A stretch of 64,000 nucleotides of DNA from Amycolatopsis cihanbeyliensis (GTDB taxonomy: Bacteria; Actinomycetota; Actinomycetes; Mycobacteriales; Pseudonocardiaceae): the NCBI RefSeq assembly GCF_006715045.1, contig NZ_VFML01000001.1, positions 2,696,501-2,760,500 of the forward strand. The letters are read 5' to 3'. The notes beneath the pieces are model-generated. The model was not told the origin of the DNA. It made no database searches and worked only from the letters and a program-made list of their open reading frames with translations. How positions within the stretch are numbered: the first letter of the stretch is position 1; each line of letters starts with the position of its first letter. The position numbers and the translations under genes were made by a program. Shown in pieces: positions 1-64,000 of the stretch.

Positions 1-2
1 GC

Positions 3-245
3 AAGGGCGCGCTGCTGTCCGGGGACATCGTGCAGGTCATCCCGGACCGCACCCATGTGGGCTTCATGTACAGCTACCCGAACCTGATCCCGGAGCGGCC
101 GGCCGTGGTGCGTGCCGCGGCGGAGCTGCTCGAGCCTTACCCGTTCGAGGACATCTACGGCGCATGGTGGCAGGCCGTGGTGCGCGGTGCGGGCCACCAG
201 GTGGTCCAGCGCTCGGCCAAGCGCTACCTGGAGTTCGTGTCCTGA
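3..245 (+). CDS. MBL-fold metallohydrolase, C-terminal fragment (cut by window start)
   Basis: The open frame enters from outside the window and ends at the TGA at 243-245. The remaining 80 or so residues include the stretch GDIVQVIPDRTHVGFMYSYP and the later IYGAWW, which look like the C-terminal part of the metallo-beta-lactamase-fold hydrolases common in actinomycetes. The GD of SGD would be the bridging metal-ligand aspartate. The upstream HxHxDH core lies outside the window, so substrate and completeness cannot be judged. Its 3' end overlaps the end of the convergent Lrp/AsnC gene by 22 bp. Confidence 0.65.
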   Translation, partial: KGALLSGDIVQVIPDRTHVGFMYSYPNLIPERPAVVRAAAELLEPYPFEDIYGAWWQAVVRGAGHQVVQRSAKRYLEFVS

Positions 246-724
246 TCCTGCTGCCCCGCGGTGCGTTCCAGCAGGGGACGCACCCGCGGCGGCACCGGGG
301 TGGACAGCGCGATCGAGGTCGAGGTACGTCGCACCCCCGGCACGCCGACGACCTCGTCGATCACCCGTTGCAGGTCGTCGTTCGACCGGGCCACCATCCG
401 GACGAACAGGTCACCCTGGCCGGTGGTGGCATGCACCTCGCAGACCTCGTCGATGGCGGCCAGCGCTCCGGACACCTCACCCCGCCTGCCCTGTGCGATC
501 TCCAGCACGGCGAACGCGGTCAGCCCGTAGCCCATGGCGTCCAGGTCGAGGTCGGGCGGGAAGCCGGCGAGGATCCCCCGTGCGGTCAACCGGTCCAGCC
601 GAGCCTGCACCGTGCCCCTGGCCACCCCGAGCCGGCGGGCGCATTCCAGTACGCCGAGCCGCGGCGCGTCGGTGAGCAACAGCAGCAACCGCGCGTCCAG
701 TGCGTCCAGTGCCGAGTCCGGCAT
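224..724 (-). CDS. Lrp/AsnC-family transcriptional regulator
   Basis: A 166-residue protein of the normal Lrp/AsnC length. Residues 1-60 form the winged helix-turn-helix (LDARLLLLLTDAP, then RLGVARGTVQARLDRL as recognition region). Residues 65-145 form the RAM/ACT-like effector-binding domain (VLEIAQG, VCEVHATTGQGDLFVRM). The ATG at 724 is preferred over the adjacent GTG because TAGGAG lies 6 nt before it. It is divergent from hppD, with about 160 bp between the starts, so it probably senses an aromatic or other amino acid and controls hppD and itself. The ligand is not visible from sequence. Confidence 0.88.
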   Translation of the reverse strand: MPDSALDALDARLLLLLTDAPRLGVLECARRLGVARGTVQARLDRLTARGILAGFPPDLDLDAMGYGLTAFAVLEIAQGRRGEVSGALAAIDEVCEVHATTGQGDLFVRMVARSNDDLQRVIDEVVGVPGVRRTSTSIALSTPVPPRVRPLLERTAGQQDQDTNSR

Positions 725-775
725 CACATACTCCTACACAACCTGCCCAACCTGACCGACGATCTCGCTGGTTAA

Positions 776-2086
<1,311 letters not shown>

Positions 2087-2095
2087 CCCTCTACT

Positions 2096-2142
2096 TTGAG
2101 TGACCCGTTCCGCGCGAAGGGTGCGCGGAACGGGTCACTCAA
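2096..2142. terminator. Bidirectional hairpin terminator between hppD and ilvA
   Basis: A perfect 20-bp inverted repeat: left arm 2096-2115 begins TTGAGTGACCCGTT, right arm 2123-2142 is its exact complement, and the loop is 7 nt (2116-2122). It lies between the convergent stop codons of hppD and ilvA, so it can serve both genes. There is no long T tract, as is usual in high-GC actinomycetes. Confidence 0.88.
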
Positions 2143-2147
2143 GGCGG

Positions 2148-3368
2148 TCAGAGGACCGTGAAACCGGCGTTGTGGAGCCCGGTGGCCACCCGGGTGCAGT
2201 GCTCGGGACCGCGGGTCTCCAGGTTGAGCGACACCTCCACCTCGCCCAGCGCGAGCCTGCCGGAGATCCGCGAGTGCTCCACGTCCAGCACGTTCGCCCC
2301 CAGTTCGCTGACCTTGGACAACACCCCGGCCAGCGAACCCGGCCGGTCCGGCACCAGCAGCCGCAGCTCGAGGTAGCGGCCACCGGCGGTCATGCCGTGT
2401 TGGATGATCTGCAGCAGGAGCAACGGATCGACGTTCCCGCCGGACAGCACGGCCACCACCGGCGGGGTGAACGCCCCGGGATGCTCCACCAGCGCGGCCA
2501 CCGCCGCCGCTCCCGCGGGTTCGACCACCAGCTTGCGCCGCTCGAGGCAGAGCAGCACCGCGCGGGACAGCGACTCCTCCGTCACCGTGTAGACGCCGTC
2601 GACCAGCGAACGGACGTGCTCGAACGTCAGCGGCCCCGGTATGCCGACGGCGATCCCGTCAGCCATCGTGGGCATCGCCTCCAGGCGCACCGGCTCACCC
2701 GCGGCGAGCGAGGGAGGGAAGCCCGCCGCGGCCGCGGCCTGCACGCCGAACACCTCGACAGCGGGGGCCAGTGCCCGCACCGCGCTCGCTACCCCGGAGA
2801 CCAGCCCGCCACCACCGGTGGGCACCAGCACGGTGCCCACGTCCGGCACCTGCTCCAGGATCTCCAGGCCGACCGTGCCCTGGCCGGCGATGATCTCCGG
2901 ATGGTCGAAGGGGTGGATGAACACCGCGCCGGTGCGCTCGGCGAACGCGGTCGCCTCGGCGATGGCCTCCTCGATCACCTCGCCACGCAGGTACACCTCG
3001 GCGCCGTAGCCGCGGGTGGCGGCCAGCTTGGGCAGCGGCGCCCGCTGCGGCATGAACACCGTGGCCCTGATGCCGAGCAGCGAGGCGGCCAGCGCCACAC
3101 CCTGCGCGTGGTTACCCGCACTGGCGGCGACCACGCCCCGCTCCCGCTCGGCGGCGCTCAGTGTATGGATCCGGGTGTAGGCGCCCCTGATCTTGAACGA
3201 CCCGGTGCGTTGCAGGTTCTCGCACTTGAGATGGACCGGACCGCCGTGCTGCCGCTGCAGGTCGCGGGCGTGCTCCATCGGGGTTTCGCGGGTGACCTCC
3301 GCGAGCAGTTCGCGAGCCTGCCGGATCCGGTGCACATCGACGAGTCCCATCGGCGTCGATGATGCCAC
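2148..3368 (-). CDS. ilvA: Threonine ammonia-lyase (threonine dehydratase), ACT-domain form
   Basis: PLP enzyme that deaminates threonine to 2-oxobutyrate, the first step towards isoleucine or in threonine breakdown. The 406-residue protein has a fold-type II PLP domain at about 10-320, with the Schiff-base lysine K59 in TGSFKIRGA, the ASAGNHAQG motif, and the phosphate-binding loop GGGGLVSG. A single C-terminal ACT domain (about 330-406, LLVPDRPGSLAGVL) is expected to bind a regulatory amino acid. One ACT domain and this length fit the short catabolic-like type rather than the two-ACT biosynthetic E. coli form. The start is GTG at 3368; ATG 3350 is an alternative, and neither has a clear ribosome site. 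Confidence 0.93.
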   Translation of the reverse strand: MASSTPMGLVDVHRIRQARELLAEVTRETPMEHARDLQRQHGGPVHLKCENLQRTGSFKIRGAYTRIHTLSAAERERGVVAASAGNHAQGVALAASLLGIRATVFMPQRAPLPKLAATRGYGAEVYLRGEVIEEAIAEATAFAERTGAVFIHPFDHPEIIAGQGTVGLEILEQVPDVGTVLVPTGGGGLVSGVASAVRALAPAVEVFGVQAAAAAGFPPSLAAGEPVRLEAMPTMADGIAVGIPGPLTFEHVRSLVDGVYTVTEESLSRAVLLCLERRKLVVEPAGAAAVAALVEHPGAFTPPVVAVLSGGNVDPLLLLQIIQHGMTAGGRYLELRLLVPDRPGSLAGVLSKVSELGANVLDVEHSRISGRLALGEVEVSLNLETRGPEHCTRVATGLHNAGFTVL

Positions 3369-3446
3369 CGTTTGGACTCATCCATCCCGACGGTGACCGA
3401 CCGGGTACCCTGATGGCGAACTGTGAGCGCCGACCAGGGAGTGAGC

Positions 3447-3713
3447 ATGGCACGGGCGACGACATCCAGCGCCACCCGGTCGGCTGGGATGTTCCAGCTC
3501 GTCGCCGGCCTCGCCTCCGCGCTGGCTTTCACCGGCGCCGCCTTCTACACCGTGGAGCTGGCCACCTGCGGCGACGCCGGTCAGTACGTCCGGCACGACA
3601 ACCACGTGGAGCTGATCGGCGGCTGCGTGGACGGCAACGACCTGCCGCACACCGACCCGCGGCAGCCCGCCGGCTCCGACCGGATCGCCGAGCACAACAA
3701 CTACCGGCCCTGA
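3447..3713 (+). CDS. Small secreted or membrane-anchored protein, unknown function
   Basis: An 88-residue protein I do not recognise as a named family. A single hydrophobic segment at about residues 15-38 could be a signal anchor, followed by a polar part with two cysteines (TCGDAG and GGCVDG) that could pair outside the cell. The ATG at 3447 follows GGGAG at a good distance; the GTG at 3423 is less likely. The end overlaps the end of convergent metB by 13 bp. Confidence 0.6.
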   Translation: MARATTSSATRSAGMFQLVAGLASALAFTGAAFYTVELATCGDAGQYVRHDNHVELIGGCVDGNDLPHTDPRQPAGSDRIAEHNNYRP

Positions 3714-4867
3714 GCCAGCGCCTGATCCAGGTCGGCGACGAGGTCGCCGACATCCTCGATGCCCACCGAGAGCCGCACCAGCTCCGCGGGCACCTGCAGC
3801 ATCGACCCGGCCACGCTGGCATGCGTCATCCGGCCGGGGTGCTCGATCAGTGACTCGATCCCGCCGAGCGACTCGGCCAGCACGAACAGCCCGGTGCCCG
3901 CGGCCACGTCCAGCGCGGCCCGCTCGCCGTCGGCGTGGGTGAAGGACACCATCCCGCCGAACCGGCGCATCTGCTTGGCGGCCAGTTCGTGCCCGGGGTG
4001 CCCGGCGAGTCCCGGGTAGTACACCCGGTCCACCTTCGGGTGCGCCACCAGCGCCTCGGTGACGCGTTCGGCGTTGTCGCAGTGCCGCTCCATCCGTACT
4101 CCCAGGGTCTTCAGCCCGCGCAGGGTCAGCCAGGCGTCGAAGGCACCGGGTACCGCACCCGCGGAGTTGCGCAGGAAGAACAGCTGCTCGCGCAGTTCGT
4201 CCGAGTCGGTCACCACCGCGCCACCGACCACATCGGAATGACCACCGAGGTACTTGGTGGTCGAGTGCACGACGAGATCGGCGCCGAGATCCAACGGGGT
4301 CTGCAGGTACGGCGTGGCGAAGGTGTTGTCCACCACCAGTTTCGCCCCGCCGGCGTGGGCGATCTCGGCCAGCGCCGTGAGGTCGGCGATGCCGAGCAGC
4401 GGGTTGCTCGGCGACTCGCACCACACCAGCCTGGTCTCCGGCCGCATCGCCGCCCGTACCTGGTCCACATCGGAGAGATGGGCGACGCTGTAGGAGACAC
4501 CCCAGGAGGTGAGCACCTTGTCGATCAGCCGGAAGGTGCCGCCGTAGGCGTCGTCCCCGAGCACGAGGTGGTCCCCGGGGCGGAGGGTGACCCGCAGGAT
4601 CGCGTCGCTGGCGGCCATCCCGGAGGCGAAGGCCAGGCCGTGCCGCCCGCCCTCCAGCGCGGCCACGGCCTCCTCGAGCGCGGTACGGGTGGGATTGGCG
4701 GTGCGCGAGTACTCGTAACCGCCCTCGCGGGTGCCGCCGACGCCGTCCTGCGCGTACGTCGAGGTCTGGTAGATCGGCACGATCACCGAGCCGGTCCGGG
4801 GATCCGGTTCCTGACCTGCGTGGATCGCGCGGGTGTCGAAACCGAGCTTCGAGGGGTCTCCAGCCAT
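3701..4867 (-). CDS. metB: Cystathionine gamma-synthase
   Basis: Cys/Met-metabolism PLP enzyme that joins an activated homoserine ester with cysteine to make cystathionine (forward transsulfuration, methionine synthesis). The 388 residues are full length. PLP-binding lysine K205 is in HSTTKYLGGH, with the upstream YSRTANPTR and SGMAASDA signatures. Sequence alone cannot fully separate gamma-synthase from gamma-lyase, but close actinomycete relatives of this form are called MetB. Cystathionine beta-synthase is encoded 2.7 kb away, so both transsulfuration directions are in one neighbourhood. Confidence 0.88.
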   Translation of the reverse strand: MAGDPSKLGFDTRAIHAGQEPDPRTGSVIVPIYQTSTYAQDGVGGTREGGYEYSRTANPTRTALEEAVAALEGGRHGLAFASGMAASDAILRVTLRPGDHLVLGDDAYGGTFRLIDKVLTSWGVSYSVAHLSDVDQVRAAMRPETRLVWCESPSNPLLGIADLTALAEIAHAGGAKLVVDNTFATPYLQTPLDLGADLVVHSTTKYLGGHSDVVGGAVVTDSDELREQLFFLRNSAGAVPGAFDAWLTLRGLKTLGVRMERHCDNAERVTEALVAHPKVDRVYYPGLAGHPGHELAAKQMRRFGGMVSFTHADGERAALDVAAGTGLFVLAESLGGIESLIEHPGRMTHASVAGSMLQVPAELVRLSVGIEDVGDLVADLDQALAQGR

Positions 4868-4876
4868 GCCCTCAGC

Positions 4877-5278
4877 TTAGGGCCCTGACTCGAGCCAGTT
4901 GGTCGTGGCCGGTACGCAGGCCAGTACCAGCGTGGCGACCGCCGGGATGCCGAGAGTCACCGCCAGCACCGGACTGGCCAGTGCGCTCGGCGAGACGAGG
5001 CTGGTGAGCAGGTAGGTGACCAGCGCGAGCGCGGAGCCGAGGACGACCAGCATGCGGCCGGCCAGCTTGCGCTGGAACAGCAGTATCGCGCCGGGAATCA
5101 GCGTCCCGGCCACCACCGAGTTGAGCAGCACCCCGACGAGCAGCCCGAGCGCCCCGAGGCCACCGAGCCCGAGGTTCAACACCACCCCGAGGATGTGCCA
5201 GAGTCCGATGAGGATCCCGAGCACACCCGCGGTGATCGCGGCGCCGCCGGAAATCCCTGCCCCGTACGGATGGCCCAT
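4877..5278 (-). CDS. Small multi-pass membrane protein
   Basis: A 133-residue, very hydrophobic protein with about four predicted membrane helices (ITAGVLGILIGLWHIL, GALGLLVGVLLNSV, a segment near 75-95, and one near 100-120). The ATG at 5278 follows AGGAGGGAC. It lies just downstream of a second membrane-protein gene on the same strand, so the two are probably cotranscribed. No catalytic or transport signature was seen; function unknown. Confidence 0.72.
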   Translation of the reverse strand: MGHPYGAGISGGAAITAGVLGILIGLWHILGVVLNLGLGGLGALGLLVGVLLNSVVAGTLIPGAILLFQRKLAGRMLVVLGSALALVTYLLTSLVSPSALASPVLAVTLGIPAVATLVLACVPATTNWLESGP

Positions 5279-5296
5279 GTCCCTCCTGCCCCTGGT

Positions 5297-5851
5297 TCAC
5301 CACTGCCGCGGCGGATGACCCCCGGCAGGGTAGCCCGGCCGCGGGTCGTAGGTCGGCATCGGCCGCGGCCGGTGACCCAGGTAGCGGAAGGTCGGCGGGA
5401 GCGCGGCGAGGATCAGCACGACCGGGGCGAGCACGATGGCGCCCAGCCGCACGAACGCGTTCTCGAACTCGAGCTGGAACACCGCCTCGAAGTAGGTCCC
5501 GTAGTCGTTCCCGCCCAGCAGCGCCGGTTCCAGCAGCGGCGCCGCCAGCCCCAGCAGCGCGCCGATGAGCAGCATGATCGCTCCCGCGATCACCCGGAAG
5601 AAGGTCAGCAACGCCCCGATGAGCAGGAACACCGCGGCGCCGAGGTAGCACCCGAGCAGGGTGAGCAGCGTACCGGGAAGGGTGTCCACGCCGTAGTCGA
5701 TGAACACGTCGACCGGTAGGTAGCCCGCGATCCCGGCGAGGGGCAGGGCGAGCACGGCGGCGATGATCGCGGTCGCGCCGCTGGGTCGTGGCCGGGCCGG
5801 GCGGGAGTAGCCAGGGGGTGGGGTAGCCGGGTGGCCGTACGAGTTGGTCAC
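5297..5851 (-). CDS. Multi-pass membrane protein with proline-rich termini
   Basis: A 184-residue protein: a short Pro/Gly-rich cytoplasmic-type N-terminus (ATPPPGYSRPARPRPSG), about four hydrophobic segments between residues 28 and 155, and a Pro-rich C-terminus (YDPRPGYPAGGHPPRQW). The start is GTG at 5851. It precedes the 4877-5278 gene by 18 bp, so the pair looks like an operon. The proline-rich tails resemble those of the larger neighbour at 5992-7458, suggesting related envelope proteins. Function unknown. Confidence 0.72.
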   Translation of the reverse strand: MTNSYGHPATPPPGYSRPARPRPSGATAIIAAVLALPLAGIAGYLPVDVFIDYGVDTLPGTLLTLLGCYLGAAVFLLIGALLTFFRVIAGAIMLLIGALLGLAAPLLEPALLGGNDYGTYFEAVFQLEFENAFVRLGAIVLAPVVLILAALPPTFRYLGHRPRPMPTYDPRPGYPAGGHPPRQW

Positions 5852-5943
5852 AACTCCCCCAGGTGCTCGGCGCGGGGCTGGACCGGCTCACCCTAACGCG
5901 CCCGGCGTGCCGGCGGAGGCGTTTTCGACCCGGGCCACAAGAA

Positions 5944-5976
5944 AGGTGCCCCCGGCCGGAGCGGCCGGGGGCACCT
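5944..5976 (-). terminator. Hairpin terminator after the Gly/Pro/Gln-rich membrane protein
   Basis: Perfect 15-bp stem (5944-5958 and 5962-5976, beginning AGGTGCCCCCGGCCG) with a 3-nt loop, just downstream of the minus-strand stop at 5992. Confidence 0.8.
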
Positions 5977-5991
5977 CGTCGGATCAGGATC

Positions 5992-7458
5992 TCACCACTG
6001 CTGCGGCGGTTGGCCGGGCTGACCCGGCTGGCCAGGCTGACCATAGCCACCGGGCTGCCCGGGCGGCGGGCCGCCGTAGCCGCCGGGCTGGCCGAAGCCA
6101 CCGGGCGGGCTGGGCTGGCCGAAGCCGCCGCTGGGCGGGTTCGGACCACCGGGCTGCCCCATCGGCCCCGGCTGGCCGGGCTGGCCATAACCACCGGGCT
6201 GGCCATAGCCGCCGGGCTGGCCGTAGCCACCGGGCTGCTGCCCGGGCGGCGGGCCGTATCCGGGCGGCGGGCCGGGCTGGCCCGGCTGGCCGAACGGCCC
6301 CGGCTGCTGGCCGAACCCGCCGGGGCCACCAAAACCACCGGGACCACCGGGGCCGCCGGGGCCATCGCCGAGGCCGATCAGCTTCGCCGTGCCGGGGACC
6401 ACCCCGAGGATGCCGACACCGAGCACGAAGATGCCGAAGATCAGGTACAGCACGGGGGTACCGGCCTGCTGCTCCACCGGCTGGGTCCGGCCGTTGAAGG
6501 TGATCTCGCTGGGGAAGGCGGTCATCATCAGGACGCCGAACACCACGAGCAGGAGCCCGCCGCCGAGCGTGACGTACGGGGCGAGCTTCTTGATCACGCC
6601 GCCGAGCTTGCCCGCGAGGCCGATCAGCACCCCGCCTCCGAGCGCGGCCAGCGCGCCGACCAGCACGAAGATGATGTACAGGTACAGCGTGCCCGAGGAG
6701 GGCAACTGGTCGGCGATCTCGCTCAGCAGGCTGCTCGACTCGATGGCGTCCGAGTAGTCGCTGACATCACCGAGGTCGACGAAGGCGAAGATCAGCGCGA
6801 TCAGGCCGAGCAGGGCGGTCAGCCCGCCCGCGATCCAGCCGAACAGCGCGTTCCCTCCACCACCGGGACCGCCGGGGCCACCGAACGGGGACGGTGGCGG
6901 GCCGCCGAAGCCCGGCTGGCCGGGCGGGGGGCCGAAGCCGGGTGGCTGGCCGGGTTGTCCAGGCTGCCCCGGGTAGCCGGGCGGTTGACCGGGCTGGCCG
7001 GGCTGCCCCGGCTGGCCGTACGGACCGGGCTGGCCGGGCGGCTGGCCGTACGGGCCCGGCTGGCCGGGCTGCTGCCCGAACGCACCGGGCTGGCCGAAGC
7101 CGCCCTGCGGGTTCACCGCGGCCGGGTTGTCCGCCGCACTCGGCGGCGGGGCGTACGGGATCGACGGCGGCGGCTGCGAACCGGGCGGGACCAGCTGCGT
7201 CGACTCCGCGCCGGGACCTTCCCCGCCGCCCGACTCGGGCTGCTGCCCGCCGGGGTCGCCGGCAGGCTGCACGACCTGGGTGGGCTCCGGGGTGTCACCG
7301 AACTGGCCACCTTGCTGGGGCTGCTGACCCGGCTGCACCACGTTCGTCGGTTCCGCCGAGCCGAAAGGGCTGTCTTGCTGGGGCTGGGGGCCACTGGGCG
7401 GGCCCTGCGACGGCTGCTCGCCGCCCCAGGGTTGGTTCGGTGGCTGCGGAGCACTCAT
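5992..7458 (-). CDS. Membrane protein with long Gly-Gln-Pro repeat arms
   Basis: A 488-residue protein with a core of about four membrane helices (residues near 205-375, with segments such as LTALLGLIALIFAFV and YLYIIFVLVGALAAL) between two low-complexity arms rich in GQPGQPGPYGQ-type repeats, about 200 residues before and 115 after. Such arms are common in actinomycete envelope and division proteins and are probably disordered. The ATG at 7458 is preferred over an upstream in-frame start because the sequence MSAPQPPNQP begins the family-typical arm; AAGGGGG lies about 12 nt upstream. No enzyme motif was seen. The repeats make the region prone to length variation and assembly error. Confidence 0.78.
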   Translation of the reverse strand: MSAPQPPNQPWGGEQPSQGPPSGPQPQQDSPFGSAEPTNVVQPGQQPQQGGQFGDTPEPTQVVQPAGDPGGQQPESGGGEGPGAESTQLVPPGSQPPPSIPYAPPPSAADNPAAVNPQGGFGQPGAFGQQPGQPGPYGQPPGQPGPYGQPGQPGQPGQPPGYPGQPGQPGQPPGFGPPPGQPGFGGPPPSPFGGPGGPGGGGNALFGWIAGGLTALLGLIALIFAFVDLGDVSDYSDAIESSSLLSEIADQLPSSGTLYLYIIFVLVGALAALGGGVLIGLAGKLGGVIKKLAPYVTLGGGLLLVVFGVLMMTAFPSEITFNGRTQPVEQQAGTPVLYLIFGIFVLGVGILGVVPGTAKLIGLGDGPGGPGGPGGFGGPGGFGQQPGPFGQPGQPGPPPGYGPPPGQQPGGYGQPGGYGQPGGYGQPGQPGPMGQPGGPNPPSGGFGQPSPPGGFGQPGGYGGPPPGQPGGYGQPGQPGQPGQPPQQW

Positions 7459-7572
7459 GTGGGTCTTGAACCCCCTTGACAAGGACCTGGACGTATGGCT
7501 CGGACACACGCTATCGGATCGGTCACCCGATCGCTCGTAACGCCCCTGCCAGGCCACACGATGAAGAACACT

Positions 7573-8943
7573 TCAGCGCCCGGCGAGGAAGGCCAGCAGG
7601 TCCTGCCTGGTGACTACTCCGGCGGGCTTTCCGTCCATCAGCACCAGCGCGCCGTCCGCACCGCTGAGCGCCTTCATGGCCGAGCTCACCGGCTCGCCCG
7701 CGCCGATGGTGGGCAACGGTGGGGACATATGCCGATCGAGCCGGTCGGCGAGTGCCGCCTTGCCGGTGAACAGCGCGTCCAGCAGGTCCCGCTCGTTCAC
7801 CGCGCCGACGACCTCGGCCGCCATCACCGGCGGCTCCGCGTTCACCACCGGCATCTGGCTGACCCCGAACTCGTGCAGGATGGCCACCGCCTCGGCCACC
7901 GTCTCGGTCGGGTGGGTGTGCACCAACTGGGGCAGCGAACCGTCCTTGCGGCGCAGCACGTCGCCGAGGGTGGCACCGGTGGAGTCCGGCGGGAGGAACC
8001 CGTAGGAGGACATCCAGGAGTCGTTGAACACCTTCGTCAGGTACCCGCGGCCGCCGTCGGGCAGCAGCACCACGATCACGTCCTCGGGTCCGCAGCGGGC
8101 GGCCAGTTCCAGCGCGGCGGCCACGGCCATCCCGCAGGAGCCACCGACCAGCAGGCCCTCCTCCCGCGCCAGCCTGCGGGTGAAGTCGAAGGAGTCCGCG
8201 TCGGAGATCGGGATGATCTCGTCGGCCACGTTCCGGTCGTAGGTCTCCGGCCAGAAGTCCTCGCCGACGCCCTCGACCAGGTAGGGCCGGCCGGTGCCGC
8301 CGGAGTACACCGAGCCCTCCGGATCGGCCCCGATCACCTGCACCCGCCCCCGCGAGATCTCCTTGAGGTAGTTGCCGGTGCCGGAGATCGTGCCGCCGGT
8401 GCCGACCCCGGTCACGAAGTGGGTGATCCGGCCTTCGGTCTGCTGCCAGATCTCCGGACCGGTCGTCTCGTAGTGGCTGGCCGGGTTCGCCGGGTTGACG
8501 TACTGATTGGGCTTCCATGCGCCCTCGATCTCGGTGGCCAGCCGGTCGGAGACCTTGTAGTAGGAATCGTCGTGCTCCGGCGGGACCGCGGTCGGGCAGA
8601 CCACCACCTCGGCGCCGTAGGCCTTGAGCGCGTTGCGCTTGTCCTCACTGACCTTGTCCGGGCAGACGAACACGCAGCGGTAGCCCCGTTGCTGGGCGAC
8701 CATGGCCAGGCCGACCCCGGTGTTGCCGGAGGTCGGCTCGACGATGGTGCCGCCGGGACGCAACTCGCCGGAGGCCTCCGCCGCCTCCACCATGCGCAGC
8801 GCGATCCGGTCCTTCACGCTGCCGCCGGGGTTGAGGTACTCCACTTTCGCGAGAACCAGCGGTTCGAGCCCCTCGGTCAGGGAGTTCAGCTTGACCAGCG
8901 GGGTGTCGCCCACGAGGTCAATGATGTGTTCGTAGTAGTCCAC
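7573..8943 (-). CDS. cbs: Cystathionine beta-synthase
   Basis: PLP enzyme that condenses homocysteine with serine to cystathionine (reverse transsulfuration to cysteine). The 456-residue protein has the catalytic fold-type II domain at about 1-320, with PLP lysine K44 in NPGGSVKDR, the TSGNTGVGLA loop and the GTGGTISG phosphate loop. A pair of CBS regulatory modules follows at about 335-456, where the family can bind adenosyl ligands. No N-terminal heme domain is present, as is usual in bacteria. The start is GTG at 8943. It is divergent from a secreted nucleotidase-like gene. Confidence 0.93.
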   Translation of the reverse strand: MDYYEHIIDLVGDTPLVKLNSLTEGLEPLVLAKVEYLNPGGSVKDRIALRMVEAAEASGELRPGGTIVEPTSGNTGVGLAMVAQQRGYRCVFVCPDKVSEDKRNALKAYGAEVVVCPTAVPPEHDDSYYKVSDRLATEIEGAWKPNQYVNPANPASHYETTGPEIWQQTEGRITHFVTGVGTGGTISGTGNYLKEISRGRVQVIGADPEGSVYSGGTGRPYLVEGVGEDFWPETYDRNVADEIIPISDADSFDFTRRLAREEGLLVGGSCGMAVAAALELAARCGPEDVIVVLLPDGGRGYLTKVFNDSWMSSYGFLPPDSTGATLGDVLRRKDGSLPQLVHTHPTETVAEAVAILHEFGVSQMPVVNAEPPVMAAEVVGAVNERDLLDALFTGKAALADRLDRHMSPPLPTIGAGEPVSSAMKALSGADGALVLMDGKPAGVVTRQDLLAFLAGR

Positions 8944-9076
8944 GGGTGCCAGCCTAACCGCCGGTCCGGTTCACCGAACCGCCTCACATCGGACACGTCG
9001 ACGCGATTGTCGCTCCCTTCCGGCTGTGGTTAGCTGCGCCTCGTCCAATCGAGTGAGCCTGCTGGTGGGAGCGCAC

Positions 9077-10948
9077 GTGAGTACACGACATGTCCTCGGT
9101 AAGTACGTCCGGCGCGCGGCGGTGGCCACCGGGATGACCGCGGTACTGGTGGTGAGCGCGGGAGGCGCCCCGGCCACGGCGAGCGGTCCGGGTGGCATCC
9201 TCGACCGGTTCCCCATCTTCACGCTGAACGTGCTGTTCACCAACGACACCGAGTCCGCGCTGCTGGGCGTGGAGGGGGACGGCACCGACGAGGGCCCGAT
9301 CGTGGACGGCGGGATGCGGCCGTACGGCAGCCCGTCCCGGGCAAGGACGGTGCTGGACGACGCGCGCAGGGAGGCCGTCACCGGGTGGCCCAAGCCGGGG
9401 CAGGCGTTGTGGCGCGGGCACCTCACCTTGTCCGGCGGGGACAACTTCCTCGCCGGCCCGGAGTTCGCGGCGAGCCTGGACAGCGGGGTGCCGTTCTACG
9501 ACGGGATCGCCACCAGGGAAATGGGTTACGACGCCAGCGCGATCGGCAACCACGAGTTCGACTTCGGTCCGGACACCTTCGCCGACTTCATCGACAGCAC
9601 CGGTGGTGAGCTGCCGTTCGTCAGCGCGAACCTGGATTTCTCCGGTGAGCCACGGCTGCGGGCGAAGGCCGAGGACGGCACGATCGTCTCCAGCAAGGTG
9701 CTGCGCAGTTCAGGGCAACGGATCGGCGTGATCGGGCTGACCACCCCGGAACTGCCCGCGATCTCCAGCCCGCGCGAGGTCGAGGTGAGCGGCGAGCTCG
9801 CGGAGATCACGAACGGGCTGGCGGGCAGGCTCGCGCGGCACGGGGTGGACAAGATCCTGCTGGTGAGCCACCTGCAGGACATCGACAACGAGCTGGCGCT
9901 CGTGCCGCGACTGTCCGGTGTGGACGCCGTGATCGGCGCGGGCGGCGGGGAGATCCTCGCCGGCGAGGGCGACCGGCTGATCCCCGGGGACACCGCGGAG
10001 CGCGGCTTCCCGCTGTACGCGGAGGACGCGGACGGCGACCGGGTGCCGGTGGTGACCACGACCGGTGACTACAAGTACGTCGGCAGGCTGGTGCTCACCT
10101 TCAACTGGAAGGGCGAGGTGCTGCGCGTCGACGAGCGGCGGTCCGGCCCGATCCGGGTCTCCGGTGTCGGCCCCGATGCCGTGCACGGCGACCCCGGGGT
10201 GCGCGCGCAGGTGGAGAAGCCGGTCGCGGAGTACGTCGAGGACATGGCCGAGACCACCGTGGCGACCACCGAGGTACCGCTGAACGGTGTGCGGGCGGAG
10301 GTACGCGGCAGGGAGACCAATCTCGGCAGCCTGCTCGCGGACGCGCTGGCCTGGACCGGGCGGCGGCAGGCCGAGGAGTTCGGCGTGACCCCGCCCCAGG
10401 TGGGCATCCAGAACGGCGGCGGGATCCGGAACGACTCCACACTGCCCGCGGGCGACATCACCGAGTTGAACACCTACGAGGTGGCGCCGTTCTCCAACTT
10501 CGTCGCGGTACTGCCCGAGGTGCCCCGGCAGACGCTGCGGCAGTTGCTGGAGCGCGGGGTGGCCGCGTCCCCGGACGCCAGCGGGGCTTTCATGCAGGTC
10601 TCCGGCCTGAGCTTCCGCTACGACACCGGCCGCACGGCGCAGGTGGTCGCCGAGGGCACCAACACCATCGTCACCCCCGGCGAGCGGGTACGGGACGTCG
10701 TGCTGGACGACGGCACGGTGCTGGTGGCGGACGGCGAGGTCGTGGACGGCCCGCCGGTCTCGGTGGCCACGAACGACTTCTCCGCCAGGGGCGGCGACGG
10801 CTACCCGTTCGGGGACGCCGAGTTCACCCCGGTCGGCAAGACCTACCAGCAGGCCCTTTCCGAGTACCTCGCCGAGGGACTGAACGGGCTGGTCACCGCG
10901 GAGCGGTACCCGGTGGGCGGCACCGGCCGGATCACGCCGATCGGCTGA
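9077..10948 (+). CDS. Secreted 5'-nucleotidase-type metallophosphoesterase
   Basis: Exported two-domain enzyme of the UshA/5'-nucleotidase family, expected to hydrolyse nucleotides or related phosphate esters outside the cell. The product is 623 residues from GTG 9077 (GGGAG 6 nt upstream), with a signal peptide ending near ATASG. The metallophosphoesterase domain holds GNHEFDFGPD and VSHLQD; the C-terminal nucleotidase domain holds QNGGGIRND and the substrate-stacking region NDFSARGGDGYPFG. The first metal motif, usually NDxHG, reads TNDTES here, with Glu replacing His, so metal content or substrate may differ. No cell-wall anchor is visible. Confidence 0.88.
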   Translation: MSTRHVLGKYVRRAAVATGMTAVLVVSAGGAPATASGPGGILDRFPIFTLNVLFTNDTESALLGVEGDGTDEGPIVDGGMRPYGSPSRARTVLDDARREAVTGWPKPGQALWRGHLTLSGGDNFLAGPEFAASLDSGVPFYDGIATREMGYDASAIGNHEFDFGPDTFADFIDSTGGELPFVSANLDFSGEPRLRAKAEDGTIVSSKVLRSSGQRIGVIGLTTPELPAISSPREVEVSGELAEITNGLAGRLARHGVDKILLVSHLQDIDNELALVPRLSGVDAVIGAGGGEILAGEGDRLIPGDTAERGFPLYAEDADGDRVPVVTTTGDYKYVGRLVLTFNWKGEVLRVDERRSGPIRVSGVGPDAVHGDPGVRAQVEKPVAEYVEDMAETTVATTEVPLNGVRAEVRGRETNLGSLLADALAWTGRRQAEEFGVTPPQVGIQNGGGIRNDSTLPAGDITELNTYEVAPFSNFVAVLPEVPRQTLRQLLERGVAASPDASGAFMQVSGLSFRYDTGRTAQVVAEGTNTIVTPGERVRDVVLDDGTVLVADGEVVDGPPVSVATNDFSARGGDGYPFGDAEFTPVGKTYQQALSEYLAEGLNGLVTAERYPVGGTGRITPIG

Positions 10949-11067
10949 ACGAGCCGGGACGCGGCGCCCGCCCGACGTGGCGGGGGTCGCGTTCCGGTTT
11001 GCCCATGGCCGGTTACCGGGCAGTATGAGGGCGGTCCGCACAGTGCAGGCTCAAAGGAGTGTCCGCC

Positions 11068-12288
11068 ATGCCCGAAGCCGTCATCGTGTCCGCAGCCCGC
11101 TCCCCGATCGGGCGGGCCAACAAGGGTTCCCTCGCGGAGATGCGCCCGGACGACCTGACGGTCCAGATGGTGCGTGCGGCGCTGGACAAGGTGCCGCAGC
11201 TCGACCCGGCCCAGATCGACGACCTGATGCTCGGCTGCGGCCTTCCCGGCGGGGAGTCCGGCTTCAACATGGGCCGCATCGTGGCCGTCCTGCTCGGCTA
11301 CGACCACCTGCCCGGCACCACCATCACCCGGTACTGCTCCTCCAGCCTGCAGACCACCCGGATGGCCCTGCACGCGATCAAGGCCGGTGAGGGGGACGTG
11401 TTCATCTCCGCGGGGGTGGAGGCGGTGTCCCGCTTCGCCAAGGGCAGCTCCGACTCGCTGCCGGACACGCACAACCCGGTCTTCGCCGAGGCCGAGTCCC
11501 GCACCGTGAAGGTCGCCGAGGAGGGCGCGGACACCTGGACCGACCCGCGGGAGGACGGCACGCTGCCGGACGCCTACATCGCGATGGGCCAGACCGCGGA
11601 GAACCTGGCCCGGCTGAAGGGCGTGTCCAGGGAGGAGATGGACTCCTTCGGCGTCCGCTCGCAGAACCTCGCCGAGCAGGCCATCGCCGACGGCTTCTGG
11701 GCCAAGGACATCACCCCGGTGACCCTGCCGGACGGCAGCACGGTCGCGGCGGACGACGGCCCGAGGGCAGGGGTCACGGTGGAGGGCGTCGCCGGGCTGA
11801 AACCGGTGTTCCGCCCGGACGGCCGGATCACCGCGGGCAACTGCTGCCCGCTGAACGACGGCGCGGCCGCGCTGGTGATCATGTCCGACACCAAGGCGAA
11901 GGAACTCGGGATCACCCCGCTGGCGCGGGTCGTGTCCACCGGGGTGACCGGGCTGTCCCCGGAGATCATGGGCTACGGCCCGGTGGAGGCCTCCCGGCAG
12001 GCGCTGTCCAGGGCCGGGATGTCCATCGGCGACATCGACCTTGTGGAGATCAACGAGGCGTTCGCGGCGCAGGTCATCCCTTCCTACCGGGACCTCGGCA
12101 TCGACCTGGACCGGCTGAACGTGAACGGCGGCGCGATCGCGGTGGGCCACCCGTTCGGCATGACCGGGGCCCGGATCACCTCCACCCTGATCAACTCCCT
12201 GCGGCACCACGACAAGCAGTGGGGGCTGGAGACCATGTGCGTCGGCGGTGGCCAGGGCATGGCGATGGTGCTGGAGCGCCTTAGCTGA
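11068..12288 (+). CDS. Thiolase (acetyl-CoA acetyltransferase)
   Basis: Thiolase-superfamily enzyme acting on acyl-CoA, either in beta-oxidation or in acetoacetyl-CoA formation. The 406 residues are full length. The nucleophile is Cys90 in TRYCSSSLQ, the general base His361 in [10 protein letters not shown], and the second catalytic cysteine Cys391 in CVGGGQG. The ATG at 11068 follows AAAGGAG by 8 nt; the GTG at 11059 inside that site is not favoured. No partner hydroxyacyl-CoA dehydrogenase is adjacent, so the pathway remains open. Confidence 0.92.
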
Positions 12289-12291
12289 GCC

Positions 12292-13071
12292 TCAAGCGGT
12301 CCGCGGAGCCCGCATGCAGAGGCTGCGCGGGGGTTCGGGATAGCCCATCACATCGCCGCCCGCCTGCGCGCAGGCTTCCTGCGCGTCCGGGTCGCCTTCG
12401 ACGATCTCGAGAACCTCGGCCTGCGCGGAAGGGTCACCGCAGGGGACGGTCTCGTAGCCCTTGGTGGTGGACTGGTCCAGGTTCGCCAGGCAGTCGCCCG
12501 CGGAGACGTGCAGCATCAGGCAGAGCTTGTAGCCGGCTTCGCCCTCCAGCACGAGCTCGTCGTAGTTCGGTCCGGGGCAACGGTCGGCCGCGCTGTCCAG
12601 CTTGACACCGACCTTGACGTTCGCCGAGGGGTCCGCGCAATCCACGGTCTCCACGTCGGCATCATCGGTGAACTCCGCTATCGCGAGGCAGTCCCCCGCC
12701 TCGGCACGGTCGGGGGAGCCGATGAACTGCACGATCCAGGCCGTGCTGACGACCAGCGCGATGACGACCGGCACGGCGATCCGGAGCCATTTCTTCCGGT
12801 TCCGGCCGGAAGGCTGCTGCGGGAACTGCTGCGGGTACTGGGGTGGCGGCGCGGGCGGGAAGCCGCCGTAACCGGGCTGCTGCCCGGCGGGTGGCGGTTG
12901 TTGCGGCCAGCCGGGCTGGGGATACCCACCGGGCCCCGGCTGCTGCGGGTACTGGGGCGGGGGTCCCGGGGGCGGTCCGTGTCCGGGCTGCGGTCCGGGG
13001 CCCTGGCCGTACCCGGGCTGCTCGCCGCCGGGCTGAGGATCCTGCGGACCGGATGGTGGGGGAACACTCAC
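12292..13071 (-). CDS. LppU/SCO3897-like membrane-anchored protein
   Basis: A 259-residue protein with a Pro/Gln/Gly-rich cytoplasmic arm (1-90), a basic stop (GRNRKKWLR), one membrane helix (about 97-117) and an extracellular part of about 140 residues. The outer part holds two similar units that begin AGDCLA (residues near 126 and 193), each with further cysteines that probably form disulfides. This architecture matches the actinomycete LppU/SCO3897 family, whose role is not established. The start is GTG at 13071. The stop lies 3 nt from the end of the convergent thiolase gene. Confidence 0.75.
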
Positions 13072-13188
13072 GGAAGAACCTCACAGAAATCTCACGCACG
13101 CTGCCCGGACATCCAACACGGTCGTTCCGGACATCCCGTCGGCGCCCCCACGAACGGCTGATGGTACGCGAGCGGCCTCCCATGACAA

Positions 13189-13216
13189 AGGCGCCCGGCC
13201 GATCGGCCGGGCGCCT
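13189..13216 (-). terminator. Palindromic terminator after the Bax-inhibitor gene
   Basis: A perfect 28-nt palindrome (14-bp arms, AGGCGCCCGGCCGA and its complement) lies 17 nt downstream of the minus-strand stop at 13234 and before the next gene's start at 13071. As an RNA it would fold with a tight loop. Confidence 0.75.
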
Positions 13217-13233
13217 CGTGGTCGTGCTGGGGG

Positions 13234-14067
13234 CTACTCCCCTTGCAGGTACGACAGCAGCCGCAGGATCTCGAGGTACAGCCAGACCAGCGTGGTCATC
13301 AGCCCGAAGGCGGCGAACCAGCCCCACTTGGACGGCATGCCCTCGCGGATCATCCGGTCGGCCATGTCGAAGTCGAGCAGGAAGCTGAACGCCGCGATAC
13401 CGATCACCACGAGGCTGAAGATGATCGCCAGCGTGCCGCCGTCGCGCAGGCCCATGTTCACGCCGAACATGTACAGCACGAGGTTGGCCAGCATCAGGAT
13501 GAGCGCGCCGCCCATCGCGCCGATGATCCACTTGGTCAGCTTCGGGGTGACCTTGACGGCCCCGGTCTTGTAGACCACCAGCATCACCGCGAACACACCC
13601 GCCGTGCCCGCGATCGCCTGCAGACCGATGCCACTGGCGCCGGGGATGAGTTCGAAGACTCCCGTGATGGCGCCGAGGAACACACCCTCGACCGCCGAGT
13701 AGGCCAGCGTCAGCGGCCCGCTCGCCTTCTGCTTGAAGGCGATGAACAGGGCGAGCCCGAGGCCGACCAGCATCCCGCCGATCATGGCGCCGAACACCGG
13801 GCCCGAACTGCCCGCGATCATCTGGCCCTGCGCCCAGATCGCCGTGATGATTCCGGTGATCAACGCGACACCGAGACTCATCCCGGTCTTGATCACCACG
13901 TCGTCCACGGTCATCGGCCGGTCCGCGGAACCGGCGGGAGCCTGCGGCGCACCGTGGCCCGGCACGCCGCCTCGCGGCTGGTTGAAGCCGACCGCCGGTC
14001 CGTACTGGCCGTACGCCGCGCCACCCGTCGGCAGATTGCGGAAAGCAGGGTTGCTTGAGGTACGCAC
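13234..14067 (-). CDS. Bax inhibitor-1/YccA-family membrane protein
   Basis: A 277-residue protein with a short N-terminal tail (RTSSNPAFRNLPTGG) and about seven membrane helices, the normal layout of the bacterial BI-1-like proteins (TMBIM family), some of which leak calcium ions. The start is GTG at 14067, preceded by AGGAGG at 6 nt; a longer upstream frame reaching 14232 has no family similarity. Helices are evident at LGVALITGIITAIWA, GAMIGGMLVGLGLALFIA and AAFSFLLDFDMADRMI. It is monocistronic, with a palindromic terminator. Confidence 0.88.
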   Translation of the reverse strand: MRTSSNPAFRNLPTGGAAYGQYGPAVGFNQPRGGVPGHGAPQAPAGSADRPMTVDDVVIKTGMSLGVALITGIITAIWAQGQMIAGSSGPVFGAMIGGMLVGLGLALFIAFKQKASGPLTLAYSAVEGVFLGAITGVFELIPGASGIGLQAIAGTAGVFAVMLVVYKTGAVKVTPKLTKWIIGAMGGALILMLANLVLYMFGVNMGLRDGGTLAIIFSLVVIGIAAFSFLLDFDMADRMIREGMPSKWGWFAAFGLMTTLVWLYLEILRLLSYLQGE

Positions 14068-14322
14068 CTGATCCTCCTGGATCTCCTGGCACTTGCTACT
14101 GGGTAGAACGACCGCACGTGCCGGCCGGTTCCCGTCGTCGGTAAAGGCAACTTTACTCACACCCGTGGCCGGCCGAGCCACCCCCGTGGAGATCAACCGG
14201 CCGAGCTGGGCAGGCGACCGCCCGGCGCACATCAGCCCACTGGCCTATTGCCCCGCTACGCCCGTGCGGGTGAAGCTCACCTGGGCGTGTCCGGATCGTA
14301 ACCGGCAAGGAGTCAGCACATC

Positions 14323-15849
14323 ATGGGCGAGACCCGACGCACGACCGGCCGGTACCGAAGAGCGCTCGGCCTCTGCGCGGCCACGCTGCTCGGCGCGCTC
14401 TCCGTGGTGACGCTGGCGCAGCCCGCGGCGGCCCAGGTCGACGAGGGGATCGGCCACCGGCTCGAACCGGGGCAGCCGTACGGCGGGCAGGATCGCCCCT
14501 ACGACTGGGCAGGCTCCTACCTGGTCGGTGGCGAGCAGGTGTTCTGTGTCTCCTTCGCGCTCAAGGCGCCGGACACCGACGAGCAGTACGAACCGGGCGA
14601 CGAGCTGCTGACCAAGTGGGGCGAGAAGCTGCCCGCCGACCACGCCGCGAACATCTCCTACCTGCTGCTGCGCTACGGCGACACCAAGGACCCGGACGAG
14701 GCGGCCGCGCTCGCGCACCTGCTGCACTCCTGGACCGCGGCGCCACGACCGGGGCACGACGACCTGAACCGGAACAAGAGCTTCCGGGAGGTCGGCTACG
14801 CGGTGGAGGACCGGTTCGGCGAGTTGCCGGAGAGCGCGCGGCGTGCCGTGGAACGGCTGGAGGCGGACGCGGAGGCCAACCGGGGGCCGTGGTCGGCGTC
14901 GGTGACTCCGGCGGAGGGTGAGCAGACCATCGGTACCGCGGCCGAGTGGACCATCGCCGTACGCAACGCCAGGGGCACCGGGATCGCCGACGTCCCGGTG
15001 ACCGTGCGGCTCACCGACGCGACCGCGGGCGAGGACACCGAGCCGCGGGCGGAGCAGGTCGGCTCAGCCGAAACCGAAACCGAAACCACGACCACGACCG
15101 CCGCGGAGCCTGGGGCCGAGGCCGACCCCGGAACCACGCGCACGGTCACCACGAACGAGGAGGGCGAGGCCGTTCTCCAGGTCACCCCGACCGGGCCGCG
15201 GCCGAAGCTGGTGGCCGCCCTCTCCGCGCCGGCCGATCGGCCCTACGTGCGGAAGCCGGTGGAGGCCGACACGCAGCGGGTGGTGTCCACCGGCGGCGAG
15301 CGCGAGCTGACCGCCGAGGGGGTGACCTCCGCCCGTACCCAGCCGGGCGTGGTGCGGATCGCCAAGCGGGACGCCGACAGCGGCGCGGGCCTCGCCGGGG
15401 CACAGCTACGACTGACCGGCGGGGACAGGACCGCACCCGCCGTCGGCCAGGATGACCGGCCGCTCACCGGGCCGGATGGCAAGCCCCTCGTGCTCACCAC
15501 CGAGGGCGAGGACGGCACGGCCACGGTGCAGAACCTGCGGACGCCGCAGGAGGTCTGCGTGGTGGAGGTGGGTCCGCCTTCCGGATACGACCACGCCTTC
15601 GACCCGGCAGAACCGCCCGCGGCCTGCGGGAAGCTGGAACCGGACCGAACGCTCACCCTGGAGCTGGCCAACGCCCCGAACGAGGTACCACGGACGATCC
15701 CGGCAGGCACCGAGGCGACCACCGTCGCCAGCAGCGCCACCACCTCCGGCCTGCCCGCCGCGGCCTTCGCCGGCCTCGGGGCACTGGCGGCACTCGGGTC
15801 GCTGCTCGTGGGCCGGGTGGCCCGGCGGCGGTTCGGCAACCGGAACTGA
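14323..15849 (+). CDS. Secreted surface protein with thioester-domain-like N-terminus and Ig-like regions; probable sortase substrate
   Basis: A 508-residue exported protein. A signal peptide (to about 37, AQPAAAQ) is followed by a domain of about 150 residues with FCVSF and AALAHLLHSWT, reminiscent of the thioester domains of Gram-positive adhesins, although the usual Gln partner is not obvious. Next come an Ig-like region (180-300), a Thr/Glu-rich spacer, and a SpaA/prealbumin-like region (about 340-445, with GVVRIAKRDADSGAGLAGAQL and the VEVGPPSGY end). The tail has SGLPAAAFAG, a hydrophobic helix and RVARRR, a sorting-signal layout with a degenerate LPxxG. A class F sortase follows 5 nt later. 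AAGGAG lies 10 nt before the ATG. Confidence 0.72.
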   Translation: MGETRRTTGRYRRALGLCAATLLGALSVVTLAQPAAAQVDEGIGHRLEPGQPYGGQDRPYDWAGSYLVGGEQVFCVSFALKAPDTDEQYEPGDELLTKWGEKLPADHAANISYLLLRYGDTKDPDEAAALAHLLHSWTAAPRPGHDDLNRNKSFREVGYAVEDRFGELPESARRAVERLEADAEANRGPWSASVTPAEGEQTIGTAAEWTIAVRNARGTGIADVPVTVRLTDATAGEDTEPRAEQVGSAETETETTTTTAAEPGAEADPGTTRTVTTNEEGEAVLQVTPTGPRPKLVAALSAPADRPYVRKPVEADTQRVVSTGGERELTAEGVTSARTQPGVVRIAKRDADSGAGLAGAQLRLTGGDRTAPAVGQDDRPLTGPDGKPLVLTTEGEDGTATVQNLRTPQEVCVVEVGPPSGYDHAFDPAEPPAACGKLEPDRTLTLELANAPNEVPRTIPAGTEATTVASSATTSGLPAAAFAGLGALAALGSLLVGRVARRRFGNRN

Positions 15850-15854
15850 TCCCC

Positions 15855-16598
15855 GTGCGGCCCGCGTCCCCGAACCGGCATCGGCTGGTCACCGCCTACC
15901 TGCTGGGCGTGGCCAGCCTGCTGGCCGCCGAGCTGGCCGTGGCGGGCGCCCTGGTGCTGCCGCTGGGTCGGGCGGACGGCGTCGTCGCCGGCAGCGCGCT
16001 CCCCGCCGCGGGGGTGCCGACCGGGGTGACCGGTACGGGCGACGCGCGGGAGTCCGCCGACCCGACCACGAGCCCGCCGCCGGAGCGGAAGGAACCCGAA
16101 CCCACGGATTCGCCGGACCAGGCGGCCGCCTCCGCGCCCCCGGCCGCGGAGGCGGGGCAGCAGCCCGGCACCATCAGGCTGCCCGACGGCGGGACGGCGC
16201 GGTTGGTGCGCGAGCGGGTCGTCGGCCCGAACGCGGTGCTGCCGATCCCGGGGAACCTGGACGAGGCGAGCTGGTGGGGCGTCGGCCTCGGCGCTCCCGG
16301 CGGCGCCAGCCTGTTCGCCGGCCACGTCAACTGGCACGGGCAGGTGGGTCCGTTCGCCGAGCTGTGGGACGCGCGGGTGAACGAGCCGGTCACGGTGACC
16401 GACGAGGCGGGCAAGACCTGGACATACCGCATCACCCAGGTGATCACGCTGGGCAAGAACGAGCTGCCGCAGCGCGCCGACGAGCTGTTCAGCCAGTACG
16501 GCAAGCACCGGATCGTCCTGGTGACCTGCGGCGGGCGCTGGGTCGGCGGCTCGACCGGCTACGCCGAGAACCGCGTCGTCATCGCCGAACCCGGCTGA
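15855..16598 (+). CDS. Class F sortase
   Basis: Membrane-bound cysteine transpeptidase that would attach the upstream surface protein to the cell wall or process it. The 247 residues show an N-terminal membrane anchor (about 10-35), a Pro/Glu-rich linker, and the catalytic domain from about 105. The sortase triad is visible: His157 in AGHVNW, Cys225 in LVTCGG and Arg240 in YAENRVV. The start is GTG at 15855, 5 nt after the stop of the surface-protein gene, so the two are certainly one transcription unit. This arrangement is typical of actinobacterial class F sortases. Confidence 0.9.
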   Translation: MRPASPNRHRLVTAYLLGVASLLAAELAVAGALVLPLGRADGVVAGSALPAAGVPTGVTGTGDARESADPTTSPPPERKEPEPTDSPDQAAASAPPAAEAGQQPGTIRLPDGGTARLVRERVVGPNAVLPIPGNLDEASWWGVGLGAPGGASLFAGHVNWHGQVGPFAELWDARVNEPVTVTDEAGKTWTYRITQVITLGKNELPQRADELFSQYGKHRIVLVTCGGRWVGGSTGYAENRVVIAEPG

Positions 16599-16636
16599 GC
16601 CCCGAAGTAGGGCACGGTGAGACAGGGTGAGACACA

Positions 16637-18640
16637 ATGGCGACCATGGCCCATTATCTGGTGACCGGCGCGACCGGGTTGATCGGCAGGCACGTCACCC
16701 GGCTACTGCTGGCCAGGCCGGATACCGAGCGGGTGACGCTGCTGGTGCGCGCGGCCTCCCGCGACCGGCTCGCCGCCATGGTCGCCGGCTGGCCGAACCC
16801 GGAGCGGACCACGCTGCTCACCGGCGACCTCACCGAACCGCACCTCGGTGTGGACGAGCGGGCCCGCGACGAGCTGCGCGAGACGGTCGACCATCTGGTG
16901 CACCTGGCCGCACTGTACGACCTCACCGCGGACGAGGAGGCCAACGTCGCCGCCAACGTCCAGGGCACCCGGCACGTCCTCGACCTGGCCGCCGACCTGC
17001 GGGTGGGCTGCCTGCACCACGTGTCCTCGGTCGCGGTGGCAGGGGACTACGCGGGCGTGTTCACCGAGGAGATGTTCGACGCCGGCCAGCGGCTGATCAC
17101 GCCGTATCACCGCACCAAGTTCGAGGCTGAGCGGCTGGTCCGCGAGCAGCACGAGGTGCCGTGGCGGGTGTACCGGCCCGCGGTGGTGGTCGGGCATTCG
17201 ACCACCGGCGAGATGGACAAGGTGGACGGCCCGTACTACCTGTTCACCGCCATCGGCAAGCTGGCGGCGCTGCCCAACCTGCCACTGGTCGGGCCGGACA
17301 TCGGCGACACCAACCTGGTCCCGGTGGACTACGTGGCCGCCGCGCTGGTGGAGCTGGCGGGCAAGGACGGCCTGGACGGGCGGACCTTCCACCTGGTCAG
17401 TCCCGAGCCACAGCCGGTAACCGAGGTGTACAACGCGTTCGCGCGCGTCGCCGGGGCACCCACCATCGACCTCGAGCTGGACCAACGGCTCTCCCGCGGC
17501 ATCACCGGACTGCTGCGGCTGACCGAGCATGTACCCGGGGTCACCATCGCCAGGGACGCCGTGCTGGAACGGCTCGGCATCCCGCCGGTCCTGCTGGAGA
17601 CCATGACCTTCCCCTCGGTGTTCTCCTCGGCGGCCACCCGCAGGGCGCTGGCCGGGTCGGGCGTGGACGTGCCGCGGCTGGCGGACTACGCACCGGTGCT
17701 GTGGCGGTACTGGCGGGAGCACCTCGACCCCTTCCGCGCCCGCGAGCACGGACCGCGCGGCGAGTTGGACGGCCGGCACGTGGTGATCACCGGGGCGTCC
17801 TCCGGCATCGGCAGGGCGACCGCGCTCGCGGTCGCGGCCGAGGGCGGCATCCCGCTGCTGGTCGCGCGCAGGCGTGCCGAACTGGAGGAGGTGCGCGACG
17901 AGATCGCCGCCGCCGGCGGGTACGCGGCGGTGTATCCGGCGGATCTCACCGACGAGGACTCGGTGCACAAGGCGGTCGAGGCGATGCTGTCCGAACACGG
18001 GCAGGTGGACATGCTGGTGAACAACGCGGGCCGGTCGATCCGGCGGTCCATCCGGCTGTCCTACGACCGCTTCCACGACTACGAGCGCGCGATGGCGATC
18101 AACTACTTCGGCGCGGTGCGGCTGATCCTCGCGCTGCTGCCGCACATGTCCGAGCGGAAGTTCGGGCACATCGTGAACGTCTCCTCGATCGGGGTGCAGG
18201 GCATCGCCCCGCGGTTCTCCGCCTACGTCGCGTCCAAGGCCGCACTGGACTCCTTCGCCAAGATCGCCGCCACCGAGACACATGGCGACGGGATCACCTT
18301 CACCACGATCCACATGCCGCTGGTGCGCACCCCGATGATCCGGCCGACCAAGATCTACGACGCGTTCCCGACAAAATCACCCGAACAGGCGGCCCGGATG
18401 GTGGTCGCCGCGTTGAAGAACCGGCCCAAGCACCTCGGCACCCCGATCGGCCAGGCCATCCAGCTCGCCTACGCGCTCACCCCCGGGCTGACCGATGCGG
18501 TGGCATACCAGGGTTTCCGGATCTTCCCGGACTCCGCGGCCGCGGGCGGATCCGGCGAGATCAAGCTCGGGCGCGGCGAGCGGCACCTGTCCAGGGCGGC
18601 CACCGCGCTGGCTCGGCTCACCCGCGGATTCCACTGGTAA
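16637..18640 (+). CDS. Two-domain SDR protein, AcrA1-like fatty acyl-CoA reductase
   Basis: A 667-residue fusion of two NAD(P)-binding reductase domains. The N-terminal extended-SDR/thioester-reductase-like domain (1-350) has GATGLIG near residue 12 and a Tyr-x3-Lys in YHRTKFEAE. The C-terminal classical SDR (from about 378) has TGASSGIG, NNAG and YVASKAAL. This order and length match the mycobacterial AcrA1/FcrA-type enzymes, which reduce acyl-CoA to aldehyde or alcohol for wax or branched lipid synthesis. The ATG at 16637 or the second ATG at 16646 could be the start. No sulfotransferase or wax synthase is nearby, so the lipid product is unknown. Confidence 0.82.
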   Translation: MATMAHYLVTGATGLIGRHVTRLLLARPDTERVTLLVRAASRDRLAAMVAGWPNPERTTLLTGDLTEPHLGVDERARDELRETVDHLVHLAALYDLTADEEANVAANVQGTRHVLDLAADLRVGCLHHVSSVAVAGDYAGVFTEEMFDAGQRLITPYHRTKFEAERLVREQHEVPWRVYRPAVVVGHSTTGEMDKVDGPYYLFTAIGKLAALPNLPLVGPDIGDTNLVPVDYVAAALVELAGKDGLDGRTFHLVSPEPQPVTEVYNAFARVAGAPTIDLELDQRLSRGITGLLRLTEHVPGVTIARDAVLERLGIPPVLLETMTFPSVFSSAATRRALAGSGVDVPRLADYAPVLWRYWREHLDPFRAREHGPRGELDGRHVVITGASSGIGRATALAVAAEGGIPLLVARRRAELEEVRDEIAAAGGYAAVYPADLTDEDSVHKAVEAMLSEHGQVDMLVNNAGRSIRRSIRLSYDRFHDYERAMAINYFGAVRLILALLPHMSERKFGHIVNVSSIGVQGIAPRFSAYVASKAALDSFAKIAATETHGDGITFTTIHMPLVRTPMIRPTKIYDAFPTKSPEQAARMVVAALKNRPKHLGTPIGQAIQLAYALTPGLTDAVAYQGFRIFPDSAAAGGSGEIKLGRGERHLSRAATALARLTRGFHW

Positions 18641-18708
18641 CCACCGACACGCCCGGTACACCTCGTGCCTGACGGGAATGACACGCGGTACGCGGGTAAC
18701 GTCGGGGT

Positions 18709-19617
18709 ATGGCGTCCGAGCGAGACAGTGGGCTCATGCCGTTGCGTCGAGAATTCGACCAGGTGTGGCATGGCTTCGACCGTAATCAGGTTAAGCAGTA
18801 CGTCGAGTATCTGGAAGACCAGTTACGACGGCTGTTGAGTGATCGCGATTCGGCGATGGCGCAGGCGAGCACCTTGTCCCGCGAGCTGGAGAACGCGCGC
18901 CGCGAGCTGGCCAAGCTGCACACCAGGGTGGACGAGCTGTGCAAGCCACCGGAGCGGCCGGAGGACCTCGACGAGCGGATGCAACGCACCGTGGACCTGG
19001 CGAACACCAGGGCCGAGGAGATCGTGACCCGCGCCGAGACGGCCGCCGAGGAGCACTGGGCGAAGGCCGGTGAGGCCTCGGGCAAGCTGCGTGCGCGTTA
19101 CGCGAAGCTGCTCGGTGAGCTCGAGTCGCACGCCGAGGCCATGGAGAACGAGCACCAGGCGGCGCTGGCCGAGACCAGGGCCGAGGTGGAGCGGCTGACC
19201 ACGGAGGCAGCTCAGCGGCGCGAGCAGCTCGACCAGGAGGCCGAGCGCAGGCGCAGGGCCATCGAGCGTGATTTCGACGCCAAGATGGCCGCGGAGAAGG
19301 CGGCGCTGGAGAAGCACATCGCCGACCAGCAGACGGCCAGTAAAAACCAGGCCGAGCGGCGGATCGCCGAGGCGATCGCCGAGGCGAAGCGCAGGCTGGA
19401 CGAGGCGGCGACGGAGGCCGAGCGGCGGGTGGACGAGGCCACCACCGAGGCCGAACGCCGCACCACCGAGGCGACCCAGCAGGTGGAGCGGCTCACCGAC
19501 ATCAGGGAGCAGGCCCGCCTGCGGGTGCGCAAGGCGCAGGACCTGCTCAAGGAGGGTGAGCCCGCGCTGACCCCGTTGCCCGAGGAGGAGACCGAGCTCG
19601 CCCCCTCCGCCTCCTGA
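18709..19617 (+). CDS. DivIVA/Scy-like coiled-coil protein
   Basis: A 302-residue highly charged protein. Residues about 12-45 (FDQVWHGFDRNQVKQYVEYL) resemble the N-terminal DivIVA membrane-binding module. Almost all of the rest is predicted coiled coil rich in Ala, Glu and Arg, with repeated EAERR and DEATTEAERR units near 220-265. Proteins of this type (often called cellulose-binding or Scy/FilP-like in Streptomyces) organise polar growth. The start at 18709 is kept, but ATG 18736 is possible. A strong hairpin terminator follows. Confidence 0.72.
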   Translation: MASERDSGLMPLRREFDQVWHGFDRNQVKQYVEYLEDQLRRLLSDRDSAMAQASTLSRELENARRELAKLHTRVDELCKPPERPEDLDERMQRTVDLANTRAEEIVTRAETAAEEHWAKAGEASGKLRARYAKLLGELESHAEAMENEHQAALAETRAEVERLTTEAAQRREQLDQEAERRRRAIERDFDAKMAAEKAALEKHIADQQTASKNQAERRIAEAIAEAKRRLDEAATEAERRVDEATTEAERRTTEATQQVERLTDIREQARLRVRKAQDLLKEGEPALTPLPEEETELAPSAS

Positions 19618-19635
19618 GCCGCGGTACGACACGAA

Positions 19636-19673
19636 AAACGGGACGCCCCTGAAGCAGGAGGGGCGTCCCGTTT
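19636..19673. terminator. Bidirectional hairpin terminator
   Basis: Perfect 15-bp stem, AAACGGGACGCCCCT at 19636-19650 and its complement at 19659-19673, with an 8-nt loop. It ends in TTT and starts with AAA, so it can work for both the coiled-coil gene and the convergent fasciclin gene. Confidence 0.88.
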
Positions 19674-19686
19674 CCGCGGGAGCGGA

Positions 19687-20367
19687 TCAGCTCTCCGGCA
19701 TCATCACCTTGTCGATCACGAACACGGTGGCGTTCGCGGTGGGCACGTTGCCGCACAGCACCTTGGCCCCGTTCACGGTGAAGTCCTGGCCGGAGCCCTC
19801 GACCGTGAGGCTGCCACCCTGGACCGTCTCCAGCGAGCCGGCGTCGACGACGCCCTGCGCGTCCATCCGCTCCGGAACCACGTGGTAGGTCAGGATGTCG
19901 GTGAGCTGCTGCTTCTTCGACTCGTCGGTCAGCAGCGCGTTCAGCGTCTCCTTCGGGAGCGCTTCGAACGCCGGGTTGGCCGGGGCGAACACGGTGTAGG
20001 AGGCGTCCGACTTGTTCAGCGTGTCGACGAGACCGGCCGTCTTGACCGCCTTGGTGAGGCTGGTGAGCAGCGGGTTGTTGCTGGCCGCGGTGCCCACCGG
20101 GTCGTCGATCATCCCCTGCACCGAACCCTCGTCACTGGGGTCGGTCGGGACCTGAGCGCAACCGGGACCGTAGACGTCGTCCGCGGTGGTCATCCCGTTG
20201 CTCGCGGTCGGCGAGCTGGTCGTCTGCTCGCTGGTCGGCGACGGGGACTGGGTGTCCTGGTCCTGCCCGGAGTCGCTCGCCTGGTCGTCACCACCACACG
20301 CGGAGAGCAGCAGCGCCATCGCGGCGACCGCACCGGTGGCGGCGAAGCGGGTTTTACGAACGTGCAT
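19687..20367 (-). CDS. Fasciclin-domain lipoprotein (MPT83-like)
   Basis: A 226-residue lipoprotein. The ATG at 20367 has AGGAGG about 10 nt upstream. The signal peptide ends in a lipobox, LLLSAC, with the lipidated cysteine near residue 23, followed by a Ser/Thr/Gln-rich linker. One FAS1 domain fills about 85-222 (TVFAPANPAFEALP and YHVVPERMDAQGV are its two conserved boxes). It resembles the mycobacterial surface lipoprotein MPT83, a known member of the SigK regulon, and here it also sits in a sigK locus with its own SigK-type promoter at 20416-20443. Function is probably adhesion or envelope interaction. Confidence 0.92.
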   Translation of the reverse strand: MHVRKTRFAATGAVAAMALLLSACGGDDQASDSGQDQDTQSPSPTSEQTTSSPTASNGMTTADDVYGPGCAQVPTDPSDEGSVQGMIDDPVGTAASNNPLLTSLTKAVKTAGLVDTLNKSDASYTVFAPANPAFEALPKETLNALLTDESKKQQLTDILTYHVVPERMDAQGVVDAGSLETVQGGSLTVEGSGQDFTVNGAKVLCGNVPTANATVFVIDKVMMPES

Positions 20368-20415
20368 GGGGTTGTTCCTCCTCGATAGCTGCCGTAATCG
20401 GCGGTTCCACTCGGT

Positions 20416-20443
20416 ATTCGGGGCGACTGCCCCCGTGGATTGG
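20416..20443 (-). promoter_or_regulatory. Candidate SigK promoter of the fasciclin gene
   Basis: On the minus strand, CCAATCC (20443-20437) is followed after 15 nt by CCGAAT (20421-20416). Mycobacterial SigK promoters are described with CCATCC and CCGAAT elements. Transcription would start about 40 nt before the ATG, leaving room for the AGGAGG ribosome site. Confidence 0.65.
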
Positions 20444-20477
20444 TCGGATCGGAGAAAATCGGGCGATCCGGCCCGTG

Positions 20478-22043
20478 TTACTGCGCGGTGCAGAAGATGG
20501 AGTGCCATCCGGTCGCGCCGTCCGGAATCGGCGGTACCCGGTCACTCGTTTGTGTGTATCCGGAGCGGTCGGTCGCCCGGCATTCGATGTTGTGCCCTCC
20601 GGGCTCGAGATCGAGCTCGATCCGCCACATGCGCCAGGTGTCCACACCGACCTGAGTGGACAGTTCGGCCTCCTGCCACGGTCCACTGTCGACCCGGACC
20701 TCGACGCGCTCGATGCCGGTCTGCTGGGCCCAGGCGATCCCGGCGGCGGTGGTCCTGCCCGCGGGCAGTTTCTGGAAGGCGCCGGGCCGGTCGATCCGGG
20801 ACTGTGTCTTGATCGGGGCCCGCTCGGCCCAGCCACGTTCCTCCCAGTAGGTGACCTTGTCGAACGTGGTCAGCTCCAGGTCGACCAGCCACTTGGTGGC
20901 CGAGAGGTAACCGTACAGGCCGGGGGTGACCATCCGGACCGGGAAGCCGTGCTCCAGCGGCAGCGGCTCACCGTTCATCCCCAACGCGATCAACGCGTCC
21001 CGGTCCCGCTCGAGCAGTACCTCCACCGGAGTACCCGCGGTGTAGCCGTCCACGCTGGTGCTGAACACCTGCTCGGCACCGGGACGCACCCCCGCCTCGT
21101 TCAGGATGTCCCTGATCGGTACCCCGACGAAGTTCGATGTGGACACATATGGCCCGCCGACCTGGTTGGACACGCAGGTCATGGTGATCGTCTTCTCCAC
21201 GAGCGGGCGGCCCATCAGATCGTCGTAGCTCAGGTTCAGCTCGCGCTCGACCATGCCGTGCACCCGCAACCGGTACCCGTCGGTGGGCAACCGCGGCACC
21301 CGGAGTGCGGTGTCCACCCGGTAGAAGTCCGGGTTCGGGGTGAGGAACGGCGGTGTGCCCGCGCCGGTGAAGTCGGCCCCTGCCGGGATCGGCGGCGCCT
21401 TCCGCGCGGGGACGATCCTGCCGATCGCGCGCCGGGACTGCTCGGCGCCGCGGCTGCCGATCAGCAACTGGCCCACCGCACCGGAGGCGGCGACGCCGGC
21501 TGTCACCGCCCCGGAGGTGATGAGAAACCGGCGTCGCCCGGAACCGCCGGACGAGTCCGCCTGCTCGGCGTCCTCGTCATCGGCGACCTCGGGCCGCGGC
21601 GCCTTGCGGTGCAGCCACCAGAAGGTGGCCAGCCCGGCGAGCGCCGCGACAACAGGGGCCACCAGGCCCAGTACCCCGAGCGTCGGGCGGGCCAATGCGG
21701 CGGCAATGCCAACGGCGCCGAACACGCCGATGACGATCAATCCGGGCACCGGACTTCGGCGGGAGAGCAGCCCGGCCACCGCTGCGAGCAGCAGGATGAC
21801 CACTCCCATACCGAGCAGCAGCACGATTTTGTCGTTCTCGCCGAACTGCTCGATCGCGAATGCCTTCACCGGTTCCGGGGTGAGGTCGATCGCGGTGTTC
21901 CCGACCGCGAGGTACGGGCTGGAGCTCGGTTCCAGCAAACCCGCGACGAGATGCCCCGCGGCAAGCGCCCCGACGGCCGCGAGCACTCCGATCAGCGCCG
22001 CTGCCATCCGGCCGATTGGCGTTCTCCGCGTTCCGGTTCCCAT
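20478..22043 (-). CDS. Membrane molybdopterin-dependent oxidoreductase, sulfite oxidase family
   Basis: A 521-residue protein with about five N-terminal membrane helices (to about residue 165), an RRRFL-type arginine-rich segment, and then the sulfite-oxidase-family molybdopterin domain. The molybdenum-ligand cysteine is Cys290 in TMTCVSNQ. The C-terminal part (about 420-521) is the Mo-co oxidoreductase dimerisation domain ending in RATDRSGYTQ. It would act on the outer face of the membrane; the substrate may be sulfite or an oxidised protein residue. The ATG at 22043 lies exactly 7 nt after a SigK-type -10 element, so translation is probably leaderless. It follows rskA. Confidence 0.9.
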   Translation of the reverse strand: MGTGTRRTPIGRMAAALIGVLAAVGALAAGHLVAGLLEPSSSPYLAVGNTAIDLTPEPVKAFAIEQFGENDKIVLLLGMGVVILLLAAVAGLLSRRSPVPGLIVIGVFGAVGIAAALARPTLGVLGLVAPVVAALAGLATFWWLHRKAPRPEVADDEDAEQADSSGGSGRRRFLITSGAVTAGVAASGAVGQLLIGSRGAEQSRRAIGRIVPARKAPPIPAGADFTGAGTPPFLTPNPDFYRVDTALRVPRLPTDGYRLRVHGMVERELNLSYDDLMGRPLVEKTITMTCVSNQVGGPYVSTSNFVGVPIRDILNEAGVRPGAEQVFSTSVDGYTAGTPVEVLLERDRDALIALGMNGEPLPLEHGFPVRMVTPGLYGYLSATKWLVDLELTTFDKVTYWEERGWAERAPIKTQSRIDRPGAFQKLPAGRTTAAGIAWAQQTGIERVEVRVDSGPWQEAELSTQVGVDTWRMWRIELDLEPGGHNIECRATDRSGYTQTSDRVPPIPDGATGWHSIFCTAQ

Positions 22044-22050
22044 ATTCGCT

Positions 22051-22078
22051 ATTCGGAGCCGGGGCGGCGCCGGTTTGG
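22051..22078 (-). promoter_or_regulatory. Candidate SigK promoter of the sulfite-oxidase-like gene (leaderless)
   Basis: Minus-strand CCAAACC (22078-22072), a 15-nt spacer, then CCGAAT (22056-22051). The -10 element ends 7 nt before the ATG at 22043, so the first base of the mRNA is expected at or next to the start codon, which also explains why no ribosome site is seen. Confidence 0.7.
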
Positions 22079-22870
22079 TCAGGCCGGAACGGTCATTTTC
22101 AGCACCGGGTCCGTGGTGGGCTGCGCCGAGCCACCGGCGGGCTCGACCGTAACGCCCATCCAGGCCGTGCCCTCCGGGATGGTGCGCACCACCGGGGTGG
22201 TCCGCCCGGCCGCCGAGCGCTCGAGCACGCCAGCCGACACGAACTTGTCCTGCCCGGATCGGATGAACCACAGCTGGTATGCCCGGTCCTCCGACAGCGG
22301 GGCGGTGTGGTCACCCATGAACATGGCCTTGCCGAGCCGCGCGGATACGACGGTGGTGGCGGTCAGCCCGCCCTCGCCGGATGCGGTGATCAGCCGGGCG
22401 TCCGGCGCGGACAGTAGTTCGGACATCTCGGTGCCGCGGGCGGTCGCCTGCTCCATCCGTTCCCGCGCGCTGTTCAGCTCCTGCTGGTTCTGCAGCGCGA
22501 TGGTGCCGAAGGTCCCGGCGAGCGCGAGCCCGGCGACCGCGGCCGCCACCGCGAACCTGGTGGCCCAGCGCCGCTTGCGGGACAGCGGCACCACCTCGGC
22601 CACACCCTCAGCACCGGTTTCCGGTTCCACTCCGGTCTCCGGCGGGTCCTGGCGCGTCCTGGCGACCTCGTCCAGCACCCTGCGCTTGAGCCCTTCCGGC
22701 GGTGCGGTCGCGACGGCCGTCCCGAGCCTGCCCGCGGCCTCGCGCAGTTCGCGGACCTCCCGCGTGCAGTCGGCGCACTCGGCGAGGTGCCGCTCGAACT
22801 CCGACCGCTCCTCGCCGGTGAGCGCGTCCACGGCGTACGCGCCGGTCAGCGCGTTCATATGCGTGCTCAT
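22079..22870 (-). CDS. rskA: Anti-sigma-K factor
   Basis: A 263-residue transmembrane anti-sigma factor that should hold SigK at the membrane until regulated proteolysis. The N-terminal zinc-type anti-sigma motif is HLAECADC (His-x3-Cys-x2-Cys) near residue 30. A single membrane helix lies near 120-140 (FAVAAAVAGLALAGTFG). The outer RskA C-terminal domain includes RAYQLWFIRSGQ and GVTVEPAGGS. The start ATG overlaps the sigK stop in an ATGA, so the two are translationally coupled. A longer open frame upstream is not needed. Confidence 0.93.
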   Translation of the reverse strand: MSTHMNALTGAYAVDALTGEERSEFERHLAECADCTREVRELREAAGRLGTAVATAPPEGLKRRVLDEVARTRQDPPETGVEPETGAEGVAEVVPLSRKRRWATRFAVAAAVAGLALAGTFGTIALQNQQELNSARERMEQATARGTEMSELLSAPDARLITASGEGGLTATTVVSARLGKAMFMGDHTAPLSEDRAYQLWFIRSGQDKFVSAGVLERSAAGRTTPVVRTIPEGTAWMGVTVEPAGGSAQPTTDPVLKMTVPA

Positions 22871-23478
22871 GAGCCCACCCCCAGGCAGTCGCGCAGCCTG
22901 ATCAGGCCGTCTCGAAGCCGGGTCTTCACCGTCGGCACCGGCGCGTCGAGCAGCTCCGCGGCCTCCCGGCAGCTGTAGCCGCGGTAGTAGGTCAGCACCA
23001 CCGACTCGCGTTGCAGCTCGGTGAGCGTGGACATGCATCTACGGACCTGTTGCTGTTCCATCCGGGAGGCGACCGTCTCGGCGACCTCGTCGAAGGGACG
23101 CCCGGTGTCCCGCGAGTACGCCCTGGTCTCCCGGTCACTGGAGGCCTGTGCCGAACGGACCCGGTCCACGGCACGCCGGTGCGCGAGCGTCAACACCCAG
23201 GTCATCGCCCTGCCCCGCTCCTCACGGTACTTGGTCGCGGTGCGCCAGACCTCGACCAGCACCTCCTGGGCCACCTCCTCGGACTGCGCCGCGTCGCGCA
23301 GGATCTGCCGGATCACCCCGAGTACCGGGCCGGCCACCAGGTCGTAGAGCCGGTCGAAAGCGCCGTCATCGCCCTTGGCCACCGCGGCGAGGAGTCGCTC
23401 GGCGGTCGGGGCCGCTGCCACGGCAGGCGCGGGCCCCCATTCCTCCGGCCCGCTACCCGGGTCGGTGGGTTCTCGCAT
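22867..23478 (-). CDS. sigK: ECF RNA polymerase sigma factor SigK
   Basis: A 203-residue ECF sigma factor. Region 2 (about 35-105) contains AFDRLYDLVAGPVLGVI and the DNA-melting part YREERGRAMTWVLTLAHRRAVDRVR. Region 4 (about 140-195) contains LTELQRESVVLTYYRGYSCREAAELL and the helix-turn-helix VPTVKTRL. It is coupled to rskA by an ATGA overlap. AGGAGG lies 5 nt before the ATG at 23478, and only 34 nt separate it from the upstream DUF1365 gene. Its transcription therefore probably starts at the SigK-type promoter before that gene, giving positive autoregulation. Confidence 0.94.
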   Translation of the reverse strand: MREPTDPGSGPEEWGPAPAVAAAPTAERLLAAVAKGDDGAFDRLYDLVAGPVLGVIRQILRDAAQSEEVAQEVLVEVWRTATKYREERGRAMTWVLTLAHRRAVDRVRSAQASSDRETRAYSRDTGRPFDEVAETVASRMEQQQVRRCMSTLTELQRESVVLTYYRGYSCREAAELLDAPVPTVKTRLRDGLIRLRDCLGVGS

Positions 23479-23512
23479 CGCCGCCTCCTCGCGATCTCGG
23501 AACGCGCTGCAC

Positions 23513-24310
23513 TCAGCGGTTCGATTGTTTACCGGACGCCTGGTTCGGGAAAGTCGGGGTCACCCGAAGCCCGCCCTGCGGTGCCCGCTTCGGGTGACGG
23601 AAGAACGGGGCCCTGCGCAGCCACAGCGCGATCCCGTGCCTGCGGATACCCATCGACACCCGCTGCGGCACCAGCGGCCTGCGCAGCAGCATCGACAGCA
23701 GGCGGCGCGGGGTCGCCACGGACCTCCTGCCGGTGACGGCCGCGGTCAGCAACGGCTGTTCCTGGTCACGGAGCTGCACCCGCACCTGGAGACGCTCCGT
23801 GGGAACCGGCAGCTTCATCCGGTAGCCGCCGCGCTCGGGAAGGAACGGGGAGACGTAAAACCGCTTGTCCGTGGAGGCGTACCCGTCCGCATCCGGGTGC
23901 AGCAGGTAGCAGTGCCGCTCGCCGTAGGTGTTGTGTACCTCGGCGACCACGCATTCGAGCTCGCCATCGGCACCGTGACACCAGAAGACGCTCAGCGGGT
24001 TGAACACGTAGCCGAGCACCCGCGCGTGCGCCAGCATCAGCACCCGCCCGCCAGTGAGGTCGATTCCGTGTCCGGCCAGCAAGTCCCCCAGGTTCTGCCG
24101 GATCGTCCGGGTAGGCGACCCCACATGATCACGGGAGTCGAACCGGGCGAAAGGGCGCAACCACCTCGGCAGCTCCGGCAACGCGTCCAGGTCGACCAGC
24201 CACAGGTACTGCCGGTGCCGGAACGATCGGCGCGGGCCGGTGTGCCTGGTGTGCGCGACGACCGCCTCGTAGAGCGCCGGCACCGCCGTCGGGTTCGCCT
24301 CGACCTGCAT
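23513..24310 (-). CDS. DUF1365-domain protein
   Basis: A 265-residue member of the DUF1365 family (mycobacterial Rv0448c-like), found beside cyclopropane-synthase-like genes in fatty-acid modification operons. Typical segments are RQYLWLVDLDALPELP, the GYVFNPLSVFWCHG box and VHNTYGERHCYLL. Its chemistry is not established. I place the start at ATG 24310 rather than 24319 because a SigK-type -10 element ends exactly 7 nt before it, the same spacing as at the sulfite-oxidase-like gene. It is the first gene of the sigK-rskA unit and is divergent from the UfaA1-like gene. Confidence 0.9.
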   Translation of the reverse strand: MQVEANPTAVPALYEAVVAHTRHTGPRRSFRHRQYLWLVDLDALPELPRWLRPFARFDSRDHVGSPTRTIRQNLGDLLAGHGIDLTGGRVLMLAHARVLGYVFNPLSVFWCHGADGELECVVAEVHNTYGERHCYLLHPDADGYASTDKRFYVSPFLPERGGYRMKLPVPTERLQVRVQLRDQEQPLLTAAVTGRRSVATPRRLLSMLLRRPLVPQRVSMGIRRHGIALWLRRAPFFRHPKRAPQGGLRVTPTFPNQASGKQSNR

Positions 24311-24317
24311 AGCCACC

Positions 24318-24345
24318 ATTCGGAGCCGGCTGGAAGGAAGATGGG
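24318..24345 (-). promoter_or_regulatory. Candidate SigK promoter of the DUF1365-sigK-rskA unit (leaderless)
   Basis: Minus-strand CCCATCT (24345-24339), a 15-nt spacer, then CCGAAT (24323-24318), ending 7 nt before ATG 24310. The spacing is identical to that at 22051-22078 and 20416-20443. The -35 is the closest of the three to the CCATCC described for mycobacterial SigK. Confidence 0.7.
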
Positions 24346-24367
24346 TCGATGAGCTGCGTCACATCGC

Positions 24368-24395
24368 AGGTCCGCTGCCCGGTCCGGCTCCGAAT
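24368..24395 (+). promoter_or_regulatory. Possible SigK promoter of the UfaA1-like gene (weak -35)
   Basis: The plus strand carries the same CGGCTCCGAATA context (CCGAAT at 24390-24395) as the divergent promoter. The hexamer 22 bp upstream (AGGTCCG) is a poor -35 match. If used, the mRNA would have a leader of about 30 nt with GGAGGAGG before ATG 24431. Confidence 0.45.
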
Positions 24396-24430
24396 ACGAA
24401 GCAGCGCGAACCCGGCGGAGGAGGACGTGA

Positions 24431-25696
24431 ATGGCGGCTTCGTATTCGGCTTCGTATTCGGAGAACCGGCACGGGGGTGCCGCGGGGCGGCTCGAGCAGG
24501 CGGTGCGGAGCCTGTTCGGGGTCGATCTCCCGGTCGGGCTGACCGCATGGGACGGCAGCAGCGCGGGGCCCGCCGATGGGCCACGGGTGCTGCTGCGCAA
24601 CCGCAGGGCCCTGCGGCATGTGCTCTACGCGCCGGGCGAGCTCGGCCTGGCCAGGGCGTTCGTCAGCGGAGATCTGGAAGTGGAAGGCGATCTGGCCGAG
24701 GGGCTGCGCCGATGCTGGGAGCTGGCCGGCGTGGCCGCCAGGCGGCCGGGAAGGCTCGGGCTGGCGCGGTGGGCGCTGCTGCTGCGCACCGCGATCGGCC
24801 TCGGCGTGCTCGGCCCGCGCCCGCGGCGGCCTGCGAGTGAAGCCCGGCCGCGGGGAGTGCCGCACAGCAGGCGGCGGGACCGCGCGGTGATCGCCCACCA
24901 CTACGACGCGGGTAACGAGTTCTACGAGTTCCTGCTGGACCCGCGGCTCGCCTACTCCAGCGGATACTGGACCTCGGACGATCCCGGCTACACCCTGGCC
25001 GACGCGCAGGAGGACAAACTCGAGCTGATCTGCCGCAAGCTGAGCCTCACCGAAGGGACGCGTCTGCTTGACGTCGGCTGCGGCTGGGGCTCGCTGACCT
25101 GCTACGCGGCGGAACGCCACGGCGTGCGGGTGACCGGCGTGACCCTGTCGGCGCGGCAGGCCGAGTTCGTCCGGTCGCGGGCGGCGGAGCTCGGCGTCGC
25201 CGACCGGGTGGAGGTGCGCCTGGAGGACTACCGGGAACTCGACGGCGCCCGGTACGACGCGATCGCCTCGATCGAGACGGGCGAGCACGTCGGGGAGGTC
25301 AACTACCCCGTGTACGCGGCGACCCTGCACCGGATGTTGCGGCCACACGGGTACCTGCTGTTGCAACAGATGTCCCGTCCCGGCCCGGCTCCGGGCGGTG
25401 GCGCGTTCATCGAGTCCTATATCGCGCCGGACATGAGCATGGTGCCGGTGAGCCGGACACTGGACCACCTCGAGCGCGCCGGGTTCGAGATACGGGGTGT
25501 GGAAGCCATGCGCGAGCACTACGTTCGCACGGGACGGGCGTGGACGGCCACACTGGAACGGCAATGGTCGGAAGCGGTGAGCCTGATCGGTATCGAGCAG
25601 GCGCGAGTATGGCTGCTGTACCTCGCGGGCGGAACTCTCGCTTTCGAGGACAACCGGATGGGCGTCAACCAGGTCCTCGCGCGGAAGGTGGGGTGA
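24431..25696 (+). CDS. Cyclopropane-fatty-acid-synthase family methyltransferase (UfaA1-like)
   Basis: S-adenosylmethionine-dependent enzyme that methylates unsaturated phospholipid acyl chains. The 421-residue protein has an N-terminal acyl-carrier region (about 15-140), the family box HHYDAGNEFY at 156-165, the SAM-binding motif LLDVGCGWGS at 212-221, and SIETGEHVGEVNY around the bicarbonate-site region. Mycobacterial UfaA1 (Rv0447c), in the equivalent place beside sigK, is reported to make 10-methyl branched (tuberculostearic-type) acids; cyclopropane or other products are possible. ATG 24431 has GGAGGAGG upstream. The DUF1295 gene follows directly and may reduce the methylated product. 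Confidence 0.9.
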   Translation: MAASYSASYSENRHGGAAGRLEQAVRSLFGVDLPVGLTAWDGSSAGPADGPRVLLRNRRALRHVLYAPGELGLARAFVSGDLEVEGDLAEGLRRCWELAGVAARRPGRLGLARWALLLRTAIGLGVLGPRPRRPASEARPRGVPHSRRRDRAVIAHHYDAGNEFYEFLLDPRLAYSSGYWTSDDPGYTLADAQEDKLELICRKLSLTEGTRLLDVGCGWGSLTCYAAERHGVRVTGVTLSARQAEFVRSRAAELGVADRVEVRLEDYRELDGARYDAIASIETGEHVGEVNYPVYAATLHRMLRPHGYLLLQQMSRPGPAPGGGAFIESYIAPDMSMVPVSRTLDHLERAGFEIRGVEAMREHYVRTGRAWTATLERQWSEAVSLIGIEQARVWLLYLAGGTLAFEDNRMGVNQVLARKVG

Positions 25697-25700
25697 TGAC

Positions 25701-26483
25701 GTGGTCGTGCTCGCGCTCGGGGCGGCGGCGCTGGGGACGGCGCTGGCCGTCGTCGGCGTCACTTTCCTGCTCGCTCGGCGCCGCGGCCGCTACGACCTGA
25801 TCGACTCGGTGTGGGGAGCCGGGTTCGCGGCCATCGCGGTGGTGACGCTGGCGATCACCGGCGCGCCCAACCTGCCCGGGGTGGTCGTGAGCGGGTTGAC
25901 CGTCGTATGGGGGCTGCGGTTGTCGGTGCACATCCACCGGCGCAACCGGGGAAAGCCCGAGGATCAGCGCTACCGGGATATTCTGGCCCGGGCGCGCGGG
26001 AACCCGGCCGTGCACATGCTCGTGCGGGTGTATCTCACCCAGGCCGTCGTGATGTGGGTGGTGTCCTGGCCGGTCCTGCTGGCCCAGTACGAGGCGGGCT
26101 CCGGGTTCACCGTGCTGGCGTGGCTCGGGGTCGCGGTGTGGATCGTCGGTTTCGTGTTCGAGGCGACCGGGGACGAGCAGCTACGCCGGTTCAAGGCGGA
26201 CCCGGCGAATGCCGGAGCCGTACTGGATCGCGGGTTGTGGCGGTACACCCGGCATCCGAACTACTTCGGCGACGCCTGCGTCTGGTGGGGCCTGTACTTG
26301 CTGGCCTGCCATCATCCGCTCGGTGCGGTGACGGTGTTCTCGCCGATCCTGATGACCTGGCTACTCGCCCGCGGCACCGGGAAACCCTTGCTGGAACGCC
26401 AACTCCGGGAGAGTCGACCGCGTTACGCCGAGTACGTCGAACGCACCAGCGGCTTCGTTCCCCTCCCACCCCGCAAGCGGTAA
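25701..26483 (+). CDS. DUF1295 membrane protein (steroid-5-alpha-reductase-like)
   Basis: A 260-residue integral membrane protein with about six helices. The C-terminal half carries the DUF1295/steroid 5-alpha-reductase-type signature: GLWRYTRHPNYFGDACVWWG, then ERTSGFVPLPPRK at the end. Such proteins are thought to bind NADPH and reduce a double bond. The start is GTG at 25701, 4 nt after the UfaA1-like stop, so they form an operon. Coupling of a methylenating enzyme with a reductase fits branched fatty-acid synthesis; this is inference. Confidence 0.88.
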   Translation: MVVLALGAAALGTALAVVGVTFLLARRRGRYDLIDSVWGAGFAAIAVVTLAITGAPNLPGVVVSGLTVVWGLRLSVHIHRRNRGKPEDQRYRDILARARGNPAVHMLVRVYLTQAVVMWVVSWPVLLAQYEAGSGFTVLAWLGVAVWIVGFVFEATGDEQLRRFKADPANAGAVLDRGLWRYTRHPNYFGDACVWWGLYLLACHHPLGAVTVFSPILMTWLLARGTGKPLLERQLRESRPRYAEYVERTSGFVPLPPRKR

Positions 26484-26493
26484 CCCACCCAGC

Positions 26494-26619
26494 GTGTCTG
26501 CTCCCCACGCGCATACGTTGGCCATTCACATACGCGAGTTTGCTGCTCACGTAACCGTGTTGGCCATTCATGTAACCGAGTTTGCCGTTCGCGTTGGCGA
26601 GTTTGCCGCGCGCGGGGAA
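26494..26619. repeat. Six-unit 21-bp periodic repeat (GAGTTTGCCG family), locus A
   Basis: Six consecutive 21-bp units, for example GAGTTTGCTGCTCACGTAAC(C) at 26536-26556, GTGTTGGCCATTCATGTAAC(C) at 26557-26577 and GAGTTTGCCGTTCGCGTTGG(C) at 26578-26598. The same family recurs at 42380-42551. The period is a multiple of three, so open frames through it spell a seven-residue repeat, but no gene signals are seen. Both copies lie just downstream of a gene end. Confidence 0.8.
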
Positions 26620-26919
26620 GAGATGGGTGAATGCGGGAGACGGGGCAACTCAGGGTTGGGTCTCGGGCACACCTTCGGCACCCCGTGAAGCACTGGCGCA
26701 CCCCGCATCACCCCCGGCAGACCTGCTCACCAACGCCAACACCCCACAGAACGACACTCCCCACCCCACCGGCCACCCCGATCGTTTCGAACACACATTC
26801 GGGTGAATATCGATCGACAGCGTCGCCTCCACCCCATTCTGCCGAGCATCTCGATATCATTGAGGGCGCGGAAAGATACCGATCCGATCCACAGCAGGAT
26901 CCCCCGGACGAGGACAAAA

Positions 26920-28067
26920 CCCCCCGGAGACATACTGGACACCGTAGAAGCCAACGAGCGGGTGATCGCTCAAGCCGAGACGCGGAGGGCGGTGATGCTA
27001 CTGGCCCGGTTCGCCCAGGAAAGTGGGGTCCGAAGTCGGTAGTGAAGGAAGTGGCCGGGCAGGTGCGGTGGACCCCACACCGGGTCGAACGCACCCTCGC
27101 CCTGGGGCTCGACCCCACCACCCGCCTACCGTGCACCCTGGCCGCCTCCCAAGCCGGGGTGATCGACCAGGACCGGGCACGGGCCGTGTCCGAACCCACC
27201 GCCGTGCTGTCGGATCAGCAGGCGGCGGAAAGTGGACCGACGCATCGCCACCAAACTGGCGGGTAAAGACCCCACGCAGGCGCGGCGCGCGGCACGGCAA
27301 CAGGCACCGGCCGTCGACCCCGAGAGGGCCGCCCAAGCGGGCACGAGCCCGGCGGGAACAACGGTCGCTGGACTTGGCGCACCAGGAAGATCGGGTGTCC
27401 ACCCTGATGGCCGACCTACCCACCGAGGTCGCCACCGCCATCTACGCCCCCTGCGACCGCATCGCCCGACAACAGCGGCGACAGGGAGACAAGCGCACCC
27501 TGAAGCAGTTACGGGCGAACGTGCTCACCGACCTCGCCCTACGCGAGGACGGCACCACCCGGGCGCCCCGCACCGAAGTGTTCCTCTACCTCGCCGCCAG
27601 TTCACTGCTGGAGTTGGATAAGCAACCCGGGTACCTGGCCGGGCACGGGCACATCCCAACCGCACTGGCACCCGAACTCACCTCCCGACCCGACAACGTG
27701 TGACGCCGCCCGCTGACCGACCCCACCACCGGCCACCCCACCGACCTCGGACGCACCCGATACCGGCCCACCGCCGCACTGGACGAGTCCGTACGAGAAC
27801 GCGACCGGGAATGCCGAGACATCGGATGCCACCCACCCACCCAACCCTGCCAAAACGACCACACCACCGGATGAACCCAAAGCCACACCACCAACGCGAA
27901 GGAGTCGGTCGGCTACCGCGAACAAGACCACCACCTCAAAAACCTACCCGGATGGGGATGGACCTACGACGTCATCGACGGCACACCCACCATCACCACA
28001 CCCCACAGAGACACCCACACCAACCCCTCCACAACCCCCTCACCCCAGACGACACCCCCCCTTCTGA
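26920..28067 (+). pseudogene. Decayed DUF222/HNH endonuclease (13E12-repeat type)
   Basis: Pieces of one DUF222-HNH protein appear in order in three frames: VEANERVIAQAETRRAVMLLARF, then VRWTPHRVERTLALGLDPTT and AGVIDQDRARAVSEPT, then DRRIATKLAGKDPTQARRAA, then LADLPTEVATAIY-like and RTLKQLRANVLTDLAL. After an in-frame TGA at 27701 the frame continues as RRPLTDPTTGHPTDLG, CRDIGCHPPTQPC and NDHTTG, which is the degenerate HNH zinc-type motif. A second TGA and the closing GWGWTYDVIDG part follow. At least three frameshifts and two stops show it is dead. This family is multicopy and often mobile or intron-like in actinomycetes. Confidence 0.82.
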
Positions 28068-28096
28068 GCGGGGTCGTTCGCCGACACGCCGGGCGC

Positions 28097-28142
28097 GACT
28101 TATGAAGTACAGACCACAATCGCGGTATCATTATCATAAGTC
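28097..28142 (+). promoter_or_regulatory. AT-rich promoter region with inverted repeat before the unknown/ImmA gene pair
   Basis: GACTTATGA (28097-28105) and its exact complement TCATAAGTC (28134-28142) flank an AT-rich stretch containing TATCAT. Between them lies ACCACAATCGCGG (28113-28125), a near copy of the sequence in front of the following XRE gene. Together these look like a regulated promoter. Confidence 0.55.
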
Positions 28143-28160
28143 CGAGCGAGGGAGGCGCCG

Positions 28161-28835
28161 ATGTCCTCGGTTACTCGCATCATGTCCTACGAAAGAGAAG
28201 GGCCTGGTCAGGTTGACGAGCGGCTCGCCGAGCTCGGCCTGAAACGGGAGTACCTGGAGCAGGCGATCTGGGCGGGCGTACGGGACCGGCGCCTTGCCGA
28301 TGAGTTCGAGCCGGGGACGGCCGCCGGGCTACGGGACTGGATGGGCCGCGTACGGGAGCTGCGCAAGGTCCTCGCGGAGAACGGCTGGCGTCCGGTCAAC
28401 CCGGCGAACGCTCCCTTCGCCCGCAGCCCGGACGGCGACGTGCTGCTCGGTGTGATGCTGGGTAACCAGCACACCGGGCGTCCCGGTGGGCGGCTGGAGA
28501 GCACCTACCCCAAAGGCACCGCGATCGAGAACATCACCGCGCGCAACGACAGTGATCAGTACTCGCTGCCCGAGATCGACGCCATGCTCGGGCTGCCGGA
28601 CAGACAGCCCGAACCCGCGAAGGCCTGGTTCCTGGTGACCTTCCACGAGTACGACCAGGAAGGCCGCGTGGCCAGGGTCCGCTACGAGGTCGCCCAGCCT
28701 GCTCCGAGCAGGGCCGACCAGAAAATCGACAGTTGGGCCACCCGCTACTGCCTGCGGCCGATCGAGTTCCCGCCGATCATTGATCTCGGCAGCGATCACC
28801 ACGAACCGATCGACGTGCGGGTGGCTCGGCGCTGA
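28161..28835 (+). CDS. Unknown protein paired with the XRE-ImmA/IrrE gene
   Basis: A 224-residue soluble protein without a family I recognise. ATG 28161 has GGGAGG 5 nt upstream. The N-terminal half is helical and charged (QVDERLAELGLKREYLEQAI); the C-terminal half is mixed, with WFLVTFHEYDQEGRVARVRYE. No membrane segment, signal peptide or catalytic motif is seen. The XRE-ImmA/IrrE gene starts 46 nt after its stop on the same strand. ImmA/IrrE peptidases usually cleave a partner repressor, or form toxin-antitoxin-like and phage-defence pairs, so this protein may be the partner; this is inference only. Confidence 0.7.
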   Translation: MSSVTRIMSYEREGPGQVDERLAELGLKREYLEQAIWAGVRDRRLADEFEPGTAAGLRDWMGRVRELRKVLAENGWRPVNPANAPFARSPDGDVLLGVMLGNQHTGRPGGRLESTYPKGTAIENITARNDSDQYSLPEIDAMLGLPDRQPEPAKAWFLVTFHEYDQEGRVARVRYEVAQPAPSRADQKIDSWATRYCLRPIEFPPIIDLGSDHHEPIDVRVARR

Positions 28836-28864
28836 CCCCGATCACTCGGCTTCGCAGGCCGCAC

Positions 28865-28877
28865 ACCACAATTGCGG
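28865..28877 (+). promoter_or_regulatory. Candidate operator in front of the XRE-ImmA gene
   Basis: ACCACAATTGCGG at 28865-28877 differs at one base from ACCACAATCGCGG at 28113-28125. The core CCACAATTGCGG is a near palindrome (10 of 12 positions), as expected for a dimeric XRE repressor. It ends 4 nt before the ATG at 28882. Confidence 0.5.
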
Positions 28878-28881
28878 AGAC

Positions 28882-29946
28882 ATGGTTACCCCTGAGCGAA
28901 TCAGCCTGGCCAGGAAACGGCGTGGCCTGACCGTCGCCGAGCTGGCGCGACAGATCGGCGTGAGTGCGCAGAGCGTGACCAACTACGAGCGTGGCAGGCA
29001 GCAGCCCGGCGACCGCGCCCTGCGGGCACTCGCCGACGCCCTGAACTTTCCGGAATCCTTCTTCACCGCCCCACCGACGGCGGAACTACCGGAGGGCGCC
29101 GTAGCCTTTCGCGCCCGCAGCAAGCTCAGCCAGGCTCGGCGGGCCTCGGCGCTGAGCGTCGGTTCGCTTGCCGTCGAGTTCAACGCCTGGCTGGAGCGAA
29201 CCTTCCAACTGCCCGAGGCCGACGTGCCGACGCTGGAACGTCCCGATCCGGAGACCGCGGCCGAAATGACTCGCGCCCGGTGGGGACTCGGCAACGAACC
29301 GATCGCCAACATCATCCACCTGCTGGAGGCGCACGGTGTCCGCGTCTTCTCCCTCGCGACCGAGCACGCCGAGGTCGACGCCTACTCCTTCTGGCATGCC
29401 GGCACCCCCTACGTCTTCCTGAACACCAGCAAGACCCCGGAGCGCAGCCGCTTCGACGCGGCGCACGAGCTGGCCCACCTGGTCCTGCACGCGGGCGCGA
29501 CCGAGGTCGGCGGGCCCGAGGCCGAGCAGCAGGCGAACGCCTTCGCCGGGGCCTTCCTCATGCCGACCGCGAGCGTCCGCGGCCGCATGCCGCAGGCACC
29601 GCTGGTCGACCAGATCATCGAGGCCAAACGGATCTGGCGGGTCTCCGCCCTCGCCCTCACCTACCGGCTGCACGAGTTGTCCATGCTCAGCGACTGGCAG
29701 TACCGCTCCGCCTGCGTCGAGCTGAGCAGGCGTGGCTACCGCAGTGGTGAACCCACCGGCATCGCGGGAGAGACCTCACAGCTGCTGTCCAAGGTATTCG
29801 GCACGCTGCGGGAAAGCGGCCGGACCATGCGGGACGTCGCCGCGGAGCTGTCGCTCACCCCCGACGAACTGTCCGGCATGGTGTTCGGCCTGGTCTTCAA
29901 CGCCGCGGGCCGGCAACCGCTCGCGCCGCTGCGCCTGGTGAGGTAG
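28882..29946 (+). CDS. XRE-family regulator fused to an ImmA/IrrE metallopeptidase
   Basis: A 354-residue fusion. Residues 5-60 form the XRE helix-turn-helix (LARKRRGLTVAELARQIGVS, SVTNYERGRQQP). Residues about 150-270 form the ImmA/IrrE peptidase domain with the zinc motif H195-E-L-A-H199 in AAHELAHLVLH. The C-terminal part continues the Zn-peptidase fold (EAKRIWRVSALALTYRL). Members cleave repressors, often in mobile elements, stress response or antiphage systems. ATG 28882 is preferred over the upstream in-frame start because the helix-turn-helix begins immediately. It is preceded by the unknown partner gene and shares its operator-like site. Confidence 0.9.
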   Translation: MVTPERISLARKRRGLTVAELARQIGVSAQSVTNYERGRQQPGDRALRALADALNFPESFFTAPPTAELPEGAVAFRARSKLSQARRASALSVGSLAVEFNAWLERTFQLPEADVPTLERPDPETAAEMTRARWGLGNEPIANIIHLLEAHGVRVFSLATEHAEVDAYSFWHAGTPYVFLNTSKTPERSRFDAAHELAHLVLHAGATEVGGPEAEQQANAFAGAFLMPTASVRGRMPQAPLVDQIIEAKRIWRVSALALTYRLHELSMLSDWQYRSACVELSRRGYRSGEPTGIAGETSQLLSKVFGTLRESGRTMRDVAAELSLTPDELSGMVFGLVFNAAGRQPLAPLRLVR

Positions 29947-29950
29947 GCGC

Positions 29951-30604
29951 TCACCGCGCCGGGGCGATTCGCAGGCCGCGCAACGCCTTCTGCCGCACCA
30001 GCGACGGCAGCTGTGCGCGCCAGGCCCGGCGCAGCCTGGCGTGCAGGTCCCGCTGCCCGGTCAGAGCCTGGGAAAGCAGCTGGATACCGAGGAACTCCCC
30101 GACCATGCCCTCCGCGACCTGGCGCAGGTTCAGCCCCGAGCGGAGTTCACCCGCACGGTCGGCCGACTTCAGCAGGTCCCGCACGATGGTGGTCCAGCCG
30201 ATGATCTGACCGGCACCCGCGCGATCGAAGATCGTTGCCTCGCGCAGCAGCCGGTTGCCGATCCTGGTCATCAGATCCTCGTCCAACTTCCGAACGAAGG
30301 CGAAGGACAGGTCGATCAAGGTCTGCGCCGGGCCGAGGCCACGGCGCAACAACTCGTCCCGCAACGCGTACGACTCCAGCGCCTGGTGCTCGACCAACGC
30401 GACAGCGAGCGCTTCCTTGGACCGGAAATGGCAGTACAGTGCGCCCTTGGTCACCGCGGCACGCTCGCACACCGCATGCAGGTTGGCACCGGAGAAGCCG
30501 TCCCGATCGAACACCTCGGCCGCGGCGACGAGCAGGTTGCGCCGGGTGCGCGCGGCTCGCGCCCGCCTGTTCACGACTCCTGTGCTGTCCTCCAACACGC
30601 TCAT
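29951..30604 (-). CDS. TetR-family transcriptional regulator
   Basis: A 217-residue regulator. The N-terminal helix-turn-helix (about 18-65) reads FSGANLHAVCERAAVTKGALYCHFRSK, close in style to gamma-butyrolactone-receptor-like TetR proteins of actinomycetes. The remainder is the helical ligand-binding and dimerisation domain (LSFAFVRKLDEDLM, EGMVGEFLGIQLL). Its ATG overlaps the stop of the upstream NTF2-like gene by 4 bp (ATGA), so both are cotranscribed. It ends 4 nt from the convergent XRE-ImmA gene. The ligand is unknown. Confidence 0.85.
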   Translation of the reverse strand: MSVLEDSTGVVNRRARAARTRRNLLVAAAEVFDRDGFSGANLHAVCERAAVTKGALYCHFRSKEALAVALVEHQALESYALRDELLRRGLGPAQTLIDLSFAFVRKLDEDLMTRIGNRLLREATIFDRAGAGQIIGWTTIVRDLLKSADRAGELRSGLNLRQVAEGMVGEFLGIQLLSQALTGQRDLHARLRRAWRAQLPSLVRQKALRGLRIAPAR

Positions 30605-31065
30605 CGCATCCGGACCGGTTCGGAACCGGACGGCGGATCAACGGTTTCCTGCATCAGCCAGTACTCGTCGACCACGCCCCGGTGCACCGACACGCTGAGC
30701 ACGAAGTCCGCCTCATGCACCGCCGTCGTCGCCACCGTGCGCCACCTGGCCGTACCGAGCACCACGGCGTCCTCGCCGTCCACGAGCAGCCTGCGCACGG
30801 TGAGCCCTTCGAGACCGAGGGCGCTGAACGTGGCGAGGAAGAACGACTCGATCTCGCGCCGGGTACGCACCCCGCAGCGCCACCGTGAACTGGTCGGGTC
30901 CGTCGCCCGCCACTCGACCTGCGGCGCGAACAGCCGGGTAAGCCCCTCCGCGTCCTGCGCACCGAGCCGCGCCAGCAGCGACTGTACGAGCTCGAACGTC
31001 GACAGCGGCCTGGTGTTCTCATCACGAATATCAGTACGCAATCCCACGTGACCGATTCTCTCCAC
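30601..31065 (-). CDS. SnoaL/NTF2-like fold protein
   Basis: A 154-residue small protein with the cone-shaped NTF2/SnoaL-like pattern: a starting helix (FELVQSLLARLGAQDAEGLTRLFAPQVEWR), a middle segment (VRTRREIESFFLATFSAL) and the final strands ending VDEYWLMQET. This fold hosts polyketide cyclases, isomerases and non-enzymatic binders, so no substrate can be named. It is coupled by ATGA overlap to the TetR gene and may provide or remove the TetR ligand. The start at 31065 is uncertain, since no strong ribosome site is visible. Confidence 0.68.
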   Translation of the reverse strand: MERIGHVGLRTDIRDENTRPLSTFELVQSLLARLGAQDAEGLTRLFAPQVEWRATDPTSSRWRCGVRTRREIESFFLATFSALGLEGLTVRRLLVDGEDAVVLGTARWRTVATTAVHEADFVLSVSVHRGVVDEYWLMQETVDPPSGSEPVRMR

Positions 31066-31531
31066 TCGCGTTGTCCCACCCCGACTGTCCCGTGCCAGAT
31101 TTGAACTCTAGCAAGGGCAACAAGGCTTGACGAACGAACGTCCGCCCGCGCAACACCCAGGAAAAGGTCTTCCTACCTGCGAAGATGAGCCGGAGTGAGC
31201 AAGGATGACGTCCATTCGGAGCAAAACATCACCCGGACTCGGACAAACACGTGGAACGAAAGATCGGCCATTCGAATGACCTGCCGAAAAACCCGTAACG
31301 AATCCGTCGCCCGGCCTGCGTGGCGCAGCACGCGGTGAAAAAGCACACACTGACGCCCCGGTCAGGCTCGGCCGCCGACGGTCCGCACACCGGGCAGCAC
31401 CGGATTGCCGACGTGCCAGGAGTATCACCACTTCGCCACACCACCAAGACTGTCCGGGCGACCGAAATGGGTGCATGGTGGGAAAGCGACCGAGGACGTC
31501 CGCACCCAGCCGATGGAAAGGAGTCACCACC
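31066..31531. other. 466-bp divergent intergenic region
   Basis: Lies between the minus-strand NTF2-like start and the plus-strand small XRE start. Base composition is less GC-rich than the flanks. Open frames here have no recognisable family or codon pattern. It must contain two promoters, but I see no clear operator, hairpin or RNA. Confidence 0.4.
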
Positions 31532-31852
31532 GTGCTCGAGGTAAGAGCACACTCCCCCACCGAAGCCGCCGAACCGATCTCCGGACTACTTCTCCAGCAC
31601 AGGTACAGACACGGACTGACCCAGTACACGTTGGCTGACCGGTTGGCCATCGTGTCGGGGAACTACAGCGTGACCAGGGAAGAAGTATCCCGGTGGGAGC
31701 GTGGAAAACGTATACCCGGGCCCTACTGGCGGGCCTGGCTGAGCCTGGCGCTCGAACTGCCGCGCGTCGAACTGGAAAGGGCCGCCGCCGCGCAGCGCCA
31801 CTCCCGCCGGAACACCCGTACCAGACCGGTACTACCGCACCACCGGAGCTGA
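31532..31852 (+). CDS. Small XRE-type helix-turn-helix protein
   Basis: A 106-residue protein with an XRE DNA-binding domain at about 12-75: LLLQHRYRHGLTQYTLADRL, then REEVSRWERGKRIPGPYWR. The GTG at 31532 is chosen because AAGGAG lies 8 nt upstream. The C-terminal tail is short and basic, so there is no separate effector domain. A downstream lamin-tail gene lies 130 bp away on the same strand. The target is unknown. Confidence 0.75.
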   Translation: MLEVRAHSPTEAAEPISGLLLQHRYRHGLTQYTLADRLAIVSGNYSVTREEVSRWERGKRIPGPYWRAWLSLALELPRVELERAAAAQRHSRRNTRTRPVLPHHRS

Positions 31853-31982
31853 GTTCTCCCGGCGGGATCGCGTTGTCGATCAATTTCGGTGATCCACGCG
31901 ATCCCGCATTGCTCCAATCCGGCGAAGGCCCTTTCCCGTAGAGACAATTGGCCCCCTGTGCGGCCGCGCGGGCGGGTTCAGA

Positions 31983-32507
31983 ATGCAGGCCATGAACCTG
32001 CTCTACAGCATTCTCGTAACATGCGCGCTGGCGGCACCGACCGGCGTCGGTCCAGGCGAGAGCCCGATGAAGATCGACGAACTGCTACCGGGTCCCGCCG
32101 GCTTCGTGGTGCTGCACAACACCTCCGCCGACCCCATACACCTGGGCGGATGGTCGGCACGGGCCTGCACCGGTTCCGGATCAACCGAACTGGCCATGCT
32201 CCCGGCAGGCAGTTTCGTCCCTGGCCACGGTGACTACCTGATCATCGCCGGTGGTTTCGCCGGAACGGCCGAGGCGAACCTCGTTGTCGACTCGGTGGCC
32301 GGAAACGGCCTGACGTTGCTCGATCAAAGCCGACAACGGGTCGACAGCCTCGGTTTCGCCCCCCACTCGCCGTGCCGGGAGAACCGGGAGGCCAGACTAT
32401 GCGACCACCTTTCCCTCGGCCGCGACGCGCGCAGCACCGACACCGACGACAACCTTTCGGACTTCACCTGCCAGGCACCACGTCCCGATATTACCCCAAC
32501 CGAATGA
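31983..32507 (+). CDS. Secreted lamin-tail-domain protein 1
   Basis: A 174-residue exported protein. A short signal peptide (MNLLYSILVTCALAAPTG) is followed by a lamin-tail-like beta sandwich with MKIDELLPGPAGFVVLHNTS, HLGGWSARACTGS, the turn PGHGDYLIIAGG and VDSLGF. The end has RSTDTDDNLSDF, the Thr-Asp-Thr-Asp motif that commonly closes bacterial lamin-tail domains. Four cysteines suggest disulfides. ATG 31983 or ATG 31992 may be the start. It is the first of two tandem lamin-tail genes in front of a giant subtilase. Confidence 0.72.
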   Translation: MQAMNLLYSILVTCALAAPTGVGPGESPMKIDELLPGPAGFVVLHNTSADPIHLGGWSARACTGSGSTELAMLPAGSFVPGHGDYLIIAGGFAGTAEANLVVDSVAGNGLTLLDQSRQRVDSLGFAPHSPCRENREARLCDHLSLGRDARSTDTDDNLSDFTCQAPRPDITPTE

Positions 32508-32686
32508 GACCGTGGAACCAAACGTCCCAACGGATATCCGAATCAAGAAAATGGCCCCTTTTTATCACGACTCCGACCCCGGCAGAATTGATGACAGCGG
32601 GACATGGCGGAAGCAAGACCAAAAGTAGTTCCGCACCCGTTGCCGAACAACAATATTCCATATCTCTCCGGGAAGGGAGAACGGAA

Positions 32687-33322
32687 ATGCGTCGATTTCT
32701 GACCGGTGCCCTGGCACTGGGCTTCGTCACCGCGGCCGCTTTCGCGGGCAGCGCGAGCGCAACGCAGGACCAGCAGGATGAGGTAGCCGCCTCACGGACG
32801 GTCGTGGTGAACGAGGCGAGCGCCATCGGACCGAACGGCCAGCTGGACGAGGCGGTCGAGATCCTCAACATCACGAACCGGCCGCTGGACATCAGCGACT
32901 ACGTGGTCCGGGTGTACGGCAGTAACAACCAGCAGCTTGGCGCCGACATCAACGTGCCCGACGGCACCGTCCTGCAGCCCAGGGGCAACGCCGGCCAGTT
33001 CCTCGTGCTGACCGGCCCGAACTTCTCCAGCGTGGTCGAGGACGCGACCTACGTCGTGCCGTTCGGCGTTCTGGGCCAGCAGGGCATCCCGAACAACGGC
33101 GGCATCGCGATCTTCAACTCCAGCGACAGCCCCTTCAAGATCGACGGTGTGGCATTCTCCACCATGGCGACCACCCCGCTCGAGGGCCAGCCCGCCACCG
33201 CGGAAAGCCAGACGACCGCGCAGCTCGAGGCCGCCAACGCGCGGGACGTGCTGAGCACCGACACCGACAACAACCGGCAGGACTTCTCGCTGCACCAGCG
33301 CACCCTGGGTGCCGTGAACTGA
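32687..33322 (+). CDS. Secreted lamin-tail-domain protein 2
   Basis: A 211-residue exported protein. The signal peptide ends at GSASA near residue 26, and the lamin-tail fold begins with VVVNEASAIGPNGQLDEAVE followed by ILNITNRPLDISDYVVRVYG. It contains the insert QQGIPNNGGIAIFNSS and ends with LSTDTDNNRQDFSLHQRT, the same closing motif as the preceding gene. ATG 32687 is preceded by GGGAGAACGGAA. A longer upstream frame is non-coding. Lamin-tail domains in bacteria occur in secreted nucleases and surface proteins; here the domain stands alone, so the role may be binding. Confidence 0.8.
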   Translation: MRRFLTGALALGFVTAAAFAGSASATQDQQDEVAASRTVVVNEASAIGPNGQLDEAVEILNITNRPLDISDYVVRVYGSNNQQLGADINVPDGTVLQPRGNAGQFLVLTGPNFSSVVEDATYVVPFGVLGQQGIPNNGGIAIFNSSDSPFKIDGVAFSTMATTPLEGQPATAESQTTAQLEAANARDVLSTDTDNNRQDFSLHQRTLGAVN

Positions 33323-33368
33323 TCCTCCAGGCAGCACAACTGGCTGGTTGACCAGCACGCGGCGAGAG

Positions 33369-33402
33369 CGGGCCCGGGTCACCGGAAGGTGGCCCGGGCC
33401 CG
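33369..33402 (+). terminator. Hairpin terminator after the second lamin-tail gene
   Basis: 15-bp stem (33369-33383, CGGGCCCGGGTCACC, with 33388-33402) containing one G-T wobble and a 4-nt loop. It separates the lamin-tail gene from the subtilase gene. Confidence 0.78.
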
Positions 33403-33526
33403 TTGCCGCGCTGGCGGGAAGTCGCCAACGGCGAGTTCCCGCCCGACGGAACTGTTTCCCCAGGTCCGTGGACAGCTCATTCTCGATCACACCCCTGCCC
33501 CTGTGATCGACGAGAGTGAGGCCGAC

Positions 33527-36500
33527 ATGACCACACCTCATACCCGCACCGCCCGCAGGCGGTTCCGACGTTCCCTGCTCGCCTTCGCGCTGCTCGCCGT
33601 TCAGGCGATCGCGTACCCGTCGCAGGTCGCCGCGGCGGATCCGAGCGAACCGCGGGCGGCGGCATCCCCGGCCGAAGCCGTCCACCGGGTCACCCTGCTG
33701 ACCGGGGACGAGGTCACCTACACCGAGCACGCCGACGGAACCCGCGCCGCCCGCATCGACGCGGCACCACGGCCCGACCGTCCCCCGGTCACCTTCGAGA
33801 CGGTCACCACCGCCGACGGCCTCTTCGTCTATCCCTCCGACGCGATGCCCTACGTCCGCGCCGATGTGCTGGACCGGGACCTGTTCAACCTCACCGGGCT
33901 CGTCGGCGAGGGCCTCGCCGACGCCTCGGCGAGCACCCTGCCGGTGCTGGCCAGTTACGGCCAGGGCGGCACGCTGTCCGCCGAATCCCTGCGGACCCGG
34001 GCGAACGGCCTCCCCGCGGCACGGCCGCACACGGCCGTACGCACGCTCGGCGGGGTCGGCGTGCGGGTGGACAAGGCGGACGCCGAGAAGTTCTGGGCCG
34101 CGGTCGCGGCGGACCCCGGGACGGACGGCGAACTGCGGCACGGCCTTGCCGAACTCGAGCTGGACCACACGGTGCGGGTCAGCCTGGACCGCAGCGCGGC
34201 ACAGGTCGGCGCGCCAACGGCCTGGGACAGCGGGCTGGACGGCAGTGGCACCACGGTCGCCGTGGTGGACACCGGTGTCGATGCGGACCATCCGGACCTG
34301 GCGGGCCGAGTCACCGAGACAGCCAACTTCACCTCCGAGCAGGACGCCACCGACCTGCACGGCCACGGCACTCATGTCGCGTCCATCGCCGCGGGCAGCG
34401 GTGCGGCCTCCGGCGGTTCCTACCGGGGGATCGCCCCCGGCGCCGACCTGCTGGCGGCCAAGGTCTTCGACCGCTGGGGAACAGGGCCGGCGTCCCAGGT
34501 CATGGCCGGTATGGAGTGGGCCGTGGACCGTGGGGCCGATGTGGTCAACCTCAGCCTCGGCGCCGGGATCACCGATGGCACGGACCCACTGGCCGCGATG
34601 GTGAACACCCTTTCGGCGAAGAACGGCACGCTGTTCGTGGTCGCCGCGGGCAACGCGGGACCCGGCAACCGGACCGTGACCACTCCCGGCAGCGCCGATG
34701 CCGCCCTCACCGTGGGTGCGGTGGATCGGAACAACGAGCTGGCCTGGTTCAGCAGCCGGGGGCCGCGGCTGACCGACGCCACGGTCAAACCGGAGATCGT
34801 CGCGCCGGGCGTGGAGATCGCCGCGGCCCGTGCCGCCGGGACCTCCGGCGGCTCCCCCCTCGGTGAGCACTACACTCGCTGGTCCGGAACCTCCATGGCC
34901 ACCCCGCACGTCGCGGGCGCCGCTGCCATCCTCGCCCAGCAGCACCCCGACTGGTCCGGTGCCCGGCTGAAGGACCGCCTCGTTTCCACGGCCAGGGATC
35001 TCGAGCTGCCGTGGTTCGAGCAGGGCGCCGGGCTGCTGGACATCGCGCGAGCGATCGGGCAGCCGGTCAGCGCTCCCGCGTCGGCCAACTTCGGCAGGCA
35101 GCAGCGCAACGGGCAGGACCTCCCGCGGGTGCCGCACGAACTCACCTACACCAACACCGGTGACACGCCGGTCGCGCTGGAACTGTCCCTGGAGGTCAAG
35201 GGCTGGAACGGCAGACCGGCCCCGGCCGCGACCATGCGGTTGACCGACCGCAGCGTCTCGATCGCACCCGGCGCCAGCGCCACCACCACCGTGTCGGTGG
35301 ACCCCGACATCGGCGCGACCGGGGTCTACGGTGGCACCGTGGTCGCCACCGCGACCGGCGGCACCACGCTCCGCACCCCGGTCAGCACCTACAACGCGCC
35401 CCGGTTGTTCCCGCTGGACGTCCGGGTGACCGACTCGACCGGCAAGCCGGCCACCGCCGCCACGGTGGAGATCCTCGATGACACCTCCGGCGCGGCGCAC
35501 GGCAACGACCCGTTCCAGGACAAGCTCACCCATCGGGTCGATCTGGTGAACGGCGCCGGCCGGGTCTTGCTGCCGACGGGCACCTACTCCGCGCTGGGCA
35601 GGGCCATGGAACGGAACGCGACCAGCATGCGCTGGTCCGCGCTGAGCAGGTCCGAAGTGGAGGTCAGGGAGGCCACGGAGATCCATCTGGACGCCACCGA
35701 GACGGTCCCGGTGCGGACCACCGGGCAGGAACCGCTGGATCAGCTGGATCGCTTCGTCGCACTGCGCAGGGTGATCCCGGCACAAGCGGGCAGACCCTCG
35801 TTCATCAGCGAGGTCTCACTCGGCGCCGGCGCACTGGACTGGGACGTGTACGTCACCCCCGCCGCGGCCACCGGGCGCGGGGCGATCACCCTGCAGGACA
35901 CGCTCAGCCTGCGGCCCGCGATGGTACGGGCGAGCGTCCGGGGCCACGAGCTGCACCCGGAGTACGACGCCACAAGCCTCGCCGAGAAGTGGCCGGGTGA
36001 ACACGTGTTGCCGCTGGTGTTCGCCGGAACGGGCTCGGCCGAGAACCTGACCGGCCTCGACGTGCGGGGCAAGATCGTCATGGTCGGGCTTCCCGCGCCG
36101 CCCGACGATGCCGTCGGGGTCGGCCAGGCTTACCGGTCCGCGAGCTCCGCCGCACGCCACGCGGCGAAGGCAGGGGCCACGGCCGTAGTGTCCTATGTGG
36201 ACCTTCCGGGTGCACTGCCGGTGGGCGGTCTCTCCAGCACCGGGTTGCCGCATCTCTCGCTCAGCCACGAGGAGGGCACCGCCCTACGTGCCGCGCTGGC
36301 CAGCGGCGAGTCGAAGCTGACCGTGCGGGTGCAAACCGCGCCCGAGAAGATGTACAACCTCAGTTTCCTGGAGGAGAACGGCATCCCGGCCGACCAGGTG
36401 CGGCAGGTCGATCCCGCCGAGTTGATCGCGACCCGGACCACGTACCACGCGGACCGGCCGGGCCTTTCGGCGCGGAAGACCTGGTACGCCTTCCCGACCG

Positions 36501-37573
36501 GGCTGTGGATGACGCAGTTCCTGCGCGGCACCACGGTCCCGTCAAGGGGAACGGTGACCGAGTACGTCGGACCGGGCAACGACCGCACGGTGTGGCGGCG
36601 TTCGGTCGCCCTCTCCGGGACCGGTGACAACGGGCGGCTCGCCAAAATGGCGATGTACCAGCAGAACATCTACCGCCCCGGCGAATCCAGCCGCCCGGAC
36701 GAACACTGGTTCCGGGCACCCATGCACAGCATGGCGGTGGAGCTGCAACCCGACAATCCCGCGCTTTACCCGGGAACGGTGGAAGGCTGGCGGCAGCTGT
36801 GCTCCTCCTGCCGTGGCGGTGGTGGTGACCCGGACCAGTTCGTTCCGCCGCTGCAATGGGGTGATGGGAATCCAGGGCATTTCACCAGCCCGTACGCGAA
36901 CGCCCAGCACTTCTCCACCACCACGACGAAACTGTTCCAGGGTGACCGCGAGATACCGCGGGCCAACCGGGACGAGCCGCTCGCGCTGTTCCCGGTGTAC
37001 GAGCTGTCACCCGACCCGACCCGGTACACCCTCCGGGTGAGTGATGCGATGGCAGACCGGCCGGTGATCGGTGCGCCGAGCACGACCTTGTTCCGGCACG
37101 CCACCCGTACCGACACCGAGTGGAACTTCACCTCCACCCGGCCGAACGGGACGGCGCCGCGTGGCTTCAACTGCTACGGCGGCGGCACGAACTGCGCGTT
37201 CCAGCCGCTGATCCAGCTCGAGCACCGCTTCCCGCTGGATCAGGCCAACCAGGCACCGGCGGGTACCGGCTTCACCTTCACCACCTCGGCGGCCTCCCAC
37301 TCGAAGGCTCCCGACGGCAGCCCGGTGATGTGGCTGCACGTGTCGTACTCGACCGACGGCGGCCGGACCTGGCGGCAGGCCACCGCGGACCCGCAAGGCT
37401 CCGGCGAGTGGGAGGTGACCGTCACGCATCCGGAACTGGCCGAGACAGACGGGTTCGTGTGGTTGCGTTCCGAGGCGCGGGACAGCTCAGGGAACACGGT
37501 CGACCAGACCATGCGGCGGGCGTACTCGCTCAAGTCCCCACCACCCGCGGTGCCGTCAGTCGGTGTCCGGTAG
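33527..37573 (+). CDS. Giant secreted S8 (subtilisin-like) serine protease with PA domain
   Basis: A 1348-residue secreted protease. The signal peptide (FRRSLLAFALLAVQAIAYPSQVAAA) and propeptide occupy about 1-215. The S8 catalytic domain follows with Asp248 in VVDTGVDADHPDL, His280 in HGHGTHVASIAAG and Ser456 in SGTSMATPHVAGA; the oxyanion Asn is in VAAGNAGPGN. A protease-associated domain lies near 840-930 (VGVGQAYRSASSAARHAAKAG). The last 400 residues are beta-rich, ending SVGVR with no sorting signal. ATG 33527 is chosen because the signal peptide starts there. The end overlaps a convergent regulator gene by 18 bp. Confidence 0.93.
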   Translation: MTTPHTRTARRRFRRSLLAFALLAVQAIAYPSQVAAADPSEPRAAASPAEAVHRVTLLTGDEVTYTEHADGTRAARIDAAPRPDRPPVTFETVTTADGLFVYPSDAMPYVRADVLDRDLFNLTGLVGEGLADASASTLPVLASYGQGGTLSAESLRTRANGLPAARPHTAVRTLGGVGVRVDKADAEKFWAAVAADPGTDGELRHGLAELELDHTVRVSLDRSAAQVGAPTAWDSGLDGSGTTVAVVDTGVDADHPDLAGRVTETANFTSEQDATDLHGHGTHVASIAAGSGAASGGSYRGIAPGADLLAAKVFDRWGTGPASQVMAGMEWAVDRGADVVNLSLGAGITDGTDPLAAMVNTLSAKNGTLFVVAAGNAGPGNRTVTTPGSADAALTVGAVDRNNELAWFSSRGPRLTDATVKPEIVAPGVEIAAARAAGTSGGSPLGEHYTRWSGTSMATPHVAGAAAILAQQHPDWSGARLKDRLVSTARDLELPWFEQGAGLLDIARAIGQPVSAPASANFGRQQRNGQDLPRVPHELTYTNTGDTPVALELSLEVKGWNGRPAPAATMRLTDRSVSIAPGASATTTVSVDPDIGATGVYGGTVVATATGGTTLRTPVSTYNAPRLFPLDVRVTDSTGKPATAATVEILDDTSGAAHGNDPFQDKLTHRVDLVNGAGRVLLPTGTYSALGRAMERNATSMRWSALSRSEVEVREATEIHLDATETVPVRTTGQEPLDQLDRFVALRRVIPAQAGRPSFISEVSLGAGALDWDVYVTPAAATGRGAITLQDTLSLRPAMVRASVRGHELHPEYDATSLAEKWPGEHVLPLVFAGTGSAENLTGLDVRGKIVMVGLPAPPDDAVGVGQAYRSASSAARHAAKAGATAVVSYVDLPGALPVGGLSSTGLPHLSLSHEEGTALRAALASGESKLTVRVQTAPEKMYNLSFLEENGIPADQVRQVDPAELIATRTTYHADRPGLSARKTWYAFPTGLWMTQFLRGTTVPSRGTVTEYVGPGNDRTVWRRSVALSGTGDNGRLAKMAMYQQNIYRPGESSRPDEHWFRAPMHSMAVELQPDNPALYPGTVEGWRQLCSSCRGGGGDPDQFVPPLQWGDGNPGHFTSPYANAQHFSTTTTKLFQGDREIPRANRDEPLALFPVYELSPDPTRYTLRVSDAMADRPVIGAPSTTLFRHATRTDTEWNFTSTRPNGTAPRGFNCYGGGTNCAFQPLIQLEHRFPLDQANQAPAGTGFTFTTSAASHSKAPDGSPVMWLHVSYSTDGGRTWRQATADPQGSGEWEVTVTHPELAETDGFVWLRSEARDSSGNTVDQTMRRAYSLKSPPPAVPSVGVR

Positions 37574-38587
37574 CTCGGAAGTGGGTTGTTCGGCGAGGGG
37601 CGGGGTCACCCAGCCCCTCGCCGCGGCGCGCAGCCCGGCCTGGAACCGGGTTTCCGCGCCGAGTTCCCGCATCAGCCCGTGCAGCCTGCGCTGGAAGGTG
37701 CGGTAGCTCAGCCCGAGTTGCCGCGCGATGCTGCGGTCCGGCATCCCGGTGGTGAGCAACGCCAGCAGCCGGGTGTCCTCGGGGGACAGCGGTCCCGGCT
37801 CCATGGCGTCCTCGTCCGGGAGTGCCAGCGGGACCGCCTCCTGCCAGAGGTTGCCGAACAGCGCGTCCAGGGCGTCCAGCAACGCGGACGGGTGCACGAT
37901 CAGCGCGCTGTTCAGCGTCGGTGACTCCGACTCCAGCGGGATCAGGCCCAGCCTGTTGTCGGCCAGGATCATCTTGATCGGGGCGTCCGCGACCACCCTC
38001 GCCTCCTCGCCGAGGGACAGCCCGGCCTCGAGATCGGTACGCAGGTCGTGCACCTCCAGCGCGCGGCGGTCGTAGATTCCCTGGAACCGCACGCCCCTGT
38101 TGAGCAGGTCGCGTTCGACCGGATGCAGCGCGCTGGGCAGGTGCGCGTATGGCGGCTTGTCGACAAAACGCACCTGGTCCCGCGCGGTGCGCATGACCTG
38201 CTCCACCCGGCTGCCGATGGCCTCGCCGCCGTGCACCACCTCGATCAACTCGGGTGGATGCCGCCAGCTCGACGCCTCCCGGTAACGGTCACCCAGCTGG
38301 GCGGCGATCTTCCGGGCCTCGGACAGCTCGCGCTCCTGTTGCAGGAACAGGGCTTCCAGTGCCACTTCCGGGGCGACCGCGGAGAAGCCCTCCGGTGGCC
38401 CCGGCTGCCGGACGACCAGTCCCCGCTCCCGCAAGGCGCGCAGCACCGGCCGCAACCGCTGCGGGGTGAGCCCCAGCTCGTTGCCCAGCTCCGCCACCGT
38501 CATCGAGCGGCTCTCGATCAGGACCTCGTACGCCGCCTGGTCGATCGGGCGGATACCGACGATGCCGAGCATGCCGGTGCCCCTCAC
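37556..38587 (-). CDS. TrmB-like/LuxR-type transcriptional regulator
   Basis: A 343-residue regulator. The N-terminal winged helix (about 15-75, MTVAELGNELGLTPQRLRPVL) is TrmB-like. A middle phospholipase-D/TrmB-type sensor region contains VEQVMRTARDQVRFVDKPPY and VRFQGIYDRRALE. The C-terminus (about 275-335) is a LuxR-type helix-turn-helix, LSPEDTRLLALLTTGMPDRSI followed by ARQLGLSYRTFQRRL. The GTG at 38587 has GGAGG 6 nt upstream. This class is often found next to large subtilases in actinomycetes, so it may control the convergent protease gene. The signal is unknown. Confidence 0.85.
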   Translation of the reverse strand: MRGTGMLGIVGIRPIDQAAYEVLIESRSMTVAELGNELGLTPQRLRPVLRALRERGLVVRQPGPPEGFSAVAPEVALEALFLQQERELSEARKIAAQLGDRYREASSWRHPPELIEVVHGGEAIGSRVEQVMRTARDQVRFVDKPPYAHLPSALHPVERDLLNRGVRFQGIYDRRALEVHDLRTDLEAGLSLGEEARVVADAPIKMILADNRLGLIPLESESPTLNSALIVHPSALLDALDALFGNLWQEAVPLALPDEDAMEPGPLSPEDTRLLALLTTGMPDRSIARQLGLSYRTFQRRLHGLMRELGAETRFQAGLRAAARGWVTPPLAEQPTSELPDTD

Positions 38588-38712
38588 GCGGTACCTCCGT
38601 CCCGGTATCCGGTTTCCTACCGGTGGTGACCCTTCATTCAACCAGCGACCACCACCGCCGGGGAGGGGCTCGTGCGGGATTGCGAGCCCACGCGACCGGG
38701 TACACCCCGGCT

Positions 38713-39267
38713 ATGCGGAACGTACGCAAGGCAAGGCTGGCCGCGGCCGGCGCGGTGGTCGCCCTTGCCGCGACCGGTTGTGGCGATCCGGCCCCGCTGG
38801 AGGGTCAGCAGCTCGCCACCGTCGGCACCAACGGCTCGGTCGGCCAGGTCGAGCTGCGCAACGTGTACGTGCAGCGCCCGCTGGACGGCGAGTACCAGAC
38901 CGGCGAGGACGCGCGGGTACTGCTGACGATGACCAACGGTGGCAAGCAACCGGACCGGCTCACCGAGGTGACCAGCGAGCACGCGAAGAAGGCCATGATG
39001 CGCTGGGACCAGCGCTGCGATGGAACGGCGGAACAGGTGGAGGCCATTCCGCTGCTCGCGGGTGGCACGGTGCCTGCCCCGGACGGCAAGGCGGTCACCG
39101 GACATCTGCCGTATCACCTCGAGCTGATCCAGTTCGACCGGAAGGTACGCGCCGGAACCACGGTGCCGGTCACCTTCGCCTTCGAACGGGCGGGCCAGAC
39201 GACCCTGGACGTCACGGTGCAGCCGGTGCACCCGAGTGACGAACCGGCCCGCCGGGCCTGTACCTGA
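38713..39267 (+). CDS. Lipoprotein, LpqE/PCuAC-like
   Basis: A 184-residue lipoprotein. A short signal ends in the lipobox LAATGC (cysteine near residue 19), followed by a beta-rich domain, VGQVELRNVYVQRP, ARVLLTMTNGGKQPDRLTEV and TVPVTFAFERAGQTTLDV. This is the fold and order of actinobacterial LpqE and PCuAC/DUF461 proteins. The Met/His copper motif of true PCuAC chaperones is not evident, so copper binding should not be assumed. It is divergent from the TrmB/LuxR gene, with their starts 125 bp apart. Confidence 0.72.
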   Translation: MRNVRKARLAAAGAVVALAATGCGDPAPLEGQQLATVGTNGSVGQVELRNVYVQRPLDGEYQTGEDARVLLTMTNGGKQPDRLTEVTSEHAKKAMMRWDQRCDGTAEQVEAIPLLAGGTVPAPDGKAVTGHLPYHLELIQFDRKVRAGTTVPVTFAFERAGQTTLDVTVQPVHPSDEPARRACT

Positions 39268-39344
39268 GCCGCTGTTCCGAGCGTCTGATCGTGGCTCCGC
39301 CGCTCGGCGCCGGGAACGGACCTCCCGCCGTCCAGGCTGGAGTC

Positions 39345-39836
39345 ATGGACCTTCTGGATGGCAAGGCGGTACTGATCACCGGGGCCGGCAGGGGACTGGG
39401 CAGGGCATACGCGTTGCACGCGGCGGCCGGGGCGGCGGTGCTGGTCAACGACGTGCGCGAGGACCTGGCCGAGGAGGTGGCCGGGCAGATCAGGGAGGCG
39501 GGTGGCCGCGCGGTGGGCGAGGGCGGCTCGGTGGCCGACCCGGAGAGGGCGACCCCGCTGGTCGAGAAGTGCGTCGCCCGGTTCGGCGCGCTGGACGGGC
39601 TGGTGAACAACGCGGCCGTCGGCCACCACCTGCCGCCGTGGCAGGACGACCCTGCCCGGATCCGCATCCTGATCGAGGTGAACGTGCTGGGTTCGATGTA
39701 CTGCGGAACGGCGGCGGCGAGGGTCATGCACGCTCGCGGCAGCGGGGTGATCGTCAACGTGGGGTCAGGCTCGATGCTGGGGCAGCGCGGCGCCGGCGCG
39801 CTGGAGCCGCCGCCCGCCCAGCGCTGGGCGCTGTAG
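39345..39836 (+). pseudogene. Truncated short-chain dehydrogenase without catalytic Tyr-Lys
   Basis: The first 150 residues are a normal classical SDR: cofactor motif TGAGRGLGRA, the DVRED strand, NNAAVGHH and IVNVGSGSMLGQRGAG. Then the frame turns to LEPPPAQRWAL and stops at residue 163, exactly where the family continues with the YxxxK catalytic segment. About 100 C-terminal residues are missing. The next 170 bp hold SDR-like remains only vaguely (LSVEAVVEVVVASLRR in another frame). A deletion or frameshift has probably killed the gene. ATG 39345 has GGAG upstream. Confidence 0.65.
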
Positions 39837-40013
39837 CGGTCAGGAGCCGGTGCCGGTCGCGGCCCCCGGCGGCCCGGAACCCGGCCAGCGCGACGTTCGT
39901 GGCCACGGGGGTGGGCTGGCCGGCGGCTCCGCTGTCGGTGGAGGCGGTGGTGGAGGTAGTGGTCGCGTCCCTTCGTAGGTGTCGCTCCGTGCGTGCACCT
40001 ACGTCGCGTGCAC

Positions 40014-40490
40014 CTACGTCTCGAACCGGGCGTGGCCGGATCGACAGTCCGCGCGAAGATCCTTTCCGGACTCCTCGACCTTCTCCATCAACTGCAGCAA
40101 GGTGCGCCGCTCGCCGGTGTCGAGTGCCCCGAACAGCTCGCCCGCCGCACGGGTACGGAACTCGCCGAACCGGCGGCACATCACCCTGCCCTCCTCGGTC
40201 AGGGTGACCAGCGTGGAACGGCGGTTGTCCGGGTCGATCTCCCGCCGCACCAGGCCCGCCTCCTCCAGCGCGTCCACCACCGGGGTCACCGCGCGCGGGA
40301 CCACCTGAAGGCGTTCGGCCAGCTCGGCCATCCGGGGCGGGGCATCGCAGTGTCCCAACACCGCCAGCGCCCGCGCCTGCGCGGGGGTGAGACCGAGGTC
40401 TCCCATATTGCGTCGCTGCAGCACGTGCGCGCTCTTGGCAAGCCGCAGGAGCAGCGCGCCGAGGCGTTCCTCCTCGTCACCGGCATCCAC
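40014..40490 (-). CDS. MarR-family transcriptional regulator
   Basis: A 158-residue winged-helix repressor. The DNA-binding domain covers about 35-105, with GLTPAQARALAVLGHCDAPP, LAERLQVVPRAVTPVVDAL and the wing REIDPDNRRSTLVTLTEEGR. The outer helices dimerise. It is divergent from an ABC exporter with only 67-85 bp between starts, a classical arrangement in which the MarR protein represses the exporter until a drug-like ligand binds. A 14-bp direct repeat, CGTGCACCTACGTC, lies just beyond its stop. Confidence 0.88.
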   Translation of the reverse strand: MDAGDEEERLGALLLRLAKSAHVLQRRNMGDLGLTPAQARALAVLGHCDAPPRMAELAERLQVVPRAVTPVVDALEEAGLVRREIDPDNRRSTLVTLTEEGRVMCRRFGEFRTRAAGELFGALDTGERRTLLQLMEKVEESGKDLRADCRSGHARFET

Positions 40491-40502
40491 GCGCTCAGCT
40501 TA

Positions 40503-40551
40503 ACAGAGTGACAGTAATAATGAAACATGGTAACTATGAAGGTGACTCTGT
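40503..40551. promoter_or_regulatory. MarR/ABC exporter divergent control region
   Basis: A distinctly AT-rich stretch between the two genes. ACAGAGT (40503-40509) and its complement ACTCTGT (40545-40551) flank it, and the middle contains CATGGTAACTATG, a possible MarR half-site and -10 region. Binding by the adjacent MarR protein is inferred from position. Confidence 0.45.
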
Positions 40552-40575
40552 AATTGCGTGCAGCTGGAGCCGCCC

Positions 40576-42372
40576 GTGTCGTCGCCCGAACCCGCCGCCC
40601 CTGCCGAACACCCCGCGCAGGTGCGTCGCATCCTGCGCCTGTTCCGCCCGCACCGGCGCAAGCTGCTGGTGGTGGGGCTGCTGGTCGGGATGTCCGCGCT
40701 GGTCTCGGTGATCTCCCCGTTCCTGCTGCGCGAAGTGCTCGACGTCGCCATCCCGCAGCGAGACCTCGGCCTGCTCAGCATGCTGGTGCTCGGCATGATC
40801 GGCGTCGCGGTCGCCACCAGCGTGTTCAACGTCGCCCAGACCTACCTGTCCACGCAGGTCGGCCAGGCGGTGATGCACGGTCTGCGCTCGGCGGTCTACG
40901 CCCGGCTGCAACGGATGTCGCTGGCCTTCTTCACCCGCACCCGTACCGGGGAGATCCAGTCGCGGATCGCCAACGACATCGGCAACATGCAGGCCACCGT
41001 CACCTCGACGGCGACCTCGCTGGTCTCCAACGTCACCACGGTGCTGGCCACCGTGGTGGCCATGCTCGCGCTGGAATGGCGGCTGACGGTGGTCTCGCTG
41101 CTGTTGCTCCCGGTGTTCGTGCTGGTGAGCAAGCGGGTCGGTGCCGAGCGCAAGCAGATCAGCGCCCGGCGGCAGAGCCAACTCGCCACGATGTCCGCGC
41201 GGGTCCAGGAGTCCCTCTCGGTGAGCGGGATCCTGCTCGGCCGCACGATGGGCCGGTCCGGCTCGCTCACCGAGGACTTCACCTCCGAGTCGGCCACGCT
41301 GGCGCGGTTGGAGGTCTCCGCCAGCATGGCAGGGCGGTGGCGGATGTCCACCATCCAGATCGTGATGGCCGCGCTGCCCGCGCTGATCTACTGGGCGGCC
41401 GGCTTCACCCTCGCCTCCGGTGTTCCGGTGATCACCATCGGCACCCTGGTCGCCTTCGTCACCCTGCAGCAGACGCTGTTCCGGCCCGCATACGCCCTGC
41501 TGTCCACCGGGGTGGACGTGCAGAGTTCGCTGGCGCTGTTCAGCCGCATCTTCGAGTATCTCGACCTGCCGGTGGACATCACCGAGCCGCGGCGGCCGGT
41601 GCGGCCGTCCGGTATCGCGGGCGAGGTCCGCTTCGAGGGGGTCGGGTTCGGCTACGAGACGGAAGCCGAGGCGGCGAGGGAACGCACGCTGACCGGGATC
41701 GACCTGACCGTGCCCGCGGGCACCAGCCTCGCGATCGTCGGGGAGACCGGATCCGGCAAGACCACGTTGAGCTACCTGGTACCGAGGCTGTACGACGTCA
41801 CCGCGGGCCGAGTCCGGATCGACGGGGTGGACGTGCGGGACCTCGCCTTCGACACCCTCTCCGGCGCGGTCGGCGTGGTATCCCAGGAGGCGTACCTGCT
41901 GCACGCCTCGGTCGCCGACAACCTGCGCTTCGCCAAGCCGGGCGCGAGCGAGGACGAGCTCGTCGAGGCGGCGAGGGCCGCGCAGATCCACGACCACATC
42001 GCGAGCCTGCCGGAGGGGTACGACACCCTGGTCGGCGAGCGCGGCTACCGGTTCTCCGGCGGGGAGAAGCAGCGTCTCGCGCTGGCCCGCACGATCCTGC
42101 GCGACCCGCCGATCCTGATCCTGGACGAGGCGACCAGCGCGCTGGACACCGAGACCGAACGCGCCGTGCAGGAGGCCCTCGCCACCCTGTCCGCCGACCG
42201 GACCACGATCACCATCGCGCACCGGCTTTCCACCGTCCGCGACGCCGACCAGATCGCCGTGCTGGACAGCGGCCGCGTCGTCGAGCGCGGCACGCACGAG
42301 GACCTGGTGGCCGCGAACGGCCACTACGCCAGGCTGGTACGGCGCGACGGCACCCTCGCCCGCGCCGCCTGA
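40576..42372 (+). CDS. ABC exporter (fused transmembrane and ATPase half-transporter)
   Basis: A 598-residue half-transporter that should dimerise to pump drugs, lipids or peptides. Six membrane helices fill about 25-320. The ATPase domain has Walker A GETGSGKTT (Lys395), the signature FSGGEKQRLALART and Walker B ILILDEATSALD, followed by a switch His in IAHRLSTV. The GTG at 40576 is preferred because GGAG lies 6 nt upstream; GTG 40558 is an alternative. The adjacent MarR regulator suggests inducible multidrug or metabolite export. The gene ends at the 21-bp repeat region. Confidence 0.92.
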   Translation: MSSPEPAAPAEHPAQVRRILRLFRPHRRKLLVVGLLVGMSALVSVISPFLLREVLDVAIPQRDLGLLSMLVLGMIGVAVATSVFNVAQTYLSTQVGQAVMHGLRSAVYARLQRMSLAFFTRTRTGEIQSRIANDIGNMQATVTSTATSLVSNVTTVLATVVAMLALEWRLTVVSLLLLPVFVLVSKRVGAERKQISARRQSQLATMSARVQESLSVSGILLGRTMGRSGSLTEDFTSESATLARLEVSASMAGRWRMSTIQIVMAALPALIYWAAGFTLASGVPVITIGTLVAFVTLQQTLFRPAYALLSTGVDVQSSLALFSRIFEYLDLPVDITEPRRPVRPSGIAGEVRFEGVGFGYETEAEAARERTLTGIDLTVPAGTSLAIVGETGSGKTTLSYLVPRLYDVTAGRVRIDGVDVRDLAFDTLSGAVGVVSQEAYLLHASVADNLRFAKPGASEDELVEAARAAQIHDHIASLPEGYDTLVGERGYRFSGGEKQRLALARTILRDPPILILDEATSALDTETERAVQEALATLSADRTTITIAHRLSTVRDADQIAVLDSGRVVERGTHEDLVAANGHYARLVRRDGTLARAA

Positions 42373-42379
42373 CGCACCC

Positions 42380-42551
42380 GAACGGCCAACGCGCGCACGT
42401 GGCCGGCCAACACGCGCGCATGAGCGGCAAACACGATCGCGCCGGCGTGTTTGCCGTCCGCGCGCGCGTGTTTGCCGCTCATGTAGGTGAGTTTGCCGTC
42501 CGCGCGCGTGAGTTTGCCGCTCATGTAGGTGAGTTTGCTGTTACGGGCGCG
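42380..42551. repeat. 21-bp periodic repeat in inverted arrangement, locus B
   Basis: Five exact 21-bp units run from 42447 to 42551, alternating GAGTTTGCCGCTCATGTAGG(T) (42510-42530) and GAGTTTGCCGTCCGCGCGCG(T) (42489-42509). The left half (42380-42434) carries the same units in reverse orientation. CGGCAAACAC (42425-42434) and GTGTTTGCCG (42447-42456) form the base of a large imperfect hairpin. It fills the whole gap between the convergent ABC exporter and carboxylase genes, so it may also act as terminator. Confidence 0.85.
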
Positions 42552-42552
42552 C

Positions 42553-48042
<5,490 letters not shown>

Positions 48043-48345
48043 GAAGCGAGCCTCCCACTACGAATACACCCCAGGACGAGGGGGACGACCGCGGCGCCGC
48101 CCCCACAAAGACCAGACTCCCGGCTACCGCCGAGTACGAAAATAGTCTCCCTTGCGCGTAGCGCGCCCTCAGAGTTGTAGGAAACCTCCAAAGAAGTTCT
48201 CGATGTGAACCTGGTCGCACCGCGACTTGTCATCTCCTGTTCAGCTGAACTCCAACAAGGCACGGCAAAAGAGGCTTATCCCCCAGTAAGGCCCGGCTCG
48301 GCGGCCGGGCACCGGATGGCGGGACCCGCCCAGGTGGCTCGGCGG
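48043..48345 (-). other. 303-bp intergenic region upstream of the carboxylase
   Basis: It separates the stop of the broken MFS gene from the carboxylase start and must hold the carboxylase promoter. A short stem, GCCCGGC (48291-48297) with GCCGGGC (48304-48310), may terminate MFS transcription. No conserved operator or riboswitch was recognised. Confidence 0.4.
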
Positions 48346-49475
48346 CTATGCCCCGTACCCCGCCGGCGCGGCGCGCACCGCCCGGCGGGACAGGACGATC
48401 ACACCCAGCGTGGCCGCCGCGGCGAACCCGCCGAGCAGCAGGCACACCGTGTGCGGGGTGGTGGTGTAGCCCGGCCCGGCCAGCGTGCCGCCGCTCAATG
48501 CCGCCAGCAGCGCACCGACCACCGCGATCCCGGTGGACAGCCCGAACCCGGCGCCGGTGAGCAACAACGACACGAGCAGGCCAGGCGGGCTGCTGTCCGG
48601 GCCGATGGTGACCAGCAGCAAGGCGCCGAGCCCGGTCGCCGCGACCGACCCGGCCACCAGCGGCACCGAGGAGACCCTGCGCGCCAGCCCCGAGCCCACC
48701 GAGGGCAGGAACACGGTCGGCGCGGTGAGCATGAGCAGCCAGACCCCCGCCTGCCCCGGGCTCAACCCGACCACCGAGATCAGGTACGAGGGCAGGTAGA
48801 CCAGCAGCGGGACCAGCACGACGACGATCGCGGCCACGGCGACCGCCGTGGCCGCGATCGTCGGATTGGCCAGCAGGCCGAGGTCGAACATGGGTCGTCC
48901 TTGCCGCGCTCCACCGCGGCGAAGGTCACGCCGAGGACCGTCGCCGGCGCGAACGCGCCGAGCACGAGCGGGTCACCGAACCCGAGCTCCGGCCCCTCCA
49001 CCACCGCGAAGATCAGCAGCAACAGTGCCGAGGTGAACAGGGCGGCCCCCGGCCAGTCGACCCTCCGGCCGGATGCGCCTGGTACCCGCGGCGGCACCGG
49101 CGACAGCAGCAGGACAAGGCAGGCCATCGCCGCCGGGGTACCGAAAACCGCGCGCCAGCCAAGGGTGTCCACCAGCAGCCCACCGACCGTGGGCCCGAAG
49201 GCCAGCCCGAGTCCGAGGGTGGTGCCGAGCAGCCCGAAGGCGCGTACCCGCGCGGCGCCGTGGAACGTCTCGGCGAGGATCGAGGAGCCACCGGTCACCG
49301 CGGCGGCCGCGCCGATCCCACCCAGCGCGCGGACGATGTTGAGCAGCAACACGTCCCCGGACACCGCGCTCAACACGCCGCTGGTTCCGAACAGCACGAC
49401 CCCGGCGATGAACACCCGCCGCCTGCCGAGCACGTCGGCAAGGGAACCGGCGCGGCCGTGGCCCGGCGGAATCAT
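48346..49475 (-). pseudogene. MFS transporter broken by a frameshift and 5' truncation
   Basis: One major-facilitator protein is split over two frames. The 5' part (49475 down to about 48895) reads SLADVLGRRRVFIAGVVLFG and FGLLGTTLGLGLAFGPTVGG, up to ERGKDDP. The continuation starts one base out of frame as MFDLGLLANPTIAATAVAVA and runs to the end at 48346. Restoring one base near 48892 would join them. The motif between helices 2 and 3 is also almost at the start, so the first two helices are missing upstream. The relatives are drug exporters of the 14-helix type. Confidence 0.82.
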
Positions 49476-49521
49476 TGTCGCCTGCTGTGCGCCAGGCCAC
49501 GGGCGCCGCCGCTATCCCCGC

Positions 49522-49911
49522 CTACCCGGCCGGATCCGAGCCGTACGGCCGGGTGATGGCTTCGAGGTAATGGCCGGACGGGTCGCAGAAGTAGACGCCC
49601 CTGCCCCCGTGGTTGGTGTTGTACTGCTGCGGCAGTTCACCGCGCGGATCGGCCCAGTGCTCGATCCCCGCGGTCTGGATCCGGCCGTAGATCCCGTCGA
49701 AGTCCTCCTCGCTCACCAGGAACGCGTAGTGCTGCGGAGGGAAGTCGATCCCCGGTTCGGCGAACTGAATGAGAACCTCGCCGTCCAGCCGGACCACGAG
49801 AAAGACCCCGCCTGCCTCCGCGGGAGGAAGCCCGAAGATCTCGGTGAAGAAGGATGCTGATTCCTGCTTGTCGCGCGCGGCGACGATAGTGTGATTGAAC
49901 TGGATGGTCAT
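49522..49911 (-). CDS. VOC-family (glyoxalase/bleomycin-resistance-like) protein
   Basis: A 129-residue single-unit protein with the paired beta-alpha-beta-beta-beta modules of the vicinal-oxygen-chelate fold. His7 in FNHTIV and Glu117 in HYLEAI are at the usual metal-ligand positions, and GGRGVYFCDPSGH is typical of the second module. It may bind a drug or catalyse a metal-dependent reaction; no substrate can be named. ATG 49911 follows AAGGG at 6 nt. Confidence 0.85.
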   Translation of the reverse strand: MTIQFNHTIVAARDKQESASFFTEIFGLPPAEAGGVFLVVRLDGEVLIQFAEPGIDFPPQHYAFLVSEEDFDGIYGRIQTAGIEHWADPRGELPQQYNTNHGGRGVYFCDPSGHYLEAITRPYGSDPAG

Positions 49912-49988
49912 TGAAGACCCTTCGAAAATCCCGCGCCTCCATGCCTGACGCTGTCCGCCACCGACACGCGACGCTGGCTTCGATCACA

Positions 49989-50504
49989 TCACAGCTTCAC
50001 GTCCATCCGCAATCCCGGCTCGGCGACCCTGGTGACCGAGCCACGGTCACCGTCACCGCCACGGAGCGTCGCCGCGATCACGATCCCCGCGGCTATCAGC
50101 ACGAGATTCTTCAGGATGTACTGCCCCTCCAAGCTGGCCACCAGTGGCGCGCTCCAGGTCCGGTCGGGCAGCAGCACCAGTGGGGCCATGGTGCCGACCA
50201 GGTGCGCGAGCAGCAGCACGAGCGTGAGCCGGAGCCATCTGCCCACGATCAGGCCGATGCCGAGCGCGGTCTCCAGCAGCGCGAGAAGAAAGTACGCGAC
50301 ACCGGACGGGACGAGGTGCAGGCTCAGCATGTCCATGGTGCGTATCGCGAGATCCTCCGCGGGACTCAACCCTGGAACGAACTTCGGCAGGCCGAACCAC
50401 AGGAATATCACACCGAGTAATATACGTAACAACGAAATCCCGGAGTTCGCCGCGCGACGAACAACCCACTTGTCCACCTGGTTCAAGTAGTATGCGGTCC
50501 GCAT
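49989..50504 (-). CDS. DoxX-family membrane protein
   Basis: A 171-residue membrane protein with four predicted helices. The first carries the family pattern LLRILLGVIFLWFGLPKFVPG, and further helices are VAYFLLALLETALGIGLIV, LTLVLLLAHLVGTMAPLVLL and ILKNLVLIAAGIVIAATL. DoxX-like proteins are linked to redox balance and quinone or sulfur metabolism, without a fixed reaction. It lies 77 bp upstream of the VOC gene in the same direction and may be cotranscribed with it. Confidence 0.82.
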   Translation of the reverse strand: MRTAYYLNQVDKWVVRRAANSGISLLRILLGVIFLWFGLPKFVPGLSPAEDLAIRTMDMLSLHLVPSGVAYFLLALLETALGIGLIVGRWLRLTLVLLLAHLVGTMAPLVLLPDRTWSAPLVASLEGQYILKNLVLIAAGIVIAATLRGGDGDRGSVTRVAEPGLRMDVKL

Positions 50505-50699
50505 TCGAAAGCCTCTTCTCGGGCTACCTCGAAAATCACATAAAAGGGAGCTTCTTCCGCGTTCCCCCTGACCGAAATAATATATTCACACAGCATTCAA
50601 TACCATGACAGGAGACACCTACGTGTGACGCCATTGACGTAAGGCAGGGCGCACGCCCACACCCCGCCTGTTCCGGCGGCGCCGAAGACGGACTCCCGA

Positions 50700-51311
50700 T
50701 CAGCGGTCGGTGAACGCGAGCCGGGCACCGAGGGCGAGGAAGGCCCCCGCGAAGGTACGACGCATCCAGGCCAGTACCCGGGGGCGGGAGATTACCCGGT
50801 TGCGGATCAGTGCGGCGAACCGGCCGTAGCCGAGGAAAACCGCGAAGGTCAGCGCCATGAACACGGCGCTCAACTCGATCATGTGCCACACCGCGTTCGG
50901 CGCACCGGGCGCCACGAACTGCGGCAGGAATGCGAAGAAGAAAATCGTCAGCTTCGGGTTGAGAATATTGATCAATACACCGGAGACGATCACCTTGGTC
51001 GCCGAGCGCGGGGCGCTGTCCTGATCCGCGGTCAGCGCCCCGGTGTTCCGCAGCATGCTCCAGGCCATGTACAGCAGGTAGGCGACCCCGAGGTACTTGA
51101 GCACCTGGAACGCGGTCGCGCTCGCATGCAGCAGCGCCGCGACGCCGGTGATCGCCGCGACCATATGCGGAACGATCCCGAGCGTGCAGCCGACCGCCGC
51201 GATCACACTGGCCCGTGCACCCCGCGCGAGGCCGGCCGCCATCGTGTAGAGCACACCGGTGCCGGGCGTGGCCACCACGATGAGCGATGTCAGCAGGAAC
51301 TCGATGCTCAC
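50700..51311 (-). CDS. LysE-family amino acid exporter
   Basis: A 203-residue membrane protein of normal LysE/RhtB length with about six helices. The N-terminal VATPGTGVLYTMAAGLARGAR is the family signature, and NPKLTIFFFAFLPQFV follows near residue 115. Expected role: proton-driven export of an amino acid or derivative. The GTG at 51311 has GGAGG 6 nt upstream, so the longer frame to 51356 is rejected. It is 41 nt downstream of the NAD(P)-binding gene. Confidence 0.88.
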   Translation of the reverse strand: MSIEFLLTSLIVVATPGTGVLYTMAAGLARGARASVIAAVGCTLGIVPHMVAAITGVAALLHASATAFQVLKYLGVAYLLYMAWSMLRNTGALTADQDSAPRSATKVIVSGVLINILNPKLTIFFFAFLPQFVAPGAPNAVWHMIELSAVFMALTFAVFLGYGRFAALIRNRVISRPRVLAWMRRTFAGAFLALGARLAFTDR

Positions 51312-51352
51312 GGCAGCCCTCCGGTACAGCGACCTCCGCCGGCGGGCAGGCG

Positions 51353-52315
51353 TCACACGCGCGCCGCCGCTGTGCTGACCACCCTACCGCCGGACCTCGC
51401 CCGGGGGTGGGCTCGTCGCGCCTCGGCGAGCAGCACGGCCCGCTCGAACGAGGTCCGGCCGGAAGGCGGTTCCGGCAGGGTTCCGCCCGCACCCGCGGGC
51501 GCGCATACCGTGTCGTGCCGCAGGGACCGCAGTAGCGAGTAGGCCAGGGTCGTCCCGACGCCGGACAGCCCGGCGATGAACAGGGCCTGCACCCAGGTCG
51601 CCACCAGCGAGATCGGGAAGGGCACCTTCGCGCAACCACCGACCAGGGTGGCGCAGCGTTCGATCAGCTCCCGGTAGCTGAGCAGGTCCGGCCCGCCGAT
51701 GTCGAGCAACCGGTCGCCCCCGCCCTCCTCGACCGCCGCCGCGGTCAGGTAGTGCACCACATCCCCGATCGCGATGGGCTGCGTCCGCCTGCCGCCGACG
51801 CCGGCCACCGGGACGGCGGGCACGTGCCGGGCGATCGCGCGGAGCATCTCGTAGCTGGCCGAGCCGGTACCGATGATGATCGAGGACTGCAGCACGGTGG
51901 CGGGCACGGCACAGCCCAGGAAGATGTCGCCCACCTCGGCCCGCGAGCTCAGGTGCGCGGACGGCTCGCCGGGCCCCTCGGGCCGGACCCCACCGAGGTA
52001 GACGATCCGGCCGACGCCCGCGGCCTCCGCGGCCGCAGCCACGGTGGTCGCGGCGCGGCGGTCCCGCTCGGCGAAGTCCGCGTGTTCCAGCGAGTGCACG
52101 AGGTGGAACACCACGTCCACCCCGGCCATCGCCGGCCGCAGCTCGTCCGGCTCGAACACGTTGCCGCGGAACGGTTCGACCTCCGCCAGCCAGGGTGCGT
52201 CGCCGAGTTTGGCCGGGGTGCGGACCAGCACCCGGACCTCGTGCCCATGCTCGAGTAGCGCCGGAACCAGCTGCCTGCCCACGTATCCGGTGGCCCCCAG
52301 GATCAGACTTCGCAT
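51353..52315 (-). CDS. NAD(P)H-binding atypical SDR
   Basis: A 320-residue protein with the nucleotide motif ILGATGYVGRQL at the N-terminus and a Rossmann-type domain to about 200 (VFHLVHSLEHADFAERDR, GRIVYLGGVRP). These NmrA/complex-I-assembly-like proteins usually lack the catalytic Tyr-Lys and may act as redox sensors or reductases. A hydrophobic segment near 235-260 (LVATWVQALFIAGLSGVG) could contact the membrane. ATG 52315 has AGGAG at 9 nt, which decides against the earlier TTG and ATG. It is followed by the LysE gene. Confidence 0.8.
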   Translation of the reverse strand: MRSLILGATGYVGRQLVPALLEHGHEVRVLVRTPAKLGDAPWLAEVEPFRGNVFEPDELRPAMAGVDVVFHLVHSLEHADFAERDRRAATTVAAAAEAAGVGRIVYLGGVRPEGPGEPSAHLSSRAEVGDIFLGCAVPATVLQSSIIIGTGSASYEMLRAIARHVPAVPVAGVGGRRTQPIAIGDVVHYLTAAAVEEGGGDRLLDIGGPDLLSYRELIERCATLVGGCAKVPFPISLVATWVQALFIAGLSGVGTTLAYSLLRSLRHDTVCAPAGAGGTLPEPPSGRTSFERAVLLAEARRAHPRARSGGRVVSTAAARV

Positions 52316-52445
52316 CGCGCCCATCTCCTCGCCATTGGTCGACAAGGAGAGCGTCGCAAGTCCGGGGCGTGGCGCATATCACTCGTAAGGCAGAGATCCC
52401 CCGCCGAGCCTCACCCCTGCGAGGGAGCTTCGGCTCACCCGCCGG

Positions 52446-53003
52446 TCACCGCTCGGTGTAGAGCATCAGCAGGATGCCCCGGTTGTGCCCACCGTGCCCT
52501 CGGTAGACGTGCGGGTGCGCGCCGTCGAACCGGATGGAGTCGCCCGCCGCGAGCTCGGCGGGCGCGTCGGCCGGTCCGGTGGTGATCCGGCCGCTGGTGA
52601 GCACGAGGCATTCCTGGACCCCGGGCAGGTGCGCCGCGGAGTCCTGGCCGGCCTGGTCGATCTCGACCTCGTAGACCTCGACCGTGCCGTGCACCGGGAT
52701 CCGGTGCAGCATCCGCGCCCCTACCGCGGCGCCCCTGGCGTACGGCCGCTCGTCGGCCGCGCGCACCACCTCGGCCGGGGCGGCGGGAGCCTCCAGCAGG
52801 TCGCCGAGCGGAACGTGCAACGCGGTGGCCAGCGCCCACAGCGTGCTCAACGTCGGGTTTCCCTGGCCCTGTTCGATGCCGTGCAGGGTGGTCTTGCTGA
52901 TCCCGCCCGCGGCGGCAAGGTCGGCGAGCGAGATCCCGGCCGCCGAGCGCAGCCGTTGCACATTCCCACCGACCACTTGCGCCATATCCATACGTATCAG
53001 CAT
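52446..53003 (-). CDS. XRE regulator with cupin sensor domain
   Basis: A 185-residue regulator. The helix-turn-helix (about 10-68) reads QRLRSAAGISLADLAAAGGI, SKTTLHGIEQGQGNPTLSTL. The cupin domain (about 105-182) has PGVQECLVLTSGRI and AGDSIRFDGAHPHVYRG, with His residues that may bind a metal or small ligand. It is divergent from a PLP aminotransferase, its likely target, over a gap of less than 50 bp. The start could be the ATG at 53003, 52991 or 52985; the operator-like palindrome at 53006-53021 is immediately upstream. Confidence 0.88.
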   Translation of the reverse strand: MLIRMDMAQVVGGNVQRLRSAAGISLADLAAAGGISKTTLHGIEQGQGNPTLSTLWALATALHVPLGDLLEAPAAPAEVVRAADERPYARGAAVGARMLHRIPVHGTVEVYEVEIDQAGQDSAAHLPGVQECLVLTSGRITTGPADAPAELAAGDSIRFDGAHPHVYRGHGGHNRGILLMLYTER

Positions 53004-53005
53004 AG

Positions 53006-53021
53006 TGGTATCTACGTACCA
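53006..53021. promoter_or_regulatory. Palindromic operator candidate between XRE-cupin and aminotransferase
   Basis: TGGTA (53006-53010), 6 nt, then TACCA (53017-53021), in an AT-rich break between two divergent start codons. Dimeric XRE proteins bind such inverted half-sites. It overlaps the likely -10 regions of both genes. Confidence 0.5.
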
Positions 53022-53049
53022 TCATAGCGAACGAATCGAGGTGGGTCCG

Positions 53050-54210
53050 ATGACGGTGACACGGTTGCGCGAGATTCCCGGGATCGGTGTGGACGTCATC
53101 GGGGACGAGGCCGATGCCGCGGCGGACCCGGAGTTGCTGCGGCTGGAGAACCTGGACACCGACCTCCGGCCACCCGCGCTCGCCCTGGACACCACCAGGG
53201 CGGCGATCGAGGAGGACGCGGCCAACAGCTACCTGCCGTTCCACGGGCATCGCGCGCTCCGGCAGGCCGCCACGGCGCACGTCGGCAGGCTGGCCGCACG
53301 TGGCTACGACCCGGACACCGAGTGTGTCGGGGTGGCCGGTGGGCTGAACGGCGTGCTCAACACGCTGCTCGCCACGGTCGAGCCGGGCCAGGAGGTGGTG
53401 CTGTGCGACCCGGCCTACGCGGGCCTGGTCAACCGGGTGCGGCTGGCCGGCGGCGTGCCGCGGTTCGTGCCTACCGAACCGGCTCCCGAGGGTTGGCGCG
53501 TCGATCCCGAGCGGCTCGCCGGCGCGGTCGGCCCGGACACCGCCGCGGTGCTGATGATGAGCCCGGCCATGCCGACCGGCCTCGTCCTGGACGGCGAGCA
53601 CTGGGCGGCGCTGGCGCGGGCCTGCACCCGGCACGACACCTGGCTGATCTACGACGCGGCCATGGAACGCATCCGCTTCGACGGTAAGGGGCCGGACCAT
53701 CCCGCCACCCACGAGGGGCTGGCCGAACGCACCATCACGGTCGGGTCGGCGGCCAAGGAACTGCGGCTGATCGGCTGGCGGGTCGGCTGGGTGGTGGCGC
53801 CCGCCGGGATCCTCGCCGACATCCGGCTTGTCGGCCTGACCAACGTCGTCTGCCAGGTCGGGCTGGCGCAGCAGGCGGTCGCGGCGGCACTGGCCGCGCC
53901 GGACGCGGACGCCGACGTCGCCACGGCCACCGCCGAATGGGGCCGGCGCTGCGAGGCCGTGCTGCGGCGGCTCGCGGACTACCCGGTGATCCGGCCGCGG
54001 GGCGGCTGGTCCCTGCTGCTGGACACCGCGCCGCTCGGACTCGCCCCCGCCGAGCTGTCCCGGCGGCTGTTCGAGCGCGGCCGGGTCGCCGCGACCCCGA
54101 TGGACCACTGGGGACCCAGCGGCGGCCGCTACCTGCGCCTGGTCTACGCCAACGAGCCGGTGGCCCGACTCGCCGACCTCGGCGAGCGGTTCCGCACCGC
54201 CATCGGCTGA
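53050..54210 (+). CDS. PLP-dependent aminotransferase, class I/II
   Basis: A 386-residue aminotransferase-fold enzyme. The PLP lysine is in VGSAAKELRLIGWRVG (about residue 235), preceded by the cofactor-contact strand DTWLIYDAAMERIRF and the early GGLNGVLNTLLATV loop; the arginine in WGPSGGRYLRLVYA should bind the substrate carboxylate. Amino donor and product are unknown. ATG 53050 has GAGGTGG 5 nt upstream. Its divergent XRE-cupin gene probably regulates it. A small monooxygenase gene follows after 88 bp. Confidence 0.88.
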   Translation: MTVTRLREIPGIGVDVIGDEADAAADPELLRLENLDTDLRPPALALDTTRAAIEEDAANSYLPFHGHRALRQAATAHVGRLAARGYDPDTECVGVAGGLNGVLNTLLATVEPGQEVVLCDPAYAGLVNRVRLAGGVPRFVPTEPAPEGWRVDPERLAGAVGPDTAAVLMMSPAMPTGLVLDGEHWAALARACTRHDTWLIYDAAMERIRFDGKGPDHPATHEGLAERTITVGSAAKELRLIGWRVGWVVAPAGILADIRLVGLTNVVCQVGLAQQAVAAALAAPDADADVATATAEWGRRCEAVLRRLADYPVIRPRGGWSLLLDTAPLGLAPAELSRRLFERGRVAATPMDHWGPSGGRYLRLVYANEPVARLADLGERFRTAIG

Positions 54211-54298
54211 GCATCCCGCGGGCCGGTGTCCGTCCCGGCGCCCGCCGTTCGTCGGTGTACCGAAACCAGGCTGGCCGACCGAAGGGAAGGATGCGCAA

Positions 54299-54592
54299 AT
54301 GACGGTGATCGTCGCGGGCAAGGTGTACGTGGAACCCGGGGAGCGGGACCGGTTCGTGGCGGGGCACCGGGAGCTGGTGCTGCGCTGCCGCGAGCGGCCC
54401 GGCTGCCTCGATCTCGCGATCTCGCCCGATCCGGTCGAGCCGGGACGGGTGAACCTGTTCGAGCACTGGGAGTCGGAGGAGGCGCTGGCGGCCTGGCGCG
54501 CCATCGCCCCGGCGCCGGCCGTGGACGTGGAGATCACCGACGACCAGGTGCTCAAGCACGAGGTCGCGAGCTCGGGCCCGCCCTTCGGCTGA
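54299..54592 (+). CDS. Antibiotic-biosynthesis-monooxygenase-domain protein
   Basis: A 97-residue ferredoxin-like ABM protein. The strand-helix pattern is IVAGKVYVEPGERDRFVAGH, GCLDLAISPDPVEPGRVNLF, EHWESEEALAAWR. Members include quinol monooxygenases without cofactor and heme-degrading or unknown proteins. ATG 54299 follows GGGAAGG. It may be cotranscribed with the aminotransferase. It ends 48 bp from the end of the convergent graspetide methyltransferase gene. Confidence 0.82.
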   Translation: MTVIVAGKVYVEPGERDRFVAGHRELVLRCRERPGCLDLAISPDPVEPGRVNLFEHWESEEALAAWRAIAPAPAVDVEITDDQVLKHEVASSGPPFG

Positions 54593-54640
54593 TCCGCCAC
54601 AACGCCCACCGGCCACTGCTGTGAGCGGTGCGGACGGTCC

Positions 54641-55825
54641 CTATGCGAGTAGGCTCCATTGTTGGTCCCCGTTCGGGTCATCCAGCCACACGGTGTGTGT
54701 TCCGTCGTGATTGACGCTGAGCCCGAACCGTTCCCGGACCGGTTTGCCGAGTCGTTCCCACTCGCGGTGCGCGTCCTCGATCGCGTCCCACAACCGGATC
54801 GGCCCACCCTGCCGTACCGAGTGCGTGCCGTCCGTCGTGGTGTGGCACACCCAAGAGTGGTGTCCGTCGGCTAGCCATGTTTCGGTCGGTCCGCCGTCGT
54901 TCGGGGTGAAGCTCATGTGGTCGTAGCCGCCGACCCGTAGCGCAGCGAAGAACTCGAACGGGCCGCCACCGGTCGCCACCTCGGCCGTTAGGTTGGTTGT
55001 GCGCTGGGTGCCTTGGTAGTCCTTCAAGGAACGGAAGGCGTCGAGGGCCGCGTCGTGCCGGGTGCCGCGTATCGGCATGAACCCGCCGTAATCGGCCAGG
55101 AACCGACCGGACGCAGTGTCACCGTGCATGGTCAGCAGGGCCAGGAGTCCACCACAGTTGCGCCGGTCCAACGGGACCAGAATCTTTCCGCCGTCGCGGG
55201 TCTGGTCAAGCCACGCGCCGGGCACGGGCGCGGTGCCCACGGTGACGATGATCCGGTCATACGGCCCGCGCTCGGCGTACCCGTCGCGACCGTCTCCGGC
55301 GAATACGTGCGCGTCGCCGTAGCCGAGTCTGGCAAGCCGCTCGGCGGCCCGTTCGATCAAACCGGGGTCCACGTCCACGCTTGTCACGTTCGCCGCGCCG
55401 AGTCGGTGACACAGCAATGCCGTGTTGTACCCGGTGCCGGTGCCGATCTCCAACACCCGGTGACCGTCGTGCACGTCCAGAGCTTGCAGCATCAACCCCA
55501 TAAGCGTGGGCTGACTGCTGGATGACGTAGCCGCACCGTTGACGGCCTCCCCGGCACGCGCCTTGTCGGTCAGTGCGTCGTCACCGTTCAATTGTGTGAT
55601 CAATGGGGTCATGCTGTGTACGCGCGTGAGCCATTCCGGTTCGCCACGTTGGACGAGACGCCACCCGGCAAGGTCTGGCGTCTGTGTGAAGAAATGCGGT
55701 ACGAACACGTCACGTGGTATGTCCCGGAACGCCGCGAGCCATTCAGGGGCCGTCACGTCGCCACTGGCGGTTAGGTCGTCAAGGAACTTGACCCGCAAGG
55801 CGGCCGGGGATTCAGCTTCGGTCAC
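54641..55825 (-). CDS. Graspetide-cluster PIMT-like O-methyltransferase
   Basis: A 394-residue protein-L-isoaspartate-methyltransferase homologue of the ATP-grasp peptide maturase type. The N-terminal two thirds carry the PIMT motifs: SSSSQPTLMG (substrate loop), VLEIGTGTGYNTALL (SAM binding, about 125-139) and RIIVTVGTAPVP. A C-terminal extension (about 250-394) is particular to RiPP versions. Known relatives methylate an Asp of the graspetide so that it closes to an aspartimide (fuscimiditide-type). The GTG at 55825 overlaps the ligase stop in GTGA, so it is translationally coupled. It is the last gene of the cassette. Confidence 0.9.
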   Translation of the reverse strand: MTEAESPAALRVKFLDDLTASGDVTAPEWLAAFRDIPRDVFVPHFFTQTPDLAGWRLVQRGEPEWLTRVHSMTPLITQLNGDDALTDKARAGEAVNGAATSSSSQPTLMGLMLQALDVHDGHRVLEIGTGTGYNTALLCHRLGAANVTSVDVDPGLIERAAERLARLGYGDAHVFAGDGRDGYAERGPYDRIIVTVGTAPVPGAWLDQTRDGGKILVPLDRRNCGGLLALLTMHGDTASGRFLADYGGFMPIRGTRHDAALDAFRSLKDYQGTQRTTNLTAEVATGGGPFEFFAALRVGGYDHMSFTPNDGGPTETWLADGHHSWVCHTTTDGTHSVRQGGPIRLWDAIEDAHREWERLGKPVRERFGLSVNHDGTHTVWLDDPNGDQQWSLLA

Positions 55826-56793
55826 GTCTTGTCGTATCCTTCCAAAGCGTCCGCGATAGCGGCCGCGATCGGCATTCCGGTCTGATCTTCAATCCAGGCC
55901 CATTGCCCATTCGGGTTGCATTCCAGAAACCACCATTTCCCGTCCGGTGCCACCACGAAATCCAACGCGCCGAACCGCAAGTTCAGTGTGCTCAACAGTT
56001 CATTGACACGGCTTTGAACAAAGTTTGGTGTCTCGATGGCCGTATAGGTCAAGGACTCGTAGTCTGCCCGCCAGTCGACATACGCCGTGGCTGATTCCGT
56101 GTCTATTCGTGCGGCGAAGAATCGTCCATCCACCACGGTTAACCGGACCTCATAGGATTTCGGTACCCACTGTTGGAACATGTGCATGGTTCGGGCAATG
56201 TTCGGGTCGTTGCACTGTTCCGGGGTAACCACGCTGGCGAACACGTGGCGGTATCCTTCGGTGTCGGTCACGCCGTGCCCGCCGAACGGCTTGTACACCG
56301 CGCGGCCTACACCGGTGACGAACGCGCGGGCACGTCCCGGGTCGTTGGTGACCAGCGTACGTGGCACCGGTAACCCGCACGCCACGGCCGCGCCGAGTTG
56401 TGCCGGTTTGTACTCGGCATAGCCGATGTGGTGCGGATGGTTCAGCCATGGCCCCACGGCCGCCAGCAGCCCGCCGAACCCCATCCGCGCCTGCACGGCC
56501 GACCACCGACGTTCGTCGGCCGACAGGTCCGGGTGGAAGTCGAACCCGGTCGGTCGGCGGTAGTAGATCCCGGACACGTCGGCAAGGTTCACCGAGCGCC
56601 GCGCGGTCTGCAACCACGCTGCCGACCACGGCCCGCCGTTCAACTCGGCGGACACGGACAGCCGTTCGGGGAAGTCGGCAACATCGATCCGAACCACCGT
56701 GGTGTCCCGGCTGTTCAGTTCCTCCACGACCCGGTCGGCCGTGGGGTCGAAACGATCGGTCAGCACGAGCACAGACCGCGCGGCACCCACCAT
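55822..56793 (-). CDS. ATP-grasp ribosomal peptide maturase (graspetide ligase)
   Basis: A 323-residue ATP-grasp ligase that should form side-chain ester or amide rings in the precursor peptide. The N-terminal preATP-grasp part has LVLTDRFDPTADRVVEEL and IYYRRP. The ATP-grasp fold contains AVYKPFGGHGV (glycine-rich loop), the QQWVPKSYEVRLTVVDG strand and the metal-binding end DFVVAPDGKWWFLECNPNGQW, where the acidic Glu and Asn of ECNPNG bind magnesium. ATG 56793 has GGGAGG 7 nt upstream and lies 2 nt after the precursor stop. The product matches the SAV_5884-type maturase family. Confidence 0.93.
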   Translation of the reverse strand: MVGAARSVLVLTDRFDPTADRVVEELNSRDTTVVRIDVADFPERLSVSAELNGGPWSAAWLQTARRSVNLADVSGIYYRRPTGFDFHPDLSADERRWSAVQARMGFGGLLAAVGPWLNHPHHIGYAEYKPAQLGAAVACGLPVPRTLVTNDPGRARAFVTGVGRAVYKPFGGHGVTDTEGYRHVFASVVTPEQCNDPNIARTMHMFQQWVPKSYEVRLTVVDGRFFAARIDTESATAYVDWRADYESLTYTAIETPNFVQSRVNELLSTLNLRFGALDFVVAPDGKWWFLECNPNGQWAWIEDQTGMPIAAAIADALEGYDKT

Positions 56794-56795
56794 GA

Positions 56796-57140
56796 TCAAT
56801 CCTCCCGATGGTCGGTGTCACTGTCTTTGTTGGTGTACCGGCCGTCACCTCCATCGGTCACGGTGTTGGTCTGGCCGTCCGTGTGACGACTCATCGGGAC
56901 CAACTGGCCCCCGTCGTCGCGCATCAAGCCCATTTGGGCATCCTCGTCATAACCGATGTCGGCGGGGTTCAGCGGCGTGACCTGACGTGGCCGCGTGCCC
57001 AACGTGAGCCCGAACGGGCGCACGGGTGACGCCGGTTCAGGGGCCGTGTCGACCATGCCGAACCGTCGACCGAGCGGGAAGTGACCCGACGACGGGAACG
57101 CGCCCGTCTCGGTCGGGCGTTCGTGCTGGTGTACGGGCAT
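56796..57140 (-). CDS. Graspetide precursor peptide (ATP-grasp-modified RiPP)
   Basis: A 114-residue precursor. The leader contains the family motif RPFGLTLGTRP (about 39-49 from ATG 57140) and the following NPADIGYDEDAQMGLMRDDG. The C-terminal core is rich in Thr, Asp and Glu: TDGQTNTVTDGGDGRYTNKD and then SDTDHRED. Thr hydroxyls and Asp/Glu carboxyls are the usual ring partners, and the Asp-Gly pairs suit aspartimide formation. ATG 57140 has GGAGGTGG 6 nt upstream; ATG 57056 would give an 86-residue form closer to the usual length but lacks a ribosome site. Confidence 0.88.
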   Translation of the reverse strand: MPVHQHERPTETGAFPSSGHFPLGRRFGMVDTAPEPASPVRPFGLTLGTRPRQVTPLNPADIGYDEDAQMGLMRDDGGQLVPMSRHTDGQTNTVTDGGDGRYTNKDSDTDHRED

Positions 57141-57283
57141 GTAATCCACCTCCGGTGGGTAGGGGGTTGGTCGCTATCCGTCATACACGGTCCGAGTCGG
57201 TGAGGCACCCGGCCCCGTCGCAGCCGTGACCGGGTACCGGGGTGACCATCTTCCGGCGCGCGGCCCGAACCGGTGCCATTTGG

Positions 57284-57565
57284 TCATGCCGTGCGCGGTG
57301 CGGCCCCCGTGTTGACCGGATCCGTTTCCGCATCGCTCCCGGTGCGTTCCAGGTCTTCCGCTTCCGCGCGCATCTTTTCAAGCGCCGCTGTACTCGTCTT
57401 GACGAGTTCCTCTAGGCTTTCTTCACTAAAAACCATTTCCAGAACACAGTCGCGCCTATTGCCAAACTGGAACTGAGCTTCATCAGCCACGATTTCACAC
57501 GCGATGTCGCATCCATTATCTACGCGCACCCACGAGTCGACGCAAACTCCTTGATATGAAAACAC
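57284..57565 (-). CDS. Small acidic protein upstream of the graspetide precursor
   Basis: A 93-residue acidic protein of unknown function. The first half has cysteines (GVCVDSW, GCDIACEI, RRDCVLEM), and the second half is a Glu/Ala-rich helix (EESLEELVKTSTAALEKM). The start is GTG at 57565 with GGAAGG upstream. It lies 143 bp before the precursor gene on the same strand, so it may belong to the graspetide unit as a partner, immunity or regulatory protein; this is inference. Confidence 0.62.
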   Translation of the reverse strand: MFSYQGVCVDSWVRVDNGCDIACEIVADEAQFQFGNRRDCVLEMVFSEESLEELVKTSTAALEKMRAEAEDLERTGSDAETDPVNTGAAPRTA

Positions 57566-57804
57566 CTAACCTACCTTCCTGTTGTCACACTTGGCCCCGC
57601 CGTTCGACGGGTGGCCGCTCCCGTAACGCGTGCCTCCCGCTCGGGCTATCGGCCGCGGCAAATTGTTGATTTGGAATCCGGCAGGCTCGCGCGGCATCGG
57701 GAACCAGCCGCAAGCCTGCCGGAAGTTCGATTGGACCGGGTTGTTCCGGATCACGGACGACATGACGGACGATTGGGCCACGACCACGCCGCTCCTTCCG
57801 GGCT

Positions 57805-58026
57805 TCACTGGATGAATCCGGCTATCGGAATCGGGCCGACGACCCGTTCGCACTTTTGGCAGGGCGGATGCGGCAGAGGACCGCCGGTCCAGTCGGGCGC
57901 GGGCGCTCCGCACACCGCCCAGAGCAGGGTTAGGCCGTCCACGTCGGTCGGGTGTCGGGGATGGCGTGCAGAAGCGGCCGGAAGAGCCCCGGCAGCCACC
58001 GCACGCCATCGGCCGACACGGTCCAC
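57805..58026 (-). CDS. Small CxxC protein
   Basis: A 73-residue protein with a conserved-looking centre, DGLTLLWAVCGAPAPDWTGG, and a CQKCERVVGPI end. The Cys-x2-Cys may be half of a zinc ribbon, with the VCG cysteine as third ligand. The start is GTG at 58026, 5 nt after the stop of the preceding gene, so they are cotranscribed. Similar small proteins stand beside XRE-DUF397 pairs in actinomycetes. Function unknown. Confidence 0.6.
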   Translation of the reverse strand: MDRVGRWRAVAAGALPAASARHPRHPTDVDGLTLLWAVCGAPAPDWTGGPLPHPPCQKCERVVGPIPIAGFIQ

Positions 58027-58031
58027 TCGGC

Positions 58032-58442
58032 TCAGGCGACTTCGTCATCATCGGAGGGCGTGGCCGCGTCCGGGCCAACCCACACAAGGCGAGCCCGGAT
58101 GTGGCTGCCGAACTTGAACCGGCGCAATGCGCGTTCCGGCGCCCGCAAGCTCATCCACTGCTTACCTTCGGCCGCGACGACTTCGACGTGATCATCGAAC
58201 GCCATACCCCACGCGACGACCCATGCATCCACCCGCTCCCCGTACTCCTGGACCACGGCGAACAGCCGGGGCGCGCCGTCAGCGACCATGCTCTCCAGTT
58301 CGCGCCTGAACTCCGCCTCATCGCACAACGGCTCCTTGTCCGAGGGGTCGGGCACGTACGCGTCCAGCGGGTGACGGTGCGTCCGCTGGTCCCGGTCGTC
58401 CAGTTGGGGTTGCTGACCGTTGTGCGGGAGTGCTGTCGTCAC
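58032..58442 (-). CDS. Conserved-looking protein of unknown function
   Basis: A 136-residue soluble protein without a named family. The middle reads EAEFRRELESMVADGAPRLF and VVQEYGERVDAWVVAWGMAF, then a basic stretch near RAPERALRRFKFGSHIRAR. The GTG at 58442 follows GGAG at 7 nt. It is divergent from the XRE regulator at 58692 over an AT-rich operator-like gap, so the regulator may control it. It heads the minus-strand run that ends with the graspetide genes. Confidence 0.68.
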   Translation of the reverse strand: MTTALPHNGQQPQLDDRDQRTHRHPLDAYVPDPSDKEPLCDEAEFRRELESMVADGAPRLFAVVQEYGERVDAWVVAWGMAFDDHVEVVAAEGKQWMSLRAPERALRRFKFGSHIRARLVWVGPDAATPSDDDEVA

Positions 58443-58581
58443 GGGTTGTCTCCATCTGTGCCGGGTTGTTCTTCTCCGAGACCGCGCGGGTGCCCAGCCA
58501 GTCGGCGCAAGCGCGGACTACCCGCGTGATGGCGTCGCGCCCAACGGACGTACTGTTCCAATATCGGCATGACTGCAATCT

Positions 58582-58613
58582 ACGATGTATATATACAAAG
58601 GTACATACATCGT
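58582..58613. promoter_or_regulatory. AT-rich palindromic operator before the XRE-DUF397 pair
   Basis: ACGATGTAT (58582-58590) and its exact complement ATACATCGT (58605-58613) enclose a second palindrome, GTATATATAC (58587-58596). The AT content stands out from the high-GC flanks. It lies between the divergent 58442 and 58692 genes and is the natural site for the adjacent XRE protein. Confidence 0.6.
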
Positions 58614-58691
58614 TCGGGTGGAGCTGCTGTTGTCTCGTTGGTCAACTGCCACACTGTGGGTGACCAGGCCGAGCTGCAGGAGGGACACCAA

Positions 58692-59558
58692 GTGGTCGAC
58701 CATCGCTCCGATCCGTCCGCGCTGCGCTTTCTGATCGGGCACGACCTACGGGTGGCGCGAGAACAGGCCGGCTTGAAACAGTCCGAGGCCGCCAAGGCGC
58801 TCGGCTGTAGCCAGGCGAAGATCAACTATCTGGAGACCGGCAAGACGCAGCAGAAACCCGACGAAGTGACCGCGCTGCTCCGCTCCTACGGTGCGGACGT
58901 GGAACACGTCGACCGCATGGCCTCGCTGGCGGCACGTGCCGATCAGGGCACCTGGTGGGCACCCTTCGGTGACGTGCTGCCCAACTGGTTCAGGACCTTC
59001 GTTGGGCTGGAGGGGCTTGCCGCCGCCGAGTTCACCTACGAATCCCTCTTGTTGCCCGGTCAACTCCAGACGCCTGACTACGCATCCGCGCTGCTTGTTG
59101 GCAATCTCCAGGTCCCACCGATGGACGCACCGCAGGTCGTTCGCGCTCGCATGGCACGGCAGCGACTCGCCGACGACGCCAACCCGTTGCGCTTCCGTGC
59201 TGTCATCGAGGAATACGTCCTTGATCGCATCGTAGGCGGCCCACGGGTCATGCGGACGCAACTGGAACACCTGCTCACCCACATGCAACGTGACAATGTC
59301 GAGCTGCATGTCATGCCGGTCACCGTCGCGGTTCATGACGGGCTCGACGGTGACTTCCTGCTTCTGGACTTCGACGAAGCCCAGAGCATCGGCTACATCG
59401 AGTACCCCACGGGCGCCATCTACGTACAGGATCAAGATCAAGTCGCGGCGTATACTTTGTCAGCGGACCGGTTGTGCGCCGCAGCGCTGTCGGTGTCTGA
59501 TTCCGCCGACGCCATCGCCGCGCGCATCGAAACCTTGGCAACGAGTTCGGAGGACTGA
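58692..59558 (+). CDS. XRE regulator of the Scr1/DUF5753 type
   Basis: A 288-residue regulator. The helix-turn-helix is near the N-terminus (LRVAREQAGLKQSEAAKALG, CSQAKINYLETGK). The long C-terminal DUF5753-type domain follows (FVGLEGLAAAEFTYESLLLP, GQLQTPDYA, FRAVIEEYVLDRIVGG). The GTG at 58692 has GGAGGG about 7 nt upstream; the open frame before it is not coding. It is followed 2 nt later by a DUF397 gene, the standard pair considered antitoxin-like or developmental in actinomycetes. An AT-rich palindrome lies upstream. Confidence 0.9.
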   Translation: MVDHRSDPSALRFLIGHDLRVAREQAGLKQSEAAKALGCSQAKINYLETGKTQQKPDEVTALLRSYGADVEHVDRMASLAARADQGTWWAPFGDVLPNWFRTFVGLEGLAAAEFTYESLLLPGQLQTPDYASALLVGNLQVPPMDAPQVVRARMARQRLADDANPLRFRAVIEEYVLDRIVGGPRVMRTQLEHLLTHMQRDNVELHVMPVTVAVHDGLDGDFLLLDFDEAQSIGYIEYPTGAIYVQDQDQVAAYTLSADRLCAAALSVSDSADAIAARIETLATSSED

Positions 59559-59560
59559 GG

Positions 59561-59917
59561 ATGACAACCGCCGACCGCCTCGCGTGGCGAACGGCCAGCT
59601 ATAGCAGCGCTGGTGAGAACTGCGTCGAGGTGGCCCCGATAGCGGATGGCGTGGTGATCCGACACAGCAAGCACCCCACCGCCGGAACGATCACCTTCCC
59701 GTTCGGTGCGTGGGCAACATTTGTCCACGACGCCCGTAAGGGACTAGCCAGCACGAACGGCGTCGCCGCCATCACGACGATCGGCACCGACACCGTCGTG
59801 CGGTCGCTCACAACCACCATCGAACTGTACTTCGACGCCGAGGAGTGGTCCGCCTTCCTCGCCGGAGCGGCAGACGGCGAGTTCGATTTCACCAGGTGTC
59901 TTGCTGCCACTACCTGA
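59561..59917 (+). CDS. DUF397-domain protein
   Basis: A 118-residue protein. The core carries the DUF397 pattern: WRTASYSSAGENCVEVAPIA, VVIRHSKHPTAGTITF. A second strand-helix part, ELYFDAEEWSAFLAGAADGE, closes the domain. The family is paired with XRE regulators and is proposed to be a toxin-like or regulatory partner, without a proven activity. It starts 2 nt after the XRE stop, so the pair is coupled. Its end overlaps the decayed recombinase. Confidence 0.88.
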   Translation: MTTADRLAWRTASYSSAGENCVEVAPIADGVVIRHSKHPTAGTITFPFGAWATFVHDARKGLASTNGVAAITTIGTDTVVRSLTTTIELYFDAEEWSAFLAGAADGEFDFTRCLAATT

Positions 59918-60283
59918 TCGTGACAATGCCAATTAAGCATGGCTCAGCGCCCTCCGGCGTTGAACGTGCGCGGAGTAGACCGAACCCGCGCTCACCCAAC
60001 TCGATCAGCTTCTCCAGGTCAGGCGACTGCCGGAGCAGGTGGTCGGCGTGCCAAACCACGATCCCGTCCGACTCGCCCGACTCCACCCGCTCCAACAGCC
60101 GCTCCCACCCCCGGCCGCCGCACACCGCGCTTCCACGCCGACAACCCATCCTGTAGTTCCTCGCCCAACCTGGCGTCCACCCGGTCGATCACCTTGCGGT
60201 CATCGGCCCGCTGGGTGTCGATCTTCTCCAGCTCGCCCGTCTCCGGCACCCGCTGACAACCGGCCGTAGGAGCCCAGGCACAC
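59910..60283 (-). pseudogene. Remnant of a serine recombinase (catalytic domain)
   Basis: Three adjacent frames hold consecutive pieces of one serine recombinase N-terminal domain: VCLGSYGRLS, then ETGELEKIDTQRADDRKVID and GEELQDGLSAWKRGVRRPG, then GWERLLERVESGESDGIVVW with HADHLLRQSPDLEKLIELGE. Frameshifts lie near 60255 and 60120, and the large DNA-binding part is missing. It shows that an integrating element once sat here, next to the XRE-DUF397 and graspetide genes. Confidence 0.75.
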
Positions 60284-60557
60284 GCGCCCGATCGGCGCCC
60301 CCACCTGCGATAACACCGTGTTTGTGGCTCATGTCACCCAGAGTGCGACCGCAATGCAGGGTCGCCAACGGACCACACACAGCAGTGGTGCCCTTCTGTT
60401 TGAATCTGTCGCACTTCCGTATGAGATGCGCAAAACCATTGCCTGGAACGAACGGATCCAACAGAGTCGAACAGGCGTCGAAAAACCAGCAGTACACCTG
60501 GAATCCAACCTGAGTTACCCCATCCGGCGGAGTGCAGGCCGGTATCGGAGATTCGAA

Positions 60558-60612
60558 GATCAAACATTTCCCCAGGCAACCGTTCTCGGTTTGGTTGCGA
60601 TAATGTTTGATC
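60558..60612 (+). promoter_or_regulatory. Inverted-repeat operator of the DeoR gene
   Basis: GATCAAACATT (60558-60568) and its exact complement AATGTTTGATC (60602-60612) are 44 bp apart centre to centre, about four helical turns. GATAAT (60599-60604), a likely -10, overlaps the second arm. A third partial copy, TGTTTGAATC, is at 60397-60406. TGTTTGATC-type sites are typical of DeoR-family sugar regulators, so autoregulation through looping is likely. Confidence 0.65.
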
Positions 60613-60645
60613 TGTCGCCCGAGCCGGAGAGGAAGGACACCTCCC

Positions 60646-61458
60646 ATGCTGGCCAGCCAACGGCGCTCCCGAATCCTGGAGGAGGTGCAGCGCAGCGGTG
60701 CCGTGCGGGTGAGCGCACTCGTCGAGCACCTCGGCGTCTCGGATATGACGATCCGGCGTGACCTCGAGGTGCTGGCTCAGGAAGGCCGGCTACAGAAGGT
60801 GCACGGCGGGGCGGTGCTGCCCGGCGGGCCGAGCATCGAGGAGCCGGGCTTCGCCGCGAAGTCCGGCAGGCAGAACCCGGAGAAGCAGGCCATCGCGGCC
60901 GAGGCGCTGCGGTTGGTCGAACCCGGGATGGCGATAGGGCTTTCCGGCGGCACCACCACGTGGACCTTCGCCCGGCTGCTGCGCGACGTAGCCGATATCA
61001 CCGTGGTCACCAACTCCGTGCAGGTCGCCGACCTGTTCTCGGGTGAGCCACGCACGGACCAGACGGTGGTGCTCACCGGTGGCATCCGCACGCCCTCGGA
61101 GGCGCTGGTGGGCCCGTTCGCGGTGTCGGCGATCCGTTCGGTGAACCTCGACCTGATGTTCATGGGCGTGCACGGGATGGACCTGCGCAGCGGGTTCACC
61201 ACGCCGAACCTGGTCGAGGCGGAGACCGACCGCGCGTTCGTCGAGACCTCCCGCCGGTTCGTGGTCCTCGCCGACCACACAAAGTACGGGGTGCTGGGTA
61301 TCTCGACCATCGCCGGCATCGACGCCGCCGACGTGCTGATCACCGACTCCGGGCTGGCCGAGGAGCACCGGATCGTGCTGCGCGAGCGGGTCGGCGAGCT
61401 GGTCGTGGTGGACGCCGGCCCCGGTACGGGTGACGAGGCCGAGGAGCCCCCGGCGTAA
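60646..61458 (+). CDS. DeoR/GlpR-family sugar regulator
   Basis: A 270-residue repressor of normal family length. The helix-turn-helix covers about 3-58 (RRSRILEEVQRSGAVRVSAL, VEHLGVSDMTIRRDLEVL). The DeoR sensor domain (about 75-255), a phosphosugar-isomerase-like fold, has IGLSGGTTTWTFARLL and VVLADHTKYGVLGI. It should respond to a sugar phosphate. ATG 60646 has GGAAGG upstream. Its stop lies 4 nt from the stop of the convergent sugar-permease gene, so it is the probable regulator of that ABC importer. Its own promoter carries an 11-bp inverted repeat. Confidence 0.93.
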   Translation: MLASQRRSRILEEVQRSGAVRVSALVEHLGVSDMTIRRDLEVLAQEGRLQKVHGGAVLPGGPSIEEPGFAAKSGRQNPEKQAIAAEALRLVEPGMAIGLSGGTTTWTFARLLRDVADITVVTNSVQVADLFSGEPRTDQTVVLTGGIRTPSEALVGPFAVSAIRSVNLDLMFMGVHGMDLRSGFTTPNLVEAETDRAFVETSRRFVVLADHTKYGVLGISTIAGIDAADVLITDSGLAEEHRIVLRERVGELVVVDAGPGTGDEAEEPPA

Positions 61459-61462
61459 CCGG

Positions 61463-62455
61463 CTACCGGCCCTCCACCTTCGCCAGCCACCGCTGCGCGG
61501 TGACCACCACCAGCAGGATCGTGCCACTGATCACGGCCTGCCAGTTGGAGTTCAGCGAACCCACCTGGTTGATCACGTTGCGGATGACCTGCAGCAGCAG
61601 GACGCCCACCAGCGAACCCAGCACCGTGCCCGCCCCGCCGGTCAGCAACGTGCCGCCCAGCACGACCGCGGAGATCACCTCGAGTTCCATCCCGACGCCG
61701 AGGACGGTGACCCCGGAGGAGGTGTAGGAGGCCATCAGCAGGCCGCCGAACCCGGCCAGCACGCCGCAGGTGGTGTAGGCGATCACCTTGGTCCGCAGCA
61801 CCGGAAGGCCCATCAGGTCCGCCGCGTCCTCCTGCCCGCCGATGGCGAGCACCGTGGACCCGTACGAGCTGCGGCGCAGCAGCAGGCCGCCGATGCCGAA
61901 GGCCACCAGCACGATCCAGATCGGGTAGCCGATGCCCAGCAAGCCGCCCTGCGCCAGCTCGCGGAACGCCGAGCCCGGCGGCACCTTGTACGTCGTGGCG
62001 CCCTCGTCGCTGATCAGCAACAGCAGGCCGCGGGCGAACAGCAACCCGGCGAGCGTGACGATGAACGGGGGCAGCCCGCCCCTGGCGATCACCAGGCCCT
62101 GGACGAGCCCGATCGCGCCGCACACCACCAGCGGCACCAGCAGCGCCGCCAGGGTGCCGTACCGCGAACCCCACGCGGCCAGCACCCCGCCGAGCGCGAA
62201 CACCGAGCCGACCGAGAGGTCGATCCCGCCGGACATGATCACGAAGGTCATGCCGAGCGCGACCACCGCGAGGAAGGACGCCTGCAGCGCGATGTTCTCC
62301 AGGTTTCCCGCGGTGCCGAAGGAGTCGAAGGCGAGGGTCGCGGCGAGCACGGAAGCCACCAGGATCACCAGCGCGCCCTGCCGCTGTGCCACCCGCGCCA
62401 CGCGCGCCCTGGTGCCGCCGGAGCCGGCAGGCGCGGCCGCCACCGTTGTCGTCAT
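61463..62455 (-). CDS. Sugar ABC transporter permease (YjfF-like)
   Basis: A 330-residue permease with about ten membrane helices of the ribose/galactofuranose (BPD_transp_2) family. FLAVVALGMTFVIMSGGIDL and SVGSVFALGG is the family signature, and LEVISAVVLGGTLLTGGAGT is the conserved C-terminal loop. Its start overlaps the stop of the second permease (ATGA), so the two are coupled. The pairing and order with the next gene resemble E. coli YtfT-YjfF. The sugar is not determined. The 3' end meets the DeoR gene. Confidence 0.92.
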   Translation of the reverse strand: MTTTVAAAPAGSGGTRARVARVAQRQGALVILVASVLAATLAFDSFGTAGNLENIALQASFLAVVALGMTFVIMSGGIDLSVGSVFALGGVLAAWGSRYGTLAALLVPLVVCGAIGLVQGLVIARGGLPPFIVTLAGLLFARGLLLLISDEGATTYKVPPGSAFRELAQGGLLGIGYPIWIVLVAFGIGGLLLRRSSYGSTVLAIGGQEDAADLMGLPVLRTKVIAYTTCGVLAGFGGLLMASYTSSGVTVLGVGMELEVISAVVLGGTLLTGGAGTVLGSLVGVLLLQVIRNVINQVGSLNSNWQAVISGTILLVVVTAQRWLAKVEGR

Positions 62456-63444
62456 GGTCTCGCCTTCCTGCGCCCGAGTTGCACGTAGACCGCGGCCACC
62501 ACGATCACGGCCTGCGCGATCTGCGCCGTGGAGTCGGGGATGTCGTGGAAGATCAGCGTGGCGGTGATGAGCTGCATCAGCAGCGCGCCGGCGATGGTGC
62601 CCGCGATCCGCACCTGCCCACCGGACAGCGGTGTGCCGCCCAGCACCACGGCGGTGATCGCGGACAGCTCGACCAGCAGCCCCACCTTGGTCGGGTCGCT
62701 GGCCTGCGAACGGGCCGCCAGCAGCACCCCGGCCAGCGCGGCGAGCAGTCCACACAGGATGTATGTGGTCAGTAGCACCCTGGGTACCGGAAGCCCGCCG
62801 AGCTCCGCGGCCCGCTTGTTGCCGCCGATCGCCACCAGCTGCCTGCCGAAATTGCTGCGGCGCACCAGGAACCAGGTCACCGCCGCGACCACGGCCGCGA
62901 TCACCACCACATACGGGACACCGAGCAGGCTCCCCGAGCCCAGCGCGACCATCCCGGGGTCACGGATACTCTTGATCTCGCCGCCGAACAGGTTCGCGAC
63001 CCCGCGCCCGGCGACCATGATGCCGAGCGTGGCGATGATCGGCTGCACCCCGATCCGCGCCACGAGGGTGCCCGCGAGCGCACCGCTCACCCCGCCCGCG
63101 AGCACCGCGATCGCGATCGCCACGCCCGTGCCGTAGCCGATGTAGAGCGGGATCAGGGCGGCGGCCAGCGCCATCACCGCCCCCACCGAGAGGTCGATGC
63201 CCTGGGTGCCGATGACCAGCGCCATCCCCAGCGCCACGATGAGCACCGGGGTCACCTGGATGAGCTGTAGTCGCAGGGTCGCGTCGCTGACGAAGTTGTC
63301 CGTGATCGCGACGTTGATCGCCAGGAGCAACACCAGCGCCACGTAGACGCCGTTGCGCCGGATCCAGTCCGGGTCGATCCGCCGGCGCCGCGGGCGCTCC
63401 GGTTTCTCGCGCGACCGCGGCTTGCTGGCCAGCCGTTCACTCAT
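62452..63444 (-). CDS. Sugar ABC transporter permease (YtfT-like)
   Basis: A 330-residue permease of the same family. A basic N-terminal tail (SREKPERPRRRRIDPDW) precedes the helices, followed by the signature IVALGMALVIGTQGIDLSVG and the conserved LVELSAITAVVLGGTPLSGG loop. The start overlaps the end of the ATPase gene by 8 bp and the stop overlaps the next permease by 4 bp, so all three are tightly coupled. It forms a heteromeric channel with the YjfF-like protein. Confidence 0.92.
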   Translation of the reverse strand: MSERLASKPRSREKPERPRRRRIDPDWIRRNGVYVALVLLLAINVAITDNFVSDATLRLQLIQVTPVLIVALGMALVIGTQGIDLSVGAVMALAAALIPLYIGYGTGVAIAIAVLAGGVSGALAGTLVARIGVQPIIATLGIMVAGRGVANLFGGEIKSIRDPGMVALGSGSLLGVPYVVVIAAVVAAVTWFLVRRSNFGRQLVAIGGNKRAAELGGLPVPRVLLTTYILCGLLAALAGVLLAARSQASDPTKVGLLVELSAITAVVLGGTPLSGGQVRIAGTIAGALLMQLITATLIFHDIPDSTAQIAQAVIVVAAVYVQLGRRKARP

Positions 63445-64000
63445 CCGAACCCTCCTCGCCGGATCCGGCGTGCCCGGCCAGCGCCGCGAGCAGCGCGGCG
63501 CCGGTCATCCGGTCCCCGGCCAGCTCCCCCGTCACGGTGCCGTCGTGCAGCACCAGGATGCGGTCGGCGCCCTCGACCAGCTCGTCCATCTCGCTCGAGA
63601 CCAGCACCACCGCGAGCCCCTGCCCGGCCAGCTCGTCGATCAGCGCCTGCACCTCGGCCTTGGCCCCGACGTCGATGCCACGGGTGGGCTCGTCCAGCAG
63701 GAACACCGTGGGTTCGGTGCACAACCAGCGGGCGATCAACACCTTCTGCTGGTTACCACCGGACAGCTCCCGCACCGGCTGCCTCGGGTTCGCCACCTTG
63801 ATCCGCAGGCGACGCACGAAGGTGTCCACCAGCTCGTCGATCCGCCGCTCGGACAGGATGCCGGCCCGGGACAGCCGCGGCAGCACGGCCAGTGCGATGT
63901 TGTCGCGCACCGAGAGGCCGGGGATGATGCCCTCGGCCTTGCGGTCCTCGGACAGCAGCGCGATCCCGGCGCGCAGCGCGTGCCGCACCGAGTTCGGCCG
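63437..64000 (-). CDS. Sugar ABC transporter ATP-binding protein, C-terminal part (cut by window end)
   Basis: The last 180 or so residues of a double-ATPase sugar importer protein (RbsA/YtfR type). Visible are LLSEDRKAEGIIPGLSVRDN, the degenerate second-domain signature ELSGGNQQKVLIARWL, Walker B VFLLDEPTRGIDVGAK and VVLVSSEMDELVEGADR with the switch region. The frame is open to the window edge, so the first ATPase domain and any periplasmic-binding-protein gene are outside. It overlaps the downstream permease by 8 bp. Confidence 0.92.
   Translation of the reverse strand, partial: RPNSVRHALRAGIALLSEDRKAEGIIPGLSVRDNIALAVLPRLSRAGILSERRIDELVDTFVRRLRIKVANPRQPVRELSGGNQQKVLIARWLCTEPTVFLLDEPTRGIDVGAKAEVQALIDELAGQGLAVVLVSSEMDELVEGADRILVLHDGTVTGELAGDRMTGAALLAALAGHAGSGEEGSDE

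Follow-up and report, generated by a model that had tools for sequence, protein, structure and literature searches.

A putative autoregulated SigK-RskA regulon in Amycolatopsis cihanbeyliensis with a gene-wise split between predicted leaderless and leadered targets

A SigK locus of Amycolatopsis cihanbeyliensis raises the question of whether three promoter-like elements of one geometry answer to a single sigma factor, and why two of them end at a fixed distance from a start codon. The initial annotation of the window, the whole 64,000-nucleotide stretch analysed here, had placed CCAATCC, CCAAACC and CCCATCT 22 bp, start to start, from CCGAAT upstream of a fasciclin gene, a sulfite-oxidase-like gene (the molybdopterin, or Mo, oxidoreductase of Table 1) and a DUF1365-sigK-rskA operon; geometry, places and the common minus strand are exact, as are the 7 nt between CCGAAT and ATG at the latter two sites (Table 1). 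The fasciclin ATG 20367 lies 48 nt past its -10 and is preceded by GAGGAGG. From the sequence evidence set out below, we propose, with a probability of about 0.88, that SigK and RskA govern a regulon that includes their own operon and whose targets fall into leaderless and leadered groups, a division conserved among relatives.

Table 1. Genes and candidate SigK-type promoters of the locus (window coordinates)
Feature	Position	Strand	Evidence
Fasciclin-domain protein, 226 aa, MPT70-like	19687..20367	-	Pfam Fasciclin 2e-34; MPT70 1nyo 6.8e-37
Fasciclin SigK-type promoter (candidate)	20416..20443	-	-35 CCAATCC 20443-20437, -10 CCGAAT 20421-20416; matrix score 28.6
Sulfite-oxidase-family molybdopterin oxidoreductase, 521 aa	20478..22043	-	Oxidored_molyb 3.2e-43; predicted leaderless, ATG 22043
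Mo oxidoreductase SigK-type promoter (candidate)	22051..22078	-	-35 CCAAACC 22078-22072, -10 CCGAAT 22056-22051; matrix score 26.6
rskA, anti-sigma-K factor	22079..22870	-	RskA_C 3.4e-26, RskA_N 5.3e-07, both above cut-off; ATGA overlap with sigK
sigK, ECF sigma factor, 203 aa	22867..23478	-	NF007228 259.7 bits, cut-off 226
DUF1365 protein, 265 aa from ATG 24310	23513..24310	-	PF07103 3.7e-70; predicted leaderless
DUF1365-sigK-rskA operon SigK-type promoter (candidate)	24318..24345	-	-35 CCCATCT 24345-24339, -10 CCGAAT 24323-24318; score 20.3
Weak candidate promoter, divergent CMAS gene	24367..24395	+	CAGGTCC, register 23 bp, CCGAAT 24390-24395; score 15.4
CMAS/cyclopropane-type fatty-acyl methyltransferase, divergent	24431..25696	+	PF02353 2e-72
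DUF1295 protein, after CMAS gene	25701..26483	+	PF06966 4.5e-74

By curated models, the linked sigma/anti-sigma pair is SigK and RskA. In mycobacteria, too, sigK has DUF1365, CMAS and DUF1295 neighbours. The best solved relative of the sigK product is SigK 4nqw, the M. tuberculosis protein according to PMC7406223. Its C133/C183 pair aligns with Cys148/Cys198 of the window protein, in a numbering that assumes a 17-residue tag, and both cysteines are present in 23/23 aligned sequences; the pair occurs in 56% of ECF19 according to PMC7509140 and is thus not strictly defining for SigK. The Mo oxidoreductase has an N-terminal part that is hydrophobic, as judged by eye, and falls under the cut-off of all four models compared (SoxC, SorA, SorT and MsrP). 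The DUF1365 frame as called mechanically begins at ATG 24319, within the -10, and would therefore sit upstream of the predicted RNA. The promoter ahead of DUF1365-sigK-rskA, the weakest of the three window sites, is the predicted autoregulation site. The divergent CMAS gene was left uncounted as a SigK target, since its candidate has the height and the register at which chance matches occur.

CCGAAT is the -10 consensus of mycobacterial SigK, and the CCATCC/CCGAAT pair was reportedly defined by Veyrier in 2008. The SigK-type reading already made in the initial annotation is supported by a CCATC-type -35 and a CCGAAT -10 at fixed spacing before the targets. Across 40 same-family loci and window positions 14001-30000, the distance from CC[AC]ATC to [CT]CGAAT is 22 in 17 cases, with 4 in total at other distances from 10 to 40. 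A promoter matrix built from the window and 40 SigK loci of the same family, and seeded with the annotation's own motif, finds 137 sites at the 22-bp register in 69/71 held-out SigK loci and 0-6 at each of 12 other registers; the held-out loci are still relatives, so these sites are not independent events. Twenty more loci, drawn from seven further families within the order, yield 25 sites in 17/20, with 0-4 at other registers. Relatives of dipZ have a SigK-type site in two loci of the compared set. In the fetched stretches, 16/40, 33/80 and 10/20 SigK loci lack the FAD-DUF1365-CMAS trio as well as fasciclin and Mo oxidoreductase genes, and a relative of the window RskA (>80 bits) is found in 40/40, 77/80 and only 6/20.

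The strict motif occurs in 29/50 family genomes with SigK versus 6/50 without (51 sites versus 6, p=2e-6), a comparison that is partly circular because the pattern derives from loci of the same genomes; once sites that share a contig with a sigK relative and lie no more than 20 kb from it are set aside, the count is weaker, at 19/50 versus 6/50 genomes (p=0.005). It is absent from 21/50 SigK genomes. Twenty of the 57 strict matches in these 100 genomes were fetched for inspection, 18 of them away from sigK. They precede seven fasciclin genes, one close and one distant Mo oxidoreductase relative and one FAD gene near sigK; 10/20 have no assignable target, and these include the related lipoprotein-like proteins of two congeneric genomes. 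Together, these sequence counts support a predicted promoter that accompanies SigK loci and the same gene families across actinobacteria, even where the genes sit away from sigK.

A genome search for the motif, suggested in the initial annotation, was run over 7.4 Mb of A. cihanbeyliensis as CCAATCC-N12-GNN-CCGAAT with at most two mismatches, giving 29 matches versus 11 for the reversed-pattern control. The window sites are the sole match with no mismatch, one of two with one and one of 26 with two; besides these three, 20 were fetched and inspected. A looser pattern gives 109 matches versus 38 for its control. Both lists hold many chance matches, and a regulon listing by pattern was therefore rejected for this genome. 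Two candidate sites beyond the window were kept because of their target genes. One precedes a FAD oxidoreductase gene (score 17.5), with GTG exactly at 7 nt and a second DUF1365 gene behind the FAD gene; the other precedes a hydrolase-CMAS operon (score 24.4), with the hydrolase start ~35 nt away. Six other inspected matches, lacking a known target gene, score 18.0-22.7, above the FAD site, so that score alone fails to separate real sites from chance in this genome. The local regulon proposed earlier is thus supported by sequence but is probably not only local, given these two candidate operons.

Orthologues of the two window genes with the 7-nt geometry retain it; the counts take any in-frame start exactly 7 nt past the -10, provided that the frame is a relative of the target. 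Among relatives' sites, such a start is found at 30/32 for Mo oxidoreductase (training 10/10, held-out 18/19, order set 2/3), with ATG or GTG, the other two (L163 and L250) having their start at 8 nt, and at 5/5 for DUF1365 (training 1/1, held-out none, order set 4/4). The corresponding counts are 0/23 for fasciclin (training 0/9, held-out 0/10, order set 0/4) and 3/74 for sigK as first gene (training 0/20, held-out 2/46, order set 1/8). FAD (21/39) and CMAS (18/29) genes are mixed, and the hydrolase gene has the 7-nt start at 8/8 relatives' sites yet not in A. cihanbeyliensis, so the split is not absolute. These distances are best read as a predicted leaderless or leadered state that belongs to each target gene and is conserved across relatives. 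A ribosome-site check with 4-base strings was too loose to count and was dropped.

From the motif, its register, the SigK association and the start distances, all read from sequence, we infer SigK recognition, start sites, leaderless translation and a signal. RskA would keep SigK inactive until, by analogy with M. tuberculosis, a signal that is probably oxidative frees it. Freed SigK would bind a CCAATCC/CCCATC-type -35 and a CGAAT -10 at fixed register. It would drive the operon that encodes it as well as the fasciclin and Mo oxidoreductase genes, with at least the FAD oxidoreductase-DUF1365 and hydrolase-CMAS operons as probable further targets. RNA is predicted to start ~7 nt past the -10; some target mRNAs would be leaderless because their start codon sits exactly there, and a leader would remain on the fasciclin mRNA and on that of sigK wherever sigK heads its operon.

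Four other explanations bear on this scheme. With 188 occurrences in 1.45 Mb (both strands), CCGAAT by itself is common, and the three sites might be chance look-alikes of a common hexamer pair; the register peak, the held-out loci and the SigK association leave that a negligible probability. Another ECF sigma factor with specificity overlapping SigK could read the motif, making its nearness to sigK indirect, as might be suspected from the strict matches in the 6/50 genomes without strong SigK and from the many sigma-like candidates of family genomes (first-look counts). Such a reader is very unlikely: strict sites cluster at SigK loci, 28/51 having a sigK relative at most 20 kb away, the pattern is absent from 44/50 genomes without strong SigK, and the reversed-pattern control gives 2 matches in 100 family genomes.

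Real SigK promoters whose RNA starts a few nucleotides off would give very short leaders rather than none. The 8-nt distance in two relatives points that way; the constancy of 7 nt at Mo oxidoreductase sites and the enrichment of mycobacterial RTG at +1 over +2 to +5, given in PMC4633059, make it unlikely. We consider it just as unlikely that most Mo oxidoreductase mRNA is made by co-transcription with the sigK-rskA operon, the gene's own promoter being minor. The two lie on the same strand in the window, where the rskA stop codon directly abuts the -35, as co-transcription would have it, but the Mo oxidoreductase is on the strand opposite sigK in 8/11 fetched family loci holding it, lies away from sigK in one relative (L273), and, where it has a site, keeps the same start distance.

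The proposed SigK-RskA scheme would extend to numerous further actinobacteria a regulon studied for its tuberculosis antigens, provide a searchable promoter definition and fix two start codons (Mo oxidoreductase and DUF1365). A gene-by-gene split within one sigma regulon also makes it testable whether selection acts on the mode of translation initiation as one component of a stress response.

Photo-oxidative stress is a lead for the signal. In Rhodobacter, the furan fatty acid genes UfaM/UfaD/UfaO are raised in a chrR mutant, and the enzyme classes in common are a SAM-dependent fatty-acyl methylase, an NAD/FAD-binding desaturase and a DUF1365 protein (PMC7380195). The RpoE-ChrR singlet-oxygen system belongs to ECF11, a sigma group other than SigK (ECF19). 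In the A. cihanbeyliensis genome, one or more candidate SigK-type sites go with each of the CMAS, FAD oxidoreductase and DUF1365 classes, likened to Ufa by enzyme class alone. SigK might accordingly be imagined as the actinobacterial photo-oxidative (singlet-oxygen) sigma factor, inducing a furan-fatty-acid-type pathway (CMAS, FAD desaturase and DUF1365 oxygenase), a membrane-bound Mo oxidoreductase and fasciclin; the enzymes, on leaderless mRNAs, would be made when ribosomes favour leaderless initiation, with fasciclin and SigK staying under leader control. We regard this extension as doubtful.

The Mycobacterium SigK-RskA regulon (mpt83-dipZ-mpt70; Rv0449c-sigK operon) likewise combines SigK and RskA relatives with a fasciclin target; there, sigK is autoregulated via the Rv0449c promoter, and the mpt83, dipZ and mpt70 promoters are SigK-dependent (PMC7509140, PMC9861118). 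In the portions of the Mycobacterium regulon literature examined, Mo oxidoreductase and hydrolase were not met as SigK targets, and among the literature matches listed, which cover few subscription papers, none joins such a SigK with leaderless mRNA or a Mo oxidoreductase. Unlike the Mycobacterium regulon, the one proposed here is of a Pseudonocardiaceae-type family, has operon parts at distant places in the A. cihanbeyliensis genome and is described with a leaderless/leadered split. Mycobacterial leaderless mRNAs likewise have a -10 directly before RTG, without a ribosome site (PMC4633059, PMC3898074), whereas the window case would link this arrangement with specific target genes of a single ECF regulon.

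The SigK-type regulon proposed in the initial annotation is real and conserved: its register-specific motif recurs in relatives and is associated with SigK genomes and target families. Re-inspection of the window sequence recovered all three promoter-like sites exactly as annotated, spacings included; each has a register (start-to-start distance from the -35 to the CCGAAT-type -10) of 22. Profile and structure-relative comparison place SigK and RskA in their families, and 23/23 aligned relatives retain the two cysteines that have been mutated in work on M. tuberculosis SigK. The -35 of the Sox (sulfite-oxidase-family oxidoreductase) promoter abuts the rskA stop codon, whose GA suits the bases preferred before the -35. 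About the start codon of the divergent CMAS (cyclopropane-type fatty-acyl methyltransferase) gene, copies of the 12-mer CCGAATACGAAG form an inverted repeat, one on the plus strand ahead of the start and a minus-strand tandem pair just within the gene, the pair giving the ASYSASYS N terminus.

Features of the window and of two further loci in the same genome
Feature	Position	Strand
fasciclin, Sox, rskA, sigK, DUF1365	19.7-24.3 kb	-
CMAS and DUF1295 genes, divergent from the sigK-side genes		+
Sox -35/rskA stop	22072-22081	
CCGAATACGAAG repeats	24390-24461	
FAD oxidoreductase-DUF1365 (L285)	G000:C1:1856000-1866500	
hydrolase-CMAS-like (L286)	G000:C2:230000-238000	

Of 100 family genomes, 54 contain a SigK relative at E ≤1e-30. 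In the training set (40 loci of 12-19 kb each, out of 38 family genomes with SigK relatives) plus the window region, CC[AC]ATC and [CT]CGAAT lie 22 apart in 17 cases and at any other distance of 10-40 in four. A matrix built from the training and window sites was tested on other loci. The held-out set, 80 named SigK loci (Actinopolyspora, Prauserella, Saccharopolyspora, Streptomyces, Lentzea, Frankia and Actinomadura among others) minus nine sharing >30% of sampled 60-base words with training, contains 137 sites scoring >18 at register 22, across 69/71 loci, and 0-6 sites at each of the twelve alternative registers from 16 to 28; the order set, 20 loci from seven other families of the order picked for family spread among 70 genomes over the SigK cut-off, contains 25 sites at register 22 in 17/20 loci and 0-4 at other registers, the tested loci being relatives of one another and the counts not independent events. 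Two same-genus genomes (L076, L077) each have an additional SigK-RskA pair, which bears a CCAGTCC-CCGAAT site of its own. A SigK sharing 65% identity with that of the window is encoded on a contig titled Candidatus Melainabacteria (L156), which is probably mis-binned and of actinobacterial origin.

The strict pattern CCMATCC-N12-GNN-YCGAAT yielded 57 sites in 100 family genomes (reversed control, 2): 51 in SigK-positive genomes (relative >200 bits) and six in others, with 29/50 versus 6/50 genomes bearing a site (Fisher p=2e-6), four genomes with weaker relatives being placed among the others. Because this pattern was learned partly from sigK loci of the counted genomes, a second count was restricted to the 23 sites that lie >20 kb away from, or on a different contig than, the listed sigK relatives, and the association held (19/50 versus 6/50 genomes; p=0.005). 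Twenty of the 57 sites were fetched, ten of them without an assigned target. The 18 away from sigK include seven before fasciclin, one before a close (60%) and one before a distant (30%) Sox gene, and one of the two near sigK precedes a FAD gene; the motif therefore accompanies target families, not the sigK locus only. Two genomes of the same genus (L265, L267) share a 422-aa lipoprotein-like protein whose gene bears a strong SigK-type site and which may be a lineage-specific target.

The predicted leaderless/leadered split, in which a start codon exactly 7 nt past the -10 would give leaderless mRNA, is likewise conserved.

Start codons exactly 7 nt past the -10, by target gene
Gene	Training	Held-out	Order
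Sox (both exceptions at 8)	10/10	18/19	2/3
DUF1365	1/1	none	4/4
hydrolase	6/6	2/2	none
FAD	6/9	13/27	2/3
CMAS	2/8	16/21	none
DipZ	1/1	1/1	none
fasciclin	0/9	0/10	0/4
sigK as first gene	0/20	2/46	1/8

Among the fetched strict sites, the close Sox gene has the 7-nt start and seven further fasciclin genes do not (0/7). Sox keeps it downstream of rskA (L073), on the strand opposite sigK (L045, L065) and away from sigK (L273), and fasciclin has it at none of the counted sites, so the predicted split follows the target gene, most clearly for these two families. It is an unusual, testable regulatory detail within an already known kind of regulon.

Beyond the window, 2/20 inspected matches in the 7.4-Mb genome precede genes kept in relatives' sigK operon. 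At one, ~0.86 Mb from the window locus, a FAD oxidoreductase GTG lies exactly 7 nt past the -10, with a second DUF1365 gene behind it, making this pair a candidate for a leaderless SigK-type promoter; its score (17.5) is below six other inspected matches lacking a known target gene. The other (24.4) precedes an alpha/beta hydrolase gene followed by a CMAS-like gene. This hydrolase, starting ~35 nt off after GGAGG, is predicted leadered, whereas relatives' hydrolase sites have the 7-nt start. In relative L039, hydrolase, FAD, DUF1365, CMAS, sigK and rskA genes are consecutive on one strand; here this set is distributed over three loci, all carrying a SigK-type site, an arrangement we read as a broken-up operon.

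A photo-oxidative role for the regulon is a lead rather than a result. It is supported by reports that mpt83 and mpt70 homologues, not dipZ, are light-induced in M. kansasii (PMC9861118) and that RskA decreases under UV in a soil actinobacterium (PMC8965627), by solved-structure fasciclin proteins, some named astaxanthin-binding among the matches listed, and by the enzyme classes of the Rhodobacter furan fatty acid pathway, whose product protects against singlet oxygen (PMC7380195). Its makers are UfaO (DUF1365), UfaD (NAD/FAD-binding desaturase) and UfaM (SAM-dependent fatty-acyl methylase), and predicted SigK targets fall in the same classes, a likeness at class level; all three lie inside the fetched stretch at 13/40, 36/80 and 4/20 SigK loci, the full set being absent from most stretches. 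The 7-nt geometry agrees with published mycobacterial rules, which describe an RTG at +1 as both necessary and sufficient (PMC4633059). The site before DUF1365-sigK-rskA, through which SigK would drive its own operon, implies autoregulation via the DUF1365 promoter, as in M. tuberculosis, where sigK is autoregulated via the Rv0449c promoter (PMC7509140).
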